From: Streptosporangiales bacterium
GTDB lineage: Bacteria; Actinomycetota; Actinomycetes; Streptosporangiales; WHSR01
Direction of reading: 5' to 3'
Assembly (NCBI GenBank): GCA_009379995.1
Contig: WHSR01000012.1
Coordinates: forward strand, 1-64,000
Length of the DNA: 64,000 bases
The notes below the pieces were generated by a model that was not told the DNA's origin, searched no databases, and was given only the letters and a program-made list of their open reading frames with translations. Of this stretch, positions 1-64,000 are shown piece after piece (the first letter of the stretch is position 1; every line of letters begins with the position of its first letter). The position numbers were made by a program, and so were the translations under genes.

Positions 1-228
1 CTAAGCCCAGGCAGATACGGAAAACAGCGAACAAGCGTGTATCTAGGCCGAACAGCGATTCCCACCAGCTGCCAGCCCGCCGACCTGCATCTTCACCCTC
101 GATCGCGGCCCAGCACCCCGATTAGCTGCGGAACCCCGGGATAGCTGCCCACTTCAATGCCACGCAGTGACGGTTTGATCAGGTTGCGGCGGCTGCTTGT
201 CAAGTCCTTGGCGCCTGCGAGCCCCTAT

Positions 229-300
229 CTAAGACACCGACGGGCCGAAGTCGACGGCGAGCTGGCCGGACTGCAGCTGGCGTTCTAGGCGGTCGGTCAT
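229..300 (-). CDS. 23-codon ORF coupled to the membrane protein gene
   Basis: The ATG overlaps the stop codon of the membrane protein gene at 297-791 in an ATGA arrangement, which usually means translational coupling. The product would be only 23 residues, starting MTDRLERQLQ, and resembles nothing I know. It may be a real short peptide or the front end of a second gene cut away by rearrangement. The 228 bases beyond it hold no gene I can support. Confidence 0.25.
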   Translation of the reverse strand: MTDRLERQLQSGQLAVDFGPSVS

Positions 301-791
301 ACGTTCGCGATCACCATGATGACGGTGGCGGCCAAGGAGAATAGAGCGAGAACCTGGATGATGAGGCCGAGGGTGACGCAGTTGGCCTTGAAATTGTTGG
401 CCTTGCGGAGTGTGTCGAGGGTGGATACGTGGAGGGTGGCGACGTTGTTGCGGGCGTCGACCTCGTCGTCGGTCCAGTGTTCGGCGAGCATCCGGTTCAG
501 GGTAGTCACGGTGGTGACGGCGTAGTGCCGGTTCCAGCCAGCGAGTATTCCGCACGTGGCGGCGCCGACGAACAAGGCAAGGGCGACGGCGACGGCGATA
601 AATACTGGGGGTGGAAAAGTGGGTGTGGCGCCCGTTTTTACCAATGTGGCGAGAGCGGCCAGCAGAGTGACGAGAGCGGCCGAGGTTGTGACGAGCGCTT
701 GTCCGCGAGCGTCATACGCCGAGCGACGGTCGCGCTCGGCCTTCACCTCACCCTCAATGAAGGTTGAGTAGGTCTTTCCTTGATCTGTCAC
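297..791 (-). CDS. Small three-helix integral membrane protein
   Basis: The 164-residue product has a charged N-terminal helix (residues 1-30), a hydrophobic hairpin (about 32-50 and 60-86), a polar linker of about 50 residues, and a third membrane segment at the C-terminus (about 137-161). This order of hairpin, cytosolic linker and last helix recalls the SLATT and PycTM-like membrane effectors of bacterial defence systems, but I see no diagnostic motif, so the assignment is by architecture only. The start is GTG at 791 without a strong Shine-Dalgarno sequence. The gene is divergent from the CHAT protease gene at 992 with 200 bases between them. It could equally be an unrelated small membrane protein. 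Confidence 0.75.
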   Translation of the reverse strand: MTDQGKTYSTFIEGEVKAERDRRSAYDARGQALVTTSAALVTLLAALATLVKTGATPTFPPPVFIAVAVALALFVGAATCGILAGWNRHYAVTTVTTLNRMLAEHWTDDEVDARNNVATLHVSTLDTLRKANNFKANCVTLGLIIQVLALFSLAATVIMVIANV

Positions 792-991
792 CTGGGCTCG
801 GCGGGCGGCTGCTCGGCTGAGCCCTCGCCACCTCGGATGTTCTCCACCTCGAGCCAGGCCTTGTCCGTCGGCGGCTCTTTGGGTTCCGCGTCGGGCGTCG
901 TTGAATCGGTTTCGTCCGGCACGGTGTCACGATATAGGCACGGTGCGCCTACCATCAATGGTGTTCTCACTGCCCGCCCGACGGAGGTCGC

Positions 992-3900
992 GTGGCAAAG
1001 CGTGACAAGCTCATCGCGTCGGTTCGGGCCCGGATCGCCGCCCTGCGCGGACCGAACGGCAGTCTCGATCCGATCCTCGATCGGGAGGCGATGGCCGAAG
1101 CGCGATCCCTGAGCCGGTTCGCTGCGGAGGGTGATCTCGAGGCGGCGTCCGTCCTGGGGACGCTGCACTGGCTCCGTTACCGCGCTCTGCCGGAAGGCGA
1201 CGACGAGCTCGACCTGCAGGCGGCGGTTCACTGGTTCGCGCTGGTCTTCCCGCACCATCCCGAAGACCTTCCCGATGACATGTATCCGCACGTGGCCGCC
1301 GTCGCCGAGCCGGCGGGCGGCGACCCCGAAGCCTGGAACGACGAGGCCGTGTCGCTCATGCAGACGCCCCGCGCCGCGGTGTGGGAAGAGGTGGTCGCGC
1401 GGGCCGTCCAGCTCATGGCGATGGCGGTCGAGGCCACCCCGGAGGATCACCCGGATCGCCGCGGCTACCTGTCGAATCTCGGCCTGGTGGCCCGGCGGCT
1501 GTACGGCTTCACCGGTGATCCCGATCATCTGGATCTTGCGGTCAAGGCGGGCCGGGCGTCAATGGCGGGCCTCCGCCCTGGCAGCCCCGATCGGGCGGCG
1601 GTCCTGTCGAACTTCAGCATGGCGTTGCGGGCGCGTGCCGATCGCACGGGCTCGGTGGACGAACTCGAGGAGTCGGTCGAGATCGGTCGCGCGGCGGTGG
1701 CGGCCGCACCTCCGGGATCCCGGGGACACGCCAAGCACCTGTCAAGTCTGTGCGCTGGGCTGGTCCGACTCTTCGAACGCGCTGGCTCGGCCGCCGACTT
1801 GGACGAGGCGGTCGAGGCGGGCCGGCTCGCGGTGGAGGTGACCGCGCCGGAGGACCCGGACCTGGCTAGCCACCTGTCCAACCTGGGCGCCGCACTGCAG
1901 GCGCGGTTCCGCCTCGCCGGTGACCTGTCCGATATCGACGACGCGCTGGACATGGCTCGGCGTTCGGTTGCCGTGACTCCGAAGGTGCATCCGGACCGGG
2001 CGAGCATCCTGGCCAACCTGGCCGTGGTCGGAACGGTCCGCTATGGACATACGGGTGTGGTGGACGACCTCGACGAGGTCATCGATGCCCGGCGGGAAGC
2101 GCTGGCGCTCACCCCGCTGGACCGCCCGACCGCGGTGGATCTCCGTGCGGCCCTGGCGGTGAGCCTGAACGAGCGGTTCGAGCACGGCGGCAACGTGGCC
2201 GATCTCGATGAGTCGGAGAGCATCTGGCGGCAGCTCATCGAGGCGGGGACACCGGGCGGTCCTGAACTGGGCAAGTATCAGACGGCCCTCGGTGTGACAC
2301 TCAGGTCGCGGGCGGAGCTCACCGGCTCCACCGAGGACCTCGACGAGGCGGCGCGACTGCACCGGCAGGCCCTCCATGCGGTCGCGGACCACCCGGTGAC
2401 CCGTGCGGCGGTTCTTGGCAACCTGGGTGCCACGCTGCTGCAGCGGTTCGAGCGTGCCGGTGTCATCGGGGACATCAACGAGGCGGTGACCGCCTTCCGC
2501 GACGCGGCCGAGCCGGCCGGCGACGGCTCCGACGAGCGGGCGACGGACCTGAACAACCTGTCCACCGCGCTGCGGGTGCGGTTCGAACGCACCGGCGCCA
2601 CCGGGGACATCGCCGAGGCAATCGAGGCCGGCCGACGGGCGGCCGCCGCCACGTCCGCCAGTGACCACATCTACAAAAAGTGCCTGTCGAACCTGAGCCT
2701 GGCGCTGCATCGCCGGTACGAACGGACGGGGGCGATGGCGGACCTCACCGAGGCGATCGACCTGGGCCGGGCGGCCGTGGCCGCCACGCTGGCCAGCCAT
2801 CCCGACCGGGCCGGGAACCTCTCGAACCTGGGCCTGACGCTGCGGGCCCGCTATCACCGCACGGGCGTGTCCGAGGACCTCGACGACGCGATCGCGGTGA
2901 CCCGGGAGGCGGTGGCGGCCACGCCCGACGGTCACCTTGATCTGGGCATGTACCTATTCAATCTGTGCTCACTGTTGAACGCCCGGTTCGAGCTCGAGGG
3001 AGCCGGTGAGGATCTCGACGAGTCCATCCGCACGGCCCGCGCGGCGCTGGACCGGACGCCGGCCGACCACCCTGAACGACCATTGCGGCAGGCCTCCCTC
3101 GCGGTCACGCTCGTGTTCCGGTACCACCGGACGAGCGACCCGACGGATCTCGATGACGCGATAAACCTCGGCATCGAGGTACTGCGGGGGCTCCCGCCGG
3201 ATCACCCGGAGACGGCTCAGCACACCGCGACCCTCGGCTTCATGCTGCTGCAAAGGTTCTGGCGGACACACGCACAGTCCGACATCGACGAGGCCGTCAC
3301 GCAGGTGCGTCGGGCTCTGGAGTTGCTGCCGGACGATCGTCCCGACCGGGTTCGCCGGCAACCTCGCCGCCGTGTTGATGTCCCGGTACGGCAAGTTCGG
3401 GGCGGCGGCCGACCGGGACGAGGCGCTGCGGCTTAATCGGCTGAGCCTGCGGCTGTATCCGATCGACCATCCCGACCGGGCCGGGCATCTGTTCAACCTG
3501 GGGCATACGTTGCTCAAGCAGCCCGATCCCGCCGTCGTAGACGAGGCGATGGCGGCGTTCCGCGACGGCGCGCGGACGCCATCGGGATCCCCCGTCCACC
3601 GCATCCAGTGCGGCAGCGCGTGGGCGGACCTGGCGATGAGCACCGGACAGTGGGCGGCCGCCCGGAGTGCATGGCACGAGGTGTTCGAACAGCTACCGCT
3701 TCTGATCGACCACCGCCTGGCACGCGCGGACCGCCAGCGTCACCTGCACCTGTTCGACGGGGTCGGCCCGCGGGCGGCGCTCGCGCGTATCGATGAGGGC
3801 GACGTCGACGGCGCCTGGGCAGCCCTCGAACAGGCCCGGGGAGTGCTGTTCGGTCAGGCACTCGAACTGCGGGCCGACACCGCCGAGCTGCGGCGCGTGC

Positions 3901-5105
3901 GGCCCGACCTCGCGGCTGAAGTGGATCGGCTGCGGGGGATTCTCAACACGGAGACCGCCCATCCCGCGTTCGAACTGAACGCACGGCCGGCCCCGTCGTC
4001 CACGGCCCGGCGTGAGGCGGCCCAGCAGTGGCGGCAGCTGCTGGCCACGATCCGCGCGACGGCCGGCCTCGACCGCTTCGCGCTGCCGCCCACACCGGAC
4101 CAGCTCCGCGAAGCCGGCGCCGGTGGCCTGGTGGTCGCCGTCAACGTCACCACTTACCGCTGCGACGCCCTCACTCTGACCGAATCCAGCGCCGACGTGG
4201 TGCCGCTGCCCGACCTCACCGAGCGCGATGCCCGCGCCATGGTCGACCGGTTCCTCCCCGCCGTGCACGGCGCCACGCGCTCGTCGGCCGCGGCGGTGCT
4301 CACCCAGGTGCTGGCGTGGCTCTGGGACAGCGTCACCGGGCCGGTGCTGCGGCACCTCGGCGTGCCCGAAGGTCCGGCTGAGGATGCGGCGATGCCGCGT
4401 GTCTGGTGGATTCCGACGGGCCCGCTGTCGGTGCTGCCGGTGCACGCATCGGCGCTCGACCGGGTCGTCTCCTCGTATACGCCGACGGTGCGGGCCTTGC
4501 ACCACGCCCGCCGGCCGGCCGTGCCCGGCGGCGACGGCCCGCTCGTCGTCGGTATCAACGAGGTGCCCGATCATCGCCCGCTTCAGAATGCCGTCAGCGA
4601 GGCCGAGTTCGTCGCCGCAACCCTGCCCGGCTCCCGACCGCCGGTCCTGGACGGCGCCGCCGACCGCCGCACGATCCTCGACCGCCTGCCTGCGAGCGAC
4701 TGGGCACACTTCGCCTGCCATGCCATGGCGATGCCCGATCCCGCGGAAAGCCATCTCGTCCTGCACGACGGTCCGCTGCCGGTTCGGGAGCTGACAGGCC
4801 AGAGCCTCGACCACGCCCGGTTGGCCTACCTGTCGGCGTGCACCACCGCGTTCGGCGGCACCAGCCTCGCCGACGAGTCCATCCACATCGCGTCCGCCTT
4901 CCAAATCGCCGGGTTTCCACACGTGGTCGGCACCCTCTGGCCCATCGCCGACACCGCCGCACTCGAATTCGCCCGCCACATCTACGGCCAGCTGAACGTC
5001 GGCACCGATCCCGCGCTCGCCGTACACCGCGCCGTGCATGCCGTCCGCAACGAGGTTCCCGAACGCCCACACCTCTGGGCCGCACACGTCCACTTCGGAC
5101 CCTGA
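992..5105 (+). pseudogene. TPR-CHAT (caspase-like) protein, interrupted by a frameshift
   Basis: The gene starts at GTG 992, with GGAGG at 983-987. Residues about 130-900 are at least a dozen TPR-like units of about 48 residues with the recurrent pattern HPDRA..LSNLG..L..R. The end is a CHAT protease domain with the catalytic His in WAHFACH (near residue 1240) and Cys in YLSACTT (near 1282). CHAT proteins are caspase-like proteases used in bacterial cell-death and defence systems. Reading continues in the first frame to about 3350 and in another frame from there to 5105. The spacing of neighbouring repeats suggests loss of five bases (one GGGCC-like copy next to PDR) rather than gain of one. 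If the shift is real, the protease half is separated from the sensor half unless a GTG at 3372 is used. Confidence 0.85.
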
Positions 5106-5144
5106 AATGATCCTGGCTACTGTCCCTCAAGTGAGCGAGCGACC

Positions 5145-5249
5145 GCTGAACTGCTCCACCGCCTCCCGGTCACTCAGACCCTCGAATCGCTGCAACACCA
5201 TCACCACCGTGGTGACGCGGAACACCGGCGGCACCGCCGAGGGCTTCCC
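5145..5249 (-). pseudogene. Fragment of an IS1182-like transposase
   Basis: About 35 codons read GKPSAVPP...MVLQRFEGLSDREAVEQFS, the N-terminal signature of DDE transposases of the IS1182 group, where a residue such as FDARWKY normally follows. Homology stops abruptly at about 5145, 40 bases after the CHAT gene ends. No terminal inverted repeats or remainder of the enzyme were found, so this is a relic. The assignment is from memory of the family motif. Confidence 0.5.
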
Positions 5250-5435
5250 GGTGCGGCGGACCAGCTTGCGGCCACTCTTGCGGCCGTCGACGCCGCCGCC
5301 GCGGCGGTAGGTCCAGCGGCCGCTGCGGGTCGCGGCCGCCCGCCGCGCAACGTCCAGCATCCTCAGCCACTCGCCGGGGGACACGCCCAGACGGATCCGT
5401 TGAGCACTGCCCGGACACCGCGCCGCCCCGTCGCC

Positions 5436-5611
5436 GGCGAGCGCGTGCATCCGGCGACCAGCCGGACGATGATTTACGTCGCATGTGCGGTCGTCGACGG
5501 CACCGCTCACGTCGCCGACGAAGCGAAACTCGCCGAGGTCGAGTGGTGTGATCGCGCGACACTCGAGAGCATGTGTCCCATCGGTTCTTCGAGCCGGTGC
5601 AGCAGTACTTG
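5436..5611 (+). pseudogene. C-terminal remnant of a NUDIX hydrolase
   Basis: The reading GERVHPATSRTMIYVAC, then VADEAKLAEVEWCDRATL, matches the C-terminal half of actinomycete NUDIX pyrophosphatases. After a frameshift near 5577 the typical ending HRFFEPVQQYL appears in another frame (5579-5611). The NUDIX box with its catalytic glutamates, which should lie upstream, is absent. The remnant is therefore both truncated at the 5' end and frameshifted, and cannot encode an active enzyme. Confidence 0.65.
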
Positions 5612-5771
5612 TGCCGCAGCGTCTTCAGGGCGAGCTCGAGGCCGGCGTCGACGCCGGCGCTACGGGCGAATCCTCGACGTGGTGCGGTCTAATCAGGATT
5701 TGGAGGCGTAGCTTGGAGAGCGGAGCGCCCGCCGCACCGTAGCTGGACGCTCACACGTAGGAGGTTGGGCC

Positions 5772-6023
5772 GTGGCGGACGACATGGGGGCGCCGCGTGA
5801 GCCTCCTCCCGTAACTGTCAAGTTCCATCAACCGATAGTGCGGCCTGGGACTCCAGAGGCCCACGCTCACGGCTGTCTGTGCAACTTTGAGAGAAACATG
5901 CAGGCGGCGTTCCTGTCAGCCGAGCAGGCAGACGACGACGTGATTGTCGTGATCCATGACGACTGTCCGCTGCACGAGATCGTACGGAAACCCATGGACG
6001 ACGCCCTCGGCGACGAGCCGTGA
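5772..6023 (+). CDS. Small hypothetical protein with Cys/His motifs
   Basis: An 83-residue protein starting at GTG 5772, with a clear AGGAGG at 5759-5764. It has a proline-rich start, then HAHGCLCNFERN and, near the end, DDCPLHEIV. The CxC plus CPLH pattern could bind a metal. I do not recognise the family with certainty; similar short proteins with a terminal CPxH motif are scattered among actinomycetes. The good ribosome binding site and acidic, compact composition argue for a real gene inside an otherwise decayed stretch. Confidence 0.6.
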   Translation: MADDMGAPREPPPVTVKFHQPIVRPGTPEAHAHGCLCNFERNMQAAFLSAEQADDDVIVVIHDDCPLHEIVRKPMDDALGDEP

Positions 6024-6235
6024 CTTCTGGAATCTCAGAGCGGACAGTTGGGTACCGATTCGACGGCCGAGACTGGATCTGCCACCTTGATGTGGGCCGA
6101 CGACCAACCCTGGGCCGGAGCACGTACTGCGGCACCGCGTTCCGGTCCAACCCCGGCACCGGGCCGGCTTCGGCACTTCTCACCCCGCCAGGATCCCGCA
6201 ACCGGGCGAACGCGGCGGCACCGCCCCGTTGGTGA
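6020..6235 (+). CDS. Possible coupled small ORF
   Basis: GTG at 6020 overlaps the previous stop by four bases (GTGA). The first 45 residues look protein-like (YRFDGRDWICHLDVG, then STYCGTAF); the last 25 are low-complexity and may follow a frameshift. The function is unknown. On the opposite strand, between 6236 and 6457, a 73-codon reading frame also looks weakly protein-like, but I cannot support it as a gene. Confidence 0.3.
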   Translation: MTSGISERTVGYRFDGRDWICHLDVGRRPTLGRSTYCGTAFRSNPGTGPASALLTPPGSRNRANAAAPPRW

Positions 6236-6532
6236 TCAAGGCTCTACGAGGATCAACGAACGTAGCCAGCGCTCAGGTATAGATTCGAACCTGAACTCAC
6301 CTCTAGATCCCCAGTGCGGCCATGGGAAGCGGCCGAAATACCCTGTGGCCCCCTCGGCGAATCTATCCGGCTCCCCGACTGGGCACCTCCCCTGCGTGTC
6401 GGCGTAGTACGTCGGGTCATCCAGCCCTTGGGTACGGCCGCCGGGACTAGCACTCAACTCATATGTGCTGCTGCCCCGCCGCGACTCTGTCGAGCGACCG
6501 GGCGCAGGGACATACGGTTGAACAGCTATCAG

Positions 6533-6622
6533 CTACGGCTGCGGCACATAGGAAGCCATGAACATGAACATGCTGGTGAAGACGAGCATCCACGCGGGTG
6601 CGCGTCTGAACCACCTGATCAT
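6533..6622 (-). CDS. 29-residue hydrophobic peptide
   Basis: This ORF has AAGGAGG three bases before its ATG and encodes MIRWFRRAPAWML..., 29 residues. A basic N-terminus is followed by one hydrophobic segment rich in Met and Phe (about residues 10-24) and a short tail ending VPQP. It looks like a single-pass membrane peptide. Candidates are a small stress or leader peptide or a toxin-like peptide; nothing in the sequence decides between them. It stands alone among decayed genes. Confidence 0.45.
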   Translation of the reverse strand: MIRWFRRAPAWMLVFTSMFMFMASYVPQP

Positions 6623-6977
6623 CTTCCTCCTTCGACTTGTACCGCATACTTGTTCCTATCCGCGCGGTGACGGCAGGCTACCCCCTCCAGATCTTGCGCA
6701 TGATGCGATCTGTCAAAGAGGACAGGCACAAGTTCATCGACGTGGGGCCGGCAACCGGGAACTGCGGAAAGGAGGGCGGACGTGCCGGCCCGCGGATGGG
6801 TAGCAGCCGCTTCGACCCGCGTCTTCCAGAGCCATCAGTCGTCATGGCTGCTTCCTGCGCAGCTGGGTGGCGATGACGTCATCCTCGCGGCTTACCTCGC
6901 AGGTCGGGGTGGCAGAGAAGTTGGGCCACGCATTGAAGCCGCCTCAGCAGAACCGCCATTCGTGCTCCAAATGGCCG
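6623..6977. other. Stretch without a supportable gene
   Basis: Several overlapping reading frames exist on both strands, but none combines a ribosome binding site with recognisable protein sequence. It appears to be decayed intergenic DNA between the short peptide gene and the pseudogenes further right. Confidence 0.5.
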
Positions 6978-7233
6978 TTAAGCCCGGCGCCTCGACGGCA
7001 GACACCGCACGATCTCCACGCCGCTGCTGGCCTTGATCAGCAGGCTGAGCCAACTCCTGCTGCTCCGGTCGATCTCGTACTGGATGCCGAAATCGGCGGA
7101 GATCGGCGGAGATCAAGCGACGAGCACAGACAACGAGGCGCGCGCCCGCCAATGCTGCATCTGGGAGGCTTAGTCCGGCCAGCTCGAACTCCCTCCACTC
7201 CACCAGGTGCTGACGCTCGGCGGCGTTTGCCAC
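6978..7233 (-). pseudogene. Small unknown gene broken by a 10-bp tandem duplication
   Basis: Starting at GTG 7233, the minus strand reads VANAAERQHLVEWREFELAG and continues to RRLISAD. There the frame is lost, but it resumes as FGIQYEIDRSSRSWLSLLIK to a TAA at 6978. The break coincides with a perfect 10-base tandem duplication at 7092-7111. Removing one copy joins both parts into an 81-codon ORF. I do not recognise the product. That the reading improves on removing the repeat is strong internal evidence of a former gene. Confidence 0.5.
7092..7111. repeat. Perfect 10-bp tandem duplication
   Basis: The unit atcggcggag occurs twice in direct succession (7092-7101 and 7102-7111). Its length is not a multiple of three and it lies at the point where the reading frame of the small gene at 6978-7233 breaks. 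It is most simply explained as a recent slippage duplication. Confidence 0.75.
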
Positions 7234-7239
7234 CCCTTT

Positions 7240-7515
7240 GCAGGGGTACGGCGTACCCACCCCTGATCGCCTCTGCGGTCTCCTCGGCCTCCTCGAACGG
7301 GAATCGGTGTTCCAGACCGGCCCGAACGCGTACACGCCGCGGTCGCGTCGGGCGCAAGTTTGCCCTCCGGTCAAGCTCGCGGCCTTGTGAGGGCTCATGA
7401 CCTCCAGCGCGCCGCCGATGCCGAAACTGGTTTCGGCGCCACGCTCGGCGAGCAACCCCGCCATCCGCTCTAACCGGACGCGGCCCTCTTCGGCCTGCCG
7501 CCACCCCTCACCCAT
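7240..7515 (-). pseudogene. Frameshifted small hypothetical gene
   Basis: From ATG 7515 (GGAG about ten bases upstream) the minus strand reads MGEGWRQAEEGRVRLERMAG, then LLAERGAETSFGIGGALEVMS and on to VYAFGP near 7310. The frame then becomes arginine-rich nonsense, while the next frame continues plausibly as EHRFPFEEAEETAEAIRG. This looks like a roughly 90-residue actinomycete hypothetical protein with one frameshift. The function is unknown. Confidence 0.4.
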
Positions 7516-7603
7516 CGGCCGCTCCGGTTTCGGGAAGACGTCCGACGCCGTCGAGGATGCGGACGCTGGCGCGCACTCCGGTGGGTGTTAGCGACACGTC
7601 CAC

Positions 7604-7820
7604 CTAGGCCAGGGAAACGAGGTCAAGACCGTCAAACCAGCTGCGGATCTGCTCGGCGGGCCGGAACACCGCCGGTGAGCTGGCCCCTCATACACCTTCC
7701 TGACCTGAGCCACCGCCTCCGGGTCGCTGCCGGTTGGGGGACCGCAGAGATGGCCAAGAAGTTGCCCGGTGCCAAACACCAGGTCAGCGACAGGATGGCG
7801 TAGAGGCCGACGTCGCGATC
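7604..7820 (-). pseudogene. Decayed DUF574-type SAM methyltransferase fragment
   Basis: Three frames must be combined to read it: VGLYAILSLT...LAPGNFLAIS, then DPEAVAQVRKVYEG, then FRPAEQIRSWFDGLDLV ending at TAG 7604. Together these follow the C-terminal third of DUF574 (S-adenosylmethionine-dependent methyltransferase-like) proteins, where the phrase about a Y-x-x-A helix and FFDGLELV is conserved. The N-terminal Rossmann part is missing. The gene is dead. Confidence 0.5.
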
Positions 7821-7880
7821 AGGTCGCCGAAATAGACCTCGATTCGGCCGTCCGCGTGCTACCACCAGGCCGATACAGTC

Positions 7881-7917
7881 GTGCCCCGCCGCCCGGCAAA
7901 TCCAGGGGGCGGGGCAC
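7881..7917. terminator. Hairpin downstream of the SARP gene
   Basis: A perfect 10-bp inverted repeat (GTGCCCCGCC at 7881-7890 and its complement at 7908-7917) with a 17-base loop. No U-tract follows in either direction, as is common in high-GC genomes. It lies 210 bases beyond the stop of the regulator gene at 8128. The rest of the 7821-8127 gap holds nothing else I can support. Confidence 0.45.
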
Positions 7918-8127
7918 GGAGACGGTCAGCCTCGCTTTACCTCCACGGAACCGAGGCCATAAACATATCGAACATCTTGTCCCTTTCGTCCAGTTAGGGA
8001 TAGATGCCCTCCCGATTCCCTCGCCGGGAGGCAGGGACAGTCTAGTTGTCGACAATATCAGAAGGACTGTCTTTGGTTGGAAAGGGCCGTACTTCTTACA
8101 GGCCCGCCGAAGAACTCGGCCAGAGTT

Positions 8128-11100
8128 CTACAAAAAGGATGCTTCGGATCCGGTAGCATGAGGAGCAGCCATGCGGGTCCTCAACACCTCGGCCTCGGGC
8201 ACGCCCAAGTGCTCGTAGCGGGCAAGGGCGTCTTGCCAGTAGGGTGCCGCTTCGGCACGGCCCCGCGTATGTAGCAGGACCGACCCAATGCCCTCAAGCG
8301 CACGTCCCTCCTCGTAGAGGTCGCCCATCGTGCGGGCCAGGTCGAGGGCCATCGTGAAGCTGTTGTGCGCGGCCTCATAGTGGGCCCGTCCGAGGTGCGC
8401 CTCGCTGATGTTTCGAAGTGCCTGTACCTGGATGAAGGGATCGGCGATCTCTCGACCGACGGCGAGAGCCTTCTGGTTGTGGATCAAGGCTTCCCGGTGG
8501 CGAAGCATCCTCTGATAGGTGGCACCGACATTGTTGAGCGCGTCTGCCTCGCATCGGCGATCCCCGAGATCACGGAAGATATCTAGCGCTCGGCGACAAC
8601 AATCGAGTGCACGCTGGTGATCTCCTGTGTAGCTGTACACCACGCCGACGTTATTGAGCAGAATTGCCTCCTGCTGCGGTCCACCGATGTCGTGGACAAT
8701 GGCGAGAGCCTTCTCATAGTGCTGAAGCGCGTCGGCGTACCGCCCGGAGCGAAGCAGCATGTCACCGACGTTGTTGAGGGCGTTCCGCTCCCCGCGCCTA
8801 TCACCGACGGCTCGATAGAGCTCAAGAGCTCCTTGGGCGTGGCTGAGCGCCTCGTCGTAGCGCGCGACGTGCCAGGACACTGCGCCGGTGTGGCTGAGGG
8901 TGTCGGCCTCACCCTGCCGGTCACCCACGTCGCGGTAGATGTCACGGGCTTGCTCGAAGTGCTGAAGAGCGTCCAGATAGCGGCCCACATGCCAGTAGAC
9001 GAGCCCGATACGGTCGAGTGACTCGGCTTCTACATGACGATTACCCGTTTCGTGGCTCAGGGCGAGTGCATCTGCGGCCTGCTGTAGGGCCTCGTCGTAG
9101 TGGCCGGTACGCCAACGGATGGTGCTGAGCTCAAGTTGGGCCCGGGCCTGCCCGGCGCGGTCGCCGAGGTCGCGCCAGAGAGTGACGGCACGCTCATGGG
9201 CGGTGGCCGCCTCCGCCCAGTACCCCTGGGTCTCGAGGTACCCGGCGAGTACGTGTGGAAGGAGCGCGCCGTGCTCGAGCCGCCCATGAGCGGCAGCGTA
9301 CTGTCCAGCGGTCAGTAAGTTGGCGCGTTCGACCTCCAGCCATTGCTGAGCCTCCTCCCTGGTGTGCAAGGGCGGGGCCTCCACCGGTGGGTGCTCGGCG
9401 TGGATATCGATGCGGCGGCGATGCGGGTACAGGACGCGGTCGGCCCAGTCCCCGGCCAGCAGGTAGTGATCGAGCAGTCGATCGAGGGCGAGGCCGCGGT
9501 CGGGTTCGGTGTCGTCGCGCAGGGTGAGGTCGCGGGCATAGTCGCGGAGGAGGTCGTGTAGACGGAAACGGCGAGGGCTGGGCTCCTCGATGAGGTGGTG
9601 TTCGTAGAGAGCGTCGAGAAGCCGTTCACTGTCTGTCCACGTCGTCCCGGTAAGGGCTGCCGCCACATACACGGAGAAGCTGGAACCGGGGAACAAGCCG
9701 AGGCGTCGGAGCATTCGCTGCTCTCTGTCGCTCAGGTCCTGGTAGGACGACTCGAAGGTCTCGGTGACCGTACTGTCGTCGAGGCGAGTTCGGCCCGGGC
9801 GGTGCGGGCCCCAGACGAGCCGTGCCACCAGGTCTTTGACGCTCCACGAGCGGCGTTCGCGGAGCTGTCCACCAGCGATGTGGATGCCGAGCGGCAAGTA
9901 CCCGCACAACCGTACTACCTCGGCGACCCCCTCGGCGTCGGCGGTGCGGCTGGGGCCGACGACCCGTCGCAGAAGCTCTGCGGCGTCGTCGGGCGGGAAA
10001 ACGTCGAGGGGAAGCGGCAGCACACTCGCAAGTCCGATGAGCCGTCGTCGGCTGGTGATGAGCACAAGGCACTCGGGGGTGCCGGGCAGCAGAGGAGATA
10101 CCTGCTCAGCGCCGGCAGCGTCGTCGAGCACCAGGAGCACCCGGCGATTTGCCAGATGGGCGCGCCAGAGCGCCGCACGCTCGTCAAGACCTTGCGGGAT
10201 CTGCTCGGCCGGGACCCCGACGAGCCGCAACAGGACGCCCAGGGCCGCGGCGGGGTCCACCGGGTCCTGGATGTTGTGGTGGGCGCGTAGCTCTAGGTAG
10301 AGCTGGGCGTCTGGATAGTGGTCGGCAAGCTGGTGGGCGACGTGGACGGCGAGGGCGGTCTTGCCGACTCCGGGCATGCCGTGGATGGCCACGACCGGGA
10401 CGGCGGTGCCCTTCGGCCGGGCGGCGACGGCGTCAAGCACCTGTCGCATCTCCTCGGTTCGCCCCACGAACTCTGGGATATCGCGGCGGAGAAGGTTAGG
10501 TGTGGTTAGGCGGAAGGCAGGGCCTGACGGCGGCATCGCCGCGAGCTCCAGGTCGCCGCGCAGGATTCGCTCTTGTAGCTTCTCCAGTTCGGGGGTGAGG
10601 TCGACGCCTGCGTTGGTGAAACGCCGCTGGGTGTTCAGGTAGACCTCCGAGGCCTCGGGTACCCGGCGGGAACGATAGAGAGCGAGCATGAGGTGCTCGA
10701 CGGGCTTCTCGTCGAAGGGGTACCGGCGGACGAGCTCGTACAGCTCTCCGACCAGGTCATTGTGGCGGCCTAGGCGAAGTTCGACGTCGATCCGCTCGAA
10801 TGTGGACGCCTTGTGATCCTCCTCCAGTGCGGTGCGCCGCCGTGCCGCCCAATCCCCGGGTAGGCCCGCCAGCGGCTCGCCTCGCCACAGACCCTCGGCC
10901 TCGCGGAACAGCCGTGCGGCCTCCACGTAGTATCCGCTTTCGGCCATGGACCGTGCCTTCGTCCGCAGTTCGTCGAATCGGTACAGGTCTACGGCTTCCT
11001 CGTCTGCGTGGAGTACGTACCCGCCCTCTGCACGTGGCATTAGCGACTCGTCGCCAACGGCCCGGCGAAGTGTGCCACGTAACCGGGAAGCGTAAGTCTG

Positions 11101-11283
11101 AAGAGTTACATGTGCCTCGGGCGGAGGATCGGTGCCCCACAGGTGTTCGACGAGGGTGTCACTGGAGACGAGCCGGCCCCGCCGGTCGGCCAGACAGGCG
11201 AGTAAGCAGCGCACCTTGGGCGGGAGATCATACCGTCGATCGCCGACCCGCAACTCCACCGGGCCGAGCAAGAGAAACTCCAC
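8128..11283 (-). CDS. AfsR-like SARP transcriptional regulator
   Basis: A 1051-residue cytoplasmic regulator. Residues 1-95 are an OmpR-type winged helix (LLGPVELRVG start), about 97-245 the bacterial transcriptional activation domain of SARPs, and about 270-560 an NB-ARC ATPase with Walker A GMPGVGKTAL (near 305) and Walker B LLVLDDA (near 385). About 640-1040 are tetratricopeptide repeats with the pattern NNVG..Y...G....AL. The length and order match AfsR-type activators, which bind direct repeats and activate pathway promoters. Its GTG start at 11283 is divergent from the 11487 gene across about 200 bases that hold SARP-like direct repeats, so it may control both itself and that gene pair. 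Confidence 0.95.
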   Translation of the reverse strand: MEFLLLGPVELRVGDRRYDLPPKVRCLLACLADRRGRLVSSDTLVEHLWGTDPPPEAHVTLQTYASRLRGTLRRAVGDESLMPRAEGGYVLHADEEAVDLYRFDELRTKARSMAESGYYVEAARLFREAEGLWRGEPLAGLPGDWAARRRTALEEDHKASTFERIDVELRLGRHNDLVGELYELVRRYPFDEKPVEHLMLALYRSRRVPEASEVYLNTQRRFTNAGVDLTPELEKLQERILRGDLELAAMPPSGPAFRLTTPNLLRRDIPEFVGRTEEMRQVLDAVAARPKGTAVPVVAIHGMPGVGKTALAVHVAHQLADHYPDAQLYLELRAHHNIQDPVDPAAALGVLLRLVGVPAEQIPQGLDERAALWRAHLANRRVLLVLDDAAGAEQVSPLLPGTPECLVLITSRRRLIGLASVLPLPLDVFPPDDAAELLRRVVGPSRTADAEGVAEVVRLCGYLPLGIHIAGGQLRERRSWSVKDLVARLVWGPHRPGRTRLDDSTVTETFESSYQDLSDREQRMLRRLGLFPGSSFSVYVAAALTGTTWTDSERLLDALYEHHLIEEPSPRRFRLHDLLRDYARDLTLRDDTEPDRGLALDRLLDHYLLAGDWADRVLYPHRRRIDIHAEHPPVEAPPLHTREEAQQWLEVERANLLTAGQYAAAHGRLEHGALLPHVLAGYLETQGYWAEAATAHERAVTLWRDLGDRAGQARAQLELSTIRWRTGHYDEALQQAADALALSHETGNRHVEAESLDRIGLVYWHVGRYLDALQHFEQARDIYRDVGDRQGEADTLSHTGAVSWHVARYDEALSHAQGALELYRAVGDRRGERNALNNVGDMLLRSGRYADALQHYEKALAIVHDIGGPQQEAILLNNVGVVYSYTGDHQRALDCCRRALDIFRDLGDRRCEADALNNVGATYQRMLRHREALIHNQKALAVGREIADPFIQVQALRNISEAHLGRAHYEAAHNSFTMALDLARTMGDLYEEGRALEGIGSVLLHTRGRAEAAPYWQDALARYEHLGVPEAEVLRTRMAAPHATGSEASFL

Positions 11284-11374
11284 CAGCGGCCCCCTTCGCC
11301 GGATTCGTTCCCCCCTCCTGACGAGTTTGTCACCGAATGTCGCGTCCGCGCCAGGGCCGCGGGACGCGGGACCG

Positions 11375-11408
11375 CAAGGTAATCGTCAAGGTTTCCGCAA
11401 GGTTTCCG
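11375..11408. promoter_or_regulatory. Triple direct repeat, likely SARP operator
   Basis: CAAGGT occurs at 11375, 11387 and 11398, spaced 12 and 11 bases, the last two within the longer repeat TCAAGGTTTCCG / GCAAGGTTTCCG. SARP regulators are known to bind direct repeats at 11-base (one helical turn) spacing just upstream of the -10 box. A TAAT-containing candidate -10 follows at 11418-11421, about ten bases after the last repeat, directed towards the 11487 gene. Confidence 0.6.
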
Positions 11409-11486
11409 TCCACCAGCTAATCGCATGCTCGACATAGCTGGCCCGCGGCAGGGCGCGGGCCACGGAAGGAGGATGCGGAGGCTGTG

Positions 11487-12698
11487 ATGTCTGGCGAGAC
11501 ATGGCGTGACGTGCCGGTCGGGTTGGACGCCCATCGGTGGGTGACGCGCGGGGGTTGCCGGACGGTTCTGGCGGTGGTCCACACGGTGACCTCGGGCCAG
11601 CGTCTGATGGACGCCATCCGTCTGCTGGAAGCCGACTTCAGGATTCAGGTGGTATTCACCGCCGCGCCGGACGTGTTCGACAACGGGGTAACCGAGTTTC
11701 TCCGCGGCGTCGACGGGATCATGATCCCTTGGCAGCAGGCCACACGCACACCGTTCGACCTCGCGCTGGCGGCCAGCTACGGGTCGCTGCACCAGTTGCA
11801 CGCGCCGCTGGTGGTAATGCCACACGGAGCGAGCTTCAACAAGCTGGTGACGAGCCGGGAGCACGGCGGCGCGATCGTGGCGCGCGCCACCTACGGGTTG
11901 GAGCGACAGCGACTCGTGCGCGACGGGACCGTTGTGGCCTCGGCCATCGTGCTGGCGCACGACGCGGACCTGGTGCGGCTGGGCCGGGAGTGCCCGGAGG
12001 CGCTGCCGGTCGCGGCGGTGGTCGGCGACCCGGGGTACGACGGGTTGCTGGCCAGCCTCCCCGAGCGGGCGACATACCGCCGCGCGCTCGGCGTGACCGA
12101 GAACCAGAAGCTCGTCGTGGTGACCTCGACCTGGGGGCCGCGGTCGCTGCTCGGCGAGGGCACTGTCCTGCCACGCCTGGTCGAGGACCTGCCGAGCGAC
12201 ACGTATAAGGTCGCGGCGCTGATCCACCCGAACGCGTGGTTCGCTCACGGCCGCTGGCAGGTGCGGGCCTGGCTGGCCGACTGCGTACGCCGGGGCCTCG
12301 GGCTGGTACCACCTGAGGCGGACCCCCGGGCGGTGCTGGCCGCGGCCGACCTGATCGTGGGCGACCATGGGTCGCTAGCGCTGTACGGTGCCGCGGCAGG
12401 GATTCCGGTTGTCCTGGCCGGCTTCAGCGACCGGGACGTCGTCCCGTCCTCGGCCGGCGCGCTGCTGGCCGCAACGGCGCCTCGCCTGCGTCCGGATGCC
12501 TCGCTACTCGCCCAGCTCCGGGATGCCAAAGCCGGCTACCGGGACGAGCACCGGGACATCGTCGCGGCTCGGGTTACCTCACAGCCCGGCCGGTTCAACC
12601 GAAACATGCGCCGGCTGATGTACCGGCTGCTGCGGACGCGTCAACCGGCGACGATCCCGGCTGCCGAGCCAGCGCCCCCGCCGTTCCTCGTCCACTGA
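11487..12698 (+). CDS. CDP-glycerol glycerophosphotransferase-like protein
   Basis: A protein of about 403 residues. The C-terminal half has the GT-B-like pattern HPNAWFAHGRWQVRAWL followed by AADLIVGDHGSLALYGAAAG, the counterpart of the nucleotide-binding region of teichoic-acid polymerases (normally D-x-S-S). The N-terminal half carries MPHGASFNK. It probably transfers a glycerol-phosphate-like or sugar group, but the catalytic role is unproven in this subfamily. ATG 11487 with GGAGG five bases upstream is preferred over GTG 11484. It is followed after 32 bases by the PfkB-type kinase gene, so the two probably act together, under the divergent SARP regulator. Confidence 0.75.
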   Translation: MSGETWRDVPVGLDAHRWVTRGGCRTVLAVVHTVTSGQRLMDAIRLLEADFRIQVVFTAAPDVFDNGVTEFLRGVDGIMIPWQQATRTPFDLALAASYGSLHQLHAPLVVMPHGASFNKLVTSREHGGAIVARATYGLERQRLVRDGTVVASAIVLAHDADLVRLGRECPEALPVAAVVGDPGYDGLLASLPERATYRRALGVTENQKLVVVTSTWGPRSLLGEGTVLPRLVEDLPSDTYKVAALIHPNAWFAHGRWQVRAWLADCVRRGLGLVPPEADPRAVLAAADLIVGDHGSLALYGAAAGIPVVLAGFSDRDVVPSSAGALLAATAPRLRPDASLLAQLRDAKAGYRDEHRDIVAARVTSQPGRFNRNMRRLMYRLLRTRQPATIPAAEPAPPPFLVH

Positions 12699-12730
12699 CG
12701 ACCTTCCCACCAAGCAAGGAGCCCCCAACC

Positions 12731-13674
12731 ATGGGAGCCAAGATCGTTGTTGCCGGCGTAACCAGCCTGTCCATGGCGGTGCCGGTCGAAGGCTTTCCGG
12801 TGCCATACCGGCCGGCGTGCCGTCCCGCGTGGCTGCGGGCGGGCGTCGCGGGGTGGCATCCCACGTCGCCACCATCCTGCGGACCCTCGGCGACGACGTG
12901 CGCCTATGCACGGTCGCCGGAAGCGACCCCGCCGGAGACCTGATCCGGGCGGACCTGCGCGCCCGTGGCCTGCTCGGGATGGGTGTGATCAATGGACCCG
13001 AGTCCTCGTTCAGCGTCGCGCTGGTAGCACCGGACGGCCGCAGACGGGGCCACGCCTACCTCGCCGCGGTGAACGCCGTCCAGTATCCGACGGAGGTGTT
13101 CCGCCGGCAGGCGGCCGGCGTCGACCTCGCCGTGCTTACCAACGCCCGGTTCGTCCGGCCACTGCTCGAACACGCCGAGCGACTCGGCGTGCCCATCGCT
13201 GTCGACGTGCACCTGATCGCCGACGTGGATGACGCGTACAACCGACCGTGGCTGGAGGTGGCCGACATAGTGTTCTGCAGCCACGAACGGCTGCCCTGCG
13301 GCCCGACGGAGTGGATGGCCCGGGTCTTCGGCAGTTACCCCGGATGCGCGATCGCCGGTGTGGGCATGGGCGAACGCGGCTGCGCGGTGGGCCTTCGGGA
13401 TGGCCGCCTGGTGCACGTGTCCGCGGTCGCTCCCCGCGGTGTCGTCAATACCGCCGGCGCCGGGGACTCCCTGTTCGCGTCGTTCCTGCATTGCTGGCTC
13501 GCCACCGGAAATCCGGTGGACGCGCTGCGGTCGGCGACGATATACGCGGGCTGGAAGATCGGGGACACCTTTCCTTCGGCCGCCTGGCTCACCGAGGACG
13601 AGCTCAAGCGACTCAAGGCCATCCACACGGTCGAGGCGAGGGTTGGCCGCTGGGACACGGCTCAAGCACCGTAG
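12731..13674 (+). pseudogene. PfkB-family carbohydrate kinase with a frameshift
   Basis: From ATG 12731 (AAGGAG upstream) the product begins GAKIVVAGVTSLSMAVPVEG, a typical PfkB N-terminus. The frame continues plausibly through RPAWLRAGVAG, and the family sequence resumes in another frame as VASHVATILRTLGDDVRLCT. Adding one G to the GGGG run at 12850-12853 restores one 314-residue frame. The C-terminal half has the catalytic and anion-hole motif NTAGAGDSLFASF. The frameshift may be a sequencing error in a homopolymer or a genuine inactivation. The partner gene upstream suggests the kinase prepares or modifies its substrate. Confidence 0.8.
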
Positions 13675-14700
13675 TCAGCCCGTCTGGCCGAGCCGATCCA
13701 ATCGATCACGGAGGCGGGCGGCCTTCGGCGCATCGAGCCGGGTGAGGATGGCCAGCGCTCTCTCGTACTTGCGGCGCGCTTCACCCGGCCGCCCGGCTCG
13801 CTCGGCGAGTTCCCCGAGCGACTCAAGCACCTCTGCCTCGCCGGGCGGGGAACCGAGTTCACGCATGGCCCGCAGCGCACGCCGCAGAGACTCGGCCGCG
13901 GCGTCAAAATCGCCCGTCAGCGTGTGGGCGCCCCAGCTTCCCGAGGGCTCGGGCGTGGTTGTAGTGGTCCGACACCTCGATGAAGATGTCCGGCGCCTGC
14001 CGCAGATGGGGGACCGCTTCGCTGACCCGCCCGGCCATGGTGAGGGCGTCGCCGAGGTCAACCAGGGTCCGCGCGAACGCGCGTGTTTCGCCGAGCGCGC
14101 GGTGGGCGGCTAGCGCTTGGGTGAAATAGGCGATCGCCTCTTCGAGACGGCGGCGTCCGACCGCGACGAACCCGAGCCGGCGAAGCGACGTCGCCTGGCG
14201 ATACCGGTCCCCCAACCGGCGCCACAGCGCCAGTGCCTGCGTAAAACGCTCGTCGGCCTCGTCGAATCGCTCCAGTTCGTGCAGCGCCAAGCCGACCCGG
14301 TTGAGCATTTTGGCCTCGGCGTTGGGTCCCCGCACCTGCGCGCGGCCTCCAATCCGATCAGGTCGAATTCCAGCCGCTCCCGATACAGCCCTCGCCGCAG
14401 GAACAGCGGCCACATCGCGTCCACGAGTTGCCACGCCGTCACCGGCAATCCGCGATCGAGGGCATGCCGAACGGCTGCCAGCACATTCGCGCGTTCCTGA
14501 TCCAGCCACTCCAGGGCCTCTCCTGCATCCCGGAGTTCCTTCGGCTCCGCTGGAACGTACTCGACATCGCAGGGAAGGCCCCGCCGGTACGGCCGGATGA
14601 GCTTCCCCGCCGCTCTCGCGGGGTACAGATACCGGTCCAGCATCCGCCGCATGGCCGCATGGTGGTTCGAAGATCCCCAAGCATGGTGACGAAGCGCGCG
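13675..14700 (-). pseudogene. C-terminal TPR remnant of an AfsR-like regulator
   Basis: The minus strand reads HAAMRRMLDRYLY from about 14665, the region that follows the ATPase in AfsR-like proteins, then LEWLDQERANVLAAV and TPR units (NRVGLALHELERFDEADERF, LVDLGDALTMAGRVSEA, ESLGELAERAGRPGEA). Frames change near 14330 and again near 13930. DNA-binding, BTAD and NB-ARC parts are absent. It is a truncated, twice-frameshifted relic. It converges with the kinase gene, the stops being only a base apart. Confidence 0.75.
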
Positions 14701-14736
14701 GTCGCAGCGGTGCGGTGCGACCCACGGCTTCCCTGA

Positions 14737-15105
14737 TCAACCGGTGCGTGCGTTGACCGCCGACTCGAGCAACGACCTCAGCTCGGGGCGGGCCACATCG
14801 GCCTCCGACTCGAGCCGCACCTGCCGGTGCACCTTCCCGGTGCCCCGCATCAGGCTGTGCGGATCGGGCAGCGACGCGCCGCCGGCGATGCCGAGCCGCA
14901 CGGCCGCCTTCAGCGGGGTGACGACGAACACCAATCCCTTGTAACCGCCCTCGTAGTCCGGGCCGCCAAAACCGATGTCGTCGCCGTCGACGGTCAGCAC
15001 CGCGCCGGGGAGTACGTCCCGTACGAGCCCGCAGGCTCGGCGCGCAATGGCCTGGACCTTGGGATCGAAGGAAGCCAGCAGCGCATCGATCTCCGCGTCG
15101 GACAC
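14737..15105 (-). CDS. DUF1801-family protein
   Basis: A 122-residue protein with the DUF1801 (YdhG-like) pattern: an N-terminal helix SDAEIDALLASFDP, LRxLI-like RACGLVRDVLPGA, a central GYKGLVFVVTPLKAAVRLGI sheet, then GTGKVHRQVRL. These are small soluble proteins of unknown biochemical function. The longer reading to 15363 runs through arginine-rich non-protein sequence. GTG 15105 has AGGAGG at a 6-base spacing and is preferred over GTG 15111, which touches the Shine-Dalgarno sequence. Confidence 0.8.
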   Translation of the reverse strand: MSDAEIDALLASFDPKVQAIARRACGLVRDVLPGAVLTVDGDDIGFGGPDYEGGYKGLVFVVTPLKAAVRLGIAGGASLPDPHSLMRGTGKVHRQVRLESEADVARPELRSLLESAVNARTG

Positions 15106-15139
15106 CGTCACCCTCCTCTGTCGTCCGGGCGCTTCGATG

Positions 15140-15889
15140 CTATGGCCCTTGGCAACCGGGGTCATCGACGGTGAGCAGCGTGGCGCCGAGCACGAGCGCC
15201 AGGTCGATGGTGACGGCGTACGCGCGGTCCGGCCGGCGCGGCGGCGGCACGAACACCACGCCGCAGTCCACCGCGACGCCCAGGAGGTCACGCAGTTCGG
15301 CCACCCACTGGGCATGGGTGAGCGCGGTGGTCGTCGGCGGCTGCCCCAGCGGCGCCGTCTCACAGAAAATCAGGGCGAGGTCGCGGGGCGGGTCGATGGC
15401 GGGCTCCGGGCGTGGTCCGTCGCTGAGCAGCTCGGCGTACGGCGTAGTCCCCGGCACCTGGCCGAACGCGAACACCTGGCGGACGCGCGAGCGTTCGGTC
15501 GCGGCGAGGGCGTCATCCGCCAGCGACGGCGCGGTCATCAACAGCCGCGCGTCGCAGTCGGTAAGGCGGTCGGCCAGCTCCTCGACCGGGGCGTCGGCGG
15601 GCAACGGCACGGCCGCCGCGCCCGCCGCCACGAGGGTGTGCAGGGCGAGCACGTACTCCCGGACGCTGGACGCGTGTACCGCCGCGACATCGCCGGTACG
15701 CACCCCGCGCCGGACCAACCCGGCGGAGGCGGCGGCGGTCGTCGAGATGAGTTCCGCGTAGGTCAGAGCCGTGCCCTCGCAGGCGTCGACAAGGGCCGGC
15801 TTGGCCTCCGGCGCCCCCGAGGCATGAAGCACCATCTGCGTCACCGTCGCGGAAGGGACGGCCACGCGGGTAAGGCGCTTCTGCGTCAT
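15140..15889 (-). CDS. Truncated adenylate-forming enzyme, N-terminal half only
   Basis: From ATG 15889, 249 residues follow the N-terminal domain of 4-coumarate/acyl-CoA ligases (SATVTQMVLHASGAPEAKPALVD, TYAEL, GVRTGDVAAVHA, GAAAVPLPADAP). Where the ATP-binding P-loop should read TSGTTGxPKG there is FCETAPLGQPPTTTALTHAQ, with the glycines and lysine lost. The enzyme then ends; full ligases have over 500 residues and a C-terminal lid. It is therefore unlikely to adenylate anything. Either it is a decayed gene or a stand-alone binding domain. It lies just downstream of the LuxR regulator and shares its strand. Confidence 0.6.
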   Translation of the reverse strand: MTQKRLTRVAVPSATVTQMVLHASGAPEAKPALVDACEGTALTYAELISTTAAASAGLVRRGVRTGDVAAVHASSVREYVLALHTLVAAGAAAVPLPADAPVEELADRLTDCDARLLMTAPSLADDALAATERSRVRQVFAFGQVPGTTPYAELLSDGPRPEPAIDPPRDLALIFCETAPLGQPPTTTALTHAQWVAELRDLLGVAVDCGVVFVPPPRRPDRAYAVTIDLALVLGATLLTVDDPGCQGP

Positions 15890-15995
15890 GACGCCGACCG
15901 TGGGGATGATGGGCGAGACATCGCGTTCATGGGATACGTACGGAGACGCGGAGGCACCCAGGCGGGCCGGATGAACGAGCCGGCCGCGCGGAGGT

Positions 15996-16028
15996 GGCGG
16001 GCTCGGGCGAGCACCGCCCGAGCCCGCC
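15996..16028. terminator. Strong hairpin after the LuxR regulator gene
   Basis: A perfect 14-bp stem (15996-16009 with 16015-16028) and a 5-base loop, about 205 bases downstream of the stop at 16233 and 107 bases before the 15889 start. No T-run is present. It should end transcription of the regulator gene on the minus strand. Nothing else is apparent in the 15890-16232 gap. Confidence 0.65.
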
Positions 16029-16232
16029 GATCGCGTGCACTCCACTCCTCGCCGGCCACCTCCCCCCCTCACGGGATGATCGGCGTTCGGTGTCCCCCCT
16101 CGGGCGAGCACGCGACGCCATGACCACAGTCAGCTTCCGCGACCGCGGCGGCGGCGTGCATCCACCGATCTATGCATTCCGGTATGCAGACGGGACGGGC
16201 GGGAGGGTGGCCGACGGCCCCGCCGGGCAGGT

Positions 16233-18737
16233 TCAGCCCGATGCCTCGTACCCGTGGCCGTTCTCGACGGCCCACGCGGCGACCTGGGCCCGCGAGCTGA
16301 AGCCGAGCTTGATGAAGATGTTCGCGACGTGCCGCGCCGCGGTCGCCGGGCTGATGACGAGCTCGTCCGCGATACCACGGTTACTCAGACCACGGGCTAT
16401 CAGCAGCGTGATCTCGTGTTCCCGCGGTGTCAGCGTGTTGGTGGGAGCGGTCGGCGTCACCCGGGACAGGTCGGACCGCGCCGCGTGCGTGTGATCACCC
16501 GGTACCGGCGAGGCGTCAGCGGTCTCCGTCTCGATTGCGCAGGCGACCGCCTCGTCGATCGGCATCTCCCGGCCCTCGGCCCACAGCTGCATCAGCAGCG
16601 GCGGACCGAGCTGCCTGCGTGCGGGCGCGAGCAACCCCTCGAGCCGGGCCCCTGACATCGGCGGGCTGCCGACCTGTTCCCGCAGCGCCGCGGCCGCGCC
16701 CGCCAGTTGGACCGTACGCCGCAGGTCACCCTCCCGCGCCGTCAAGGCGGCGAACGCCTCCAGGCCGCGCGCGACGCTGAGACGCGCGCCGGTGGAGTGG
16801 CTCAGCATGAGGCTCTCGGTCAGGTGGGTACGGCCGAGCGCCAGATCTCCCTGGTCCAGAGCCACCCTCGCGATGCCGGCCAGGCACCGAGCGATCTCCG
16901 GACGCGCCTCGACCTCGCGGAGGATCGGGAGGGCCTCTTCGTAGTACCGCCGGGCCGCGGCGTGGTCACCGCGCACCTGGGCAAGCATCCCGAGGCCGGA
17001 GAGGGTACGGGCGGCGCCCCACTGCTGGTCGATGCGCCGCATCACGGCCAGGGCCGCCTCACCGCTGCGCTGCGCCTCGCGCAACCTTCCCTGAAGCGCG
17101 GCGAGCGCGCCTCGGGTGCCGAGCGCATAGCCCTCGTTCCACGCGTCGCCGCAGGCACGGGCGGTCGTGAAGGCCTCCTCGATTCGGGCGGCCGCGTGCT
17201 CCAGCCGTCCCTCGCGGAGGTCGACTTCCGCGAGGACGTTGAGGGCCGAACCCACCCCGACGTCGTCGCCGCCGGCGCGGCACAGCGCCAGCCCTTCGAG
17301 GGCGCGCTCCTCGACCTGCGCGGGATCCTGCTCGTGGTAGGCGATCTGGGCGCGCCCAACCAGGGCGGCGCCCCGAACGGCCGGCGGCACCTCGGGGGCG
17401 TCGAGGGCGAGGAAGCTGTCGAACCAGGCACCGCCCTCGGTGAAGTATCCGCGGACTACCCAACAGGGACGCAGCGCCGTGCAGATCCGCAGCCCTTCCT
17501 CCGCGTCACCGTGTTCGAGGCAGTGCCCCAGGATGGATCGGAGGTTGTCCTCGTCGCAGTCGTACCGGCGGAACGACGCGACGGTGACCGACCACGGGGC
17601 GGGAATCAGGGCCATCCCGGTCGCCGATATGCGCTCGGTGGTGTGCACGGCGTAGTCGCGGGACCGGCACCGTAGGTCCTCCGCCTCGCCCGCCTCGATG
17701 AGGCGTTCGGCCGCGTACTGCCGGATCGTGTCGAGCATGCGGTACCGGACCTCGCCGGCCACCTCGCGGTCGACCACTATCAGCGACTTGTCCACCAGCG
17801 CGGTCAGCAGGTCGAGTACGTCCTCGGCCGGCAGGTCGTCTCCCGTGCAGATTTGCTCGGCCATCTCCAGCGACCAGCCGGCGAAGCCGGCGAGCCGCCG
17901 CAGCAGAACCTGCTCCGGCTCGGTGAGCAGCTCGTGGCTCCAGTCGATGGTGGCGCGCAGCGTACGCTGGCGCGGCGGCGCGGTGCGGTCGCCGTTGCCG
18001 AGGAGCCGGAAGCGGTCACCGAGCCGGGCCGCGATCTGTTCCACCGAGAGCACCCGGACGCGCGCCGCGGCCAGCTCGATCGCGAGCGGGACGCCGTCGA
18101 GGGCCCCGCACAGCCGCGCCAGGGGCTCAGCGTTCTCCGCGGTGATGGCGAACCCAGGCCGCGCCGCGGCGGCGCGCTCGGCGAACAACCGCACCGCCTC
18201 GTGACGGGCCAGTCCCTCCGGCGTGAGAGGCGCGTTGGGTGGCGGCAGCGACAGCGGCGGCACTCGCCAGATCGTCTCGCCCGGCATCCGCAGCGGTTCC
18301 CGGCTCGTCGCGACGATGCGCAGCCGCGGACAGCTGGCGAGCAACGTCTGGCAGATGTCGGCGCACGCTTCGATCAGGTGCTCACAGTTGTCGAGCACGA
18401 GCAGCAAACGGCGCGGCCGCAGAGCGGCGGAGAGCGTGTCGGTCAGCTGCCGGTCCGCCTCCTCCACGACGCCGACCGCGTTGGCCACCCGCCGAACGAC
18501 AAGGTCGGGCTGTTGGAGGTCGGCGAACTCGACCAGCCACACCCCGTCGTCGTACTCGTCGACCTGCGCGCCCGCGAGGTGCAGGGCGAGCCGCGACTTG
18601 CCGATGCCGCCGGTCCCGCACAGCGTTACCGCCCGCGTCACGTCGAGGAGCTGCCGAAGCTCGGCCATGTCGCGCTCGCGGCCGACGAAGCCGTTCGGTT
18701 CGGCCGGCAGGTTGTGCTGAAATGTCCGTGGAGTCAT
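16233..18737 (-). CDS. LuxR-family regulator with NB-ARC ATPase and TPRs
   Basis: An 834-residue cytoplasmic regulator. An N-terminal AAA/NB-ARC domain shows GRERDMAELRQLL, Walker A CGTGGIGKSRL (near residue 43), Walker B RLLLVLDNCEHL and SREPLRMPGE; TPR-like helices span about 380-700. The last 65 residues are a LuxR helix-turn-helix beginning LTPREHEITLLIARGLSNR. Such proteins are signal-gated activators; no sensory ligand is evident. The ATG at 18737 is followed by MTPRTFQHNLPAEPNGFVGR, the usual N-terminus. It lies between the multicopper oxidase gene and the truncated ligase on the same strand, and could regulate either. Confidence 0.95.
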   Translation of the reverse strand: MTPRTFQHNLPAEPNGFVGRERDMAELRQLLDVTRAVTLCGTGGIGKSRLALHLAGAQVDEYDDGVWLVEFADLQQPDLVVRRVANAVGVVEEADRQLTDTLSAALRPRRLLLVLDNCEHLIEACADICQTLLASCPRLRIVATSREPLRMPGETIWRVPPLSLPPPNAPLTPEGLARHEAVRLFAERAAAARPGFAITAENAEPLARLCGALDGVPLAIELAAARVRVLSVEQIAARLGDRFRLLGNGDRTAPPRQRTLRATIDWSHELLTEPEQVLLRRLAGFAGWSLEMAEQICTGDDLPAEDVLDLLTALVDKSLIVVDREVAGEVRYRMLDTIRQYAAERLIEAGEAEDLRCRSRDYAVHTTERISATGMALIPAPWSVTVASFRRYDCDEDNLRSILGHCLEHGDAEEGLRICTALRPCWVVRGYFTEGGAWFDSFLALDAPEVPPAVRGAALVGRAQIAYHEQDPAQVEERALEGLALCRAGGDDVGVGSALNVLAEVDLREGRLEHAAARIEEAFTTARACGDAWNEGYALGTRGALAALQGRLREAQRSGEAALAVMRRIDQQWGAARTLSGLGMLAQVRGDHAAARRYYEEALPILREVEARPEIARCLAGIARVALDQGDLALGRTHLTESLMLSHSTGARLSVARGLEAFAALTAREGDLRRTVQLAGAAAALREQVGSPPMSGARLEGLLAPARRQLGPPLLMQLWAEGREMPIDEAVACAIETETADASPVPGDHTHAARSDLSRVTPTAPTNTLTPREHEITLLIARGLSNRGIADELVISPATAARHVANIFIKLGFSSRAQVAAWAVENGHGYEASG

Positions 18738-19082
18738 GCTGGGGCCGGGGTTACCAGGATCTCTCTCTCCCCCATGGTCGCATTCGCGAGGCGGGCTGCG
18801 CCCGGTTTGTCGTGAGGTCTACTCCAGTCCTTCGAAGTTTCCCATCTCAACTGTGCCAGTCTGCTCTTCCCGCGATTCCCATGGAAGACCCAGCGGGCAC
18901 TCGGGGTTCTTTCAGCTACGGCACCTTGACTGGATGGCGCGGGGTCCTCTCCCGGCAGGTGGCCGGCACGCACACGACCGCCGGGAGGGGGGTCCCATCC
19001 ACCTCCTTCCCGGCGGCGCATAGGAACCGGCCCCGGCGTGACCCGGTCTTCACCAACGTTCGCGTGCTGGACGCCGACGAAG
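18738..19082. other. Intergenic region upstream of the LuxR gene
   Basis: 345 bases between the end of the multicopper oxidase gene and the start of the regulator gene. Reading frames of up to 95 codons occur on both strands, but their composition is not protein-like. No strong hairpin was seen. The regulator promoter presumably lies here. Confidence 0.5.
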
Positions 19083-22000
19083 TCACCTCGGACGTACCCG
19101 GATGATCCCCCACAGGCCTTCGGACAGCGCCCACCGCAGGACGCCGGTGCGGTACGCGTAGTCGCCCGGCTCCCCGGCCGTGAAGCTCAGGGTGCGCAGG
19201 CTCCCCGTGGTGAGGCCGCCGAGGGCGCCGACCCGCGGCTCGTCGAGGTGTTCCTCCATCGGCCAGGTCTGCTCGTGGATGTGGAAGCTGTGGTTGCGCG
19301 GCCGGTCGGCCGCGGCCACCAGGTGGAGCCGAACCTCGTCCCCGGGGGCGCACTCGAGCAGCGGCGTGCCGGGTTCGGGGTCGGCGAGCGACGGTCGCAT
19401 GGGCAGCAGGTGGGCGCTGCGGTAGTTGACCGCCTTCTGCCCCGAGTCCTCGGGCTCGTCCTCGAGATCGCGGACCGGCTGGGTCTCGTCACCGTCGTGA
19501 TACTGCCGCAGACCGTCCTGGAGCACGAGCACGAGCTCGTGGACCGGCCCGCCGCTGGGGCCGCGCAGGATGGCCTGCTCGCCGACCCAGCGCTCCCGGC
19601 CGGTCGCCGGGTCGTACGGCGTCACGTCGGACGGCTCGACAACCAGCGCGCCGACGAGCCCGCGATGCCGGTGCGTCCGTACGTCCGCGCGATCCTGGAG
19701 CAGCATTACACCCGGCACGTCCGCGTACCAGCGGTAGGTCTTCGACTCCTCCGGCCGCACGGTGCCGTCCTCGTTTTGGCCGATCCAGGAGCCGTCGCTG
19801 ACCCGCACGTCGTATCGCAGCAGGCTGGGGTGCATCGACACCCGCGCCGAGGTCTCCCGATCCGCCGGGTCGTCCTTCGCCGGGAGCGGCGGGTCGAACG
19901 GCGTGGCCGGAGGCGCTCCGCCGAGCTCGTTGGCGAGCGTCACCTCGACCCATTCTCCGACCCGGCAGCGCAGCACGAGCGGCTCGTCCTCCGGCGCTCC
20001 CTCGACCACGTAGACGAGACCGTACGGGTCGGTGCGCTGGTCGCTGTAGCGGATCTCGCGGGCGACCGCCCGGACGTGGTAGCGCCGTGCCTTCGCCGGG
20101 TCGTACGGCGGCAGCGGCTCGTCCTCGAACGCCCCCGGCAACGGCGGCAGGTCGTCCTGGCGGGAGTCGTGTAGCCGGAACAGTCCCCAACAGCCGAGCC
20201 AGGTGTCGTCGATGGAGGCAAGCGACCACAGGTAGTCGCCGGGGCCGAACGTTTCGTCGACGTGGAAGTTGAACGCCTCGGAGATGCCGATCGTCTGCTG
20301 GTCGCGCAGCGGCGAGTCCGGGTCGTCGCGCCAGGCCCGCCAGCGCATCCCGTGCATGCCGAAGCTGTGCTGCTCCTCGTGCGAACCCTGGTAGAGCCGG
20401 ATCCGGATTCGTTCGCCCGGGTAGCCGCGCAACACAGGGGTGCCCGGATCGCCGTGCACCTTGCTGGAGAACCAGTTCGCCGGGTCGCCGGGACGCTCGT
20501 GCAGCGGCTCGCAGCGGTAGTCGACGGCCATGACCCCTTGGTCGTCGAACGCGCCGGGAAAGGCCGGCGGGTTGATCGGAACGCCCTCCTCACCCGGCCC
20601 GTGCTCGAAGAGCGGTACGAAATCGGCGACGCCGAGCACCTGCTCGCGGAACGCCGACCCGTCGGGCAGCTTCACCACCGCCTGTGTCGCGTTATGTACC
20701 TCGCGGCCGTGGTCGTGCGGATCCACCCACACCGCGCCCTTGGGCTCGGCGACCATGCAGCCGAAGAGCCCGTGCCGCTGCCGCTCGTTGGCGAGCAGGT
20801 GGTCGTGGAAGAACACGGCCCCGAACTCCTCGTCGCAGTACCACCGGTAGATCCACGAGTTGTAGCGCGCGTGATCCTCCGGCCCCTGGTCGGCCGTGGC
20901 CGTGCCGGACAGGTAGTTCCAGCCGACGCTCGCCCCGTCCGCGACCAGTGGGTCGAACTTCACCAGGTGTACGTGCAGGCCGCACTCGGGCTGGAACGGG
21001 AGCACCGCGTCGAACGCCGTCTCCTCCCGGCAGCCGGTCGGGAGCGCGTTGGTCAGCGTCAGCTCGAGTACCTCGCCCTTGCCCGCGCGGATGGTGATCG
21101 GCTGGATCTCCCGCGTACCGTCCTCAAGCTGCCTCCGGAAGTCCTCGACCCCGCCGGCCGCGTCCACCTCCTCCTTGAGTACGAAGAAGACCCCGCGGTG
21201 GTCGTGCCAGCTGGTGCCGTGCCCGTCGCCGCGGCTCCGGAAGTAGGTGATCTTCCCTTCCATGACCACGAAGTGGTAGCGGCGCACGGGCGGATCGACG
21301 TCCTTCGGCGTCACCTTGGTGAACGCCTCACCCGGCTGCGGGTCCTCGCAGAACGCGGCCCTCTCCAGCTCCGTCGGCTCCCGGCCCATGCCGTCGGGCA
21401 TGTGCGGCGTGCGGGGCGGGCGCGGCGACTTCTGCGGAAACTCGCCCGGCATGAACGCGGGAAAGCCGGGCTTCCCCGGCGTCGGCGGCGGTGGCGGCTC
21501 CGGGTTGCTGGGCAGCGGCTGCAGCGCCTCGATGGGTGTGCCGTCCGGGTAACGGCCGCTGCCGTCCTGCAGCACGTCGAACACCCGCCAGATCCCCCAC
21601 ATCCCGGAGTGGAAGTGCGGGTAGAGGTGGCAGTGGAAGATGGCGTCGCCGGTCGCGCGCTGGACCGAGCCGGCCTGCTTGTCGCCCGGCTCGTCCTCGC
21701 CGATCGTTTCGAAGCTGAAGGCCTGCTGGGGGCTGATCGTGATCGAGTCGACGATCGGCGACTCCGCGTTCGCCGGCACCGCCCGCCACTGGTGCAGGTG
21801 CAGGTGGAAGACATGGGTCTCCTTCACCCCAGCGTGCACCAGCCGGATCCTCGACCGGTCGCCCCGGTAGGCCCGCAGGACCGGCGTCGCCGGATCGCCG
21901 AACAGCCACGAGCTGTGGTGCTGCTCCTCGCCGACGATCTGGTCGCGCACCGGGTCGATCTCACCGGCGTCCAGCATCTGCTCGTACGCGAGCGCCCGCC

Positions 22001-22856
22001 AGCCCATCGGCTCGGTGCGGTAGCTGATCAGCATCATCGAGTCGTGCTCGGGCTCGCCGTGGTCGCCCGGCTCGCCGTCGTCGCCGTGATCGCCGTCGTC
22101 GCCGCCGTGGTCCTCCGGCCACAGGACCGGCTTCAGCCGCTCGCCGCCGGCGGCCACGGAGTGCGTGTGCGGACGCGGCCGCTCGCACACGTAGACGGGG
22201 TGCGGCGGCGGGACGGGGTTGTGGTTGTCCGTCTCGTCCTGCATGAAGACGACGTACTCGCGGAAGCTCTTGTCCTCGCCGGGCGGATGCACGTCGGCGT
22301 ACAGCCCGTCGACCAGCGGCGCCCCGGTCACCGGGTCGGTCCAGGCGGCACCCTCCGGCTCCACCACCAGCGCACCGAAGAGACCATGGGCCTGCGACCC
22401 CTCCTCGCCTCCGCGCAGGTCGGCTAGGTCGTGGAAGAAGAACACGCCCTCGGCGTCGCAGACCCACTCGTACGTGCGGCGGCCCCCGTCCGGCTCGGCC
22501 GCCGAGTCGGGGTTACGCCCCACCGCGCCGCCGTCGGCGGTGTGCACGTCGTACCGCACGCCCTGTACGTGGATGCCGGCCCGCCGCGGCAGCTCGTTAC
22601 GGAACCGCACCACCACCCGCTCCCCCACCTGGGCCCGCAGGACCAGGGGGCGCACCAGCCGGTGCGGCTCGGGCAGCCTGTCGGGCTCGTGGATCGGGTC
22701 CGGGAACGGCACCGGCCAGCTTTCCGCGATCCTCCGGAGCTCCGCCTCGTTCTCGGCGAGCGCGTAGATCATGCCGTCCCGGTCGTGATCGCCCCACGTG
22801 TCGTAGGCGATCGGCACCGGCAGCGCGACGACGTCGTAGGTCCTTCCGGCAGCCAT
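19083..22856 (-). CDS. Giant multicopper oxidase (MnxG size class)
   Basis: A 1257-residue protein composed of repeated cupredoxin domains. Copper-ligand motifs visible: HVFHLHLHQW (near residue 352), FHCHLYPHFHSGMWG (near 407, the HCHxxxHxxxxM set joining type 1 and type 3 sites), CGLHVHL (near 629), FFHDHLLANERQRHG (near 683), a third-domain GMHGMRWRAW (near 832) and SFHIHEQTW near the end. Ordinary laccases have 450-550 residues; this length is like MnxG, the catalytic subunit of the Bacillus manganese oxidase, and some actinomycete copper oxidases. There is no signal peptide or Tat motif at the N-terminus. A His/Asp-rich loop (near 250-275) may bind metal. The substrate is unknown; manganese or phenolics are possible. 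Confidence 0.92.
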   Translation of the reverse strand: MAAGRTYDVVALPVPIAYDTWGDHDRDGMIYALAENEAELRRIAESWPVPFPDPIHEPDRLPEPHRLVRPLVLRAQVGERVVVRFRNELPRRAGIHVQGVRYDVHTADGGAVGRNPDSAAEPDGGRRTYEWVCDAEGVFFFHDLADLRGGEEGSQAHGLFGALVVEPEGAAWTDPVTGAPLVDGLYADVHPPGEDKSFREYVVFMQDETDNHNPVPPPHPVYVCERPRPHTHSVAAGGERLKPVLWPEDHGGDDGDHGDDGEPGDHGEPEHDSMMLISYRTEPMGWRALAYEQMLDAGEIDPVRDQIVGEEQHHSSWLFGDPATPVLRAYRGDRSRIRLVHAGVKETHVFHLHLHQWRAVPANAESPIVDSITISPQQAFSFETIGEDEPGDKQAGSVQRATGDAIFHCHLYPHFHSGMWGIWRVFDVLQDGSGRYPDGTPIEALQPLPSNPEPPPPPTPGKPGFPAFMPGEFPQKSPRPPRTPHMPDGMGREPTELERAAFCEDPQPGEAFTKVTPKDVDPPVRRYHFVVMEGKITYFRSRGDGHGTSWHDHRGVFFVLKEEVDAAGGVEDFRRQLEDGTREIQPITIRAGKGEVLELTLTNALPTGCREETAFDAVLPFQPECGLHVHLVKFDPLVADGASVGWNYLSGTATADQGPEDHARYNSWIYRWYCDEEFGAVFFHDHLLANERQRHGLFGCMVAEPKGAVWVDPHDHGREVHNATQAVVKLPDGSAFREQVLGVADFVPLFEHGPGEEGVPINPPAFPGAFDDQGVMAVDYRCEPLHERPGDPANWFSSKVHGDPGTPVLRGYPGERIRIRLYQGSHEEQHSFGMHGMRWRAWRDDPDSPLRDQQTIGISEAFNFHVDETFGPGDYLWSLASIDDTWLGCWGLFRLHDSRQDDLPPLPGAFEDEPLPPYDPAKARRYHVRAVAREIRYSDQRTDPYGLVYVVEGAPEDEPLVLRCRVGEWVEVTLANELGGAPPATPFDPPLPAKDDPADRETSARVSMHPSLLRYDVRVSDGSWIGQNEDGTVRPEESKTYRWYADVPGVMLLQDRADVRTHRHRGLVGALVVEPSDVTPYDPATGRERWVGEQAILRGPSGGPVHELVLVLQDGLRQYHDGDETQPVRDLEDEPEDSGQKAVNYRSAHLLPMRPSLADPEPGTPLLECAPGDEVRLHLVAAADRPRNHSFHIHEQTWPMEEHLDEPRVGALGGLTTGSLRTLSFTAGEPGDYAYRTGVLRWALSEGLWGIIRVRPR

Positions 22857-22998
22857 GAAGCCCCCTGTCTACTGGCTCTGGATACGCCCCCGTTGTGGCG
22901 AAAACCCCGCGTTTGCCGACATTCTCGCCCTTCCTTCGTCGTCCCGAGGGCATAAAGCTCGAAGACCGAGGTCGGCGACGCGGGGGGATGGTCCGGAC

Positions 22999-23682
22999 CT
23001 AGCGCGGCAGACCTCCGCGGTGGAGACGCCCGACACCGGGAACGAAGCGCCCCACCTGGGCGGCGTAGCGCTCGTACGCGAAGCCGTGCTGGCGATGCAG
23101 GTAGGGCTCTTCCACGACGCGAACCACAAGCTCGATGCCCGCGACGAGGACTGCGAGCCCGACGACGGCGATCAGGTTCGGCACGGCAAGGGCCAAGCCC
23201 AGCCCCATCAGGCCCCAGGCGGCGTAGATCGGATTGCGCACGACGCGGAAGAGCCCGTCCGTGAGCAGCGTGGTGCGTTCGGTCGGGTCGACACCGATCC
23301 GCCAGTACGTCCCCATGGCGAGCTGGGCCACGAACGCGCCCAACACGCCTACCCCGGCCAGGATCACTCCGGCGAAGCGCAGCGACGGCACGTCCAGGAA
23401 AGACAACGGGGCCCAGCCGGCCAGCTCGCCCAGCGGAGCGAGGACGCCGACGGCGCCGCTGCCGACGACGGTCGCCAACACCGCCCACAACCCCGAGCCC
23501 GGACGGACGGAGCGAATGCCGGTGTCGCCGGTGTAGCGATATTGGAGCCAGACCCGCACCCCACCAGCCAGTACGACGAAAAGAGCGAACACCACGAGCG
23601 CAATGACGGCCACGGCAATCACCTCCGAATGGGCGATCGTCACCAGGCAGACGGTACCCGCGGCCGCCCTCCCGCCGCCCAT
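22999..23682 (-). CDS. ICMT/PEMT-like membrane methyltransferase family protein
   Basis: About 227 residues with four or five membrane segments and, in the C-terminal part, the phospholipid/isoprenylcysteine methyltransferase pattern LFRVVRNPIYAAWGLMGLG followed by VVRVVEEPYLHRQHGFAYERYAAQVGRFVPG. These motifs bind S-adenosylmethionine at the membrane in homologues; the bacterial substrates are mostly unknown. ATG 23682 lacks a good Shine-Dalgarno sequence, and GTG 23643 (VTIAHSEV) is an equally likely start. It follows the DinB-like gene by 16 bases, so the two are probably cotranscribed. Confidence 0.85.
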   Translation of the reverse strand: MGGGRAAAGTVCLVTIAHSEVIAVAVIALVVFALFVVLAGGVRVWLQYRYTGDTGIRSVRPGSGLWAVLATVVGSGAVGVLAPLGELAGWAPLSFLDVPSLRFAGVILAGVGVLGAFVAQLAMGTYWRIGVDPTERTTLLTDGLFRVVRNPIYAAWGLMGLGLALAVPNLIAVVGLAVLVAGIELVVRVVEEPYLHRQHGFAYERYAAQVGRFVPGVGRLHRGGLPR

Positions 23683-23698
23683 GGTGGTGCCAGCGAGC

Positions 23699-24289
23699 CT
23701 ACGCCGGCTGCGCTTGCGCCTCCCAGGGCTGGAGCCACGGGGTGGCCGGCCAGCCCTCCGCGGCGGCCATCAGCGGGAAGGCGGTGGCGCCGTCCACGCA
23801 CTCCCGGATGATGTCGGCGTGACCGGCGTGACGTGCCGTCTCCTCGATCAGGTGGAGCAGGACCCAGCGCACCGACCATGCCTCGACGTCGTCGGGGAAC
23901 CAGGGCACGCCCCGCGGTACCGGCACCGCCTGCCCGAGGTCCTCGATCCCGGCGATGACCGCCTCAGTCTCCGTGGCCACCTGCTCATAGTGGTCGAGCA
24001 CATCGGCCAGCGTCTCGTCCGGGCCGAGGCGGAAGTTGGCGACGTAGTCTTCCTCCGCGTCTTCCCTGGACGCCTGCTCGCGCTGCAGGACGACATTGAT
24101 CCAGTTCCGCTCCACGTCCGCGACGTGTTTGATCAGGCCACCGACACTGAGCGAACTCTTGGTGGGCGTCGCCCGAGCCTGCTCGTCGGTCAGCCCGTAC
24201 GCCGCGATGCGGAGCACTAGGCGTTGCTGGGCAAGGTAGGCGAGCAGCCCCTCACGCTCGTCGGCGACCGGGGGGACCTGTCCAGGCAT
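23699..24289 (-). CDS. DinB/DUF664-family protein
   Basis: A 196-residue four-helix-bundle protein with the metal-binding histidines in LSVGGLIKHVADVERNW and LLHLIEETARHAGHADIIRE, typical of DUF664 within the DinB superfamily. Relatives include thiol-dependent (mycothiol or bacillithiol) transferases and detoxification enzymes. ATG 24289 has GGAGG nine bases upstream. It heads a two-gene unit with the membrane methyltransferase. A perfect 10-bp palindrome lies 45 bases upstream and may be its operator. Confidence 0.85.
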   Translation of the reverse strand: MPGQVPPVADEREGLLAYLAQQRLVLRIAAYGLTDEQARATPTKSSLSVGGLIKHVADVERNWINVVLQREQASREDAEEDYVANFRLGPDETLADVLDHYEQVATETEAVIAGIEDLGQAVPVPRGVPWFPDDVEAWSVRWVLLHLIEETARHAGHADIIRECVDGATAFPLMAAAEGWPATPWLQPWEAQAQPA

Positions 24290-24333
24290 GCGGTTATACC
24301 TCCCTGTTGGGATCAGATGATCAGTAAAGACCG

Positions 24334-24356
24334 AGATGTCCCGTGTCGGGACATCT
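24334..24356. promoter_or_regulatory. Perfect palindrome upstream of the DinB-like gene
   Basis: AGATGTCCCG and CGGGACATCT flank the trinucleotide TGT: 10-bp arms, no mismatch. It lies 45 bases upstream of the DinB-like start and in the divergent gap before the ligase at 24610. The short spacer suits a dimeric repressor site better than a terminator. It is unlike the ACCGNNCGGT sites found nearby. Confidence 0.5.
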
Positions 24357-24435
24357 GAATCATCGCACCCGGCACCGGCCCTTCGCGCCCTCGGCGCCAG
24401 GGTTGACAGGCATCTCGGCTCGGGTCATCATCGCG

Positions 24436-24457
24436 TTGGACCTACCGGTCGGTCCAA
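24436..24457. promoter_or_regulatory. TetR-type operator, ACCGNNCGGT family (site 1)
   Basis: Outer arms TTGGACC (24436-24442) and GGTCCAA (24451-24457) are perfect complements; the core includes ACCGGTCGGT. The site lies about 150 bases upstream of both the ligase operon at 24610 and the DinB-like gene. It shares 18 of 22 bases with the site at 35513. The rest of the 24290-24609 gap shows only the separate palindrome at 24334. Confidence 0.6.
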
Positions 24458-24609
24458 TGCTGCGAACGCGTGGCGACCGGAGTCGTGGCGGCGTTCGGAT
24501 CAGCCGTTGACGCTCGGGGTGGAACGTCGAACGAAGGCGAGACGATGAGGCCGTCACCGCTCTGTCGGGTGCCCCAAAACGGGGCCCAGCGGTCCTCGAG
24601 GAGGCAGCG

Positions 24610-26172
24610 ATGACCGTCGACTTCATCGGGCAGCGCAATCTGCGGGATCTGCTGGAGGAACGTGCCGCGCGCTACCCCGACAACACCGCACTGGTCTGCG
24701 AGGACGCGTCGGGAAAGGTCGTCGAGTTCAGCTACCAGCAGTTCATCAACGATGTGCAGCGTACGGCCCGTGGCTTCGCGTCCCTGGGCATTGACAAGGG
24801 TGACGCGGTAGTCGTCCACCTGGCCAACTGCGCGGAATTCGTTCTGTCCTGGTTCGGCCTCGCCTGGATCGGCGCCGTCATGGTGCCGACGAACACGGCG
24901 AACACGACGAAAGAGCTCTCGCACGTGGTCAGCCACTCCGGGGCGGTCGCGGCGGTCACCTCGCCCGACTACCTCGATCTGTTCCGCGGCGTCCAGCGGG
25001 ACTTCCCCGCCCTCCGGGACCTGGTCCTCGCCCGGACCCGGGGGCCCGAGGCCGGGACGACGCTCCTCGCCGACCTGCTGGACGCGACCGGAGCCCCTCC
25101 GCGTCCCGCGATCGACTCGGAGGACGTCGTTGAGATGATCTTCACCTCGGGCACCACCTCGCTGCCGAAGGCCGTACTGCTCACGCACGCCAACCACCTG
25201 TGGTCCGGCGAGCGGGCGTCACGGGCCATCGACGTACGCACCGAGGACCGCTGCCTGACGGCGCTTCCGGCCTTCCATGTGAACGCCCAGTCCACGACGA
25301 TCCTGGCCGCGTTCAACGTCGGAGCCACCTGCGTCCTGCTCGAGGAGTACCGGGCCTCCAAGTTCTGGAGCCAGATCATCGCGCACGACGCGACGGTCAC
25401 CAGCCTGGTGGCCATGCAGGCCCGCACGCTCCTCGCCCAGCCGCCGTCGCCGGACGACTCCCGGCATCGTCTGCGGCGCGTCTTCTACGCGATCAACGTC
25501 ACCGACTCGGAGAAGAAGGAGTTCGAGCGCCGGTTCGACGTCGAGCTGATCAACGGCTACGGGCTCTCCGAGGCCATGACGATCGTGACCATGGCGCCGA
25601 TACACGGTGACCGTCGCTGGCCGTCCATCGGCCTACCCACCCCCGATCGGACGGTACGGATCGTCGATGGCAACGGCGAGGACGTCTCGGTCGGGCAGAC
25701 CGGAGAGATCATCGTGGCCGGCGTGCAGGGACGGACCCTGATGAAGGGCTACTTCAAGGATCCCAAGGCGACCGACGCCACGCTGCGGGACGGCTGGCTC
25801 TACACCGGCGACAACGGATACCTGGACGAACGCGGCTACGTGTACTTCTTCGACCGGAAGAAGGACGTCATCAAGCGCGCCGGAGAGAACGTATCCGCCA
25901 GCGAGGTGGAGTTCGTGCTCGCCGACCACCCGCTGGTGAACGAGGCCGCCGTCATCGGCGTCCCCGACGACATCAGGGACGAAGCCGTCAAGGCCTACGT
26001 CGTTCCGGCCGAGGACGCGCAGCTCACCGCCTCCGACGTGCAGGCGTACTGCCGGGAGCGCCTCGCGTCGTTCAAGGTCCCCACGATCGTCGAGATCCGC
26101 GAGTCGCTGCCCAAGACCTCCATCGGCAAGATCGAAAAGAAGACGCTCCGTGCCGAGAGCGGCGAGGGGTGA
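24610..26172 (+). CDS. Acyl-CoA ligase (CaiC-like)
   Basis: A 520-residue AMP-forming ligase that activates a carboxylic acid as its CoA thioester. It has P-loop TSGTTSLPKAVLLTH (near residue 180), YGLSEAM, YTGDNGYLDERG with FDRKKDVIKRAGEN, and the C-terminal catalytic lysine in KTSIGKIEKK. The order and spacing resemble carnitine/crotonobetaine-CoA ligases, but the acid cannot be read from the sequence. ATG 24610 follows GAGGAGG. It is the first gene of a plus-strand unit running to 30184, whose next genes encode hydratase subunits and dehydrogenases, so it probably supplies their CoA ester. Confidence 0.93.
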   Translation: MTVDFIGQRNLRDLLEERAARYPDNTALVCEDASGKVVEFSYQQFINDVQRTARGFASLGIDKGDAVVVHLANCAEFVLSWFGLAWIGAVMVPTNTANTTKELSHVVSHSGAVAAVTSPDYLDLFRGVQRDFPALRDLVLARTRGPEAGTTLLADLLDATGAPPRPAIDSEDVVEMIFTSGTTSLPKAVLLTHANHLWSGERASRAIDVRTEDRCLTALPAFHVNAQSTTILAAFNVGATCVLLEEYRASKFWSQIIAHDATVTSLVAMQARTLLAQPPSPDDSRHRLRRVFYAINVTDSEKKEFERRFDVELINGYGLSEAMTIVTMAPIHGDRRWPSIGLPTPDRTVRIVDGNGEDVSVGQTGEIIVAGVQGRTLMKGYFKDPKATDATLRDGWLYTGDNGYLDERGYVYFFDRKKDVIKRAGENVSASEVEFVLADHPLVNEAAVIGVPDDIRDEAVKAYVVPAEDAQLTASDVQAYCRERLASFKVPTIVEIRESLPKTSIGKIEKKTLRAESGEG

Positions 26173-26678
26173 CCGTGGCCCCGGACTGGCATGCGCTCCA
26201 CGGGTCCGTGAAGGAGCATGTCGGCAGGTCGACGAGACAGCGGCTGGGTCCGATGTCCGCCGCCCAGTTCCAGCGCTTCGCGGTGGCCGTCGGCGACCTC
26301 AACCCCCGCTACTTCGATCCGGAGGCCGCACGGGAGCAGGGGTTCCCTGGGGTCGTCGCCCCGCCGCTGTACCTGACCAGCGTTCTCGGATGGCAGGCCG
26401 GGCCCGCCGAGGACGAACTGCGGCCGGACGGCGCGGAATCCGAGGTGATGGCGGGAGTGCCCCTGGAGGGCGTCCGGCTGATGGGGGCCGGCCAGGAGGT
26501 GGAGCTGTCCCACCCGGTCTGCGACGGGACCGACGTGACCCTCGAGGTGTCCGTCGACGACGTGGAGCTGAAGCACGGCGGCTCCGGCCAGTTCCTCATC
26601 CTGCGGCTGTTGCGACGCTACCTGGACGACCGGGGCACGGAGCTCATGCGCTGCCGCGAGACCTTCATCGCGCGATAA
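26169..26678 (+). CDS. MaoC-like hot-dog subunit, catalytic His replaced
   Basis: A 169-residue FAS1-type dehydratase-like hot-dog protein. The motif that normally reads GDxNPxHxD is GDLNPRYFDPEAA here, with Tyr in place of His, so this subunit is probably the structural or substrate-binding half. The next gene encodes a partner that keeps the His. Paired subunits of this kind are known from the mycobacterial HadAB and ChsH1-ChsH2 hydratases. The GTG start overlaps the ligase stop by four bases (GTGA), implying translational coupling. Confidence 0.85.
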   Translation: MTVAPDWHALHGSVKEHVGRSTRQRLGPMSAAQFQRFAVAVGDLNPRYFDPEAAREQGFPGVVAPPLYLTSVLGWQAGPAEDELRPDGAESEVMAGVPLEGVRLMGAGQEVELSHPVCDGTDVTLEVSVDDVELKHGGSGQFLILRLLRRYLDDRGTELMRCRETFIAR

Positions 26679-26690
26679 GAGGGGGGCGAG

Positions 26691-27146
26691 ATGTCGGCCG
26701 GGGTTTCCTTCGAAGAGGTGGCGCCGGGGGCCGCGATCACCCCGCTGGTCAAGCGGCCGACCAACGTGCAGCTGTTTCGGTTCAGCGCGGTCACCTGGAA
26801 TGCCCACCGCATCCACTACGACACCGCGTACGCCCACACGGAGGGCTACCCCGACGTGCTGGTCCAGTCGCACCTGCACGGCTGCTTTCTGGTCCAGGCG
26901 GTACTCGACTGGGCGGGCCCCCGGGCGCGGCTGCGCCGGTTCTCGTGGCAGAACCGCCGTTTCGCGCTGCCGGGCGACGTGCTGACCTGCTCGGGAAAGG
27001 TGACGGCCACCGAGGTCCACGACACCGTCGGGCTCGTGACCTGCGAACTCGAGGAACGCAACCAGGACGGGGAACTCTGTGCGCCCGGGTGGGCCACCAT
27101 CGAGCTTCCCCGCGCGACCGTGATGGGGAACGACCATGGTGCCTGA
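26691..27146 (+). CDS. MaoC-like enoyl-CoA hydratase, catalytic subunit
   Basis: A 151-residue hot-dog protein containing SAVTWNAHRIHYDTAYA and GYPDVLVQSHLHG, the hydratase motif with its catalytic Asp/His region intact. It should combine with the preceding subunit to hydrate an enoyl-CoA (or dehydrate a 3-hydroxyacyl-CoA) with R stereochemistry, as family members do. The gap to the previous stop is 12 bases and holds GAGGGGGGCGAG as the ribosome binding site. Confidence 0.88.
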   Translation: MSAGVSFEEVAPGAAITPLVKRPTNVQLFRFSAVTWNAHRIHYDTAYAHTEGYPDVLVQSHLHGCFLVQAVLDWAGPRARLRRFSWQNRRFALPGDVLTCSGKVTATEVHDTVGLVTCELEERNQDGELCAPGWATIELPRATVMGNDHGA

Positions 27147-27249
27147 GATGAGGCGGCGGCGCGGCCGACATCGACGAGGCAGGGACGAGACGTACAAGAC
27201 GTGCGAGACATACGACGTGCACAACCCTCCGAGGAAGGGGAGGCACACG

Positions 27250-28611
27250 ATGACGCCAACGCAGCGGGTGGCGCAGTTCGTCGCCTCCGTGAAGTTCGAC
27301 GACCTGCCCGAGCACGTCGTCGAGAAGGCGCGGGTGACGCTGCTGCACGACATCACGGTGGGGGTGGCCGGCTTCCGGAAGGCTTCGGTGCCGATGGAGC
27401 TGGCCAGGGCGACAGGGCCGGATGCCGCGGGCGGGGGTGGCCGACTCCTCGTGGACGGCACCCGGGTGACCGTCGAGGCGGCGGCCTTCGCCAACGCCGC
27501 GCTGATCCACGCCCGTACCCAGGACGACACGTACCTCCCGGGGCTCACCCACGTCGGCTGCACGGCCCTGCCCGCAGTGCTGTCCCTGGCCGACAGCCTC
27601 GACAGCGACGGGCGCGCGTTCGTCACCGCGATGGTCGCCGGTTACGAGGCGGTCGCCGCGATCGGCGAGGGATGGGCGGCGAGGGCCACGTCGCGCGGCC
27701 TGCGGGCGACGGGCGTCTTCGGGCCGATCGGGGCGGCCACCGCGTGCGCGCGGCTGCTCGAATGCGACCCCCAACAGATAGCTTCCGCGCTCGGCCTCGC
27801 CGCGGGCTTCGCCGGCGGAACCAACCAGACCTGGGTCGCCGGTACCCAGGAGTGGCAGTACCAGCCGGGCATCGCCAGCCGCAACGGGCTGACGGCGGCC
27901 CTGCTGGCGGCCCGCGGGGTCACCAGCGCCCCGGACGCGCTCGAGGGCGCCGCGGGGTTCTACCGTTCCTACACCGGCGACCCGGACGGCGCGGAGAACG
28001 TGGGAGAGCAGCTCGGCACCGAGTGGCGGATCGGGGCGGTGACCTACAAACCCTTCCCGATCTGCGCACTCAACCAGCTCCCGGTCTCGACCCTCCTCGA
28101 CCTGCTCGCCGCGTCGCCGACGCCGCCCGACGACGTCGAGCACATCGCCCTGGCCCTCCCGCCGGGCGACGCCGCCTATCCGGGTATCGACGCGAAGGGC
28201 CCGTTCACCGACGTGGGCGCGACGCTGATGAGCGCGCAGTACTGCCTCGCGGTGGGCCTGATCAGGGGCGGCATCGGGCTGGACGACCTCACCGCGTTCG
28301 ACGACGCTGCGGTGACGGACCTGGTACAGCGGATCGACGTCGTACCGGACGCCGATCTGCCGCGGGGCGGGTGCCGGCTCACCGTTCGGACGCGGAGCGG
28401 AGCGGTCCGCGAACGCGAGGCGACACCCACGGCGGAGACCTTCAACTGGGGCCGCGACGAGACGGCGTCGCGGGCCCGCAGGCTGGCCGCCGAGTCGCCG
28501 CTCGATGGTGAGCAGATGGAACGGCTGATCGACACGATTCTGCGGGTGGACTTGCTGCCGGTCGCCGACCTGGTCGCCGCGACGGTGGTACCGGACGGGA
28601 CGGAGCGGTGA
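27250..28611 (+). CDS. MmgE/PrpD-family protein
   Basis: A 453-residue protein of the MmgE/PrpD fold: N-terminal helical domain with RVAQFVASVKFDDLPEHVVE and LHDITVGVAGF, then FGPIGAATACARLL and AGTQEWQYQPGIASRNG, and a C-terminal domain with YKPFPICALNQLPVSTLL. Characterised members include 2-methylcitrate dehydratase, cis-aconitate decarboxylase and epimerases, so the reaction is not decided. ATG 27250 with GGGGAGG seven bases upstream is preferred over GTG 27136, whose first 38 residues are arginine-rich. The 103-base gap before it contains repeated GACGT/GACAT words. Confidence 0.88.
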   Translation: MTPTQRVAQFVASVKFDDLPEHVVEKARVTLLHDITVGVAGFRKASVPMELARATGPDAAGGGGRLLVDGTRVTVEAAAFANAALIHARTQDDTYLPGLTHVGCTALPAVLSLADSLDSDGRAFVTAMVAGYEAVAAIGEGWAARATSRGLRATGVFGPIGAATACARLLECDPQQIASALGLAAGFAGGTNQTWVAGTQEWQYQPGIASRNGLTAALLAARGVTSAPDALEGAAGFYRSYTGDPDGAENVGEQLGTEWRIGAVTYKPFPICALNQLPVSTLLDLLAASPTPPDDVEHIALALPPGDAAYPGIDAKGPFTDVGATLMSAQYCLAVGLIRGGIGLDDLTAFDDAAVTDLVQRIDVVPDADLPRGGCRLTVRTRSGAVREREATPTAETFNWGRDETASRARRLAAESPLDGEQMERLIDTILRVDLLPVADLVAATVVPDGTER

Positions 28612-29369
28612 CCATGGCGAACACGAGGACCGGGCCGGAGGCGTTCTCCCTGGAGGGCCGTCTGGCGGTGGTGACCGGCGCCAGCCGCGGCGTAGGCCAG
28701 GCGACCGCCGTGGCCTTCTGCCGGGCGGGCGCCCGGGTCGCGTTGCTGGACGTGCTCGACATGGACGAGACGGTGGAGCAGATCAAGTCCCTGGGCGGCG
28801 AGGCCGACGCGTACCGGGTCGACGTCAGCGACCGATCCGCCGTCCAGGACGCGGTGCGCGGTGCGGCCGGCGGCGCGGGCCGCATCGACGTTCTCGTCAC
28901 CGCGGCGGCCATCTACGGGGACACGACAGGGATCGACGACCTCGACGAGGCGGAACTCGAACGCGTCCTCGGGGTGAACCTCAAGGGCACGCTGTGGTGC
29001 GTCCAGGCGGTGCTACCCCGAATGCGCGAACACGGCGGCAACATCGTCTGTATCGGGTCGCTCGCCGGAAAGATAGGCGGCGTCCTGGCCGGACCCGCGT
29101 ACGTGGCCAGCAAGGGCGGCATCCACGCGATCGTCAAATGGGTGGCCAAGGCCGAGGCGGCGAACAAGATCTACGCCAATGCGATAGCCCCCGGCGCCAT
29201 CGACACCCAGATGATCGCGGGCAAGGGTTATCAATCGAACAACCTTCCGCTCAAGCGATTCGCGCAGCCGGAGGAAATCGCCTCGGCAGCGCTCTTTCTC
29301 GCCTCGCCGGCGTCCAGCTACGTGACCGGAACGGTGATGGACGTGAACGGCGGGTTCTTCATGGGCTAG
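28608..29369 (+). CDS. Short-chain dehydrogenase/reductase
   Basis: A 253-residue classical SDR: nucleotide motif TGASRGVG (near residue 25), VTAAA in place of NNAG, catalytic Ser in NIVCIGSLAG, YVASK with Tyr and Lys, and the C-terminal MDVNGGFFMG. It should oxidise or reduce a hydroxy or keto group with NAD(P). The GTG start overlaps the PrpD-like stop (GTGA); ATG 28614 is an alternative. Pairing with a second SDR 14 bases downstream suggests consecutive or stereochemically different steps. Confidence 0.92.
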   Translation: MTMANTRTGPEAFSLEGRLAVVTGASRGVGQATAVAFCRAGARVALLDVLDMDETVEQIKSLGGEADAYRVDVSDRSAVQDAVRGAAGGAGRIDVLVTAAAIYGDTTGIDDLDEAELERVLGVNLKGTLWCVQAVLPRMREHGGNIVCIGSLAGKIGGVLAGPAYVASKGGIHAIVKWVAKAEAANKIYANAIAPGAIDTQMIAGKGYQSNNLPLKRFAQPEEIASAALFLASPASSYVTGTVMDVNGGFFMG

Positions 29370-29383
29370 GGGAGTGAACCTCG

Positions 29384-30184
29384 ATGAAACTGAGCGACTC
29401 GACGGCAATCGTCACGGGTGGGGGTTCGGGGATCGGCCGGGGGTCCGGGCTCGCGCTCGCCGCGGAAGGCGCCAGGGTGGCAGTCTTCGACCGGGACCGT
29501 GCCGGTGCGGAACGCACCTGCGCCGACATCACGGCCGCCGGTGGAAAGGCGATCGCCACGGTTGGGGACGTCACCGACGAAGCGGCGGTCGTGCGGTCCG
29601 TCGCCGAGGCCGGTGAGCGCCTGGGGCCGGTGCGGGTGCTGGTCAACGCCGCCGGCATCGCCGTACGGAAGAGCCTCCTCGACACCAGCGGGGAGGAATG
29701 GAGGCGGGTTCTCGACGTCAACCTCAACGGCTACTTCTACTTCCTCAAGGCAGCGGTTCCCGCGATGGAAGAGGCCGGCGGCGGCTCAATCGTGCAGATC
29801 GCCTCGATCGCCGGCCACGTCGGTTACGGATACCCGTCGTACACCGCGGCGAAGGGCGGCGTGCTGGCGATAACCCGTCAGCTCGCGTCGGAACTCGCGC
29901 CCAAGCGGATCAGGATCAACTCGATCAGCCCCGGCGTCATAGAGACGGGCCTCAATCGGGACACCCTCGGCAACGAGGCGATCCGTGCCGGCACGATCCG
30001 TAACATCCCGTGGGGGCGTTTGGGCGACCCGGGCGACATAGCCAAGGCCGTGCTCTTTCTGGCCGGCCCGGACTCCGAGTTCGTCACCGGCTCCGACCTC
30101 GTCGTCGACGGCGGCATGATCAGTTGCATCCACTGGGGTGACGTGGCGCAGTCACTGCGCAGCTTCCACGCCGCCTCCGACTGA
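29384..30184 (+). CDS. Short-chain dehydrogenase/reductase
   Basis: A 266-residue classical SDR with TGGGSGIG, DVTDEAAV, NAAG (complete), catalytic Ser in IVQIASIAG, YTAAK and an ending DLVVDGGMI followed by about 20 extra residues. An aspartate after the second strand (VAVFDRDRAG) favours NAD(H). It is the last gene of the plus-strand unit and converges on the alcohol dehydrogenase with only 15 bases between stops, too little for a visible terminator. Confidence 0.92.
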   Translation: MKLSDSTAIVTGGGSGIGRGSGLALAAEGARVAVFDRDRAGAERTCADITAAGGKAIATVGDVTDEAAVVRSVAEAGERLGPVRVLVNAAGIAVRKSLLDTSGEEWRRVLDVNLNGYFYFLKAAVPAMEEAGGGSIVQIASIAGHVGYGYPSYTAAKGGVLAITRQLASELAPKRIRINSISPGVIETGLNRDTLGNEAIRAGTIRNIPWGRLGDPGDIAKAVLFLAGPDSEFVTGSDLVVDGGMISCIHWGDVAQSLRSFHAASD

Positions 30185-30199
30185 TTTTCCTTGCCGCCC

Positions 30200-31228
30200 T
30201 TACGGGTGGAGCAGCACCTTGCCGAAGACGCCGCGGCGCTCCAGCTCGGTCTGGGCCTCGGCCGCCCGTTCGAGGGGGTACTCGGCGTGGATGACCGGGC
30301 GCACGCGGCCCGCGGCGGACAGTCCCAGCACGTGCTCGAGGTCGCGCCGGGTGCCCGCGAAGGAGCCGATGAGGGTGTGCTCCTTCGCGAACAGGTGCCA
30401 CAGGTTGACCGAGACGTCGAAACCGGAGTGACCGCCGCAGGTCACCAGCCGTCCGCCGCGCGTCAGCGTCTGCAGGCTGCCCTCCCAGGTCGCCTGCCCT
30501 ACGTGCTCGAAGACCAGGTCGACGCCCCGGCCGCCGGTGTAGCCGCGCACCTGCCCCGGCCAGTCGGGATCGCCGTGATTCACCGTGAAGTCCGCGCCCA
30601 GCCGCTCGGCCATGGCCAGCTTCTCCTCCGAGCCGGCGGTCGCGATCACCCGGGCGCCGGCGAGCTTGGCGATCTGGACGCCGAGCACGCCGATGCCCGA
30701 GCCCGCCGCCACCACCAGCACGTTCTCGTCGGGCGAGACCCGCCCTCGGGTCACGAGCATGTGCCACGCGGTGGACCCGGTGACAGCGACGGCGGCGGCG
30801 GAGCCGTACGGCATGTCGCGGGGGATGGGTAGCAGCTGGCTCCCCGGCGCGACGGCGTGCTCCGCGTACCCGCCCTGTGTCTGCACGCCGTAGATGAGGC
30901 CGTGGCGGCACATGTTGTCCCGCCCCTCGCGGCACGGCGTGCACGATCCGCAGGACAGCGCCGGGTTGACGAGGACGCGGTCGCCGGGCGTCCATTCCCG
31001 GACCGCCGAGCCCACGGCGGCCACCTCGCCCGCCACCTCGGTGCCCGAGACGTGCGGCAGCTCCACCGGGGCCGGCGTCTTCCCCTCCCGGGAAAGGATG
31101 TCCACGTGGTTGACGCCGCAGGCCCGGACGGCGACGAGAACCTCCTCCGGACCGGGCTCGGGCACCGGGACGTCGTCGGCGACCAACCGTCCCGCGTCGC
31201 CGTACTCGTGGAACCGCACCGCCAGCAT
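30200..31228 (-). CDS. Zinc-dependent alcohol dehydrogenase (MDR family)
   Basis: A 342-residue medium-chain dehydrogenase. Structural-zinc cysteines occur as CGSCTPCREGRDNMC (residues about 93-107), the catalytic-zinc region as ACGVNHVDIL and HVSGTEVAGEV, and the Rossmann motif as GSGIGVLGVQIAKLAGA. It should interconvert an alcohol and an aldehyde or ketone with NAD(P)H. It is the last gene of a six-gene minus-strand operon headed by an acyl-CoA dehydrogenase, nine bases after the crotonase. Confidence 0.92.
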   Translation of the reverse strand: MLAVRFHEYGDAGRLVADDVPVPEPGPEEVLVAVRACGVNHVDILSREGKTPAPVELPHVSGTEVAGEVAAVGSAVREWTPGDRVLVNPALSCGSCTPCREGRDNMCRHGLIYGVQTQGGYAEHAVAPGSQLLPIPRDMPYGSAAAVAVTGSTAWHMLVTRGRVSPDENVLVVAAGSGIGVLGVQIAKLAGARVIATAGSEEKLAMAERLGADFTVNHGDPDWPGQVRGYTGGRGVDLVFEHVGQATWEGSLQTLTRGGRLVTCGGHSGFDVSVNLWHLFAKEHTLIGSFAGTRRDLEHVLGLSAAGRVRPVIHAEYPLERAAEAQTELERRGVFGKVLLHP

Positions 31229-31237
31229 CGTGCCGCC

Positions 31238-32056
31238 CTACCGCTTGCCGAGCCGGCGAAGCACCGCCGCCTTCGCCGTATCGAACTCGGTCGAGGTGAA
31301 GCACAACGAGTTCGCGACGGCCTCGAACCGCAGCTGGTCATGCAGCGAGCTCGTCTCACCGTTGCGCACCACCTGCTTGAGCATGCGGGTCGCGTCGGTA
31401 CCCATCGAGGCGATCGTCGCCGCCAGACCGTCGACGTGTTGGACGAGGCTGGGCAGCTCGGCGAAGCATCCGTTCAGGAAGCCCAACCGTTGGCCCTCCT
31501 CGGCGGTCACCCGGCGGCCGGAGAACACCAGCTCCATCGTGCGCGCGGACCCGATCTGCCGCTGCAGGCTCCAGGTGAGGCCGAAGTCCTGCACCACGTT
31601 CAGCTGCCTGGGCACCATCCAGAAGCGGGCCTCGGTCACCGCGAACCGCATGTCGCAGGCCATCGCCATGCCGAACCCGCCCCCGCCGATCGCGTCCCCG
31701 TTGACCGCCGCGATCGTCGGCTGCGGGAGCTCGTGCAGGGCGAGGATCAGCTCGTGCTGCCAGTCGAGCAGGCGCATCCCCTCGAACACCGAGTCCGACT
31801 CGACGTCCTCCATGAAGAACGGGGTGTCGAGGTCCACGCCCGCGCAGAAGGCACGCCCCTCGCCCGTCAGCACGAGCACCCTGGTGTCGCGGGATCCGGC
31901 CACCAGCCGCAGCGCCCGCAGCAGCTCGACGAGCATCTCCGGATCGAGGGCGTTGAGCCGCTGCGGTCGGGCCAGGGTCAGCCGAGCCACACCGTCGGCG
32001 AGCTCGAGCCGGATGGACCGGAACGCCCCGGCGTCCGACGGCTCCTCAGCTGTCAC
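31238..32056 (-). CDS. Enoyl-CoA hydratase/isomerase (crotonase family)
   Basis: A 272-residue crotonase-fold protein with the oxyanion-hole segments GRAFCAGVDLDTP (near residue 70) and NGDAIGGGGFGMAMACDMRFA (near 120), and a third region RQLNVVQDFGLTWSLQRQIG. The usual catalytic Glu pair is not obvious, so hydration, isomerisation or C-C bond hydrolysis are all possible. It lies between the lipoyl-domain gene (39-base gap) and the alcohol dehydrogenase gene. Confidence 0.9.
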   Translation of the reverse strand: MTAEEPSDAGAFRSIRLELADGVARLTLARPQRLNALDPEMLVELLRALRLVAGSRDTRVLVLTGEGRAFCAGVDLDTPFFMEDVESDSVFEGMRLLDWQHELILALHELPQPTIAAVNGDAIGGGGFGMAMACDMRFAVTEARFWMVPRQLNVVQDFGLTWSLQRQIGSARTMELVFSGRRVTAEEGQRLGFLNGCFAELPSLVQHVDGLAATIASMGTDATRMLKQVVRNGETSSLHDQLRFEAVANSLCFTSTEFDTAKAAVLRRLGKR

Positions 32057-32095
32057 GTTCGGCCTCCTTGTCTCCCCCGACCAAGGGAGGGCTCG

Positions 32096-32332
32096 CTAGC
32101 CATCTTCGATGCGTCCGATGACCTGCCCCGGCTCGACCTCGTCGCCCTCCCGCGCGTGTATCTCCCGCAGGGTGCCGACGGTGGGACTCTCGAGCTGGCC
32201 GGTTGCCTTGTCGGTCTCGATCTCGGCCAGCGGCTCCCCCTGCTCCACCCGGTCGCCCACGCTCTTCAGCCAGCCGACCAGGACCGCATCCTCCATGGTG
32301 AGGCCCCACTTCGGTATCACGACATCGGTCAC
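32096..32332 (-). CDS. Free-standing lipoyl domain protein
   Basis: A 78-residue protein that is only a lipoyl/biotinyl domain: VVIPKWGLTMEDAVLVGWL, the modified lysine in EIETDKATGQLES (residue about 42) and a final GQVIGRIEDG. The DKA context marks lipoylation rather than biotinylation. It lacks the peripheral-subunit-binding and acyltransferase domains of an E2. GTG 32332 overlaps the E1 beta stop (GTGA). Acyl groups made by E1 alpha/beta would be loaded here; the E2 and E3 partners must be elsewhere. Confidence 0.85.
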   Translation of the reverse strand: MTDVVIPKWGLTMEDAVLVGWLKSVGDRVEQGEPLAEIETDKATGQLESPTVGTLREIHAREGDEVEPGQVIGRIEDG

Positions 32333-33312
32333 GCGGCTCTCCTCGTCACGTCCCTCACGGCGGCGACGATGTCCGTCACCTGGGGGAAGTACGCCTTCTC
32401 CAGCTGCGGCGGGAACGGCACCGGCGCGAACGGCGGCGTCACCCGCCGAACCGGCGCCCGCAGCGCGTCGAAGCACTCGTCCGCGGCCAGCGACGCGATC
32501 TCCGCTCCCGGCCCGAACGATCCGACGGCCTCGTGCACGACCACCAGCCGGCCGGTCTTCTCGACCGAGGCGAACAGCCCCTCGCGGTCCAGCGGACTGA
32601 GGCTGCGCAGGTCGACCACCTCGACGTCCACCTCCGGCTCCAGCTCCGCGGCGGCCGCCAGCGCCCGGTGCACCGCCGCGCCCCACGACACCACCGTGAC
32701 GTCACGGCCGGCCCGGCGGATCGCCGCACGGCCGATCGGGACCAGGTGATCCGGGTCCTCGGGCACCTCGCCCCGGCGCGACCACAGCGCCAGGCTCTCG
32801 ATCACGACCACCGGGTCGTCGTCGCGGATCGCCGACTTCAGCAGGCCCTTGGCGTCGGCTGGCTCGGACGCCCACACGACCTTCAGCCCGGGTACGTGCG
32901 CCAGCCAGCCCTCCAGGTTCTGCCCGTGCTGGGGTCCGGTGCCCCGGCCGGTACCCGCCATGGTCCGTACCACCATCGGCGCGTGGTACTTCCCGGCCGA
33001 CATGAAGGAGATCTTCGCGGCCTGGTTGACCACCTGGTCCATTGCCACGGCCATGAAGTCGAAGAACATGACCTCGACGATCGGACGGAGTCCGCTCATG
33101 GAGGCGCCGAGGGCCGCGCCTACGATCGTCGCCTCGCTGATCGGCGTGTCCCGTACCCGCCACTCACCGAAGCGCTCCTGGAGCTTGGCGCTGGCGCCGA
33201 ACGCGCCACCCGCCGCACCGACGTCCTCTCCTAGGAGACACGTGGCTGGATCCCGCTCCAGCTCCTCGGCCATCGCCTGGTTGATGGCCTGCCAGTACTT
33301 GAGCTGCGGCAT
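32329..33312 (-). CDS. 2-oxoacid dehydrogenase E1 component, beta subunit
   Basis: A 327-residue transketolase-like beta subunit: INQAMAEELERDP, GEDVGAAGGAFGASAKLQERFG, RDTPISEATIVGAALGAS, then the C-terminal domain with VEVVDLRSLSPLD and VVVHEAVGSFG. With E1 alpha it decarboxylates a 2-oxo acid (or cleaves acetoin) on thiamine diphosphate and passes the acyl group to lipoyl. The substrate is not set by the sequence. The gene is 26 bases after E1 alpha and overlaps the lipoyl gene. Confidence 0.94.
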   Translation of the reverse strand: MPQLKYWQAINQAMAEELERDPATCLLGEDVGAAGGAFGASAKLQERFGEWRVRDTPISEATIVGAALGASMSGLRPIVEVMFFDFMAVAMDQVVNQAAKISFMSAGKYHAPMVVRTMAGTGRGTGPQHGQNLEGWLAHVPGLKVVWASEPADAKGLLKSAIRDDDPVVVIESLALWSRRGEVPEDPDHLVPIGRAAIRRAGRDVTVVSWGAAVHRALAAAAELEPEVDVEVVDLRSLSPLDREGLFASVEKTGRLVVVHEAVGSFGPGAEIASLAADECFDALRAPVRRVTPPFAPVPFPPQLEKAYFPQVTDIVAAVRDVTRRAA

Positions 33313-33338
33313 GGAGTCCCTTCCTACCTAGAGGGTCC

Positions 33339-34343
33339 TCAGGCGGAACCGGACCGGTAGACGTCCTCGAGTAGGGACGTCGGCGGCGCGGGCGGGAGGG
33401 ACTCGGCCCACTCCACCGCCCGTTCGACGGCGGTGCTCGCCTCCCGCTCGATCCGGTCCAGCTCGGCGACGTCCACAGCGAAGCCGGCTTCCAGCCGTTC
33501 CTGGAATCGGGCCACCGGATCGCGCGCCTGCCAGCTCGCCACCTCGTCACGGCTTCGGTACCGCTGCGGATCACCCTCGAAGTGACCGCGCCATCGGTAG
33601 GTCTCGAACTCCAGCAACGTGGGCCCGCCGCCGTCGCGCGCCCGGCCGACCGCCTTGCGCGCCGCCGAGGCGACGGCCAGCACGTCGTTGCCGTCGAGCG
33701 TCGCCGCGGGGATACCGTACGGCGCACCGAAGTCGGCGACGTGCTTCGCGCTGAGGTGCATCGACACGTGGCTCAGCTCGGCGTACCTGTTGTTCTCGCA
33801 GACGAAGACCACGGGCAGCGACCAGAGCGCGGCGAGGTTCAGCGACTCGTGGAAGACGCCCTCGCCGACCGCGCCTTCCCCGAAGAACGCGACAGCCACC
33901 CGCCGCTCGCCCCTCACCTTGGCGCTGTAGGCGGCACCTACCGCCATCGGGAGGCCGGCTCCGACGATCGCGTGCGCCCCGAGGATCCCCGCGTCGGCGT
34001 CCATGATGTGCATCGAGCCGGAGCGGCCCTTGCAGTAACCCTCGCCGCGCCCGAACAGCTCGGCCATCATCCGGTCGACGCTGCCGCCCTTCGCGATGCA
34101 GTGGCCGTGACCCCGGTGCGTGGTGGTGATGCCGTCCTCCGGGCCCAGGGCGCTGCAGACCCCGGCGGCGACGCCCTCCTGCCCGATCGAGAGATGGAGG
34201 AACCCGGGCAGCCGCCCGCCGGCCAGCAGGTCCGCCGCTGCTGACTCGAAGCTCCGGATCGTCAGCATCACCCGGTAGATATCGAGTGCCTGCTCCGACG
34301 AGATCTCGCCGTCCGAGCTTGCGAACCATTCGGTCATCGGCAT
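33339..34343 (-). CDS. 2-oxoacid dehydrogenase E1 component, alpha subunit
   Basis: A 334-residue thiamine-diphosphate enzyme subunit with HRGHGHCIAKG, GRSGSMHIMD and the cofactor motif GEGAVGEGVFHESLNLAALW ending in VCENN. The phrase GSMHIMDADAGILGAHAIVG resembles acetoin-dehydrogenase and branched-chain types as much as pyruvate dehydrogenase. ATG 34343 or ATG 34337 can start it. Nine bases separate it from the acyl-CoA dehydrogenase gene upstream. Confidence 0.94.
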   Translation of the reverse strand: MPMTEWFASSDGEISSEQALDIYRVMLTIRSFESAAADLLAGGRLPGFLHLSIGQEGVAAGVCSALGPEDGITTTHRGHGHCIAKGGSVDRMMAELFGRGEGYCKGRSGSMHIMDADAGILGAHAIVGAGLPMAVGAAYSAKVRGERRVAVAFFGEGAVGEGVFHESLNLAALWSLPVVFVCENNRYAELSHVSMHLSAKHVADFGAPYGIPAATLDGNDVLAVASAARKAVGRARDGGGPTLLEFETYRWRGHFEGDPQRYRSRDEVASWQARDPVARFQERLEAGFAVDVAELDRIEREASTAVERAVEWAESLPPAPPTSLLEDVYRSGSA

Positions 34344-34352
34344 CCCCCGGGC

Positions 34353-35498
34353 TCACGAGTCCGCCGACAGGCCGAGCATCTGCCTGGCGATCATCCATCT
34401 GTGGATCTCCGACGTACCATGGCCGATGCGCCACACTCGGACCTGACGGTAGAAGCTTTGGATCGGGAGTTCCCTGCTATAGCCGAGCCCTCCGAAGATC
34501 TGCAGACAGCGGTCGGTCACCCGCTGCGCCATCTCCGTGGCGTACAGCTTGGCGACGAACGCCTCGTGCCGGGTGGCGAGCTTCTGATCCACCATCCACG
34601 CCGCGCGGTACACGAGCAGACGGGCGGCGTCGAGCTCCACCTGGGAGTCGGCCAGCATCCACTGCACACCCTGGCGGGTGCCGATCGGCTTGCCCCAGGT
34701 CTCTCGCTGCTTCGCCCACTCGACGGCGAGGTCGAGGGACCGCGCCGCGACACCGAGCTGGTAGGCGGCGATGCGCAGCCGGCCGTGGCTGAGTTGGTGG
34801 TTCGCGATGGCCCACCCACCGCCGGGCTCGCCGAGCCGGTTCGCGTCCGGCACGACGCAGTCCTGGAAGGAGAGCTCGTACGGCGTCCACGCGTCACCCA
34901 TGGTCGGGATGGGGCGCGACACCTCGAAGCCTGGGGTCCCCTTGTCCACGAGGAAGCAGGTGACGCCGCGCGCCTTCTGGGACGGGTCGGTGGTCGCGAA
35001 GAGGATCAGGAAGTCGGCGCGATCGACGTGGGAGATGAACGTCTTCCGCCCGTTGATGACCCACTTGTCGCCGTTCCGCTCCGCCCGGGTACGGATGCCG
35101 GCGAAGTCAGAGCCGGTGTCCGGCTCGGTGAACGCGTAGCAGGACCGCCGCTCCCCGCGGATGACGGGGAAGAAGAAGCGTTCCTTCTGCTCGTCGTTGC
35201 AGAGGTAGAGCGCGGGCTCGGGGCTGCCGCCGAACTCGAACATCGCCGGGTGCTTGTACAGCTCCTCGGCGATCAGGCACATGGCCAGCTCGCCGAGGCC
35301 CTCGCCTCCGTACGCCTCGGGTACGTCAAGCGCCCAGAAGCCCAGCTCGCGGGCGCGCTCCTCCAGTGCCAGCCGGGTCTTCACGTCCCAGTCACCGTTG
35401 ATCAGGAACTCGTGCTCCAGCGGTGCCAGCTCCCGCTCGCGGAACTGACGAACCGCGTCGACGAGCATGCGAAGTTCCTCGGGAACAGCGAAATCCAC
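34353..35498 (-). CDS. Acyl-CoA dehydrogenase
   Basis: A 381-residue flavoprotein of the ACAD family: YAFTEPDTGSDFAGIRTRAE (substrate and FAD loop), WVINGRKTFISHVDRADF, and the C-terminal helix LQIFGGLGYSRELPIQSFYR. The usual IYEGTSEI near the end is RIGHGTSEI, so the catalytic base may lie at another position, as in some family branches. It would desaturate an acyl-CoA and pass electrons to ETF. GTG 35498 has GGAGG seven bases upstream, and operator site 2 sits 15-36 bases upstream of the start. Confidence 0.94.
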   Translation of the reverse strand: MDFAVPEELRMLVDAVRQFRERELAPLEHEFLINGDWDVKTRLALEERARELGFWALDVPEAYGGEGLGELAMCLIAEELYKHPAMFEFGGSPEPALYLCNDEQKERFFFPVIRGERRSCYAFTEPDTGSDFAGIRTRAERNGDKWVINGRKTFISHVDRADFLILFATTDPSQKARGVTCFLVDKGTPGFEVSRPIPTMGDAWTPYELSFQDCVVPDANRLGEPGGGWAIANHQLSHGRLRIAAYQLGVAARSLDLAVEWAKQRETWGKPIGTRQGVQWMLADSQVELDAARLLVYRAAWMVDQKLATRHEAFVAKLYATEMAQRVTDRCLQIFGGLGYSRELPIQSFYRQVRVWRIGHGTSEIHRWMIARQMLGLSADS

Positions 35499-35512
35499 GA
35501 ACCCCTCCGCCG

Positions 35513-35534
35513 TTGGACCGACTGGTCGGTCGAT
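35513..35534. promoter_or_regulatory. TetR-type operator, ACCGNNCGGT family (site 2)
   Basis: TTGGACC is followed by the near-palindrome ACCGACTGGTCGGT (35517-35530). The site is between the divergent acyl-CoA dehydrogenase (start 35498) and MBL-hydrolase (start 35579) genes, where one bound repressor could shut off both promoters. It matches site 1 at 18 of 22 positions. Confidence 0.65.
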
Positions 35535-35578
35535 ATGCTAGTCGCCGGTTCCCTGGCCTGCAAGGAGGTAGCTGCTAC

Positions 35579-36616
35579 GTGATCGCGGTCGAGCATGACC
35601 CCGGTTCGGACTGGACAGAGCCGGGTGTGTTCCGTGTCCTGCCGGGTGTGTACCGGATCCCACTGCCGCTGCCCCAAGACGGTCTGCGCGCAGTGAACGT
35701 GTACGCGATCGAGCACGAGGGAGGGCTGGTCCTGGTCGATGGCGGGTGGGCCGTTGAGCAGGCGCGCGACCGCCTGCAGCACATGCTCGCCGCCCTCGGC
35801 AGCGGCCTCGGTGACGTGAGCCGATTCCTCGTCACCCACGTCCACCGGGATCACTACACCCAGGCGGTCACACTACGGCGGGAGTTCGGCGGCCGAGTGA
35901 GCCTGGGACGGGGCGAGGAGCCGTCGCTTCGGGCGGCCGCCGACCCGACGAGGCGCCGCTGGGGCGCCCACGTCGACCGGCTGCGCGGCTGCGGCGCCTC
36001 TCCAGTGGTCGAGCGGCTTCTGGCCGCCTACCCCGACGAGGGGGCCGACGTCTCCGTCTGGGAGGCGCCCGACGACTGGATCGACGACGGCTCCGACATC
36101 GTCCTGGAGACCCGCACCCTGCGTGCCCTTTCCACGCCCGGCCACACCCGCGGTCATCTGGTGTTCGTCGACCGGGAGGCGGGCGCCGTGTTCGCCGGCG
36201 ACCACGTGCTTCCGCACATCACGCCGTCGATAGCCTTCGAGGCGGAACCCCCGGAGCTGCCGCTGCGCGGCTATCTCGAGTCGCTGCGCCTGATGCGCAC
36301 CCTTCCCGACATGCTGCTGCTGCCTGCGCACGGTCCGGTCGCCGACAGCGTGCACGCCCGGGTCGACGAGCTGCTCGCCCACCACGACGCCCGCCTCGAG
36401 GCCGCGGCGGGCACCGTCGAGGCAGGGGCGACCACCGCGTACGAGGCGGGGCGCATGCTGACCTGGACCCGCCGCAACCGCGTCTTCGACGACCTCGACC
36501 CGTTCAACCAGATGCTGGCAGTCCTGGAGACCGCCGTACACCTCGATCTCCTGTGCGCCCAGGGGAGGCTACGCAGCTCGGCGGCCGACGGCGTCACCCA
36601 GTACGCGCCCGGCTAA
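35579..36616 (+). CDS. MBL-fold hydrolase
   Basis: A 345-residue metallo-beta-lactamase-fold protein with the complete metal set: HVHRDH (near residue 85), STPGHTRGHL, FAGDHVL and LLPAHGP. Relatives hydrolyse thioesters (glyoxalase II-like) or lactones. In this setting a CoA thioester or lactone is a reasonable substrate, but that is inference. GTG 35579 with AAGGAGG ten bases upstream is preferred; the longer frame from 35423 would cross the operator. It is a single-gene unit ended by the hairpin at 36617. Confidence 0.9.
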   Translation: MIAVEHDPGSDWTEPGVFRVLPGVYRIPLPLPQDGLRAVNVYAIEHEGGLVLVDGGWAVEQARDRLQHMLAALGSGLGDVSRFLVTHVHRDHYTQAVTLRREFGGRVSLGRGEEPSLRAAADPTRRRWGAHVDRLRGCGASPVVERLLAAYPDEGADVSVWEAPDDWIDDGSDIVLETRTLRALSTPGHTRGHLVFVDREAGAVFAGDHVLPHITPSIAFEAEPPELPLRGYLESLRLMRTLPDMLLLPAHGPVADSVHARVDELLAHHDARLEAAAGTVEAGATTAYEAGRMLTWTRRNRVFDDLDPFNQMLAVLETAVHLDLLCAQGRLRSSAADGVTQYAPG

Positions 36617-36634
36617 CCCCCCCTACGGGGGGGG
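36617..36634. terminator. G/C-run hairpin between convergent genes
   Basis: Seven C (36617-36623), a TAC loop and eight G (36627-36634) form a simple hairpin directly after the MBL-hydrolase stop and ten bases before the stop of the convergent kinase-like gene. It probably ends transcription in both directions. No T-run is present. Confidence 0.5.
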
Positions 36635-36643
36635 CGGGCCGCC

Positions 36644-37684
36644 TCACCAACCCATGAGGGAGGTGAGTTCCTGCCGCAGGCCGGGGATCGCGAATCGGTT
36701 CCAGGCCATCCGGATGTCGGAAGTCCGCCCCTCCTCGTACATCCGGACTCCCGTGCACAGGATGGTGATGAGCATGAGCGCGCCGAGCGCGGCGTAGGTG
36801 TCCACCGCCTCTCGGTCGACGGCGCGCCCGCTCAGCCGTTCGTATCGGGCGTAGAACCACTCCCGGTCGGCGACGGCATCCAGCAGCAGGGAGCCGCCGC
36901 CGGCGAACCTGCCGGCGACGTACCGCAGCGACGTGTAGCCCAGGTCGAAGTGGGGGTCGCCGACGTAGGCCAGCTCCCAGTCCATGACCGCGCTGACCTG
37001 GTCGCGGTGCAGCAGCATGTTGCCGATCCGGTAGTCGCCGTGCACCAGCGTCGGCGGGACCGGCGGGGGCCGCCGCGACGCCACCCAGGCGAACGCCTCC
37101 TCCACGATGGGGTCGTCGACCAGGCGCATCTCCTCGTACGTCTCGCGCCAGCGACCGACCACGTCGTCGAACGACCGGGGCGGGCCGAGGAACGTCAGCC
37201 CATCGGGGTCGACCTCGTGGATGTCGGCCAGGATGCGCGCCAGCTCCCCGGCGAGGACACGGCCGTCGTACCAGTCCGCCTCGAGCCTCTCCCGGTCCCG
37301 CCGGCGCCATACGTTGGGCGCCTCCCCGGGCTTCCAGCCCATGACGAAGAACGGACCGCCGAACGGGTTGTCCGCCGACCCCGAGCAGCCGTACACCGGG
37401 GGGATGGGCACCTTGCTGTCCTGGAGCGCCCGGTACGTCTTGTACTCCGTGACCAGATCCGAGTCCAGCAGCCCACCGGGCGGCTTCACCCGGACGACGT
37501 AGGCCCGGCCCTCGCGCGGCTCACCGCGGGAGAGCACGTACGTGTGCCGCGACCAGCCACCCTCGAGCTGGGTGAGCCGGGGCTCCTCGCCCGGTCCGTC
37601 GAGCTCACCCGCCTCGCGGAGGATCGACAGGACGGCCTCGATCCGGCCGCCCTCCTCCGCGCCGGCTCCGGGTGACGTACCCAT
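36644..37684 (-). CDS. APH-like phosphotransferase
   Basis: A 346-residue kinase-fold protein with the aminoglycoside-phosphotransferase motifs LVHGDYRIGNMLL (catalytic Asp) and VMDWELAYVGDPHFDLGY (metal-binding Asp). Proteins of this subgroup accompany acyl-CoA dehydrogenase and ligase genes in actinobacteria and are not resistance enzymes; the phosphorylated substrate is unknown, and a hydroxyacyl compound is possible. Its start abuts the stop of the DUF7064-like gene (TAG ATG). It is the last gene of a four-gene minus-strand unit. Confidence 0.88.
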   Translation of the reverse strand: MGTSPGAGAEEGGRIEAVLSILREAGELDGPGEEPRLTQLEGGWSRHTYVLSRGEPREGRAYVVRVKPPGGLLDSDLVTEYKTYRALQDSKVPIPPVYGCSGSADNPFGGPFFVMGWKPGEAPNVWRRRDRERLEADWYDGRVLAGELARILADIHEVDPDGLTFLGPPRSFDDVVGRWRETYEEMRLVDDPIVEEAFAWVASRRPPPVPPTLVHGDYRIGNMLLHRDQVSAVMDWELAYVGDPHFDLGYTSLRYVAGRFAGGGSLLLDAVADREWFYARYERLSGRAVDREAVDTYAALGALMLITILCTGVRMYEEGRTSDIRMAWNRFAIPGLRQELTSLMGW

Positions 37685-38683
37685 CTACGGCTGCCGCTCC
37701 CGGACCAGGTTCTCGAACTCGACGTTGGCCCATCCCGCCGAGCCATCGTCGTACGTGCACTCGAGCAGCGCCCGGTCGTTCCAGGACACCAGGCGCTCCG
37801 AGTCGTCGCCGCGGGCGAAGAGGACGGGGAGCACCCGCACGACGCGGCCGGAGAAGCCGACGCGCCCGCCGTCGGACTCGACCTCCGCGCGGAGCGCGCC
37901 GGGCCGCGGTTTGCGCTCGCGGGGCTGCGTCTCAACGGTCTCGCGGTAGCCGGTCAGCGCGGCGGTACCCCCCGCGGCGTAGACGGCCCCGTCGTCGACC
38001 CACCGATCGGGTTGCAGGCTGGCGCGCCACAGCGCGACCTCCGGGGCCGCCGACTCGGTGAGCAGGTCGAGCCACCGCCAGGCGTACGGCTTGAACCAGT
38101 CCCGCACGCCCCAGGAGTGGTCCTTCGCGCCCCGCCCGTCGATCGCGTACTCGCGGCCGTCGATCGCGAGCGTTCCCCGCACCGCGCCGATCTCGTCCAC
38201 GTGGCCGGTGAAGAGCTCTTGCCACTCCGGTCTCTCCCGGTAGAGGTAGGGAGGGTACGACGGAGCGAAGGTGAGGTCGAAGTCCACCCTGGCCTTCGGT
38301 GTCTCGGACTTCGCGGCCGGGCCGAGCGCCGCGTGGTCGCACTCCACGCCGATCCCGCCCACGTTGAGGGGGCCAGAGAAGGCCACCCGCCACCGGCCGA
38401 ACGGTTCCTCGGCGCGGTAGGTGAGTCCGGCGGCGGCGTAGGCGTCGTCGTGCACCTCGAACATGTCGAACTCGGACGCGACCAGCGTCGGGATGTCCGG
38501 CCCCCAGATGACGTTGATGGAGCCTGTGCGGCCGGACGCGGGCCGTCTTCCGATCGAGGAGAACCCCCCGATCCCGTGCCGGGTGTCGAAGAAGGAGAAG
38601 TAGTAGCTCTCCCGCCACCGGCGGTCGTCGACCGGCTCGTGCACGCGGTCGTGCCGCAGGACTTCGTCGCTGAGACTGGTCAA
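37685..38683 (-). CDS. DUF7064/DUF7065-like beta-barrel protein
   Basis: A 332-residue soluble protein with RWRESYYFSFFDTRHGIGG, a mid-part GRGAKDHSWGVRDW and many beta-strand-forming stretches. It matches my memory of the DUF7064/DUF7065 pair, a lipocalin-like (AttH/CrtC-related) fold. No catalytic role is known to me. The conserved GxKDHSWG motif suggests a ligand or active site. The TTG start overlaps the previous stop by four bases (TTGA). Confidence 0.7.
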   Translation of the reverse strand: MTSLSDEVLRHDRVHEPVDDRRWRESYYFSFFDTRHGIGGFSSIGRRPASGRTGSINVIWGPDIPTLVASEFDMFEVHDDAYAAAGLTYRAEEPFGRWRVAFSGPLNVGGIGVECDHAALGPAAKSETPKARVDFDLTFAPSYPPYLYRERPEWQELFTGHVDEIGAVRGTLAIDGREYAIDGRGAKDHSWGVRDWFKPYAWRWLDLLTESAAPEVALWRASLQPDRWVDDGAVYAAGGTAALTGYRETVETQPRERKPRPGALRAEVESDGGRVGFSGRVVRVLPVLFARGDDSERLVSWNDRALLECTYDDGSAGWANVEFENLVRERQP

Positions 38684-39135
38684 CGGGTTTCCTTTCTCGA
38701 TGACTGGGCGGCCGCGTCGGCCAGGAAGGCCACCTCACGGTCGGCGAGCTCACGAAGCAGCCCGTGCAGCCGCTCCCGGAGATCGGCGGAGGCCCCGTGC
38801 TCGGCGCTCGCGATACGGCGGAGCAGATCGACGAGGATGCCGCCCAGCGCGGCAGTGTCGCCGTCCGCGTTCCGCACCTCCTCGGCGGCGCGCCGGAACG
38901 TCCCCGCGCATTCCTCGCCGCCGGCCCGCTCGAGCTCCTCGACCAGTTTGGCCTCGAACTCGGCGACCACCGCCGGGCCGTGCGCGAGCTCCGCCGCCAG
39001 GAACTTCCCGATGCTGCTGGCCGACATGAGCTGCGCGGCCTGGAACGGCTGGAGCGGCCGCTGCCACCCAGCGCTTTCCAGCAGCAGCGCGCTGAGCATG
39101 GCCACCAGCCGGTCAGGGGTCAGCGGGTTGAACAC
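38680..39135 (-). CDS. Small helical protein, possibly DUF6285-like
   Basis: A 151-residue, all-helical, acidic protein without membrane segments: TPDRLVAMLSALLLESAGW, then SIGKFLAAELAHGPAVVAEFEAKLVEEL. The middle helix resembles DUF6285 proteins, which are also found next to APH-like kinases and acyl-CoA genes, but the match is weak. It may be a partner or stability factor of the kinase. It overlaps the DUF7064-like gene by four bases and follows the ligase by 13. Confidence 0.65.
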   Translation of the reverse strand: MFNPLTPDRLVAMLSALLLESAGWQRPLQPFQAAQLMSASSIGKFLAAELAHGPAVVAEFEAKLVEELERAGGEECAGTFRRAAEEVRNADGDTAALGGILVDLLRRIASAEHGASADLRERLHGLLRELADREVAFLADAAAQSSRKETR

Positions 39136-39148
39136 CTGGCGACCCCCA

Positions 39149-40786
39149 TCACCCCGAACCCGCGCCTGCGAAGAGTTCCCGCAGCTCGTACTTCTTGACC
39201 TTGCCGGAGATCGTCCGGGGAAACTCGTCGATGGTCTTGACGACCGAGGGCTTCTTGAAGCTGGCCAGCCGTTCCCGGCAGTAGGCGATGAGCTCGCGGG
39301 CGATTTCCTCCTCGCCGGTGGCGGTGCCGGGGGACGGCTGGACCACCGCGCAGACGGTCTCCCCCCACTTCTCGTCCGGCAGGCCGATCACCGCCACGTC
39401 GTGCACGAACGGGTGCTCGCGAAGCACGTGCTCGACGTCGGTCGGATAGATGTTCATCCCGCCGCTGATGATCATCTCCTTCTTCCGGCCGGCGACGAAC
39501 AGAAAACCGTCCTCGTCGAGGTACCCGAGATCGCCGGTGAACAGCCAGCCGTCGCGCACCGCCTCGGCGGTGGCCTGCGGGTTGTCCCAGTACCCGGCGG
39601 TCACCGAGGGTCCCTTGACGATGATCTCGCCGGTCTCGTGTGGCGGCAGCGGTTCGCCACCCTCGTCGACGACACGGATCTCGTTGTGCATCGAGGCCTT
39701 TCCGGCCGAACCGATCTTCGAGACCGCGTACTCCGGTGGCACGAACGTTACGGTTCCGCCACCCTCGGTAAGGCCGTAGACCTGGACGAAGTTGGTATTC
39801 GGAAAGGCCTTCTGGGCACGTTCGATGATTTCCTGGGACAGCGGCGCGCCGCCGCACATAATCATTTCCAGCGAGCCCGTGTCAATATCGGCGAGGTCGG
39901 GTACCCGAAGCACGTCGTAGAGCATTGTGGGGACCCACAGAACGTGGCTGATGCGATGGGACTCGATATAGGTGACGGCCTCCCGGGCGTCGAATCCGCC
40001 GGACCGCCGGATGTGTACGGTTCCACCCTGATGGAGAATCGGCCAGGTGAAATCGTGCCGACCTCCGATGTAGTTCAGATCGAGTGCGACATAGGTCGAG
40101 TGATCCGGCCGCAGGCCGTAGTCCATCACCTGCTCGATCGAGTTCCACAGTACGGTTCCGTGGGTCCAGACCGCGCCCTTGGGTACGCCAGTGGTGCCCG
40201 AGGTGTAGATGATCTCGTGCGGCTCGTCGAGCTCCGCGGCGACCGGAGACGGCGTACCAGGCGCCGAGGCGCACAGCTCGGCGTACCCGAGGTCGGCTGG
40301 CCCGTCGGCCGGCCCGGAGGCCTCCGCCGCCTCGCCCAACGCCACGACGAGCCGCAGGTCCGGCAGTTCCCCGGCCTTCCGGGCGGCGACGATCTCGGGA
40401 ACGAAAGAAGCCTCGGCGAAGACGACCTTCGTCTGCGATCGGCGGAGCAGATTCACCCGTTCGGCGGGGCTCAATCGCCAGCTCAAGGGCACCATAATGG
40501 CACCGGCGCCGGCGATACCCAACTCGATCTCCAGATACTGCAGACAGTTCCGGGTCGTGATGGCCACCCGCTCGAGCCGTTGCACCCCACATTCCCGCAA
40601 CGCGTTGGCCACGCGTCGATGCAAGTCACGGAACTCGGCGTAGGTCCGCGCTTCCCCCTCGCACACAATCGCGGTTTTTTCGGGGTTCACACCGGCTCGT
40701 TCAACCAGGTAGGTCAGGTTGAGTGACGACCACCTGGGTGCCTGACTCGGCCTTTCCTCCCCGATTGAGGCATGCCTGTCCCACAC
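39149..40786 (-). CDS. Acyl-CoA ligase
   Basis: An AMP-forming ligase of about 545 residues with TSGTTGVPKGAVWTH, VYGLTEGGGTV, FTGDLGYLDEDGFLFVAGRKKEM and the catalytic lysine in TISGKVKKYEL. GTG 40786 has GGAGG five bases upstream and is preferred to ATG 40834, whose extra 16 residues match nothing. It heads the unit with the small helical, DUF7064-like and APH-like genes, and is divergent from the acyl-CoA carboxylase operon; operator site 3 lies in the shared promoter region. Confidence 0.92.
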   Translation of the reverse strand: MWDRHASIGEERPSQAPRWSSLNLTYLVERAGVNPEKTAIVCEGEARTYAEFRDLHRRVANALRECGVQRLERVAITTRNCLQYLEIELGIAGAGAIMVPLSWRLSPAERVNLLRRSQTKVVFAEASFVPEIVAARKAGELPDLRLVVALGEAAEASGPADGPADLGYAELCASAPGTPSPVAAELDEPHEIIYTSGTTGVPKGAVWTHGTVLWNSIEQVMDYGLRPDHSTYVALDLNYIGGRHDFTWPILHQGGTVHIRRSGGFDAREAVTYIESHRISHVLWVPTMLYDVLRVPDLADIDTGSLEMIMCGGAPLSQEIIERAQKAFPNTNFVQVYGLTEGGGTVTFVPPEYAVSKIGSAGKASMHNEIRVVDEGGEPLPPHETGEIIVKGPSVTAGYWDNPQATAEAVRDGWLFTGDLGYLDEDGFLFVAGRKKEMIISGGMNIYPTDVEHVLREHPFVHDVAVIGLPDEKWGETVCAVVQPSPGTATGEEEIARELIAYCRERLASFKKPSVVKTIDEFPRTISGKVKKYELRELFAGAGSG

Positions 40787-40844
40787 GAAGTCCTCCACGG
40801 CGTTGCACCCTTGGAGGGTTACCGGATCACCCATCTATGCGAGC

Positions 40845-40862
40845 TTGTACCGTTCGGTCTAA
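40845..40862. promoter_or_regulatory. TetR-type operator, ACCGNNCGGT family (site 3)
   Basis: TTGTACCGTTCGGTCTAA contains the exact palindromic core ACCG-TT-CGGT (40849-40858) within partly symmetrical TTG...AA flanks. It lies 59 bases upstream of the ligase start at 40786 and 86 bases upstream of the carboxylase start at 40948, in a divergent promoter region. Confidence 0.6.
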
Positions 40863-40947
40863 GCTGGTATCCAACCTAGCCGAACACGTGGACGGCGACA
40901 AGGTTCTTTTGGCCTTTGCGCTCGCCCGCTCGCCGGAGGGAGGGACG

Positions 40948-42546
40948 TTGCCGGTCCTCAGGACCCAGGCCGACACGGCCAGCGAGGCGTATCGCGAGAA
41001 CCGCGAGGCGCTGCTCACGGTTCTCGCCGCCCATGAGGACCAGCTGGGCCTGGCCCGCGCGGGAGGCGGACAGCGATATGCCGAGCGCCATCGCCAGCGC
41101 GGCAGGATGCTGGCGCGTGAGCGCATCGAGCTGCTGCTCGACCGGGATGCCCCGTTTCTCGAGCTGTCCCCGCTCGCCGCGTGGGGGACCGAGTTCACGG
41201 TCGGCGCGGCCATCGTCACCGGCATCGGTGTCGTGTCCGGCGTGGAGTGCGTGATCATCGCGAACGACCCCACCGTGCGCGGCGGTTCGATGAACCCGCA
41301 CACCCTCCGCAAGCAGCTGCGGGCGCTGGAGATCGCACGGATCAACCGGCTGCCGCTGATCTGGCTGGTCGAGTCGGGCGGCGCCGACCTGCCGACCCAG
41401 TCCGACCTGTTCGTGCCGGCCGGCAGGACCTTCCACGACTTGACCGCCCTGTCCGCCGCGGGGATTCCGACGATCGCGCTGGTCTTCGGCAACTCCACCG
41501 CCGGCGGCGCGTACGTCCCGGGCATGTGCGACTACTCGGTGATGGTGGACCAGGGCGCGAAGGTGTTCCTCGGCGGGCCTCCGCTGGTGAAGATGGCCAC
41601 CGGCGAGGAGTCCGACGACGAGGAGCTCGGCGGCGCCGAGATGCACTCGCGGGTCTCCGGGCTGTCCGACTACTTCGCCGTGGACGAGCGGGACTGCATC
41701 CGGCTGGGCCGGCAGATCGTCAGGGATCTGTCCTGGCGCAAGCTCGGGCCGGGGCCGAGCGAGCCGGCCGACGAACCGTTGTACGACCCCGACGACCTGC
41801 TCGGCATCGTGCCGGCCGACCCGAAGACCCCGTTCGACCCCCGCGAGGTGGTCGCCCGGGTGGTCGACGGCTCACGGTTCGACGAGTACAAGACCCTGTA
41901 CGGCACCAGCCTGGTCACCGGCTGGGCGTCGGTGCACGGCTACCCGGTCGGGATCCTCGCCAACGCCAGGGGTGTGCTCTTCGGCGAGGAGGCCAAGAAG
42001 GCCGCCGAGTTCATCCTGCTCGCCAACCAGACGGACATCCCGCTGATCTTCCTGCAGAACACCACCGGCTACATGGTCGGCGCGCAGTACGAGCAGAACG
42101 GCATCATCAAGGACGGCGCCAAGATGATCAACGCCGTCACCAACAGCACGGTCCCGCACATCACCGTGAACATCGGGGCCTCGTACGGCGCCGGCAACTA
42201 CGGCATGTGCGGCCGGATGTACGAGCCCCGGCTGCTGTTCGCCTGGCCGAACTCCAAGCTCGCGGTGATGGGGCCGCAGCAGCTCGCCGGGGTGCTGTCG
42301 ATAGTGGCCCGGCAGGCCGCGCAGGCGTCCGGGAAGCCCTTCGACGAGGAGGCCGACGCGGAGCGACGCCAAGGCGTCGAGGACCAGATCGAACGCGAGT
42401 CACACTCGTTCTTCGTCACCTCCAAGCTCTACGACGACGGGATCATCGATCCGCGCGACACCCGAACCGCGCTGGGCATCGCCCTGTCCGCCGCCCATTC
42501 GAACGAGGTCCGGGGCCGCCGTGGCTTCGGCGTCTTCCGCATGTAG
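40948..42546 (+). CDS. Acyl-CoA carboxylase, carboxyltransferase (beta) subunit
   Basis: A 532-residue carboxyltransferase of the methylcrotonyl/geranyl-CoA carboxylase type: PVLRTQADTASEAYRENRE start, DPTVRGGSMNPHTLRKQLRA, GNSTAGGAYVPGMCDY, FLQNTTGYMVGAQYEQNG and ASYGAGNYGMCGRMYEPR. It transfers CO2 from biotin to an acyl-CoA. Homologues begin at MPVLRSQ, which places the start at TTG 40948 (GGAGGGAGGG upstream) rather than at GTG 40888 or earlier codons. With the next gene it forms a two-subunit enzyme. The substrate may be 3-methylcrotonyl-CoA, geranyl-CoA or a related branched enoyl-CoA. Confidence 0.92.
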   Translation: MPVLRTQADTASEAYRENREALLTVLAAHEDQLGLARAGGGQRYAERHRQRGRMLARERIELLLDRDAPFLELSPLAAWGTEFTVGAAIVTGIGVVSGVECVIIANDPTVRGGSMNPHTLRKQLRALEIARINRLPLIWLVESGGADLPTQSDLFVPAGRTFHDLTALSAAGIPTIALVFGNSTAGGAYVPGMCDYSVMVDQGAKVFLGGPPLVKMATGEESDDEELGGAEMHSRVSGLSDYFAVDERDCIRLGRQIVRDLSWRKLGPGPSEPADEPLYDPDDLLGIVPADPKTPFDPREVVARVVDGSRFDEYKTLYGTSLVTGWASVHGYPVGILANARGVLFGEEAKKAAEFILLANQTDIPLIFLQNTTGYMVGAQYEQNGIIKDGAKMINAVTNSTVPHITVNIGASYGAGNYGMCGRMYEPRLLFAWPNSKLAVMGPQQLAGVLSIVARQAAQASGKPFDEEADAERRQGVEDQIERESHSFFVTSKLYDDGIIDPRDTRTALGIALSAAHSNEVRGRRGFGVFRM

Positions 42547-42556
42547 GAGAGCGACG

Positions 42557-44545
42557 ATGCCGACGATCAGCAAGCTGCTTGTCGCCAACCGCGGCGAGAT
42601 CGCCGCGCGCGTGATGAGGACGGCCCGGGAGACGGGGATGGCCACCGTTGCGGTGTTCTCCGACCCCGACGCCGACGCGCCGTTCGTGCGGGAGGCGGAC
42701 GAGGCGGTGCGGCTGCCCGGGGCGAGCCCTACCGACACGTACCTGCGGGCCGACCTGATCGTCCGGGCGGCCCAGGCCACCGGGGCGGACGCGGTGCACC
42801 CCGGGTACGGGTTCCTGTCGGAGAACGCCGCCTTCGCCCGGGCCTGCGCCGACGCGGGCCTGGTCTTCGTCGGCCCGCCGGCCGAGGCCATCGAGGCGAT
42901 GGGCTCCAAGCTCCGGGCGAAGGCCCTGATGGCCGAGGCGGGCGTGCCCATCCTGCCCGGCGAGACGGTCCATCCCGACGACGGACACGAGGCGTTGGCG
43001 GCCGCTGCCGAGCGGATCGGCTTCCCGGTGCTGGTGAAGGCCGCCTACGGCGGGGGCGGGCGCGGCATGCGGATCGTCGCGGACGCGGACGAGCTCGCCG
43101 AGGCCGTTCGCGGCGCGCGGGGCGAGGCAGCCTCCGCGTTCGGCGACGGCACCGTGTTCCTGGAGCGCTACCTGGAGGCCCCGCGGCACGTGGAGGTCCA
43201 GGTCTTCGGTGACTCGGGCGGGGGCGTCGTCCACCTGTTCGAGCGCGAGTGCTCGATCCAGCGACGGCATCAGAAGATCATCGAGGAGTCCCCGTCCCCC
43301 GCGGTGGACGACGCGCAGCGCGAGGACATGGGCGCCGCCGCGGTCGCCGCGGCCAAGGCCATCGGATACGTGGGCGCCGGGACCGTCGAGTTCCTCCTCG
43401 ACGACGGCCGGTTCTACTTCCTGGAGGTCAACACCCGGCTGCAGGTCGAGCACCCGGTCACCGAGCTGGTCACCGGCCTGGACCTGGTTCGGCTGCAGCT
43501 GCTCGTCGCCGAGGGCCATCCGCTGCCCGACGAGGTCGGCGAGGCGACCCAGCGCGGGCACGCGATCGAGGCGCGGCTGTACGCGGAGGACCCGCTGGCC
43601 GGCTTCCTGCCCACCAGCGGCCTGCTGCACAGGTTCCGGATCCCGGAGACGCCGGACGTCCGGGTCGACGCCGGCGTCGCCGACGGGTCGGTCGTCGGCA
43701 CCCACTACGACGCGATGCTCGCGAAGGTGATCGCCCGTGCGCCGGCCCGGGACGAGGCATGCCGGCGGCTGGCCGACGCCCTGGCCCGCGCCGAGATCCA
43801 CGGCGTCACCACCAACCGGGACCTGCTCGTCGCGATCCTGCGGGAGGACGAGTTCCGCGCCGGCCGTACCGACACGGCCTACCTGGCCCGCCACGACCCC
43901 GCCCGCCTCGGCGCGCCGTCCTGCGACCCGCTGACGCTGCGGCTGCACGCCGCGGCCGTGGCGCTGGCCGGGCAGGGCGAGCGCCGGGCGGCGGCGCCGG
44001 TGCTGCGCACCGCGCCCTCCGGGTGGCGCAACAACCCGAGCGACCTGCAGCGCGACGCCTACCTGGCCAAGGAGACCCAGATCGAGGTGGGCTACCGGCT
44101 GTACGGCGGCCGTACAGTCGTCGAGGTCGACGGGGAGCCGCTCCCAGGGGTACAGATCCTCGATGCCGCCGCCGACGCCGTCCACCTCGAGGTGGACGGG
44201 GTACGCCGGCGGGTCGGCGTGCACCGCGCCGGCGGCGCCGTCTACGTCGACAGCCCGCTCGGCTCGTCGGTCCTGACCGAGGTCGAGCGGTTCCCCGACC
44301 CGGAGGCCGCCCGCGCCGTCGGGTCGCTGCACGCGCCCATGCCCGGAACCGTGGTGGCCGTCCTGATCGAGCCGGGTGACCGGGTGAGCGCCGGCCAGGG
44401 GCTCGTGGTGCTGGAGGCGATGAAGATGCAGCACACCGTGCACGCGCCGGACGACGGCGTGGTGACCGAGGTGCGCGTGAGTGCCGGCGACCAGGTGGAC
44501 GCCGACGCCGTGCTCGCCGTGGTGGGTGAGGACGAGAAGCCGTGA
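42557..44545 (+). CDS. Acyl-CoA carboxylase, biotin carboxylase plus BCCP subunit
   Basis: A 662-residue alpha subunit: biotin carboxylase domain (SKLLVANRGEIAARV, VHPGYGFLSENA, ATP-grasp VKAAYGGGGRGMRIV, FLEVNTRLQVEHPVTELVTG) to about residue 450, a linker, and a C-terminal biotin carrier domain with the biotinylated lysine in VLEAMKMQHT (near 620). It uses ATP and bicarbonate to carboxylate its biotin. ATG 42557 follows AGGAGA, ten bases after the beta-subunit stop. Confidence 0.95.
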   Translation: MPTISKLLVANRGEIAARVMRTARETGMATVAVFSDPDADAPFVREADEAVRLPGASPTDTYLRADLIVRAAQATGADAVHPGYGFLSENAAFARACADAGLVFVGPPAEAIEAMGSKLRAKALMAEAGVPILPGETVHPDDGHEALAAAAERIGFPVLVKAAYGGGGRGMRIVADADELAEAVRGARGEAASAFGDGTVFLERYLEAPRHVEVQVFGDSGGGVVHLFERECSIQRRHQKIIEESPSPAVDDAQREDMGAAAVAAAKAIGYVGAGTVEFLLDDGRFYFLEVNTRLQVEHPVTELVTGLDLVRLQLLVAEGHPLPDEVGEATQRGHAIEARLYAEDPLAGFLPTSGLLHRFRIPETPDVRVDAGVADGSVVGTHYDAMLAKVIARAPARDEACRRLADALARAEIHGVTTNRDLLVAILREDEFRAGRTDTAYLARHDPARLGAPSCDPLTLRLHAAAVALAGQGERRAAAPVLRTAPSGWRNNPSDLQRDAYLAKETQIEVGYRLYGGRTVVEVDGEPLPGVQILDAAADAVHLEVDGVRRRVGVHRAGGAVYVDSPLGSSVLTEVERFPDPEAARAVGSLHAPMPGTVVAVLIEPGDRVSAGQGLVVLEAMKMQHTVHAPDDGVVTEVRVSAGDQVDADAVLAVVGEDEKP

Positions 44546-45306
44546 GCGAGCCGGTCAGGTACGAGGTCGCGTCGGGCGTCGCCTGGCTCACCATCGACCG
44601 TCCCGAGTCCCGCAACGTCCTGTCCGCCGACGTACGCGCCGGGCTGTGGGACGGTGTCCGCCGGTTCGTCGCCGACGAGGACGCGAAGGTGCTGGTGCTG
44701 ACCGGCTCCGGGGACAAGGCGTTCTGCGCCGGCGGTGACCTGAAGGAGATGGCCGAGACCGGTCTCGAGGTCCCGCCGATCGACTTCGTGCCGCAGTTCG
44801 GCCGCAACATCGAGGTACCCAAGCCGACGATCGCCGCGGTCAACGGCGTCGCGTACGCGGGCGGGTTCCTGCTCGCGCAGGTCTGCGACCTGGTCGTCGC
44901 CGCGGACACCGCCCGGTTCGCGATCAGCGAGGCGAAGGTCGGCCGGGGATCGCCCTGGGCGGCCCCGCTGCCGTGGCTCGTGCCGCCCCGAATCGCTCTG
45001 CAGCTTCTGCTGACCGGCGACCCGATCGACGCCGCGCGGGCCTACGACGTGGGCCTGGTCAACCAGGTAGTGCCAACCTCCGAGCTGCGGCCGACGGCCC
45101 GGGCGCTCGCCGAACGCATAGCCGCCAACGCACCGCTGTCCGTCCGGGCGGCCAAGGCCATGGTGTACGCCTCCGCCGAGCGTCACCGCGCGGAGGCCTA
45201 CGCCGAGGCCGAGCGGATCTGGGAGCCGGTCTACCTGAGCAACGACGCCCAGGAGGGCCCGCTGGCCTTCCGGGAGAGACGGTCCCCGCGCTGGAGGGGG
45301 TGCTGA
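44542..45306 (+). CDS. Enoyl-CoA hydratase/isomerase (crotonase family)
   Basis: A 254-residue crotonase with oxyanion-hole segments DKAFCAGGDLKEMAE and NGVAYAGGFLLAQVCDLVVAA, followed by SEAKVGRGSPWAAPLPWLVPP. Following a methylcrotonyl- or geranyl-type carboxylase, it could hydrate the carboxylated enoyl-CoA (a glutaconyl-CoA derivative), as in leucine or acyclic terpene breakdown. The GTG start overlaps the carboxylase stop by four bases. Confidence 0.9.
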   Translation: MSEPVRYEVASGVAWLTIDRPESRNVLSADVRAGLWDGVRRFVADEDAKVLVLTGSGDKAFCAGGDLKEMAETGLEVPPIDFVPQFGRNIEVPKPTIAAVNGVAYAGGFLLAQVCDLVVAADTARFAISEAKVGRGSPWAAPLPWLVPPRIALQLLLTGDPIDAARAYDVGLVNQVVPTSELRPTARALAERIAANAPLSVRAAKAMVYASAERHRAEAYAEAERIWEPVYLSNDAQEGPLAFRERRSPRWRGC

Positions 45307-46130
45307 TGTCGTCGGTCGCCATGGACCCCCTGGTCGACGACCTGCTGGCCGAGACCGCCGACCTGGTGTCCCTGCTCCGGCCCCTCGACGAGGCGGGCTG
45401 GGACACGCCCACACCGGCCCCCGGGTGGACGGTCCGCGACCAGGTCAGTCACCTGGCCTACTTCGACGAGATGTCGGTCGCCGCGGTGAACGACCCGGAG
45501 CGGTTCACCGGAGAACGCGCGGAGCTGGCCAACCGCGGCTCGGCCTACGTGGACGACGTGGCGGCACGCCACCGGCACCTGACCGGGGCCGAGCTGCTCG
45601 CCTGGTTCACCCACGCCCGGGACGAGCTCGCCGAGCTGGCACGCGGGATGGACCCGAAGGCGCGTGTGCCGTGGTACGGACCGGACATGGGCGCCCTGTC
45701 CTTCCTGACCGCCCGGCTCATGGAGACCTGGGCGCACGGGCAGGACGTGGCCGACGGGCTCGGGGTCGACCGGGAGGCCACACCGCGGCTGCGACACGTC
45801 TGCCACCTCGGCGTGCGCGCGATACCCAACAGCTACCTGGTGCGGGGCCTGCGGCCACCGGAGACGCCGATCCGGGTGGAGCTGGCCGGGCCGGACGGCG
45901 AGGCCTGGACGTGGGGGCCGGAGGACGCCGCCGACGCCGTGCGCGGGCCGGCCCTGGACTTCTGCCTGGTCGTCACCCAGCGCCGCCACCCGGACGACAC
46001 CGGGCTCGTGACCCGCGGCCCCGTGGCGAGCGAATGGATCTCCATCGCCCAGGCCTTCGCCGGCCCGCCGGGGCCGGGCCGCCGGCCGGGGCAGTTCCGC
46101 AGGGATCAGCCGTCCGAGGAGAGGCCATGA
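45306..46130 (+). CDS. MDMPI/TIGR03084-like thiol-dependent protein
   Basis: A 274-residue protein of the mycothiol-dependent maleylpyruvate isomerase N-terminal fold: APGWTVRDQVSHLAYFDEM and ARLMETWAHGQDVADGLG supply the metal-binding histidines. It has the length of the TIGR03084 subfamily. The role is unknown; thiol-dependent isomerisation or removal of a reactive intermediate fits the fold. Start ATG 45306 shares one base with the previous stop (TGATG), and its own stop overlaps the next ATG. Confidence 0.82.
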   Translation: MSSVAMDPLVDDLLAETADLVSLLRPLDEAGWDTPTPAPGWTVRDQVSHLAYFDEMSVAAVNDPERFTGERAELANRGSAYVDDVAARHRHLTGAELLAWFTHARDELAELARGMDPKARVPWYGPDMGALSFLTARLMETWAHGQDVADGLGVDREATPRLRHVCHLGVRAIPNSYLVRGLRPPETPIRVELAGPDGEAWTWGPEDAADAVRGPALDFCLVVTQRRHPDDTGLVTRGPVASEWISIAQAFAGPPGPGRRPGQFRRDQPSEERP

Positions 46131-47707
46131 CACGTCCGACCCAGCTCGCGGCACGGTCAGCGGAGATCACCCTGGCCGACGTCTTCCGCCGGTCGGCCCG
46201 GATCTTCGCCGACCGCGTCGCCCTTGCCGCCGAGGACACCCGGCTGACCTACCGGGAGCTGGACGAGAACGCCAACCGGCTCGCCAACGCGCTCGTCGGC
46301 CTCGGTCTGCGCCGCGGCGACCGGATAGCCGTCCTGTCCGAGCCCCACCCCGGCTACGCCACGACGTACGTGGCGGCGGCCAAGGTGGGCATCACGGTGG
46401 TCGCGCTCAACATCCGCCTCCACCCCGACGAGCTGCGCGGCTGCGTCGACGGGGCCTCGCCGAGGCTGCTGTTCACCTCGGGTGCGTACGCCGAGACGGC
46501 GATCCAGGTGCGCGGCGGGACGTCCGTCCTGGACCAGGTGATCTGCTTCGACGGGCGGCGCGACGGATGCGACGACGTCGCGGAGCTGACGGCGGCCGGC
46601 GCCGCGGCGGACCCCGACACGGAGGTGGGCGCCGAGGACATCCACAACATCCTCTACACCAGCGGCACCACCGGGCCGCCGAAGGGCGCGATGATCAGCC
46701 AGCGAGCCGCGGCGGCCCGGGCGCTGCGGATCGCGCAGTACTTCGAGCTGGGACCCGACGACGGCTTTGTCGGATGGCTGCCGCTGTACCACTGCGGCGG
46801 CGACGAGTCGCTGTACGCGACGCTGATGACCGGCGGAAAGTTCTACCCGGTGCCGCGGGCCGAGCCGGAGCGGCTGTTCCGCGCCATCGCCGACGAGCGA
46901 CTGACCTGGACGCTGCTGTTGCCCGGGGTGATCACCGATTTCCTGCATCATCCGAAGCGGGAGGACTACGACCTGTCCAGCCTCCGGTTCGCGTTCGGCT
47001 ACGCGAACATGATGCCGCAGGTGGTGAGGGAGCTCACCAAGGCGACCGGGATCACCTACTACGACGCCTTCGGACAGACCGAGACCAGCTACCTGGTGGC
47101 ATACGGCAAGATCCCGCCCGGCACCGAACCGTCGCTGCGCAAGACGCCGACCCCGCTGCTCGACGTCCGGGTGGTGGACGACGAGCTCCGGGAGGTCCCG
47201 GTCGGCACGCCCGGCGAATGCGTCGTCCGCGGTCCGGGCGTGATGTCCGGCTACCTCGACGATCCGCAGGCCACCGAGGAGGTGTTCCGCGGCGGCTGGC
47301 TGCACACCGGCGACGTCCTCGTCCGCAACGAGGACGGCACCCTCACCTTCACCGACCGCAAGAAGTACCTCATCAAGACCGGCGGCGAAAACGTCTACCC
47401 GGCGGAGGTCGAGCAGGTCATCGCCGCCCACGAGGCGGTCCAGGAGGTGTGTGTCTTCGGCGTACCGGACGAGCGCTGGGGGGAGACGGTCAAGGCGGCG
47501 GTCGTGTTGCTGCCCGGGCGGACGGCCACCGAGGCGGAGATCGCGAACTGGTGCCGCGATCACCTGGCCGGCTATAAGCGGCCCAGGTACGTGCAGTTCA
47601 TGAGGGCCGAGGAGATGCCGCGCAGCGCCACCGGCAAGCTGCTGCGACACGAGCTCGCCGCGTTGCCGGTGACCGACGAGCAGAGGGTTGAGGGGGCACG
47701 CCCATGA
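46127..47707 (+). CDS. Acyl-CoA ligase
   Basis: A 526-residue AMP-forming ligase: TSGTTGPPKGAMISQ (near residue 185), AFGQTETSYL, HTGDVLVRNEDGTLTFTDRKKYLIK and the C-terminal SATGKLLRHEL. It has the N-terminal pattern ADVFRRSARIFADRVAL of long-chain and aromatic acid ligases. The acid is unknown. ATG 46127 overlaps the previous stop (ATGA) and the gene ends by overlapping the next ATG, so it is embedded in the carboxylase operon. Confidence 0.93.
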   Translation: MTRPTQLAARSAEITLADVFRRSARIFADRVALAAEDTRLTYRELDENANRLANALVGLGLRRGDRIAVLSEPHPGYATTYVAAAKVGITVVALNIRLHPDELRGCVDGASPRLLFTSGAYAETAIQVRGGTSVLDQVICFDGRRDGCDDVAELTAAGAAADPDTEVGAEDIHNILYTSGTTGPPKGAMISQRAAAARALRIAQYFELGPDDGFVGWLPLYHCGGDESLYATLMTGGKFYPVPRAEPERLFRAIADERLTWTLLLPGVITDFLHHPKREDYDLSSLRFAFGYANMMPQVVRELTKATGITYYDAFGQTETSYLVAYGKIPPGTEPSLRKTPTPLLDVRVVDDELREVPVGTPGECVVRGPGVMSGYLDDPQATEEVFRGGWLHTGDVLVRNEDGTLTFTDRKKYLIKTGGENVYPAEVEQVIAAHEAVQEVCVFGVPDERWGETVKAAVVLLPGRTATEAEIANWCRDHLAGYKRPRYVQFMRAEEMPRSATGKLLRHELAALPVTDEQRVEGARP

Positions 47708-48477
47708 CCGAGATCACGGCGCACGACGAAGACGGTGTCCGGGTACTGGCCGTCAACCGGCCGGACCGGCTCAACGCCCTGGCGCCCTCCACAGCTACCG
47801 AGCTGGAAGCGGCCCTCCGCGAGGCCGAGGCCGACGCCTCGATCGGCGCCGCGGTGCTCGCCGGCGTGGGCAAGAACTTCTCCGCGGGCGGCGACGTGCA
47901 CGCGATCGTGGGTGCCATGGACGACCCGGAGGACGCGGCGCCGGTGCGGCTGATGCGCACCTTCCACCGTCTGATCGAGGGGATCTGGAACCTCGAGCTG
48001 CCGGTGGTCGCCGCGGTGACCGGGGTCGCGTACGGCGGCGCCTTCAACCTCGCCCTCGCGGCCGACCTCGTCGTGGCCGCCGAGAACTCCCGCTTCTGCC
48101 AGGTCTTCGTGCGCCGGGGCGCGGTGCCGGACCTCGGCGGGGCGTTCTTCCTCCCCCGGCTCGTCGGCATGCAGCGGGCCAAGGAGCTGATGCTGCTCGC
48201 CCCGGAGGTCGACGCCGCGGAGGCGCACCGCCTCGGCCTGGTCAACGCCGTGGCACCGGACGCCGACGCGGCCCGGCGGCACGCCGTCGAGCTGGCCGGT
48301 CGGCTGGCCGCCGGGCCGCGCTTCGCCATCTCGCTCACCAAGCGCCTCGTCAATGCCAGCAGCGGACTCGACCTGGGGGCCAGCCTGGAGCTGGAGGCGA
48401 TGACCCAGGCCAACGTGCTACGGGGCGGGGAGGCACGCACCGGGTTCGGTGGCTTCGCGCGGCGGGCCTCGCCTTGA
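47704..48477 (+). CDS. Enoyl-CoA hydratase/isomerase (crotonase family)
   Basis: A 257-residue crotonase with GKNFSAGGDVHAIVG, TGVAYGGAFNLALAADLVVAA and VFVRRGAVPDLGGAFFLPRLVG. Its oxyanion loops are conserved. It is distinct from the crotonase at 44542 in the same operon, so two different double-bond or hydration steps are likely. ATG 47704 overlaps the ligase stop. It is the last gene of the carboxylase operon. Confidence 0.9.
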   Translation: MTEITAHDEDGVRVLAVNRPDRLNALAPSTATELEAALREAEADASIGAAVLAGVGKNFSAGGDVHAIVGAMDDPEDAAPVRLMRTFHRLIEGIWNLELPVVAAVTGVAYGGAFNLALAADLVVAAENSRFCQVFVRRGAVPDLGGAFFLPRLVGMQRAKELMLLAPEVDAAEAHRLGLVNAVAPDADAARRHAVELAGRLAAGPRFAISLTKRLVNASSGLDLGASLELEAMTQANVLRGGEARTGFGGFARRASP

Positions 48478-48502
48478 CCGGTCCTCCGTGCCCCGATTAT
48501 GA

Positions 48503-48524
48503 TTGTACCGACTGGTCGAAATGT
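48503..48524. promoter_or_regulatory. TetR-type operator, ACCGNNCGGT family (site 4)
   Basis: TTGTACCGACTGGTCGAA contains ACCGACTGGTCG, the same 12 bases found at site 2, with a degenerate right end. It lies 14-35 bases upstream of the ATG at 48538, probably overlapping the transcription start of the luciferase-like monooxygenase gene. Confidence 0.55.
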
Positions 48525-48537
48525 TCGGAGAGGTCAT

Positions 48538-49611
48538 ATGCACGTCGGACTTGCCGCTATCTTTCAGAACCCCGGCAAAGCGCGCCCGGATGTCGACATG
48601 TACCGGGACGAGCTTCGACTTGCCGACCTCGCTGAACCTCTCGGTTTCGAGTCGATCTGGGCCGCCGAGCATCACTTCACCGACTACACGCTCTGCCCGG
48701 ACACGGTGCAGTTCCTCACGTACATGGCGGGCAGAACGACCTCGGTTGGACTCGGCACCATGATCATCGTTCTCCCCTGGCACGATCCGGTCAGGGTGGC
48801 CGAGCAGGTTTCCGTGCTGGACAGCATGAGCGGGGGTCGGGTCATCCTCGGTATCGGCCGCGGACTCGGACGAATTGAGTTCGAGGGTTTTCGGCTGCCG
48901 ATGGACGAGTCTCGGGAACGTTTTCTGGAGAGCGCAGAGATCGTCCTTCGCGGCCTGGAAAATGGCTACATCGAGCACGACGGACGCATTTTCAAGCAGC
49001 CGCGACGCGACATTCGCCCGTTTCCGCACAAGAGCTTCCGCGGACGCACGTACGCCGCGGCCGTCTCGCCGGAGTCCTTCCGCATCATGGCCGAACTCGG
49101 CGTCGGCATCCTGATCATTCCGCAGAAGCCGTGGCAGACCGTCGCCGACGAGCTCGCCGCGTACCGGGACATGTACCGCGAGGTGAACGGCGTGGACGCG
49201 CCCGGCACCGCGGCGGCCGGCTGGGTCTTCTGTGACCGGGACGAGGACCGGGCGCGGGAGATGGCCTACCGCTACATCGGCGGGTACTACGAGTCGGTGC
49301 TGCAGCACTACGAGCTGGCAGGAGAGCACTTCAAGGGGACGAAGGGCTACGAGTACTACGACAAGATGTCTCAGACGATCAACAAGTACGGCGAGGACGA
49401 GGCGGTGCGGTTCTTCGTCGACCTGCACGTGTGGGGCACCCCGGAGCAGTGCTACGAGAAGATCCTCAAGATCCAGTCGACGGTCGGCTGCGACCGGTTC
49501 ATGGGCGTCTTCAGCTACGGGGGCATGCACCCCGAGGAGGCGGAGCGGAACATGCGACTGTTCGCCGCGGAGGTCATGCCGGAGGTCAAGGCGCTCAAGC
49601 CGAGCCTGTAG
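48538..49611 (+). CDS. Luciferase-like (LLM) flavin-dependent oxidoreductase
   Basis: A 357-residue TIM-barrel protein of the bacterial luciferase family: AEPLGFESIWAAEHHFTDY, GLGTMIIVLPWHDPVRVAEQ and LDSMSGGRVILGIGRGLGRIEFEGF. Members use reduced FMN or F420 to insert oxygen or transfer hydride. It has no reductase next to it; the flavin reductase at 60438 could serve it. ATG 48538 has GGAGAGG upstream and replaces a longer GTG reading that would run through the operator. Confidence 0.9.
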   Translation: MHVGLAAIFQNPGKARPDVDMYRDELRLADLAEPLGFESIWAAEHHFTDYTLCPDTVQFLTYMAGRTTSVGLGTMIIVLPWHDPVRVAEQVSVLDSMSGGRVILGIGRGLGRIEFEGFRLPMDESRERFLESAEIVLRGLENGYIEHDGRIFKQPRRDIRPFPHKSFRGRTYAAAVSPESFRIMAELGVGILIIPQKPWQTVADELAAYRDMYREVNGVDAPGTAAAGWVFCDRDEDRAREMAYRYIGGYYESVLQHYELAGEHFKGTKGYEYYDKMSQTINKYGEDEAVRFFVDLHVWGTPEQCYEKILKIQSTVGCDRFMGVFSYGGMHPEEAERNMRLFAAEVMPEVKALKPSL

Positions 49612-49640
49612 CGAGGGCCAAGGGTGGGGGAACGAGAGAC

Positions 49641-50261
49641 CTACCGCTTGGCGGCGGAGAAGATGCCCTGGGTGAAGAGCTGGTGGTAGTACTGGCCGAT
49701 CAGCTCCGGGCTGAGCCGGCCCTCCGAGCGGTACCACTGGTAGGTGTAGTTCACCATCCCGAACCAGGCCAGCGTGGCGATCCGTAGGTCCGGTATGTCG
49801 AAGTCGCCCCGATCCACGCCTTCTTGGAGGATCGACTCGAGCACGTCCTCAACGGCACGCCTCTTGTCCCGGAAGGAGCTGGCGTTTCTGCCGCGCAGCG
49901 CCTTCCACTCGTGCAGGAAAACCCAGACGTGATCCATGTGGTGGACGATGGCCGCGAGCATGGTCTCGGTCATCCGCCGCAGCTTCGCCTCGGGTGGGTC
50001 CGTCGAGGCCGCGATCTTTCTGGTCTCGTCGACGAGGGGGTTGAGCACGCTGCCGTGTATCTCGGCGAGCAGCCGTTCTTTCGACCCGATATAGTAATAA
50101 AGAGAGCCTTTTCCCAAGCCGGTTTCCCGGCACAGCTCGGCCACACCCGTCGCGGTGTATCCTCGTTCCGCGAACAGCCGCGCGGCAATGTCCACGATCT
50201 CCTGACGACGCGCTTCCCAGCGATCTCCTTTTTCGTGGTTCTCCTGCTCGACGGTTGCCAC
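49641..50261 (-). CDS. TetR-family transcriptional regulator
   Basis: A 206-residue repressor-type protein. Residues about 17-63 form the helix-turn-helix IAARLFAERGYTATGVAELC followed by GLGKGSLYYYIGSKERLL; the remainder is the ligand-binding helical domain. Its position amid CoA-ester catabolic genes suggests an acyl-CoA-type ligand. It is the only classical DNA-binding repressor in the 24-64 kb island and the obvious candidate to bind the ACCGNNCGGT sites, but no such site is seen at its own promoter (50262-50368). It converges with the luciferase-like gene. Confidence 0.92.
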   Translation of the reverse strand: MATVEQENHEKGDRWEARRQEIVDIAARLFAERGYTATGVAELCRETGLGKGSLYYYIGSKERLLAEIHGSVLNPLVDETRKIAASTDPPEAKLRRMTETMLAAIVHHMDHVWVFLHEWKALRGRNASSFRDKRRAVEDVLESILQEGVDRGDFDIPDLRIATLAWFGMVNYTYQWYRSEGRLSPELIGQYYHQLFTQGIFSAAKR

Positions 50262-50368
50262 TTGTAGGTCTCCGTTACTCTCGTCCTTCTCGTGCGGAGT
50301 GGTAGCGCACAGAGTACGTCACGGCGGTCGGCGACTCTCCCGCTTCCCCAGGGGCGGAGAATATCCGC

Positions 50369-51982
50369 TCACGACGTCATAGGCCGATCCTCGACTCCGT
50401 CGGGACCGCCTCCGGCCAAGCCCCCGGCACGGAGCACGCGCTCGCGCAGTTCCCGCTTGAGCACCTTGCCCGAAGGGTTACGGGGAAGCGCATCCAGGAA
50501 CTCGACATGCTTCGGGCACTTGAAGCTCGCCAAACGATCACGACAGTGCTTGACAAGATCCATCTGATCCAACGACGCGCCCTCGGCGGCCACAACGAAA
50601 GCCGCCGGGACCTCCCCCCACTTCTCGTCCGGTTTAGCCACCACCGCGGCTTCGAGCACCGACGGGTGCTCATAGAGGACACGCTCGACCTCGGGAGAGG
50701 CGATGTTCTCTCCCCCGGAGACAATTACGTCCTTCTTGCGATCCACGACGAAGAGAAATCCGTCGTCGTCCAGGCGTCCAATGTCGCCGGTGTGGAACCA
50801 ACCTCCACGGAAGGCATCCATGGTGGCCACGTCGTCACGCCAGTAGCCCTGGAACACTTTCGGCCCACGCAGCACGATCTCACCCTCCGCGCCGACCGGT
50901 ATCGCGTTGTCGTTCTCGTCCCAGATCTGCAGCTCTATGTAGGGGCACGGCTTGCCGACCGAGCCCAGCTTCTCCAGGCATCGGCCCTTGTCGAGGAAGG
51001 TGTCGCCGCCGACCGTCTCGGTGAGCCCGTAGGCATCGGCGAACCACGCGGACGGAAACACCTCGAGCACGCGTTTGATGAGCGGCAGCGGCATCTTCTC
51101 GCCGCCGTCGATGATCAGCCGGACCGACGACAGGTCACGGTCCTCGATCCCGGGCACCCGCACGAGCTGGCTCACCATGGCGGGAGCGAGCCACACGTTG
51201 GTGACCCTCTCCCGCTCGATCGCGGATACCACCGCCGCCGGGTCGAAGCTCCGCTGGACGACGACCGCGCCGCCGGCGTGCAGCAGCGTGGTCGCCGTGA
51301 GGTCGAGGGCGCCCACGTGGTAGAGGGGACCGGCCACCAGGCCGATGTCGTCGGGGGTCATCGCGAGCTCGACCGTGTGGCACGCGTTCTTCCAGGCCAC
51401 GTTCGCGTAACTGATCATGACGCCCTTCGGGCGGCTGGTCGTCCCCGAGGTGTACATGAGCCGCTGAACGTCGTCGGGGCCGACCGATGCCATGGACGGG
51501 CGCTCGCCGCCGTCCCGGAGCTCCTCCAGGTGCGTCCATCCCTCGCCGCGGTCAAGGGAGTCGTCCAGGGACAGGCGGCGCAGGTCCGGCATGCCCCCGC
51601 AGGCGGGTACGGCGAGGCGCATGAGCTCGTCCTCGCTGACGAAGGCCCGGGCGCCGGAATGTTCCAGCAGGTAGCGGACCTCCTCCGGGGCGAGCCGGTA
51701 GTTGATCGGCATGAAGATGGCGCCGACGTAGCTGACGGCGTACATGAGCTCGATGAAGGCGTCGGAGTTGAACGCGAGAACGCCGACGACGTCACCGGCC
51801 CGAAGGCCGCCGCGCAGGAGACCTGCCGCCAGCGAGCGCACACCCTCGCAGAGCTCCGCGTAGGTCCGCGGCCTCCCGTCGAAGGCGAGGCAGCGGCGGT
51901 CCGGGAAACGATCCGCATGATGCTCGAGGAGCGACGCGGGGTTCCACCCGTGGCCCGTCGAACTCGGGATGTTCGTCGGCAT
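50369..51982 (-). CDS. Acyl-CoA ligase
   Basis: A 537-residue AMP-forming ligase: TSGTTSRPKGVMISY, YGLTETVGGDTFLD, HTGDIGRLDDDGFLFVVDRKKD and NPSGKVLKRELRE with the catalytic lysine. ATG 51982, one base after the upstream ligase stop and preceded by GGAGA, is preferred to an upstream start that would overlap that gene by 32 bases. It is the last gene of the unit SDR, CoA-transferase, ligase, ligase. Confidence 0.93.
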   Translation of the reverse strand: MPTNIPSSTGHGWNPASLLEHHADRFPDRRCLAFDGRPRTYAELCEGVRSLAAGLLRGGLRAGDVVGVLAFNSDAFIELMYAVSYVGAIFMPINYRLAPEEVRYLLEHSGARAFVSEDELMRLAVPACGGMPDLRRLSLDDSLDRGEGWTHLEELRDGGERPSMASVGPDDVQRLMYTSGTTSRPKGVMISYANVAWKNACHTVELAMTPDDIGLVAGPLYHVGALDLTATTLLHAGGAVVVQRSFDPAAVVSAIERERVTNVWLAPAMVSQLVRVPGIEDRDLSSVRLIIDGGEKMPLPLIKRVLEVFPSAWFADAYGLTETVGGDTFLDKGRCLEKLGSVGKPCPYIELQIWDENDNAIPVGAEGEIVLRGPKVFQGYWRDDVATMDAFRGGWFHTGDIGRLDDDGFLFVVDRKKDVIVSGGENIASPEVERVLYEHPSVLEAAVVAKPDEKWGEVPAAFVVAAEGASLDQMDLVKHCRDRLASFKCPKHVEFLDALPRNPSGKVLKRELRERVLRAGGLAGGGPDGVEDRPMTS

Positions 51983-51983
51983 G

Positions 51984-53675
51984 TCAGTCTCCCGCCGGAA
52001 CTTCCTGCGGGACACGCCCTCGGTCGACCAATCGCCGCCCGGCCAAGACGCCCAGGCCGAGCTCGTGGACGGCCCGGTCGCGCAGCCTGAACTTCTGGAC
52101 CTTGCCGCTCGATGTCATCGGGAACTCGGTGACGAACCGTACGTGACGCGGAACCTTGAAGTTGGCCAGACGCTCCCGGCAGTGCGCGACGACCTGCTCG
52201 CCCGTCAGCGTGGCATCGCCCCTGAGCTCAACGAAGGCCATGCCGATCTCGCCGAGCCGGTAGTCGGGCACCGCTACCACGTAGACCTGCTTGACCTCGG
52301 GTAGCTGGTAGATCACGTTCTCGACCTCGGCGGGATACACGTTGGAGCCGCCGACGATGAACATGTCCTTGAGCCTGCCGGTGATGCGCAGCCGCCCGTC
52401 CCCGCCGATCCAGCCGAGGTCGCCGGTGCGGAACCATCCGTCCGCCGTCATGACCTCGGCCGTCTCATCGGGCTTGCGGTAGTAGCCCTTCATCACCAGG
52501 TGTCCACGGACCCAGATCTCCCCCTCGGACCGGGGCGGAAGTCCGTCGAGACTTCCCGGATCCGCGATCATGATCTCGTAGTCGTCCGAGATGGGGGTGC
52601 CGACCGTCTCGCACACCACGTCCACGGGGTCGTCGGGGCGGGTGAGGGTGGTGACCGACGTGGTCTCGGTCATCCCGTACACCGAGCAGATCCGCATGTC
52701 GAAGCGCTGCCCGATCTCGCGTACCACCTCGGGTGGGTTCATCGAGCCGCCGATCCAGCCGGTTCGCACCGACGACACGTCGTACTCGTCGAACCTCGGG
52801 TGGTTCAGCATCATGATGAAGTGCGTCGGTATCCCGTTCAGGACCGTGCAGCTTTCGCGTTCGATCAGCCGAAGCGCCCGCTCGGGGTCGTACACGTCCA
52901 TCAGGATCACCGGCGCTCCGGTGATGAGGCTGGGAATGACCGTGGTGAACCCTGCGCCGACGTGGAAGAACGGCAGGTGACCCAGCAGCCTGTCGTCGGC
53001 GCCGATGCCGAACCAGCGGGAGATGGCGTACTCGTTCCGCAGGATGTTGCTGCTGTGCACCGCCCCCTTCGGTGAGCCCGTCGTCCCCGAGGTGTATACG
53101 ACGACGCAGTCGTCGTCCGGCGAGACCGGCGTCGCCGCGGCCTCGTCCTCGTCCCGCCCGCTCGCCCCGCGGGCGACTACGTCGCGGTAGCGGAGCATGC
53201 CGGAATGCCCCCCGTCGCCGGCCGCGATGACGCTGCCGAGCTGCGGGAACCGTACGCTCTCCAGCGCACCCGGCGTCGACGTCGCGAGCTCGGGGACCAG
53301 GGTGTTGATCATCTCCAGGTAGTCGATGTCGAGGAAACGCTCCATGAGGATGAGCGCCCTGGCGTCGGACTGGCCGAGTACGTAGCCGACCTCGTCCGTC
53401 TTGTACCGGGTGTTGAGCGGAACGAGGACGGCGCCGATCCGGTTCGCGGCCAGCCAGGTGATGATCCACTCCGGCCAGTTCGCCATCCAGAGGGCGACCT
53501 TGTCGCCCTTCCGGATACCCAGCCGCCGCAGCCCGCGGGAGAGGTCCTCCGCCTCTTCTACGACCTGTCGCCAGGTCAGCCGCCTTTCCCCGGAGACGAT
53601 CGCCAGGTGCTCGGGCATCGCGTCGGCGGTCTCCCGAGCCTGCCGGTAGAGGGTCTTCGGGGTCCAGTTGAGCAC
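51984..53675 (-). CDS. Acyl-CoA ligase
   Basis: A 563-residue AMP-forming ligase: TSGTTGSPKGAVHSS, VYGMTETTSVTTL, RTGDLGWIGGDGRLRITGRLKDM and MTSSGKVQKFRLRD. About 30 residues follow the last conserved motif, longer than usual. GTG 53675 has AGGAGG eight bases upstream. Two ligases in tandem with a CoA-transferase suggest that several acids are activated in this branch. Confidence 0.93.
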   Translation of the reverse strand: MLNWTPKTLYRQARETADAMPEHLAIVSGERRLTWRQVVEEAEDLSRGLRRLGIRKGDKVALWMANWPEWIITWLAANRIGAVLVPLNTRYKTDEVGYVLGQSDARALILMERFLDIDYLEMINTLVPELATSTPGALESVRFPQLGSVIAAGDGGHSGMLRYRDVVARGASGRDEDEAAATPVSPDDDCVVVYTSGTTGSPKGAVHSSNILRNEYAISRWFGIGADDRLLGHLPFFHVGAGFTTVIPSLITGAPVILMDVYDPERALRLIERESCTVLNGIPTHFIMMLNHPRFDEYDVSSVRTGWIGGSMNPPEVVREIGQRFDMRICSVYGMTETTSVTTLTRPDDPVDVVCETVGTPISDDYEIMIADPGSLDGLPPRSEGEIWVRGHLVMKGYYRKPDETAEVMTADGWFRTGDLGWIGGDGRLRITGRLKDMFIVGGSNVYPAEVENVIYQLPEVKQVYVVAVPDYRLGEIGMAFVELRGDATLTGEQVVAHCRERLANFKVPRHVRFVTEFPMTSSGKVQKFRLRDRAVHELGLGVLAGRRLVDRGRVPQEVPAGD

Positions 53676-53708
53676 CGGTCCACCTCCTACAGCACCGTAA
53701 GCATCCAG

Positions 53709-54941
53709 CTACCGGGGCTCCTCCACGAGGACACCCGCGTCCTTCAGCTCCCGATACGCCTCCGATCCGTAGCCGAGATACCTACTCAGCACCTCCTGAT
53801 TGTGCTCGCCGAGAAACGGCGCCTGGAGGGGCAGCTCCGTCGGGAAGGCGGAGAACCGCAGCGGTATACCCGGGACATCGAGCTGGCCCCAGACGCGATC
53901 TTCCACCGACCGCACCGTACGGCGCTCACGAAGGTAAGGATGCTGGACAGCCTGCTCCACGGTGAGGATGGGCGCGACAGGCACCCGCTCCGATTCCAGG
54001 ATCCGTATCGCCTCATCGACACCGGACAGGCCGGCCAGCCACCCCTCGATCAGCTCGACAACCTCCGGCAGGCGCTCGACCCGTCCGGCGTTCGTGCGGT
54101 AGCGGGGATCGTCGATCAGGTCGGTTCGGCCCATCGCACGACAGATATGCGGCCACTGGTGGTCCGAGGGGACGGCGATGAAGATGTACCCGTCCGTCGC
54201 CCTGTAGATACCGAACGGACTTACCGCGTAATGGTGCGATCCGGATCGGGTGGGCCTGATCTCGCCATCGCTGCCGCTGTAAGCCTGCACGTTTACCTCG
54301 TGGCAATTGAAGTAGCTATCGAGCAGCGAGACATCCACGTGCTGCCCCTGCCCGCTGCGCTCCCGGTGGAACAGCGCGGACGCGACGGCGGCCAGGCCAT
54401 AGACCCCGGTCGTCACATCACCCACCGCGAAGTTGGTAAGGCTCGGTGGCGCGCCGGGCGCGCCGACCATCGAAGTGATTCCCGAGTACGCCTGAGCGAC
54501 GTTGTCGTAGCCGGGCTTGCCCGCGAACCCCCCCTTCTGGCCGAACGCGGAGACGGAGCACATGATGATCCGGGGATTGACCTCGCTCACCGCCTCGTAG
54601 CCGAACCCGAGAGAGGCCATCGTCCCCGGACTGAAGCTCTCGACGACTATGTCGACGTGCGGGAGAAGTTCGGTGATGATCTCCTTTCCCCGGCCGGACT
54701 TCACGTCGACGCAAAGGCTCTTCTTGCCCCGATTCTGCTGAATGTAGTAGCCGCTTCTGCCGCTCTTTTGATACGGCAATGCGCGCGATATGTCACCTCG
54801 GGGCGGAAGCTCTACCTTGAGGACCTCGGCCCCCATCTCGGCCATGAGCCTGGTGACGGTGGGGCCGGCGAGGACCTGGGTGAAGTCGAGGACGCGAACG
54901 CCGTCGAAGATATGCCCGAACCGATGCGCTGGAGATGCCAC
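53709..54941 (-). CDS. CaiB/BaiF (class III) CoA-transferase
   Basis: A 410-residue family III CoA-transferase: VRVLDFTQVLAGPTVTRLMA, MGAEVLKVELPPRGD, NRGKKSLCVDVKSGRG and the catalytic Asp in GKPGYDNVAQAYSGI (near residue 155). It moves CoA between carboxylates, for example from succinyl-CoA. GTG 54941 is two bases after the SDR stop; the upstream extension to 55028 overlaps that gene and is arginine-rich. Confidence 0.92.
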   Translation of the reverse strand: MASPAHRFGHIFDGVRVLDFTQVLAGPTVTRLMAEMGAEVLKVELPPRGDISRALPYQKSGRSGYYIQQNRGKKSLCVDVKSGRGKEIITELLPHVDIVVESFSPGTMASLGFGYEAVSEVNPRIIMCSVSAFGQKGGFAGKPGYDNVAQAYSGITSMVGAPGAPPSLTNFAVGDVTTGVYGLAAVASALFHRERSGQGQHVDVSLLDSYFNCHEVNVQAYSGSDGEIRPTRSGSHHYAVSPFGIYRATDGYIFIAVPSDHQWPHICRAMGRTDLIDDPRYRTNAGRVERLPEVVELIEGWLAGLSGVDEAIRILESERVPVAPILTVEQAVQHPYLRERRTVRSVEDRVWGQLDVPGIPLRFSAFPTELPLQAPFLGEHNQEVLSRYLGYGSEAYRELKDAGVLVEEPR

Positions 54942-54943
54942 GG

Positions 54944-55705
54944 CTACCTCGCCACGAACCCGCCGTCGACCGCCATCGCGTGCCCCGTCACGTAGGAGGC
55001 CCGATCGGAACACAGCCACAGCACGCACTGGGCGATCTCCTCGGGCTCGGCAGGCCTACCCACCGGCTCCTGGGCAACGAGCCGATCCCTGAGGTCGGAT
55101 CGGTTGGCCGTCATGCGGTCGACCATTGGTGTGGCCACGATTCCCGGACACACCGCGTTGACCCGCACGTTCGCGGACGCGTACTCCAGCGCGGCGGCCT
55201 TGGTCAGCCCGACCACGCCGTGCTTGGAGGCGGTGTAGGCGGGCATGCCGTGTGAGCCGACGAGACCCGCGACGGAGGCGACGTTGACGACGGACCCGCC
55301 GCCGTTGCTCGCCATATGGTTCAACTCGGCGCGCATCGCCAACCAGGTTCCGGTGAGGTTGACGTCGATGACCGCCTGCCAGTCCTCCTCCGAGTACGCG
55401 GCGGTCTTGGCCAGTTTCCCTTCGATTCCCGCGCTGTTGAAGGCGTGGTGAAGCCCGCCGAACCAGCTCACGGCCTGCTCGACGAGCTTCTCGGTGTCGC
55501 CGCGTTTGGTGACGTCACACTGAGCGAAGCGGGCGGTGCCGCCGCTCGACCCGATGATCCTGACCGTCTCCTCACCGCCCGCCCCGTCCAGGTCGGCCGC
55601 CACCACCCGTGCTCCCTCACCGGCGAACAGGACGGCTGTCGCCCGGCCGATACCGGAAGCCGCGCCGGTCACGACGACTACCTTCTCTTCTGCTTGTCCG
55701 GTCAC
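54944..55705 (-). CDS. Short-chain dehydrogenase/reductase
   Basis: A 253-residue classical SDR: TGAASGIGRATAVLF, an Asp after strand two (VVAADLDG, favouring NAD), NSAGIEG, VVNVASVAG, YTASK and MAVDGGFVAR. It oxidises a hydroxyl or reduces a ketone. GTG 55705 has AGGAGG nine bases upstream. It is the first gene of a minus-strand unit; a strong hairpin lies 31-62 bases upstream of its start. Confidence 0.93.
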   Translation of the reverse strand: MTGQAEEKVVVVTGAASGIGRATAVLFAGEGARVVAADLDGAGGEETVRIIGSSGGTARFAQCDVTKRGDTEKLVEQAVSWFGGLHHAFNSAGIEGKLAKTAAYSEEDWQAVIDVNLTGTWLAMRAELNHMASNGGGSVVNVASVAGLVGSHGMPAYTASKHGVVGLTKAAALEYASANVRVNAVCPGIVATPMVDRMTANRSDLRDRLVAQEPVGRPAEPEEIAQCVLWLCSDRASYVTGHAMAVDGGFVAR

Positions 55706-55735
55706 GGCCGTCTACCTCCTACCGATCCAAGGCGG

Positions 55736-55767
55736 GCGGGTAGGGCAGCCGGAGCTGCCCTACCCGC
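55736..55767. terminator. Strong hairpin between hyuB-like and SDR genes
   Basis: A 14-bp perfect stem (arms 55736-55749 and 55754-55767; GGGTAGGGCAGC and complement) around the tetraloop CGGA. It lies 43 bases after the HyuB stop and 31 bases before the SDR start on the same strand. It would terminate the HyuAB message or attenuate read-through into the SDR unit. Confidence 0.7.
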
Positions 55768-55809
55768 GAGGGAATGCCCCGTGATGGCCTGTGATGACCT
55801 CCGCGCCCC

Positions 55810-57759
55810 TCAGGCCATCTGGGCGCGCAGCCTGTGCGTCTCCTCGTGATCGATCTGGAGACCCTCGGGGTCCCATTCGGGGTCGCCCTTGACCGCAACG
55901 CCGTAGTCGCGGGCGGCTCCCTCGATGGTCACGTAGCCGTCCCGGACGTCGCGGAGCACTCGCTCCGGCTCACGGTCCAAGGGCTTCCCCCAGCCGCCGG
56001 CACCGTTGGTGATGTACCGGAAGATGGTGCCGGGCCTGGTCTGCCAGATCGGCACCCGGGCGAAGTAGAAGTACTCTCCGTCCGGGTCCAGACACTTGGT
56101 CTCCGGGTTGAGCACACCGGCGACCGGGATGGACTTCCGGTAGACCTCGGGCGACATGCCCAGGATCTCCTTCCGCTCCTCCACGTTGTACGCCTCCGGC
56201 TCCCAGACCCAGGTGGCACCCGCGGGCGCCGTCTCGCCGCCGTACACGCCGAAGCCGCTCGGTCGCTTGACGTGCAGCGGCGTCGAGTAGTGCTCGGCGT
56301 CGGACAGCCAGAGGGTGTCCTTGACCACCGCCGCCCCGCCCCGGTTCTTGCCGGACCCGGAGGTGTCCGGCGCGTAGTCCTTGCGCAGGAGCACCACGGG
56401 GAGGTCCTTCTCGATGGCCTCGGTGGGCGGGTCGATGTTGTTGGCCTGGTAGAAGACGGTGTACGTCTCGCCGTCGGCCTCCTGAGTGGCGCCCCACGGC
56501 CCGTGTTCGCCACCGCACTGGGCCATGGTGACCCAGGGGGTGCCGTCCGGGGAGACGCCGTTGGCGTTGTGGATGTTCAGCGACAGGTAATCGCCGCCGG
56601 CCGCCCTGGCGCCCAGAGCCTCCCGGAGCGCCCGGAAGGTCGCGTTGACCACCAGGTTGGAGGCCTCCCAATAGAGGAAGATGACTCCTTCCGGTGGAAG
56701 CGCGCTGACCAACGTTCCCTCGGGCAACACCAGGTCGATGTTGCGCATCGCCCCCGAGGTGTACGGCGTCTTCGGATCGAGGAGGAGCTTCAACGCCACG
56801 GCTGTGGCGGTCCTCGCGTCCAGCCAACCGGCGTTGATCGAGGTACGGGCCTGGCGGGAGGTGCCGGACAGGTCCACCTCCGCCCGGTCCCCCCGGACCC
56901 GGATGGTGACCTTGACCTTGTATTCCTCGGTGTCGTCGACGCCGTCGCAGTCGAGCTGCTCCTCGCCGACGTAGTCGCCGTCCGGCAGCGCCGCGATGCC
57001 GCCGCCCATGGTCTCCGCGCCGAGATCGCAGGCGTACTGCACGGCACCCAGGTACGCGTCGAGCCCGTAGCGGTCGATGGCCTCGACGAGCATCCGCTCG
57101 GCGAGCAGCAGATCGTGGTAGATGCTCGTCAGGTCCGAGAACAGCAGCTCGCCGAACCGAGCGTTGTCGAAGATGAGGTCGTAGGTCTCCTTCACCGGCT
57201 TGTCGTCCCGGTAGAGCAGCCGCGGGGCGAGGACGAGACCGTTCTCGTAGACGTTCTTCTTCGTCCCGCTGAAGCCGGCCGGCACGACACCGCCCATGTC
57301 CAGCATGTGCGCCCGGAGCGTGATGAAGGCCACCGGCTCCTCGGAGCCGCGGTAGAAGACCGGCCGCATCAAGCACAGGTCGTTGACGTGGTTGCCCATG
57401 CGGTAGGGGTCGTTGCCGAGGAGCACGTCGCCCTGCCGGACGTTCTCGATGCCGTACTCCTCGAAGGCGTTGTGCACGGCCTCGTCCATCGTCCCGATGA
57501 ACAGCAGCAGGCTGTTGCTCACCGCGGGCATCGGATACCCGAGCGACCGGGGCCCCGAGATCACCGCGGCGAAGTCGTACCAGTCGCGCAGGATGATGGA
57601 GAAGGCCGTGTTCAGCAGCCCACTGCACATGTGCTCGACGATGTACTGGAACTTGTTGTTGAGCACCGTCGCGGTCAGGCGGTCGCAGCTGTAACGCCCC
57701 TCGAACTCGGCACGCGACAGGTCTTTGATCAAAGTTGGTTGCGGTTGTGTCACCGTCAC
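55810..57759 (-). CDS. Hydantoinase B / ketone-carboxylase-type subunit
   Basis: A 649-residue HyuB-family protein: LLGNDPYRMGNHVNDLCLMRP (metal-binding type motif), AHMLDMGGVVPAGFSG, SGTSRQARTSINAGW, GGEHGPWGATQEADG and the ending NGAGGWGKPLDREPERVL. The family covers oxoprolinase, N-methylhydantoinase and the alpha subunits of acetone and acetophenone carboxylases. With HyuA it would couple ATP hydrolysis to amide cleavage or carboxylation. GTG 57759 has AAGGAGG six bases upstream; the gap to HyuA is 36 bases. Confidence 0.93.
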   Translation of the reverse strand: MTVTQPQPTLIKDLSRAEFEGRYSCDRLTATVLNNKFQYIVEHMCSGLLNTAFSIILRDWYDFAAVISGPRSLGYPMPAVSNSLLLFIGTMDEAVHNAFEEYGIENVRQGDVLLGNDPYRMGNHVNDLCLMRPVFYRGSEEPVAFITLRAHMLDMGGVVPAGFSGTKKNVYENGLVLAPRLLYRDDKPVKETYDLIFDNARFGELLFSDLTSIYHDLLLAERMLVEAIDRYGLDAYLGAVQYACDLGAETMGGGIAALPDGDYVGEEQLDCDGVDDTEEYKVKVTIRVRGDRAEVDLSGTSRQARTSINAGWLDARTATAVALKLLLDPKTPYTSGAMRNIDLVLPEGTLVSALPPEGVIFLYWEASNLVVNATFRALREALGARAAGGDYLSLNIHNANGVSPDGTPWVTMAQCGGEHGPWGATQEADGETYTVFYQANNIDPPTEAIEKDLPVVLLRKDYAPDTSGSGKNRGGAAVVKDTLWLSDAEHYSTPLHVKRPSGFGVYGGETAPAGATWVWEPEAYNVEERKEILGMSPEVYRKSIPVAGVLNPETKCLDPDGEYFYFARVPIWQTRPGTIFRYITNGAGGWGKPLDREPERVLRDVRDGYVTIEGAARDYGVAVKGDPEWDPEGLQIDHEETHRLRAQMA

Positions 57760-57795
57760 GTCGTACCTCCTTGCCTTACCGGGTCCCGCCGCGCG

Positions 57796-59850
57796 TCACA
57801 GCGAGGTCCCGGAACGCCTGATCACGATCTCCCCAAGGTCGCCGACAGTCGCCTGCTGGCCGACGCAGACCTGGATCGTGGCCATCGCCTCTCGGATGAT
57901 CGCGGGGCCGTCCACCACGTCGCCGGACCGCAGGTTCTCCCGCGCGTACTCGTTGGCCTCGGCCTCGCCGCTTTCCAGATAGCGAAGGACTACTCGGCCG
58001 GTGGGCTCGGGCTTGGTCCCGGTGGCCTTCGGGACGGGTTGGTACGTGACCTTCTGGATCGGCGCGATCACCTGGACCCGGTAGGTCACACCCTCGACCG
58101 GCATGGCCTCGAACTGGTTACCCCACCGCTCCTTGTAGGCCCGGTGGAAGTTGCCGATCATCGTCTCGATGCCGCCGACCGAGATCTCTCCGTTCGGCAC
58201 CGTGACGAACGGCGTATCCCAGGTCTGGCCCACCAGCCGGCCGTCGAAGGTCCGCAGGATCGTAACCTCGTCACGCCGCGCGTTGATCCGCTCCAGCAGC
58301 GACTCCTCGAGCGAGGTGTAGATGTCGTTCACCTGGGCGGCGGCGTCGGGGGTGAGCACCGTGTACGCCGACCTGTTGTCGGTGTAGACCCGGTCGGCGC
58401 TCACCAGGCCGAGCGCGGAGAACAGCCCCGGGTAGGGCGGCACGACCACGGACTTCACGCCGGTGAGCTCGAGGACGGCCGGGAGCAGCATCGGGCCGGC
58501 CGAACCATACGCCATGATCGAGAAGTCGCGGGGGTCGATGCCGTAGCGGATGGCGATGTCGGTGATCCCCTCGCTGATGTTGTGCAGGCCGAGCCGGTAG
58601 GCATGGTGCACCCGCTCGTCCAGCGACAGCGGGGTGTCGAGGGACTCGAAGGCCGCCCGCGCCTTGCTCCGGTCGAGACGCATCTCGCCGCCGAGGAACT
58701 CCTCCTCGTTGAGCAGCCCGGCCAGCAGGCAGACGTCGGTCATGGTCGGCTTGGTGCCGCCGCGCCCGTAGCAGGCCGGCCCCGGATCCGCGCCGGCGCT
58801 CTCCGGCCCGACCTGGAGCGCGCCGCCGGGCGCCACGCTCACGAGGCTTCCGCCGCCGGCACCCAGGCTGGAGATCTCGTTGGCCAGGGTGTTGACGAGC
58901 AGGTCGTGCTCGACCTCGAACGTGGTGTTGACGATCGGGCTGCCGTCGGTGACCACGCTGATGTCGGTGGACGTGCCACCCACATCCGCGCAGATGAAGT
59001 TGTTCTCGCCGATCAGGCTCCCGAAGTACGACGTGGACACCGTTCCCGCCGCCGGGCCGGAGAAGATGACCCGGTACGGGCGCTCCAGCGCGAAGTCGAT
59101 GGGGAGCAGGGTCGCCGCGCAGTCGGCGAAGTTGACGACACCCTGGAAGTTCCGCTCCTGCAGACCCTGTACCAGGTTGTCGGCGTACCGCCGGAAGATG
59201 CCCTTCATCAGGACGTCGACGATCGTGGTCGACGCGCGGGCGTATTCCTTGGCCAGCGGGGAGACCTCGCTGGAGATCGAGCACGGCATATCGTCCCCGA
59301 GCACCTCGCGGACGAGCTCGCGCAGCTGGATCTCGTGTTCCGGACTGACGTACGCATTGATCAGGCAAATGGCGACGCCCTGCACATTGCACTTCTTGAG
59401 GACGCCAAGCTGCCTACGCGCGTCGTCCCGGTCCAGCGGAATGAGCACCGAGCCGTCGGCCTTGATGCGCTCCTTCACCCCGCGACGCAGGTAGCGCGGC
59501 ACGAGCGGCCTGTTCGCGTCGCCGAACGACCGCCGCCACGACGGGTCGGTGAGCGCCTCGAACGGGCGCAGGGCACGGCCCATGTCCGGTACATCCCGGT
59601 GCCCGTCGGTCGTCAGGTACCCGATCTTGGGCAAGTTACGGGTAATGACGGCGTTCAGCCCGACCGTACTCGCGTGGTTGAAATACGTGACCGAATCCAG
59701 CCCCAGGGCGGAGGCACCCTCGACGACCGCCTGTTCCGGGTCGACCTTCTTCGACGGGACCTTCAGCGCCTTGATCTGACCGTTCTCGTAGGAAATACAG
59801 TCGGTGAAGGTACCGCCTACGTCGATACCTACCAGACCGTCGCCCGCCAT
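57796..59850 (-). CDS. Hydantoinase A / ketone-carboxylase-type subunit
   Basis: A 684-residue HyuA-family ATPase with the ASKHA phosphate motif VGIDVGGTFTDCISY, NHASTVGLNAVI, a second phosphate region FICADVGGTSTDIS and GAGGGSLVSVAPGGALQVGP. Such subunits activate the carbonyl substrate (enol phosphate formation is proposed for ketone carboxylases). ATG 59850 follows GGAG. The combination with HyuB and a small zinc-ribbon protein resembles the alpha, beta, gamma make-up of acetone carboxylase, although oxoprolinase-like action is not excluded. Confidence 0.93.
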   Translation of the reverse strand: MAGDGLVGIDVGGTFTDCISYENGQIKALKVPSKKVDPEQAVVEGASALGLDSVTYFNHASTVGLNAVITRNLPKIGYLTTDGHRDVPDMGRALRPFEALTDPSWRRSFGDANRPLVPRYLRRGVKERIKADGSVLIPLDRDDARRQLGVLKKCNVQGVAICLINAYVSPEHEIQLRELVREVLGDDMPCSISSEVSPLAKEYARASTTIVDVLMKGIFRRYADNLVQGLQERNFQGVVNFADCAATLLPIDFALERPYRVIFSGPAAGTVSTSYFGSLIGENNFICADVGGTSTDISVVTDGSPIVNTTFEVEHDLLVNTLANEISSLGAGGGSLVSVAPGGALQVGPESAGADPGPACYGRGGTKPTMTDVCLLAGLLNEEEFLGGEMRLDRSKARAAFESLDTPLSLDERVHHAYRLGLHNISEGITDIAIRYGIDPRDFSIMAYGSAGPMLLPAVLELTGVKSVVVPPYPGLFSALGLVSADRVYTDNRSAYTVLTPDAAAQVNDIYTSLEESLLERINARRDEVTILRTFDGRLVGQTWDTPFVTVPNGEISVGGIETMIGNFHRAYKERWGNQFEAMPVEGVTYRVQVIAPIQKVTYQPVPKATGTKPEPTGRVVLRYLESGEAEANEYARENLRSGDVVDGPAIIREAMATIQVCVGQQATVGDLGEIVIRRSGTSL

Positions 59851-59917
59851 AGGTTACTCCTTTTCGACAAGTCTCAACGACTCCCTTTGCTCAATGGCCG
59901 AAGGCTCGATCGGCGCC

Positions 59918-60136
59918 TCAGAGTCCGCCGATGGGCACCATGGACCCGAATAGTCCGCCGCGCTCGCGTTCGACCGAGTGAAGGCAGCTCCGGCACTTTA
60001 CAACCTGCCACCAGCCGCCCTCGCTGAGCACCGGGTAGCGGAACAGTTCCGCGGAGCCGCATGCCGGACAAGAGCCGTCTACTGGTTCCCTTTCTACATG
60101 GAGAATGGACTCTTGAGGTCGTGGATGCGGTTTCAA
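59918..60136 (-). CDS. Small zinc-ribbon protein, possible third carboxylase subunit
   Basis: A 72-residue protein with two Cys pairs, CPACG and CRSC, 24 residues apart, forming a probable zinc ribbon; between them is ELFRYPVLSEGGWWQVVK. It precedes HyuA by 67 bases on the same strand. Acetone carboxylases carry a small zinc-containing gamma subunit (longer than this one), so it may play that part or be a substrate-docking factor. The start at TTG 60136 is uncertain. The paired operator sites lie 65-100 bases upstream. Confidence 0.7.
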   Translation of the reverse strand: MKPHPRPQESILHVEREPVDGSCPACGSAELFRYPVLSEGGWWQVVKCRSCLHSVERERGGLFGSMVPIGGL

Positions 60137-60197
60137 TTTCCCACCCCTCTCTCGTTCGACGGATCGCCCGCGACGTTGATCTCAAGCCAGCTCGTAG

Positions 60198-60235
60198 TAG
60201 ACCGATCGGTACACGACAGTGGACCGATCAGTAGA
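60198..60235. promoter_or_regulatory. Paired TetR-type operators, ACCGNNCGGT family (sites 5 and 6)
   Basis: ACCGATCGGT (60201-60210) is a perfect palindrome and ACCGATCAGT (60223-60232) a one-mismatch copy. Their centres are 22 bases apart, two helical turns, so two dimers could bind the same DNA face. They precede the zinc-ribbon/HyuAB genes. The rest of the 60137-60437 gap contains no gene I can support. Confidence 0.65.
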
Positions 60236-60437
60236 CATCGAAACACAAGCGGCAGGGCGGGTCAAGACCTAGTCGCGAGACGAAGGCGCGAAAACCGCTG
60301 TGGTCACGCCCGCGACCGGCCCACGCCGGGCATGCCGACAAGGATTAAGTCGACATATCTGACACGCCGGTAGCCGCGGCCCGAGTGGGATGGACCGCGG
60401 ACGCTACGGTTGGGCTCGGGGTCGCTAGAAATGAGCG

Positions 60438-60944
60438 CTAGCTTGCACACTCCTCACGCTGGGCGTTCATCAGCCGCCAAAAGTCTCGGTCGTAATACAC
60501 GAGGGGTTGGCCGTCATTGGTGACGACTCTTTCCACGGCTCCGGTCAGGATCGTGTGGTCGCCGAGGTCTATACGTTCCCGCGCGTGGCACTCGATAGTC
60601 GCGAGGGCCTCGGGCAGGACAGGAGCGCCCAGCGGACCCTCGTGGAAGCTGGTGCCGGCGAACTTCTCTTCGCCCTTGGTCGCGAAGCGCTTGGCCAGCT
60701 GTCGGTCCTCGCTCGCCAAGATGTTGACGGCGAAGCTCGACGCCACCTGGAAGGTGGGGTGGCACTCCGCCGCGCGGTCGAGGCAGACGAGCACCATGGG
60801 CGGCTTGAGGGACAGGGAGCATACGTCGCTTGCGGTGAAGCCCCGCCAGGCCCCGTCGTAGTCGGTGCAGGTGACAACGGTGACGCCACCCGCGAGCTGG
60901 GACATGCCCTGTCGGAACTGAACTTCGGTCACCATCTCCGTCAC
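60438..60944 (-). CDS. Flavin reductase
   Basis: A 168-residue flavin reductase of the HpaC-like fold: MSQLAGGVTVVTCTDYDG, GFTASDVCSLSLKPPMVLVC and SSFAVNILASEDRQLAKRFA. It supplies reduced FMN or FAD to a partner oxygenase. The GTG start overlaps the stop of the luciferase-like gene by four bases, so the two form a two-component monooxygenase system. Confidence 0.93.
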   Translation of the reverse strand: MTEMVTEVQFRQGMSQLAGGVTVVTCTDYDGAWRGFTASDVCSLSLKPPMVLVCLDRAAECHPTFQVASSFAVNILASEDRQLAKRFATKGEEKFAGTSFHEGPLGAPVLPEALATIECHARERIDLGDHTILTGAVERVVTNDGQPLVYYDRDFWRLMNAQREECAS

Positions 60945-62077
60945 CCCGCTACGCCTTCCGTCCGTCGCTCGGCAGGCCGGCCGCCGCCCGCTTCGGCGAC
61001 CCTTGCCGTCGCCGCGGACACGCCTGGGGCCCGTGACCGTACGGCCGGCATCACCTCACGAGCGAAGAGCTCGATGGAGGACAGCGCCTGCTCCCTCGGG
61101 ATACCCCCGAAGTCGAACCAGGCGAGGAAGTAGTTGATGTGGAGATCACGCCAATGCTGGACCATCTTCTCCGTCACTTCATCGGGTGTGCCGAAGACGA
61201 CGCCATCGGCCAGGAGCTTCTCGTAGGTGAGAGTCTCCAGGTGCCGCTTGGTCTTCGAGTACATTTCGTAGCCCTTGTGTTCCTCCCCTTCTTCGGCGAT
61301 CAGATGGCCGAGAAGCCGAAAGTAGGCAAGGGAATACTCCCGAGGTATCGAAAGGGCACTCGCCGGGTCGCGGTGGACAAAGACCTGCTTGAGCATGGGT
61401 ATCTCGATGTCGTCGAGATCGAGGGGACCAGCGGCGGCGTACGCGGACAGATACTTCTCGTTCAGCGACTTCACCAAGTCGCTCGGCGTGAAATTCGGCG
61501 AGGTAAGAATACGTCGCCGCTGCCTGCCCAGCCGCTCGAAGGTCGGTGGGCTGGCCGCGGCGATGCGGAACGGCAGCGGTTCCTGGACCGGCCGCGGCTG
61601 GACCGTCACGTCGTCAAAGCTCCAGTGGCGGCCGTGGTGGGAGAACGTCTTCCCGGCGAATGCCTCGTCCAAAACCTCGAGCGCCTCGTCGAACTTCGCC
61701 TGCGACTCCTCCATGTTTTCGCCCAGGGTACGAAACTCGACGGGCTGGTAACCACGTCCCAGGCCCAGATCGAGACGGCCGCCGGACAGCACGTCCACCA
61801 TGCTCGCCTCTTCGGCCAGTCGCAGCGGATGCATGAACGGGACGATGACGATTCCGGTCCCGATGCGGACTCTTTCGGTCCGTACCGCCGCGGCCGCGGC
61901 CATGGTGAGCGTGTTTCCGACCAGACCGTACGGGGTGAAGTGGTGCTCGGCGAACCAAACGGAATCGAAGCCGAGGGACTCCGCGAGCTCGACCTGTTCC
62001 ATGAACTGATCGAGCCGCTCTTTGTGGGAGACCGAGGGATCCCGATGGTCACCCAAAATGAACAGTCCAAACTTCAT
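60941..62077 (-). CDS. Luciferase-like (LLM) monooxygenase
   Basis: A 378-residue luciferase-family TIM barrel: KFGLFILGDHRDPSVSHKER, AESLGFDSVWFAEHHFTPYG, GTGIVIVPFMHPLRLAEEA and VLSGGRLDLGLGRGYQPVEF. Coupled with the flavin reductase it should oxygenate a substrate; ketone Baeyer-Villiger oxidation (as by diketocamphane monooxygenases), aldehyde oxidation or desulfonation are known in the family. ATG 62077; operator site 7 is 32-41 bases upstream. Confidence 0.92.
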   Translation of the reverse strand: MKFGLFILGDHRDPSVSHKERLDQFMEQVELAESLGFDSVWFAEHHFTPYGLVGNTLTMAAAAAVRTERVRIGTGIVIVPFMHPLRLAEEASMVDVLSGGRLDLGLGRGYQPVEFRTLGENMEESQAKFDEALEVLDEAFAGKTFSHHGRHWSFDDVTVQPRPVQEPLPFRIAAASPPTFERLGRQRRRILTSPNFTPSDLVKSLNEKYLSAYAAAGPLDLDDIEIPMLKQVFVHRDPASALSIPREYSLAYFRLLGHLIAEEGEEHKGYEMYSKTKRHLETLTYEKLLADGVVFGTPDEVTEKMVQHWRDLHINYFLAWFDFGGIPREQALSSIELFAREVMPAVRSRAPGVSAATARVAEAGGGRPAERRTEGVAG

Positions 62078-62108
62078 GACCGCCAGCCTCTTGTCGGGGT
62101 CTGTTTCG

Positions 62109-62118
62109 ACCGGTCGGT
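62109..62118. promoter_or_regulatory. TetR-type operator, ACCGNNCGGT family (site 7)
   Basis: ACCGGTCGGT, the same ten bases as in the core of site 1, lies 32-41 bases upstream of the luciferase-like/flavin reductase operon, in the 51-base gap to the esterase gene. The position fits repression of that operon. Confidence 0.6.
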
Positions 62119-62128
62119 ACAGAGACTA

Positions 62129-63052
62129 TCAGCCTCTGGCACTCTGTACAAGGACGTGCTTGGTCAAGAACTCCCGTGCCCGGCGGTGGCCCTCCGCGTA
62201 TGCCTCCAGGAACGCAAGCTGCAGGAAGGCGTGCGGCGCCCCGTCGGCGACGTGCAGGTCGTGCTCAACACCTGCCCCGCGCAGGCCCTCGGCAAGCCGC
62301 AGCGTCTGGTCCAGCAGCGGATCCCGCGAGCCGACCGTCAGGTAGCAGGGGGGCAGTTCGCGACAGCCGTACAGAGGGCTCACCCGCGGATCCCCTCGCA
62401 ACTCCTCGAACCGGTCCGCGGGCAGGTAGAGCTGACTCCCGGCGTCGCTCCCGCCCACAAGGTTGCCGAGGACCGGCAGCGCGTCGTGGAACTCGTAGAT
62501 GCCGTACAGCAGCAGCCCCGCCGCCACCGGGGGAAGCGACAGCCCCCGCCGGTTCGCCAGCACCGCGGCCGCCAGGTTGGCCCCGGCGGAGTCTCCGCCG
62601 ACCGCGAGGGCCGAACCGCCGCCGTACGATCCCGCATGTTCGGCGGCCCACCCGACGGCGAAGGCACAGTCGTCCAGGGCCGCCGGGAAACGATGCTTCG
62701 GCGCCCGCCGGTAGTCGACGCTGATGGTGAGAAAGCCGCCGTCGGCGAACTCCTCCGCGAGACGGCGGTGGGTTGCCGGGTTGCCGGTCACCCAACCGCC
62801 GCCGTGGAAGTAGACAAGCGTCGGGAAGGGAGGAGTTCCGCGGGGCACGAAGACGTCCGCCGTCACCCGCCACGAGTCGACGGTACGAAGCGGAACGCCC
62901 TCGATCCGTTCCACGTCCGGCCCCACCTCGTTCATCAGGGGGTCGCACCGCTTCAGGACGTCCAGCGGGCTGTCACCCGACGGAGGTTCGAAGGTCTCCA
63001 TGAAGTGGAGGAGTTGCTCGCGCAGCCCATCCCTCGCGCCGTCCTCGCTCAC
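62129..63052 (-). CDS. Alpha/beta hydrolase (HSL-type esterase)
   Basis: A 307-residue carboxylesterase of the hormone-sensitive lipase group: oxyanion hole YFHGGGWVTGN (near residue 80), nucleophile Ser in VGGDSAGANLAAAV (near 155), acid in SRDPLLDQ and His in DGAPHAFLQ near the end. It would cleave an ester or lactone; the product of a Baeyer-Villiger reaction is a fitting substrate, by inference. GTG 63052 overlaps the SDR stop (GTGA). Confidence 0.92.
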   Translation of the reverse strand: MSEDGARDGLREQLLHFMETFEPPSGDSPLDVLKRCDPLMNEVGPDVERIEGVPLRTVDSWRVTADVFVPRGTPPFPTLVYFHGGGWVTGNPATHRRLAEEFADGGFLTISVDYRRAPKHRFPAALDDCAFAVGWAAEHAGSYGGGSALAVGGDSAGANLAAAVLANRRGLSLPPVAAGLLLYGIYEFHDALPVLGNLVGGSDAGSQLYLPADRFEELRGDPRVSPLYGCRELPPCYLTVGSRDPLLDQTLRLAEGLRGAGVEHDLHVADGAPHAFLQLAFLEAYAEGHRRAREFLTKHVLVQSARG

Positions 63053-63936
63053 GTCCCACGCCCTTCCTTGCCGTCCCCCTTTCCGCCGAGCCGACGGCGG
63101 ACGAGGGAACGCACTCCGGTGGATCCGTGGTTGACGCCGACCAGCCCGCGCCGGGCGGGGTTACCGCCGAGCGAGTCGTCCAGCCGGGGGCCAGCGGCCG
63201 TGACGCCTCCGTCGACGGTGACCGCCTCGCCGGTGATGAAGCGGGCCTCGTCGCTTGCCAGGAAGACGATCAGGTTCGCCACCTGCTCGGGCTGACCCAT
63301 CTCCGGCCACGGCTGCAACTGGTCCAGCACCGGACGCGCCTGCTCTTCGCTGCGCCCGAGCAGCGGGGTCGCGATGAGGCCGGGGCAGACCGTGTTCACC
63401 CGGATGTGGTCGGCGGCGAGCTCGACGGCAGCGGACCGCCCGAGGTTGAGCACCGCGGCCTTGGCGGCCGAGTACGCCTGCGGGCCGGCTCCCCCGCTGA
63501 GCGCGGCGATCGACGCCGTGTTGACGATGGCCCCACCGGTCCCCTGCGCCCGCATCGCCCGGGCGCCGTGTTTGATACCGAGGAAGACGCCCCGGACCAG
63601 CACCGCGAACGTGTGGTCCCAGTCGTCGACCTCGATCTCGGTGATCGGCCCGAACGCTCCGCCGATCCCCGCGTTGTTGACCACGCAGTCGATGCGGCCG
63701 AACGCCTCGGTCGCGCGCGCGACCGCCGCGGCCACGTCCTCCTCCCGGGACACGTCGGTCCGCGCGAACTCGAGACCCCCGCTCCCGGAGAGGTCGGACA
63801 GGAGTTCCTTCCCGGCGGCGGCGTTGAGGTCGGCGGCCACGACGCGCCAGCCGGCGGCGAGAAAGCGCTCGACGGCGGCACGGCCGATGCCGCTGGCCGC
63901 ACCTGTGACGAGCGCGACGGCGCGATTGTCAGTCAT
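63049..63936 (-). CDS. Short-chain dehydrogenase/reductase
   Basis: A 295-residue SDR: TGAASGIGRAAVERFLAAGW, NNAGIGGAFG, IVNTASIAAL, YSAAK and AVTVDGGVTAAG, followed by about 40 residues without homology that run up to the esterase start; the real end may have been extended. Asp after strand two (VVAADLNA) favours NAD. ATG 63936 overlaps the stop of the upstream ligase by four bases (ATGA). Confidence 0.9.
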   Translation of the reverse strand: MTDNRAVALVTGAASGIGRAAVERFLAAGWRVVAADLNAAAGKELLSDLSGSGGLEFARTDVSREEDVAAAVARATEAFGRIDCVVNNAGIGGAFGPITEIEVDDWDHTFAVLVRGVFLGIKHGARAMRAQGTGGAIVNTASIAALSGGAGPQAYSAAKAAVLNLGRSAAVELAADHIRVNTVCPGLIATPLLGRSEEQARPVLDQLQPWPEMGQPEQVANLIVFLASDEARFITGEAVTVDGGVTAAGPRLDDSLGGNPARRGLVGVNHGSTGVRSLVRRRLGGKGDGKEGRGT

Positions 63937-64000
63937 GAGGTCTTTCCGATGTCGCGGTACCGTTCACGGAGCACGTACTTCAGCACCTTCCCCGAGGGGT
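63933..64000 (-). CDS. Acyl-CoA ligase, C-terminal end (cut by window)
   Basis: The last 22 codons of an AMP-forming ligase: PSGKVLKYVLRERYRDIGKT, with the catalytic lysine context SGKVLK of the family's final motif. The rest lies beyond the window. Its stop overlaps the SDR start, so ligase, SDR and esterase form one unit. Confidence 0.85.
   Translation of the reverse strand, partial: PSGKVLKYVLRERYRDIGKTS

Follow-up and report, generated by a model that had tools for sequence, protein, structure and literature searches.

A leaderless MnxG-family multicopper oxidase encoded without detectable MnxE or MnxF in a Streptosporangiales bacterium

In the Mnx manganese oxidase complex, the genes mnxE and mnxF lie next to mnxG; Bacillus needs at least mnxEFG for activity, and its spores carry out the oxidation (PMC5622069). 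The only solved manganese oxidase of this kind is a seven-subunit complex. The gene analyzed here belongs to the same family and lies at a locus that has neither mnxE nor mnxF, within a stretch of 64,000 nucleotides (the window; contig WHSR01000012.1, positions 1 to 64,000) from a Streptosporangiales bacterium, an actinobacterium of soil type.

Family membership and relatives

The oxidase gene is read on the minus strand from an ATG at 22856 and encodes 1257 aa; its open reading frame is real and is unbroken in the assembled genome. The original prediction of a 1257-residue multicopper oxidase of the MnxG type was confirmed, as the best PDB match was MnxG of Bacillus sp. PL-12 (9bxa chain A; phmmer E 6.7e-244), with 44.1% identity over 1115 columns and at full length. 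Pfam domains Cu-oxidase_3 and Cu-oxidase_2 were found. The match to the NCBIfam model NF041487 (MnxG, 1894 aa) had an E of 6.5e-68 and scored 228.9 bits, far short of the 3100 bits required, which places the protein outside this equivalog of Pseudomonas-type MnxG. The gene is thus a member of the MnxG family and a full-length relative of Bacillus MnxG, with which its product is collinear (44% identity, 1257 versus 1227 aa) and shares all copper ligands and the lack of a signal peptide. It differs from the Bacillus system in having no MnxE/MnxF genes, in a linker of 62–76 aa rich in histidine and acidic residues, and in a host that is no endospore former. A structure model reached a mean pLDDT of only 60, so that only the ranking of fold hits was used: MnxG came first, followed by ceruloplasmin-type folds.

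Related loci were grouped into three classes. Class A (L002–L013 and the plasmid locus L042) holds the orthologues, with the same start throughout and the same linker in L002–L013; the close ones come from Streptomyces, Actinomadura, Glycomyces, Actinophytocola and a Pseudonocardiaceae MAG (68–76% identity, most 74–76%), and L042, at 60% identity, lies on a plasmid in an ant-associated Pseudonocardia. Class B (L014–L017, from Geodermatophilus, Actinomycetospora and a Propionibacteriales MAG) is likewise leaderless and has the same ligands at 48% identity, but its proteins are longer (1355–1620 aa), with inserts in domain 1 in L014, L016 and L017, which measure 1500–1620 aa. Class C (L018–L021) keeps the same ligands at about 31% identity and differs in a hydrophobic N-terminal membrane region and additional cysteines; a DUF1775 gene lies near the oxidase in three of its four loci (L018–L020). 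In the tree, Bacillus MnxG together with classes A and B, both leaderless and actinobacterial, was split from membrane-anchored class C with 100/100 support; the long branches leading to MnxG and to class C come together there, which makes their exact order unsure. Class A was supported at 100/100 and class B at 99/97.

The actinobacterial class A clade is patchy and usually lacks conserved neighbors. With a 140-residue piece as query, no orthologue was found in 40 relatives of the host or in a sample of the phylum (0/396 genomes; best match 57% over a fragment). A decaying or non-functional gene acquired horizontally would fit this patchiness; however, the frame is intact, all ligands are kept, most orthologues are 74–76% identical, and purifying selection on the oxidase is evident in close relatives (dN/dS about 0.15–0.21 in related species pairs), which makes decay very improbable. 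A phage origin was rejected, as the search gave no match. The top matches in the 396-genome sample sit in frames of ~1500–2100 aa. Frames of this length from several genera of another family in the phylum (L032–L038) have more than one MnxG-like match region, and some such genomes have two or three MnxG-like matches.

Copper ligands and the class A linker

Ligands were mapped in an alignment of 22 sequences, comprising the window protein, 9bxa_A and 20 related loci. The 9bxa_A sequence was rebuilt from printed alignments, and the lengths of the pieces agree with the stated residue ranges. Roles were assigned from the textbook pattern of multicopper oxidases (H-x-x-H-x-H, H-C-H-x-x-x-H-x-x-x-x-M, H-x-H and H-D-H). 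Every copper ligand of MnxG is matched by the HxxHxH, HCHxxxHxxxxM, HxH and HDH motifs of the window protein (Table 1), in agreement with the paired motifs originally predicted. In HCHLYPHFHSGM, H408 and H410 are assigned to type 3 copper, C409 is the type 1 cysteine, H414 the type 1 histidine and M419 the axial methionine. Twelve ligands (H348, H351, H353, H408, C409, H410, H414, M419, H628, H630, H684 and H686) do not vary in any of the natural sequences aligned. The sole exception is A340 of 9bxa, opposite H414; as the entry bears the title 'Mnx H340A complex', this is an engineered change, and the window protein keeps the wild-type histidine at this position. The type 1 and trinuclear ligands are therefore complete and in the MnxG order, domain 2 and then domain 3, and the possibility that ligands are missing was rejected. 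In the first cupredoxin domain (residues 94–99 and 141–143), each histidine pair is short of one histidine, as in MnxG.

Table 1. Positions of the oxidase gene, its motifs and its flanking genes in the window.
Feature	Position	Strand	Basis or remark
NB-ARC/STAND-TPR-LuxR regulator, downstream of oxidase	16233..18737	-	neighbor only; not conserved
MnxG-family multicopper oxidase, 1257 aa, without signal peptide	19083..22856	-	profile and PDB matches
HDH (H684, H686), type 3 ligands, equivalent to MnxG H575/H577	20799..20807	-	alignment
HVH (H628, H630), type 2 and type 3 ligands, equivalent to MnxG H529/H531	20967..20975	-	alignment
HCHLYPHFHSGM (H408, C409, H410, H414, M419)	21600..21635	-	alignment, fold match
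HVFHLH (H348, H351, H353), type 1/type 2/type 3 ligands, equivalent to MnxG H281/H284/H286	21798..21815	-	alignment
His/Asp/Glu-rich linker between cupredoxin domains 1 and 2, residues 205–276	22029..22244	-	alignment; low pLDDT
Ribosome-binding-like AGGGGG with in-frame TAG 5′ of it	22860..22871	-	sequence read
PEMT/isoprenylcysteine-methyltransferase-like membrane protein, upstream of oxidase	22999..23682	-	neighbor only

The linker of class A proteins is 62–76 aa long with 7–10 histidines and many acidic residues, versus 29 residues in Bacillus MnxG, and lies in a region of low model confidence (pLDDT < 50 at residues 215–287). It is a signature of the actinobacterial class A clade, and it may help to hold metal in place of MnxE/F. 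It is unlikely, though, that the enzyme is a single-chain, cytosolic actinobacterial manganese oxidase in which the linker replaces the metal-binding MnxE3F3 ring and MnxG chemistry proceeds without MnxE/F. Apart from the absence of MnxE/F and this linker, the enzyme is an ordinary, well-conserved member of its family.

Start site, partner genes and neighborhood

The AGGGGG upstream of the oxidase ATG is suitably spaced from it, and an in-frame TAG (22869–22871) stands five codons upstream of the ATG, so that the open frame has 1261 codons only. This stop rules out an upstream leader, and inspection of the three frames upstream found no leader-like stretch. Each of the 12 close actinobacterial orthologues has a possible start 20–21 residues before a GDHD motif. 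A missed leader was rejected because of the in-frame stop and the conservation of the start among orthologues. The original prediction that the protein lacks an export signal was thereby upheld, while its view that this would be unusual was not: MnxG of Bacillus PL-12 and of Priestia starts at the equivalent place and is also leaderless, as are the 12 orthologues and, with the same start, four class B relatives. Long hydrophobic N-terminal regions were found in the four distant class C relatives (31–33% identity). Since Bacillus PL-12 and Priestia MnxG and the actinobacterial relatives lack a leader, its absence is a family trait; it is real in the window oxidase, but not an oddity.

On Priestia plasmids, mnxG is preceded by a pair of small genes that match the PDB chains MnxE (2.7e-27) and MnxF (1.8e-17). 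As predicted, such partners are absent here: at blast-level sensitivity, neither mnxE nor mnxF was found beside the window oxidase or in its genome, whereas the Priestia plasmid control was found. Six related hosts gave no match either; across these searches the only alignments were three insignificant ones to MnxF (E 0.6–0.8). Each query was one divergent sequence, and a strongly diverged ring subunit could escape detection. The plasmid-borne mnxEFG of Priestia megaterium (L041, L044) has a CopC-like gene upstream and is flanked by genes of 243 and 239 aa that resemble one another.

The neighbors of the oxidase vary between genera, and most orthologue loci have no conserved partner gene. The LuxR-type regulator noted in the original prediction is present, but it lies beside none of the oxidase relatives; since it is not conserved, it is no evidence of oxidase function, and it was rejected as the cognate regulator. 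The PEMT/isoprenylcysteine-methyltransferase-like gene on the other side is not beside the oxidases of relatives either. Window positions 8128–18737 hold large STAND/TPR regulators, comprising a SARP (8128–11283), a TPR-only piece, possibly a remnant (13904–14740), and the LuxR protein. Positions 23699–28611 encode a mycothiol-S-transferase-like DinB protein and then, on the plus strand, an acyl-CoA synthetase and an MmgE/PrpD protein.

Class A neighborhoods differ from that of the window. In two Pseudonocardiaceae loci (L005, 12779–19351, and L042, 848–7489), a GMC oxidoreductase, an alpha/beta hydrolase (60%) and a SARP regulator (50%) lie beside the oxidase; this cluster is not in the window, and its SARP is a different regulator from that of the window. 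The Fur and KatG genes that adjoin Actinomadura orthologues are confined to one genus and were not read as a functional link. A PpoB2 gene lies near the class A oxidase of Glycomyces (L009), and DUF1326 and PpoB2 genes lie directly upstream of the class B oxidases L014, L016 and L017; the window has neither beside its oxidase. PpoB2 was rejected as a chaperone for the window oxidase, as none was found in its genome while positive controls were found in other hosts.

Place of action and substrate

We consider it probable that the gene encodes a leaderless actinobacterial MnxG-family oxidase that works solo, is made in the cytosol and oxidizes a low-valent metal ion or a phenol. The six-cupredoxin-type enzyme would carry one working type 1 copper (H348, C409, H414, M419) and one trinuclear center (H351/H628; H353/H408/H410/H630/H684/H686). 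In the putative redox cycle, a one-electron donor would deliver electrons to the type 1 site, from which they would cross the H-C-H bridge to the trinuclear center, where O2 would be reduced to water. The enzyme would do so without an MnxE/F ring. Made without an export signal, like Bacillus MnxG, it would begin in the cytosol and either act there or reach the surface through cell lysis.

SsgA-like genes are a marker of sporulating actinomycetes. A genome search, which serves only as a proxy for sporulation, found none in the window's genome or in its sister family; among other hosts with a class A or class B oxidase they were found in 9/9 tested, and in the other family of the order in 17/17 genomes searched. 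A Bacillus-style role on the spore surface therefore does not fit this host, and the enzyme may act in the cytosol or be released by lysis.

The reading as a true Mn(II) oxidase like Bacillus MnxG, which would form extracellular Mn(III/IV) oxide, either once cells have lysed or on spores, is only a tentative one. MnxG is the closest characterized relative, and SsgA-like genes, typical of spore formers, occur in many orthologue hosts, but neither the window's genome nor its sister family has them, while all nine other hosts tested do, and MnxE/F, needed in Bacillus (PMC5622069), were not found. Judged by its sequence relatives, Mn(II) is a plausible substrate; with MnxE/F absent and mnxEFG needed in Bacillus (PMC5622069), the substrate may be another, and no neighboring gene points to manganese.

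A cytosolic ferroxidase or cuprous oxidase that handles copper or iron, or a phenol oxidase, in either case departed from manganese chemistry, is possible to a similar, limited degree. The lack of a leader, the His/acid-rich linker, the ceruloplasmin-type folds that follow MnxG in the fold search and the PpoB2 copper-chaperone gene preceding the more distant class B relatives are consistent with it. So is the lack of evidence for disulfide pairs in the alignment, where C609 and C625 were lost independently and without covariation; disulfides were rejected as a sign of export for this reason. The genome of the window has no PpoB2, however, and no copper gene adjoins the oxidase.

Leaderless export by hitchhiking or by an unknown secretion route would suit a family whose substrates are usually extracellular and whose distant class C relatives have a membrane anchor. 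It is quite unlikely, given that most orthologue loci have no conserved partner gene and that leaderless Bacillus MnxG acts on spores and needs no export route (PMC5622069).

Most likely, the enzyme is ceruloplasmin-like, works solo, is made in the cytosol and oxidizes a metal ion or a phenol; among metal ions, Mn(II) would be the first candidate, followed by Fe(II) or Cu(I). Its real differences from Bacillus MnxG are the absence of two partner proteins and an added histidine-rich loop. Culturable Streptomyces and Actinomadura offer a solo relative in which no copper ligand is missing; it would reveal whether MnxE/F take part in the chemistry or only assist it, and also where a leaderless copper oxidase works.
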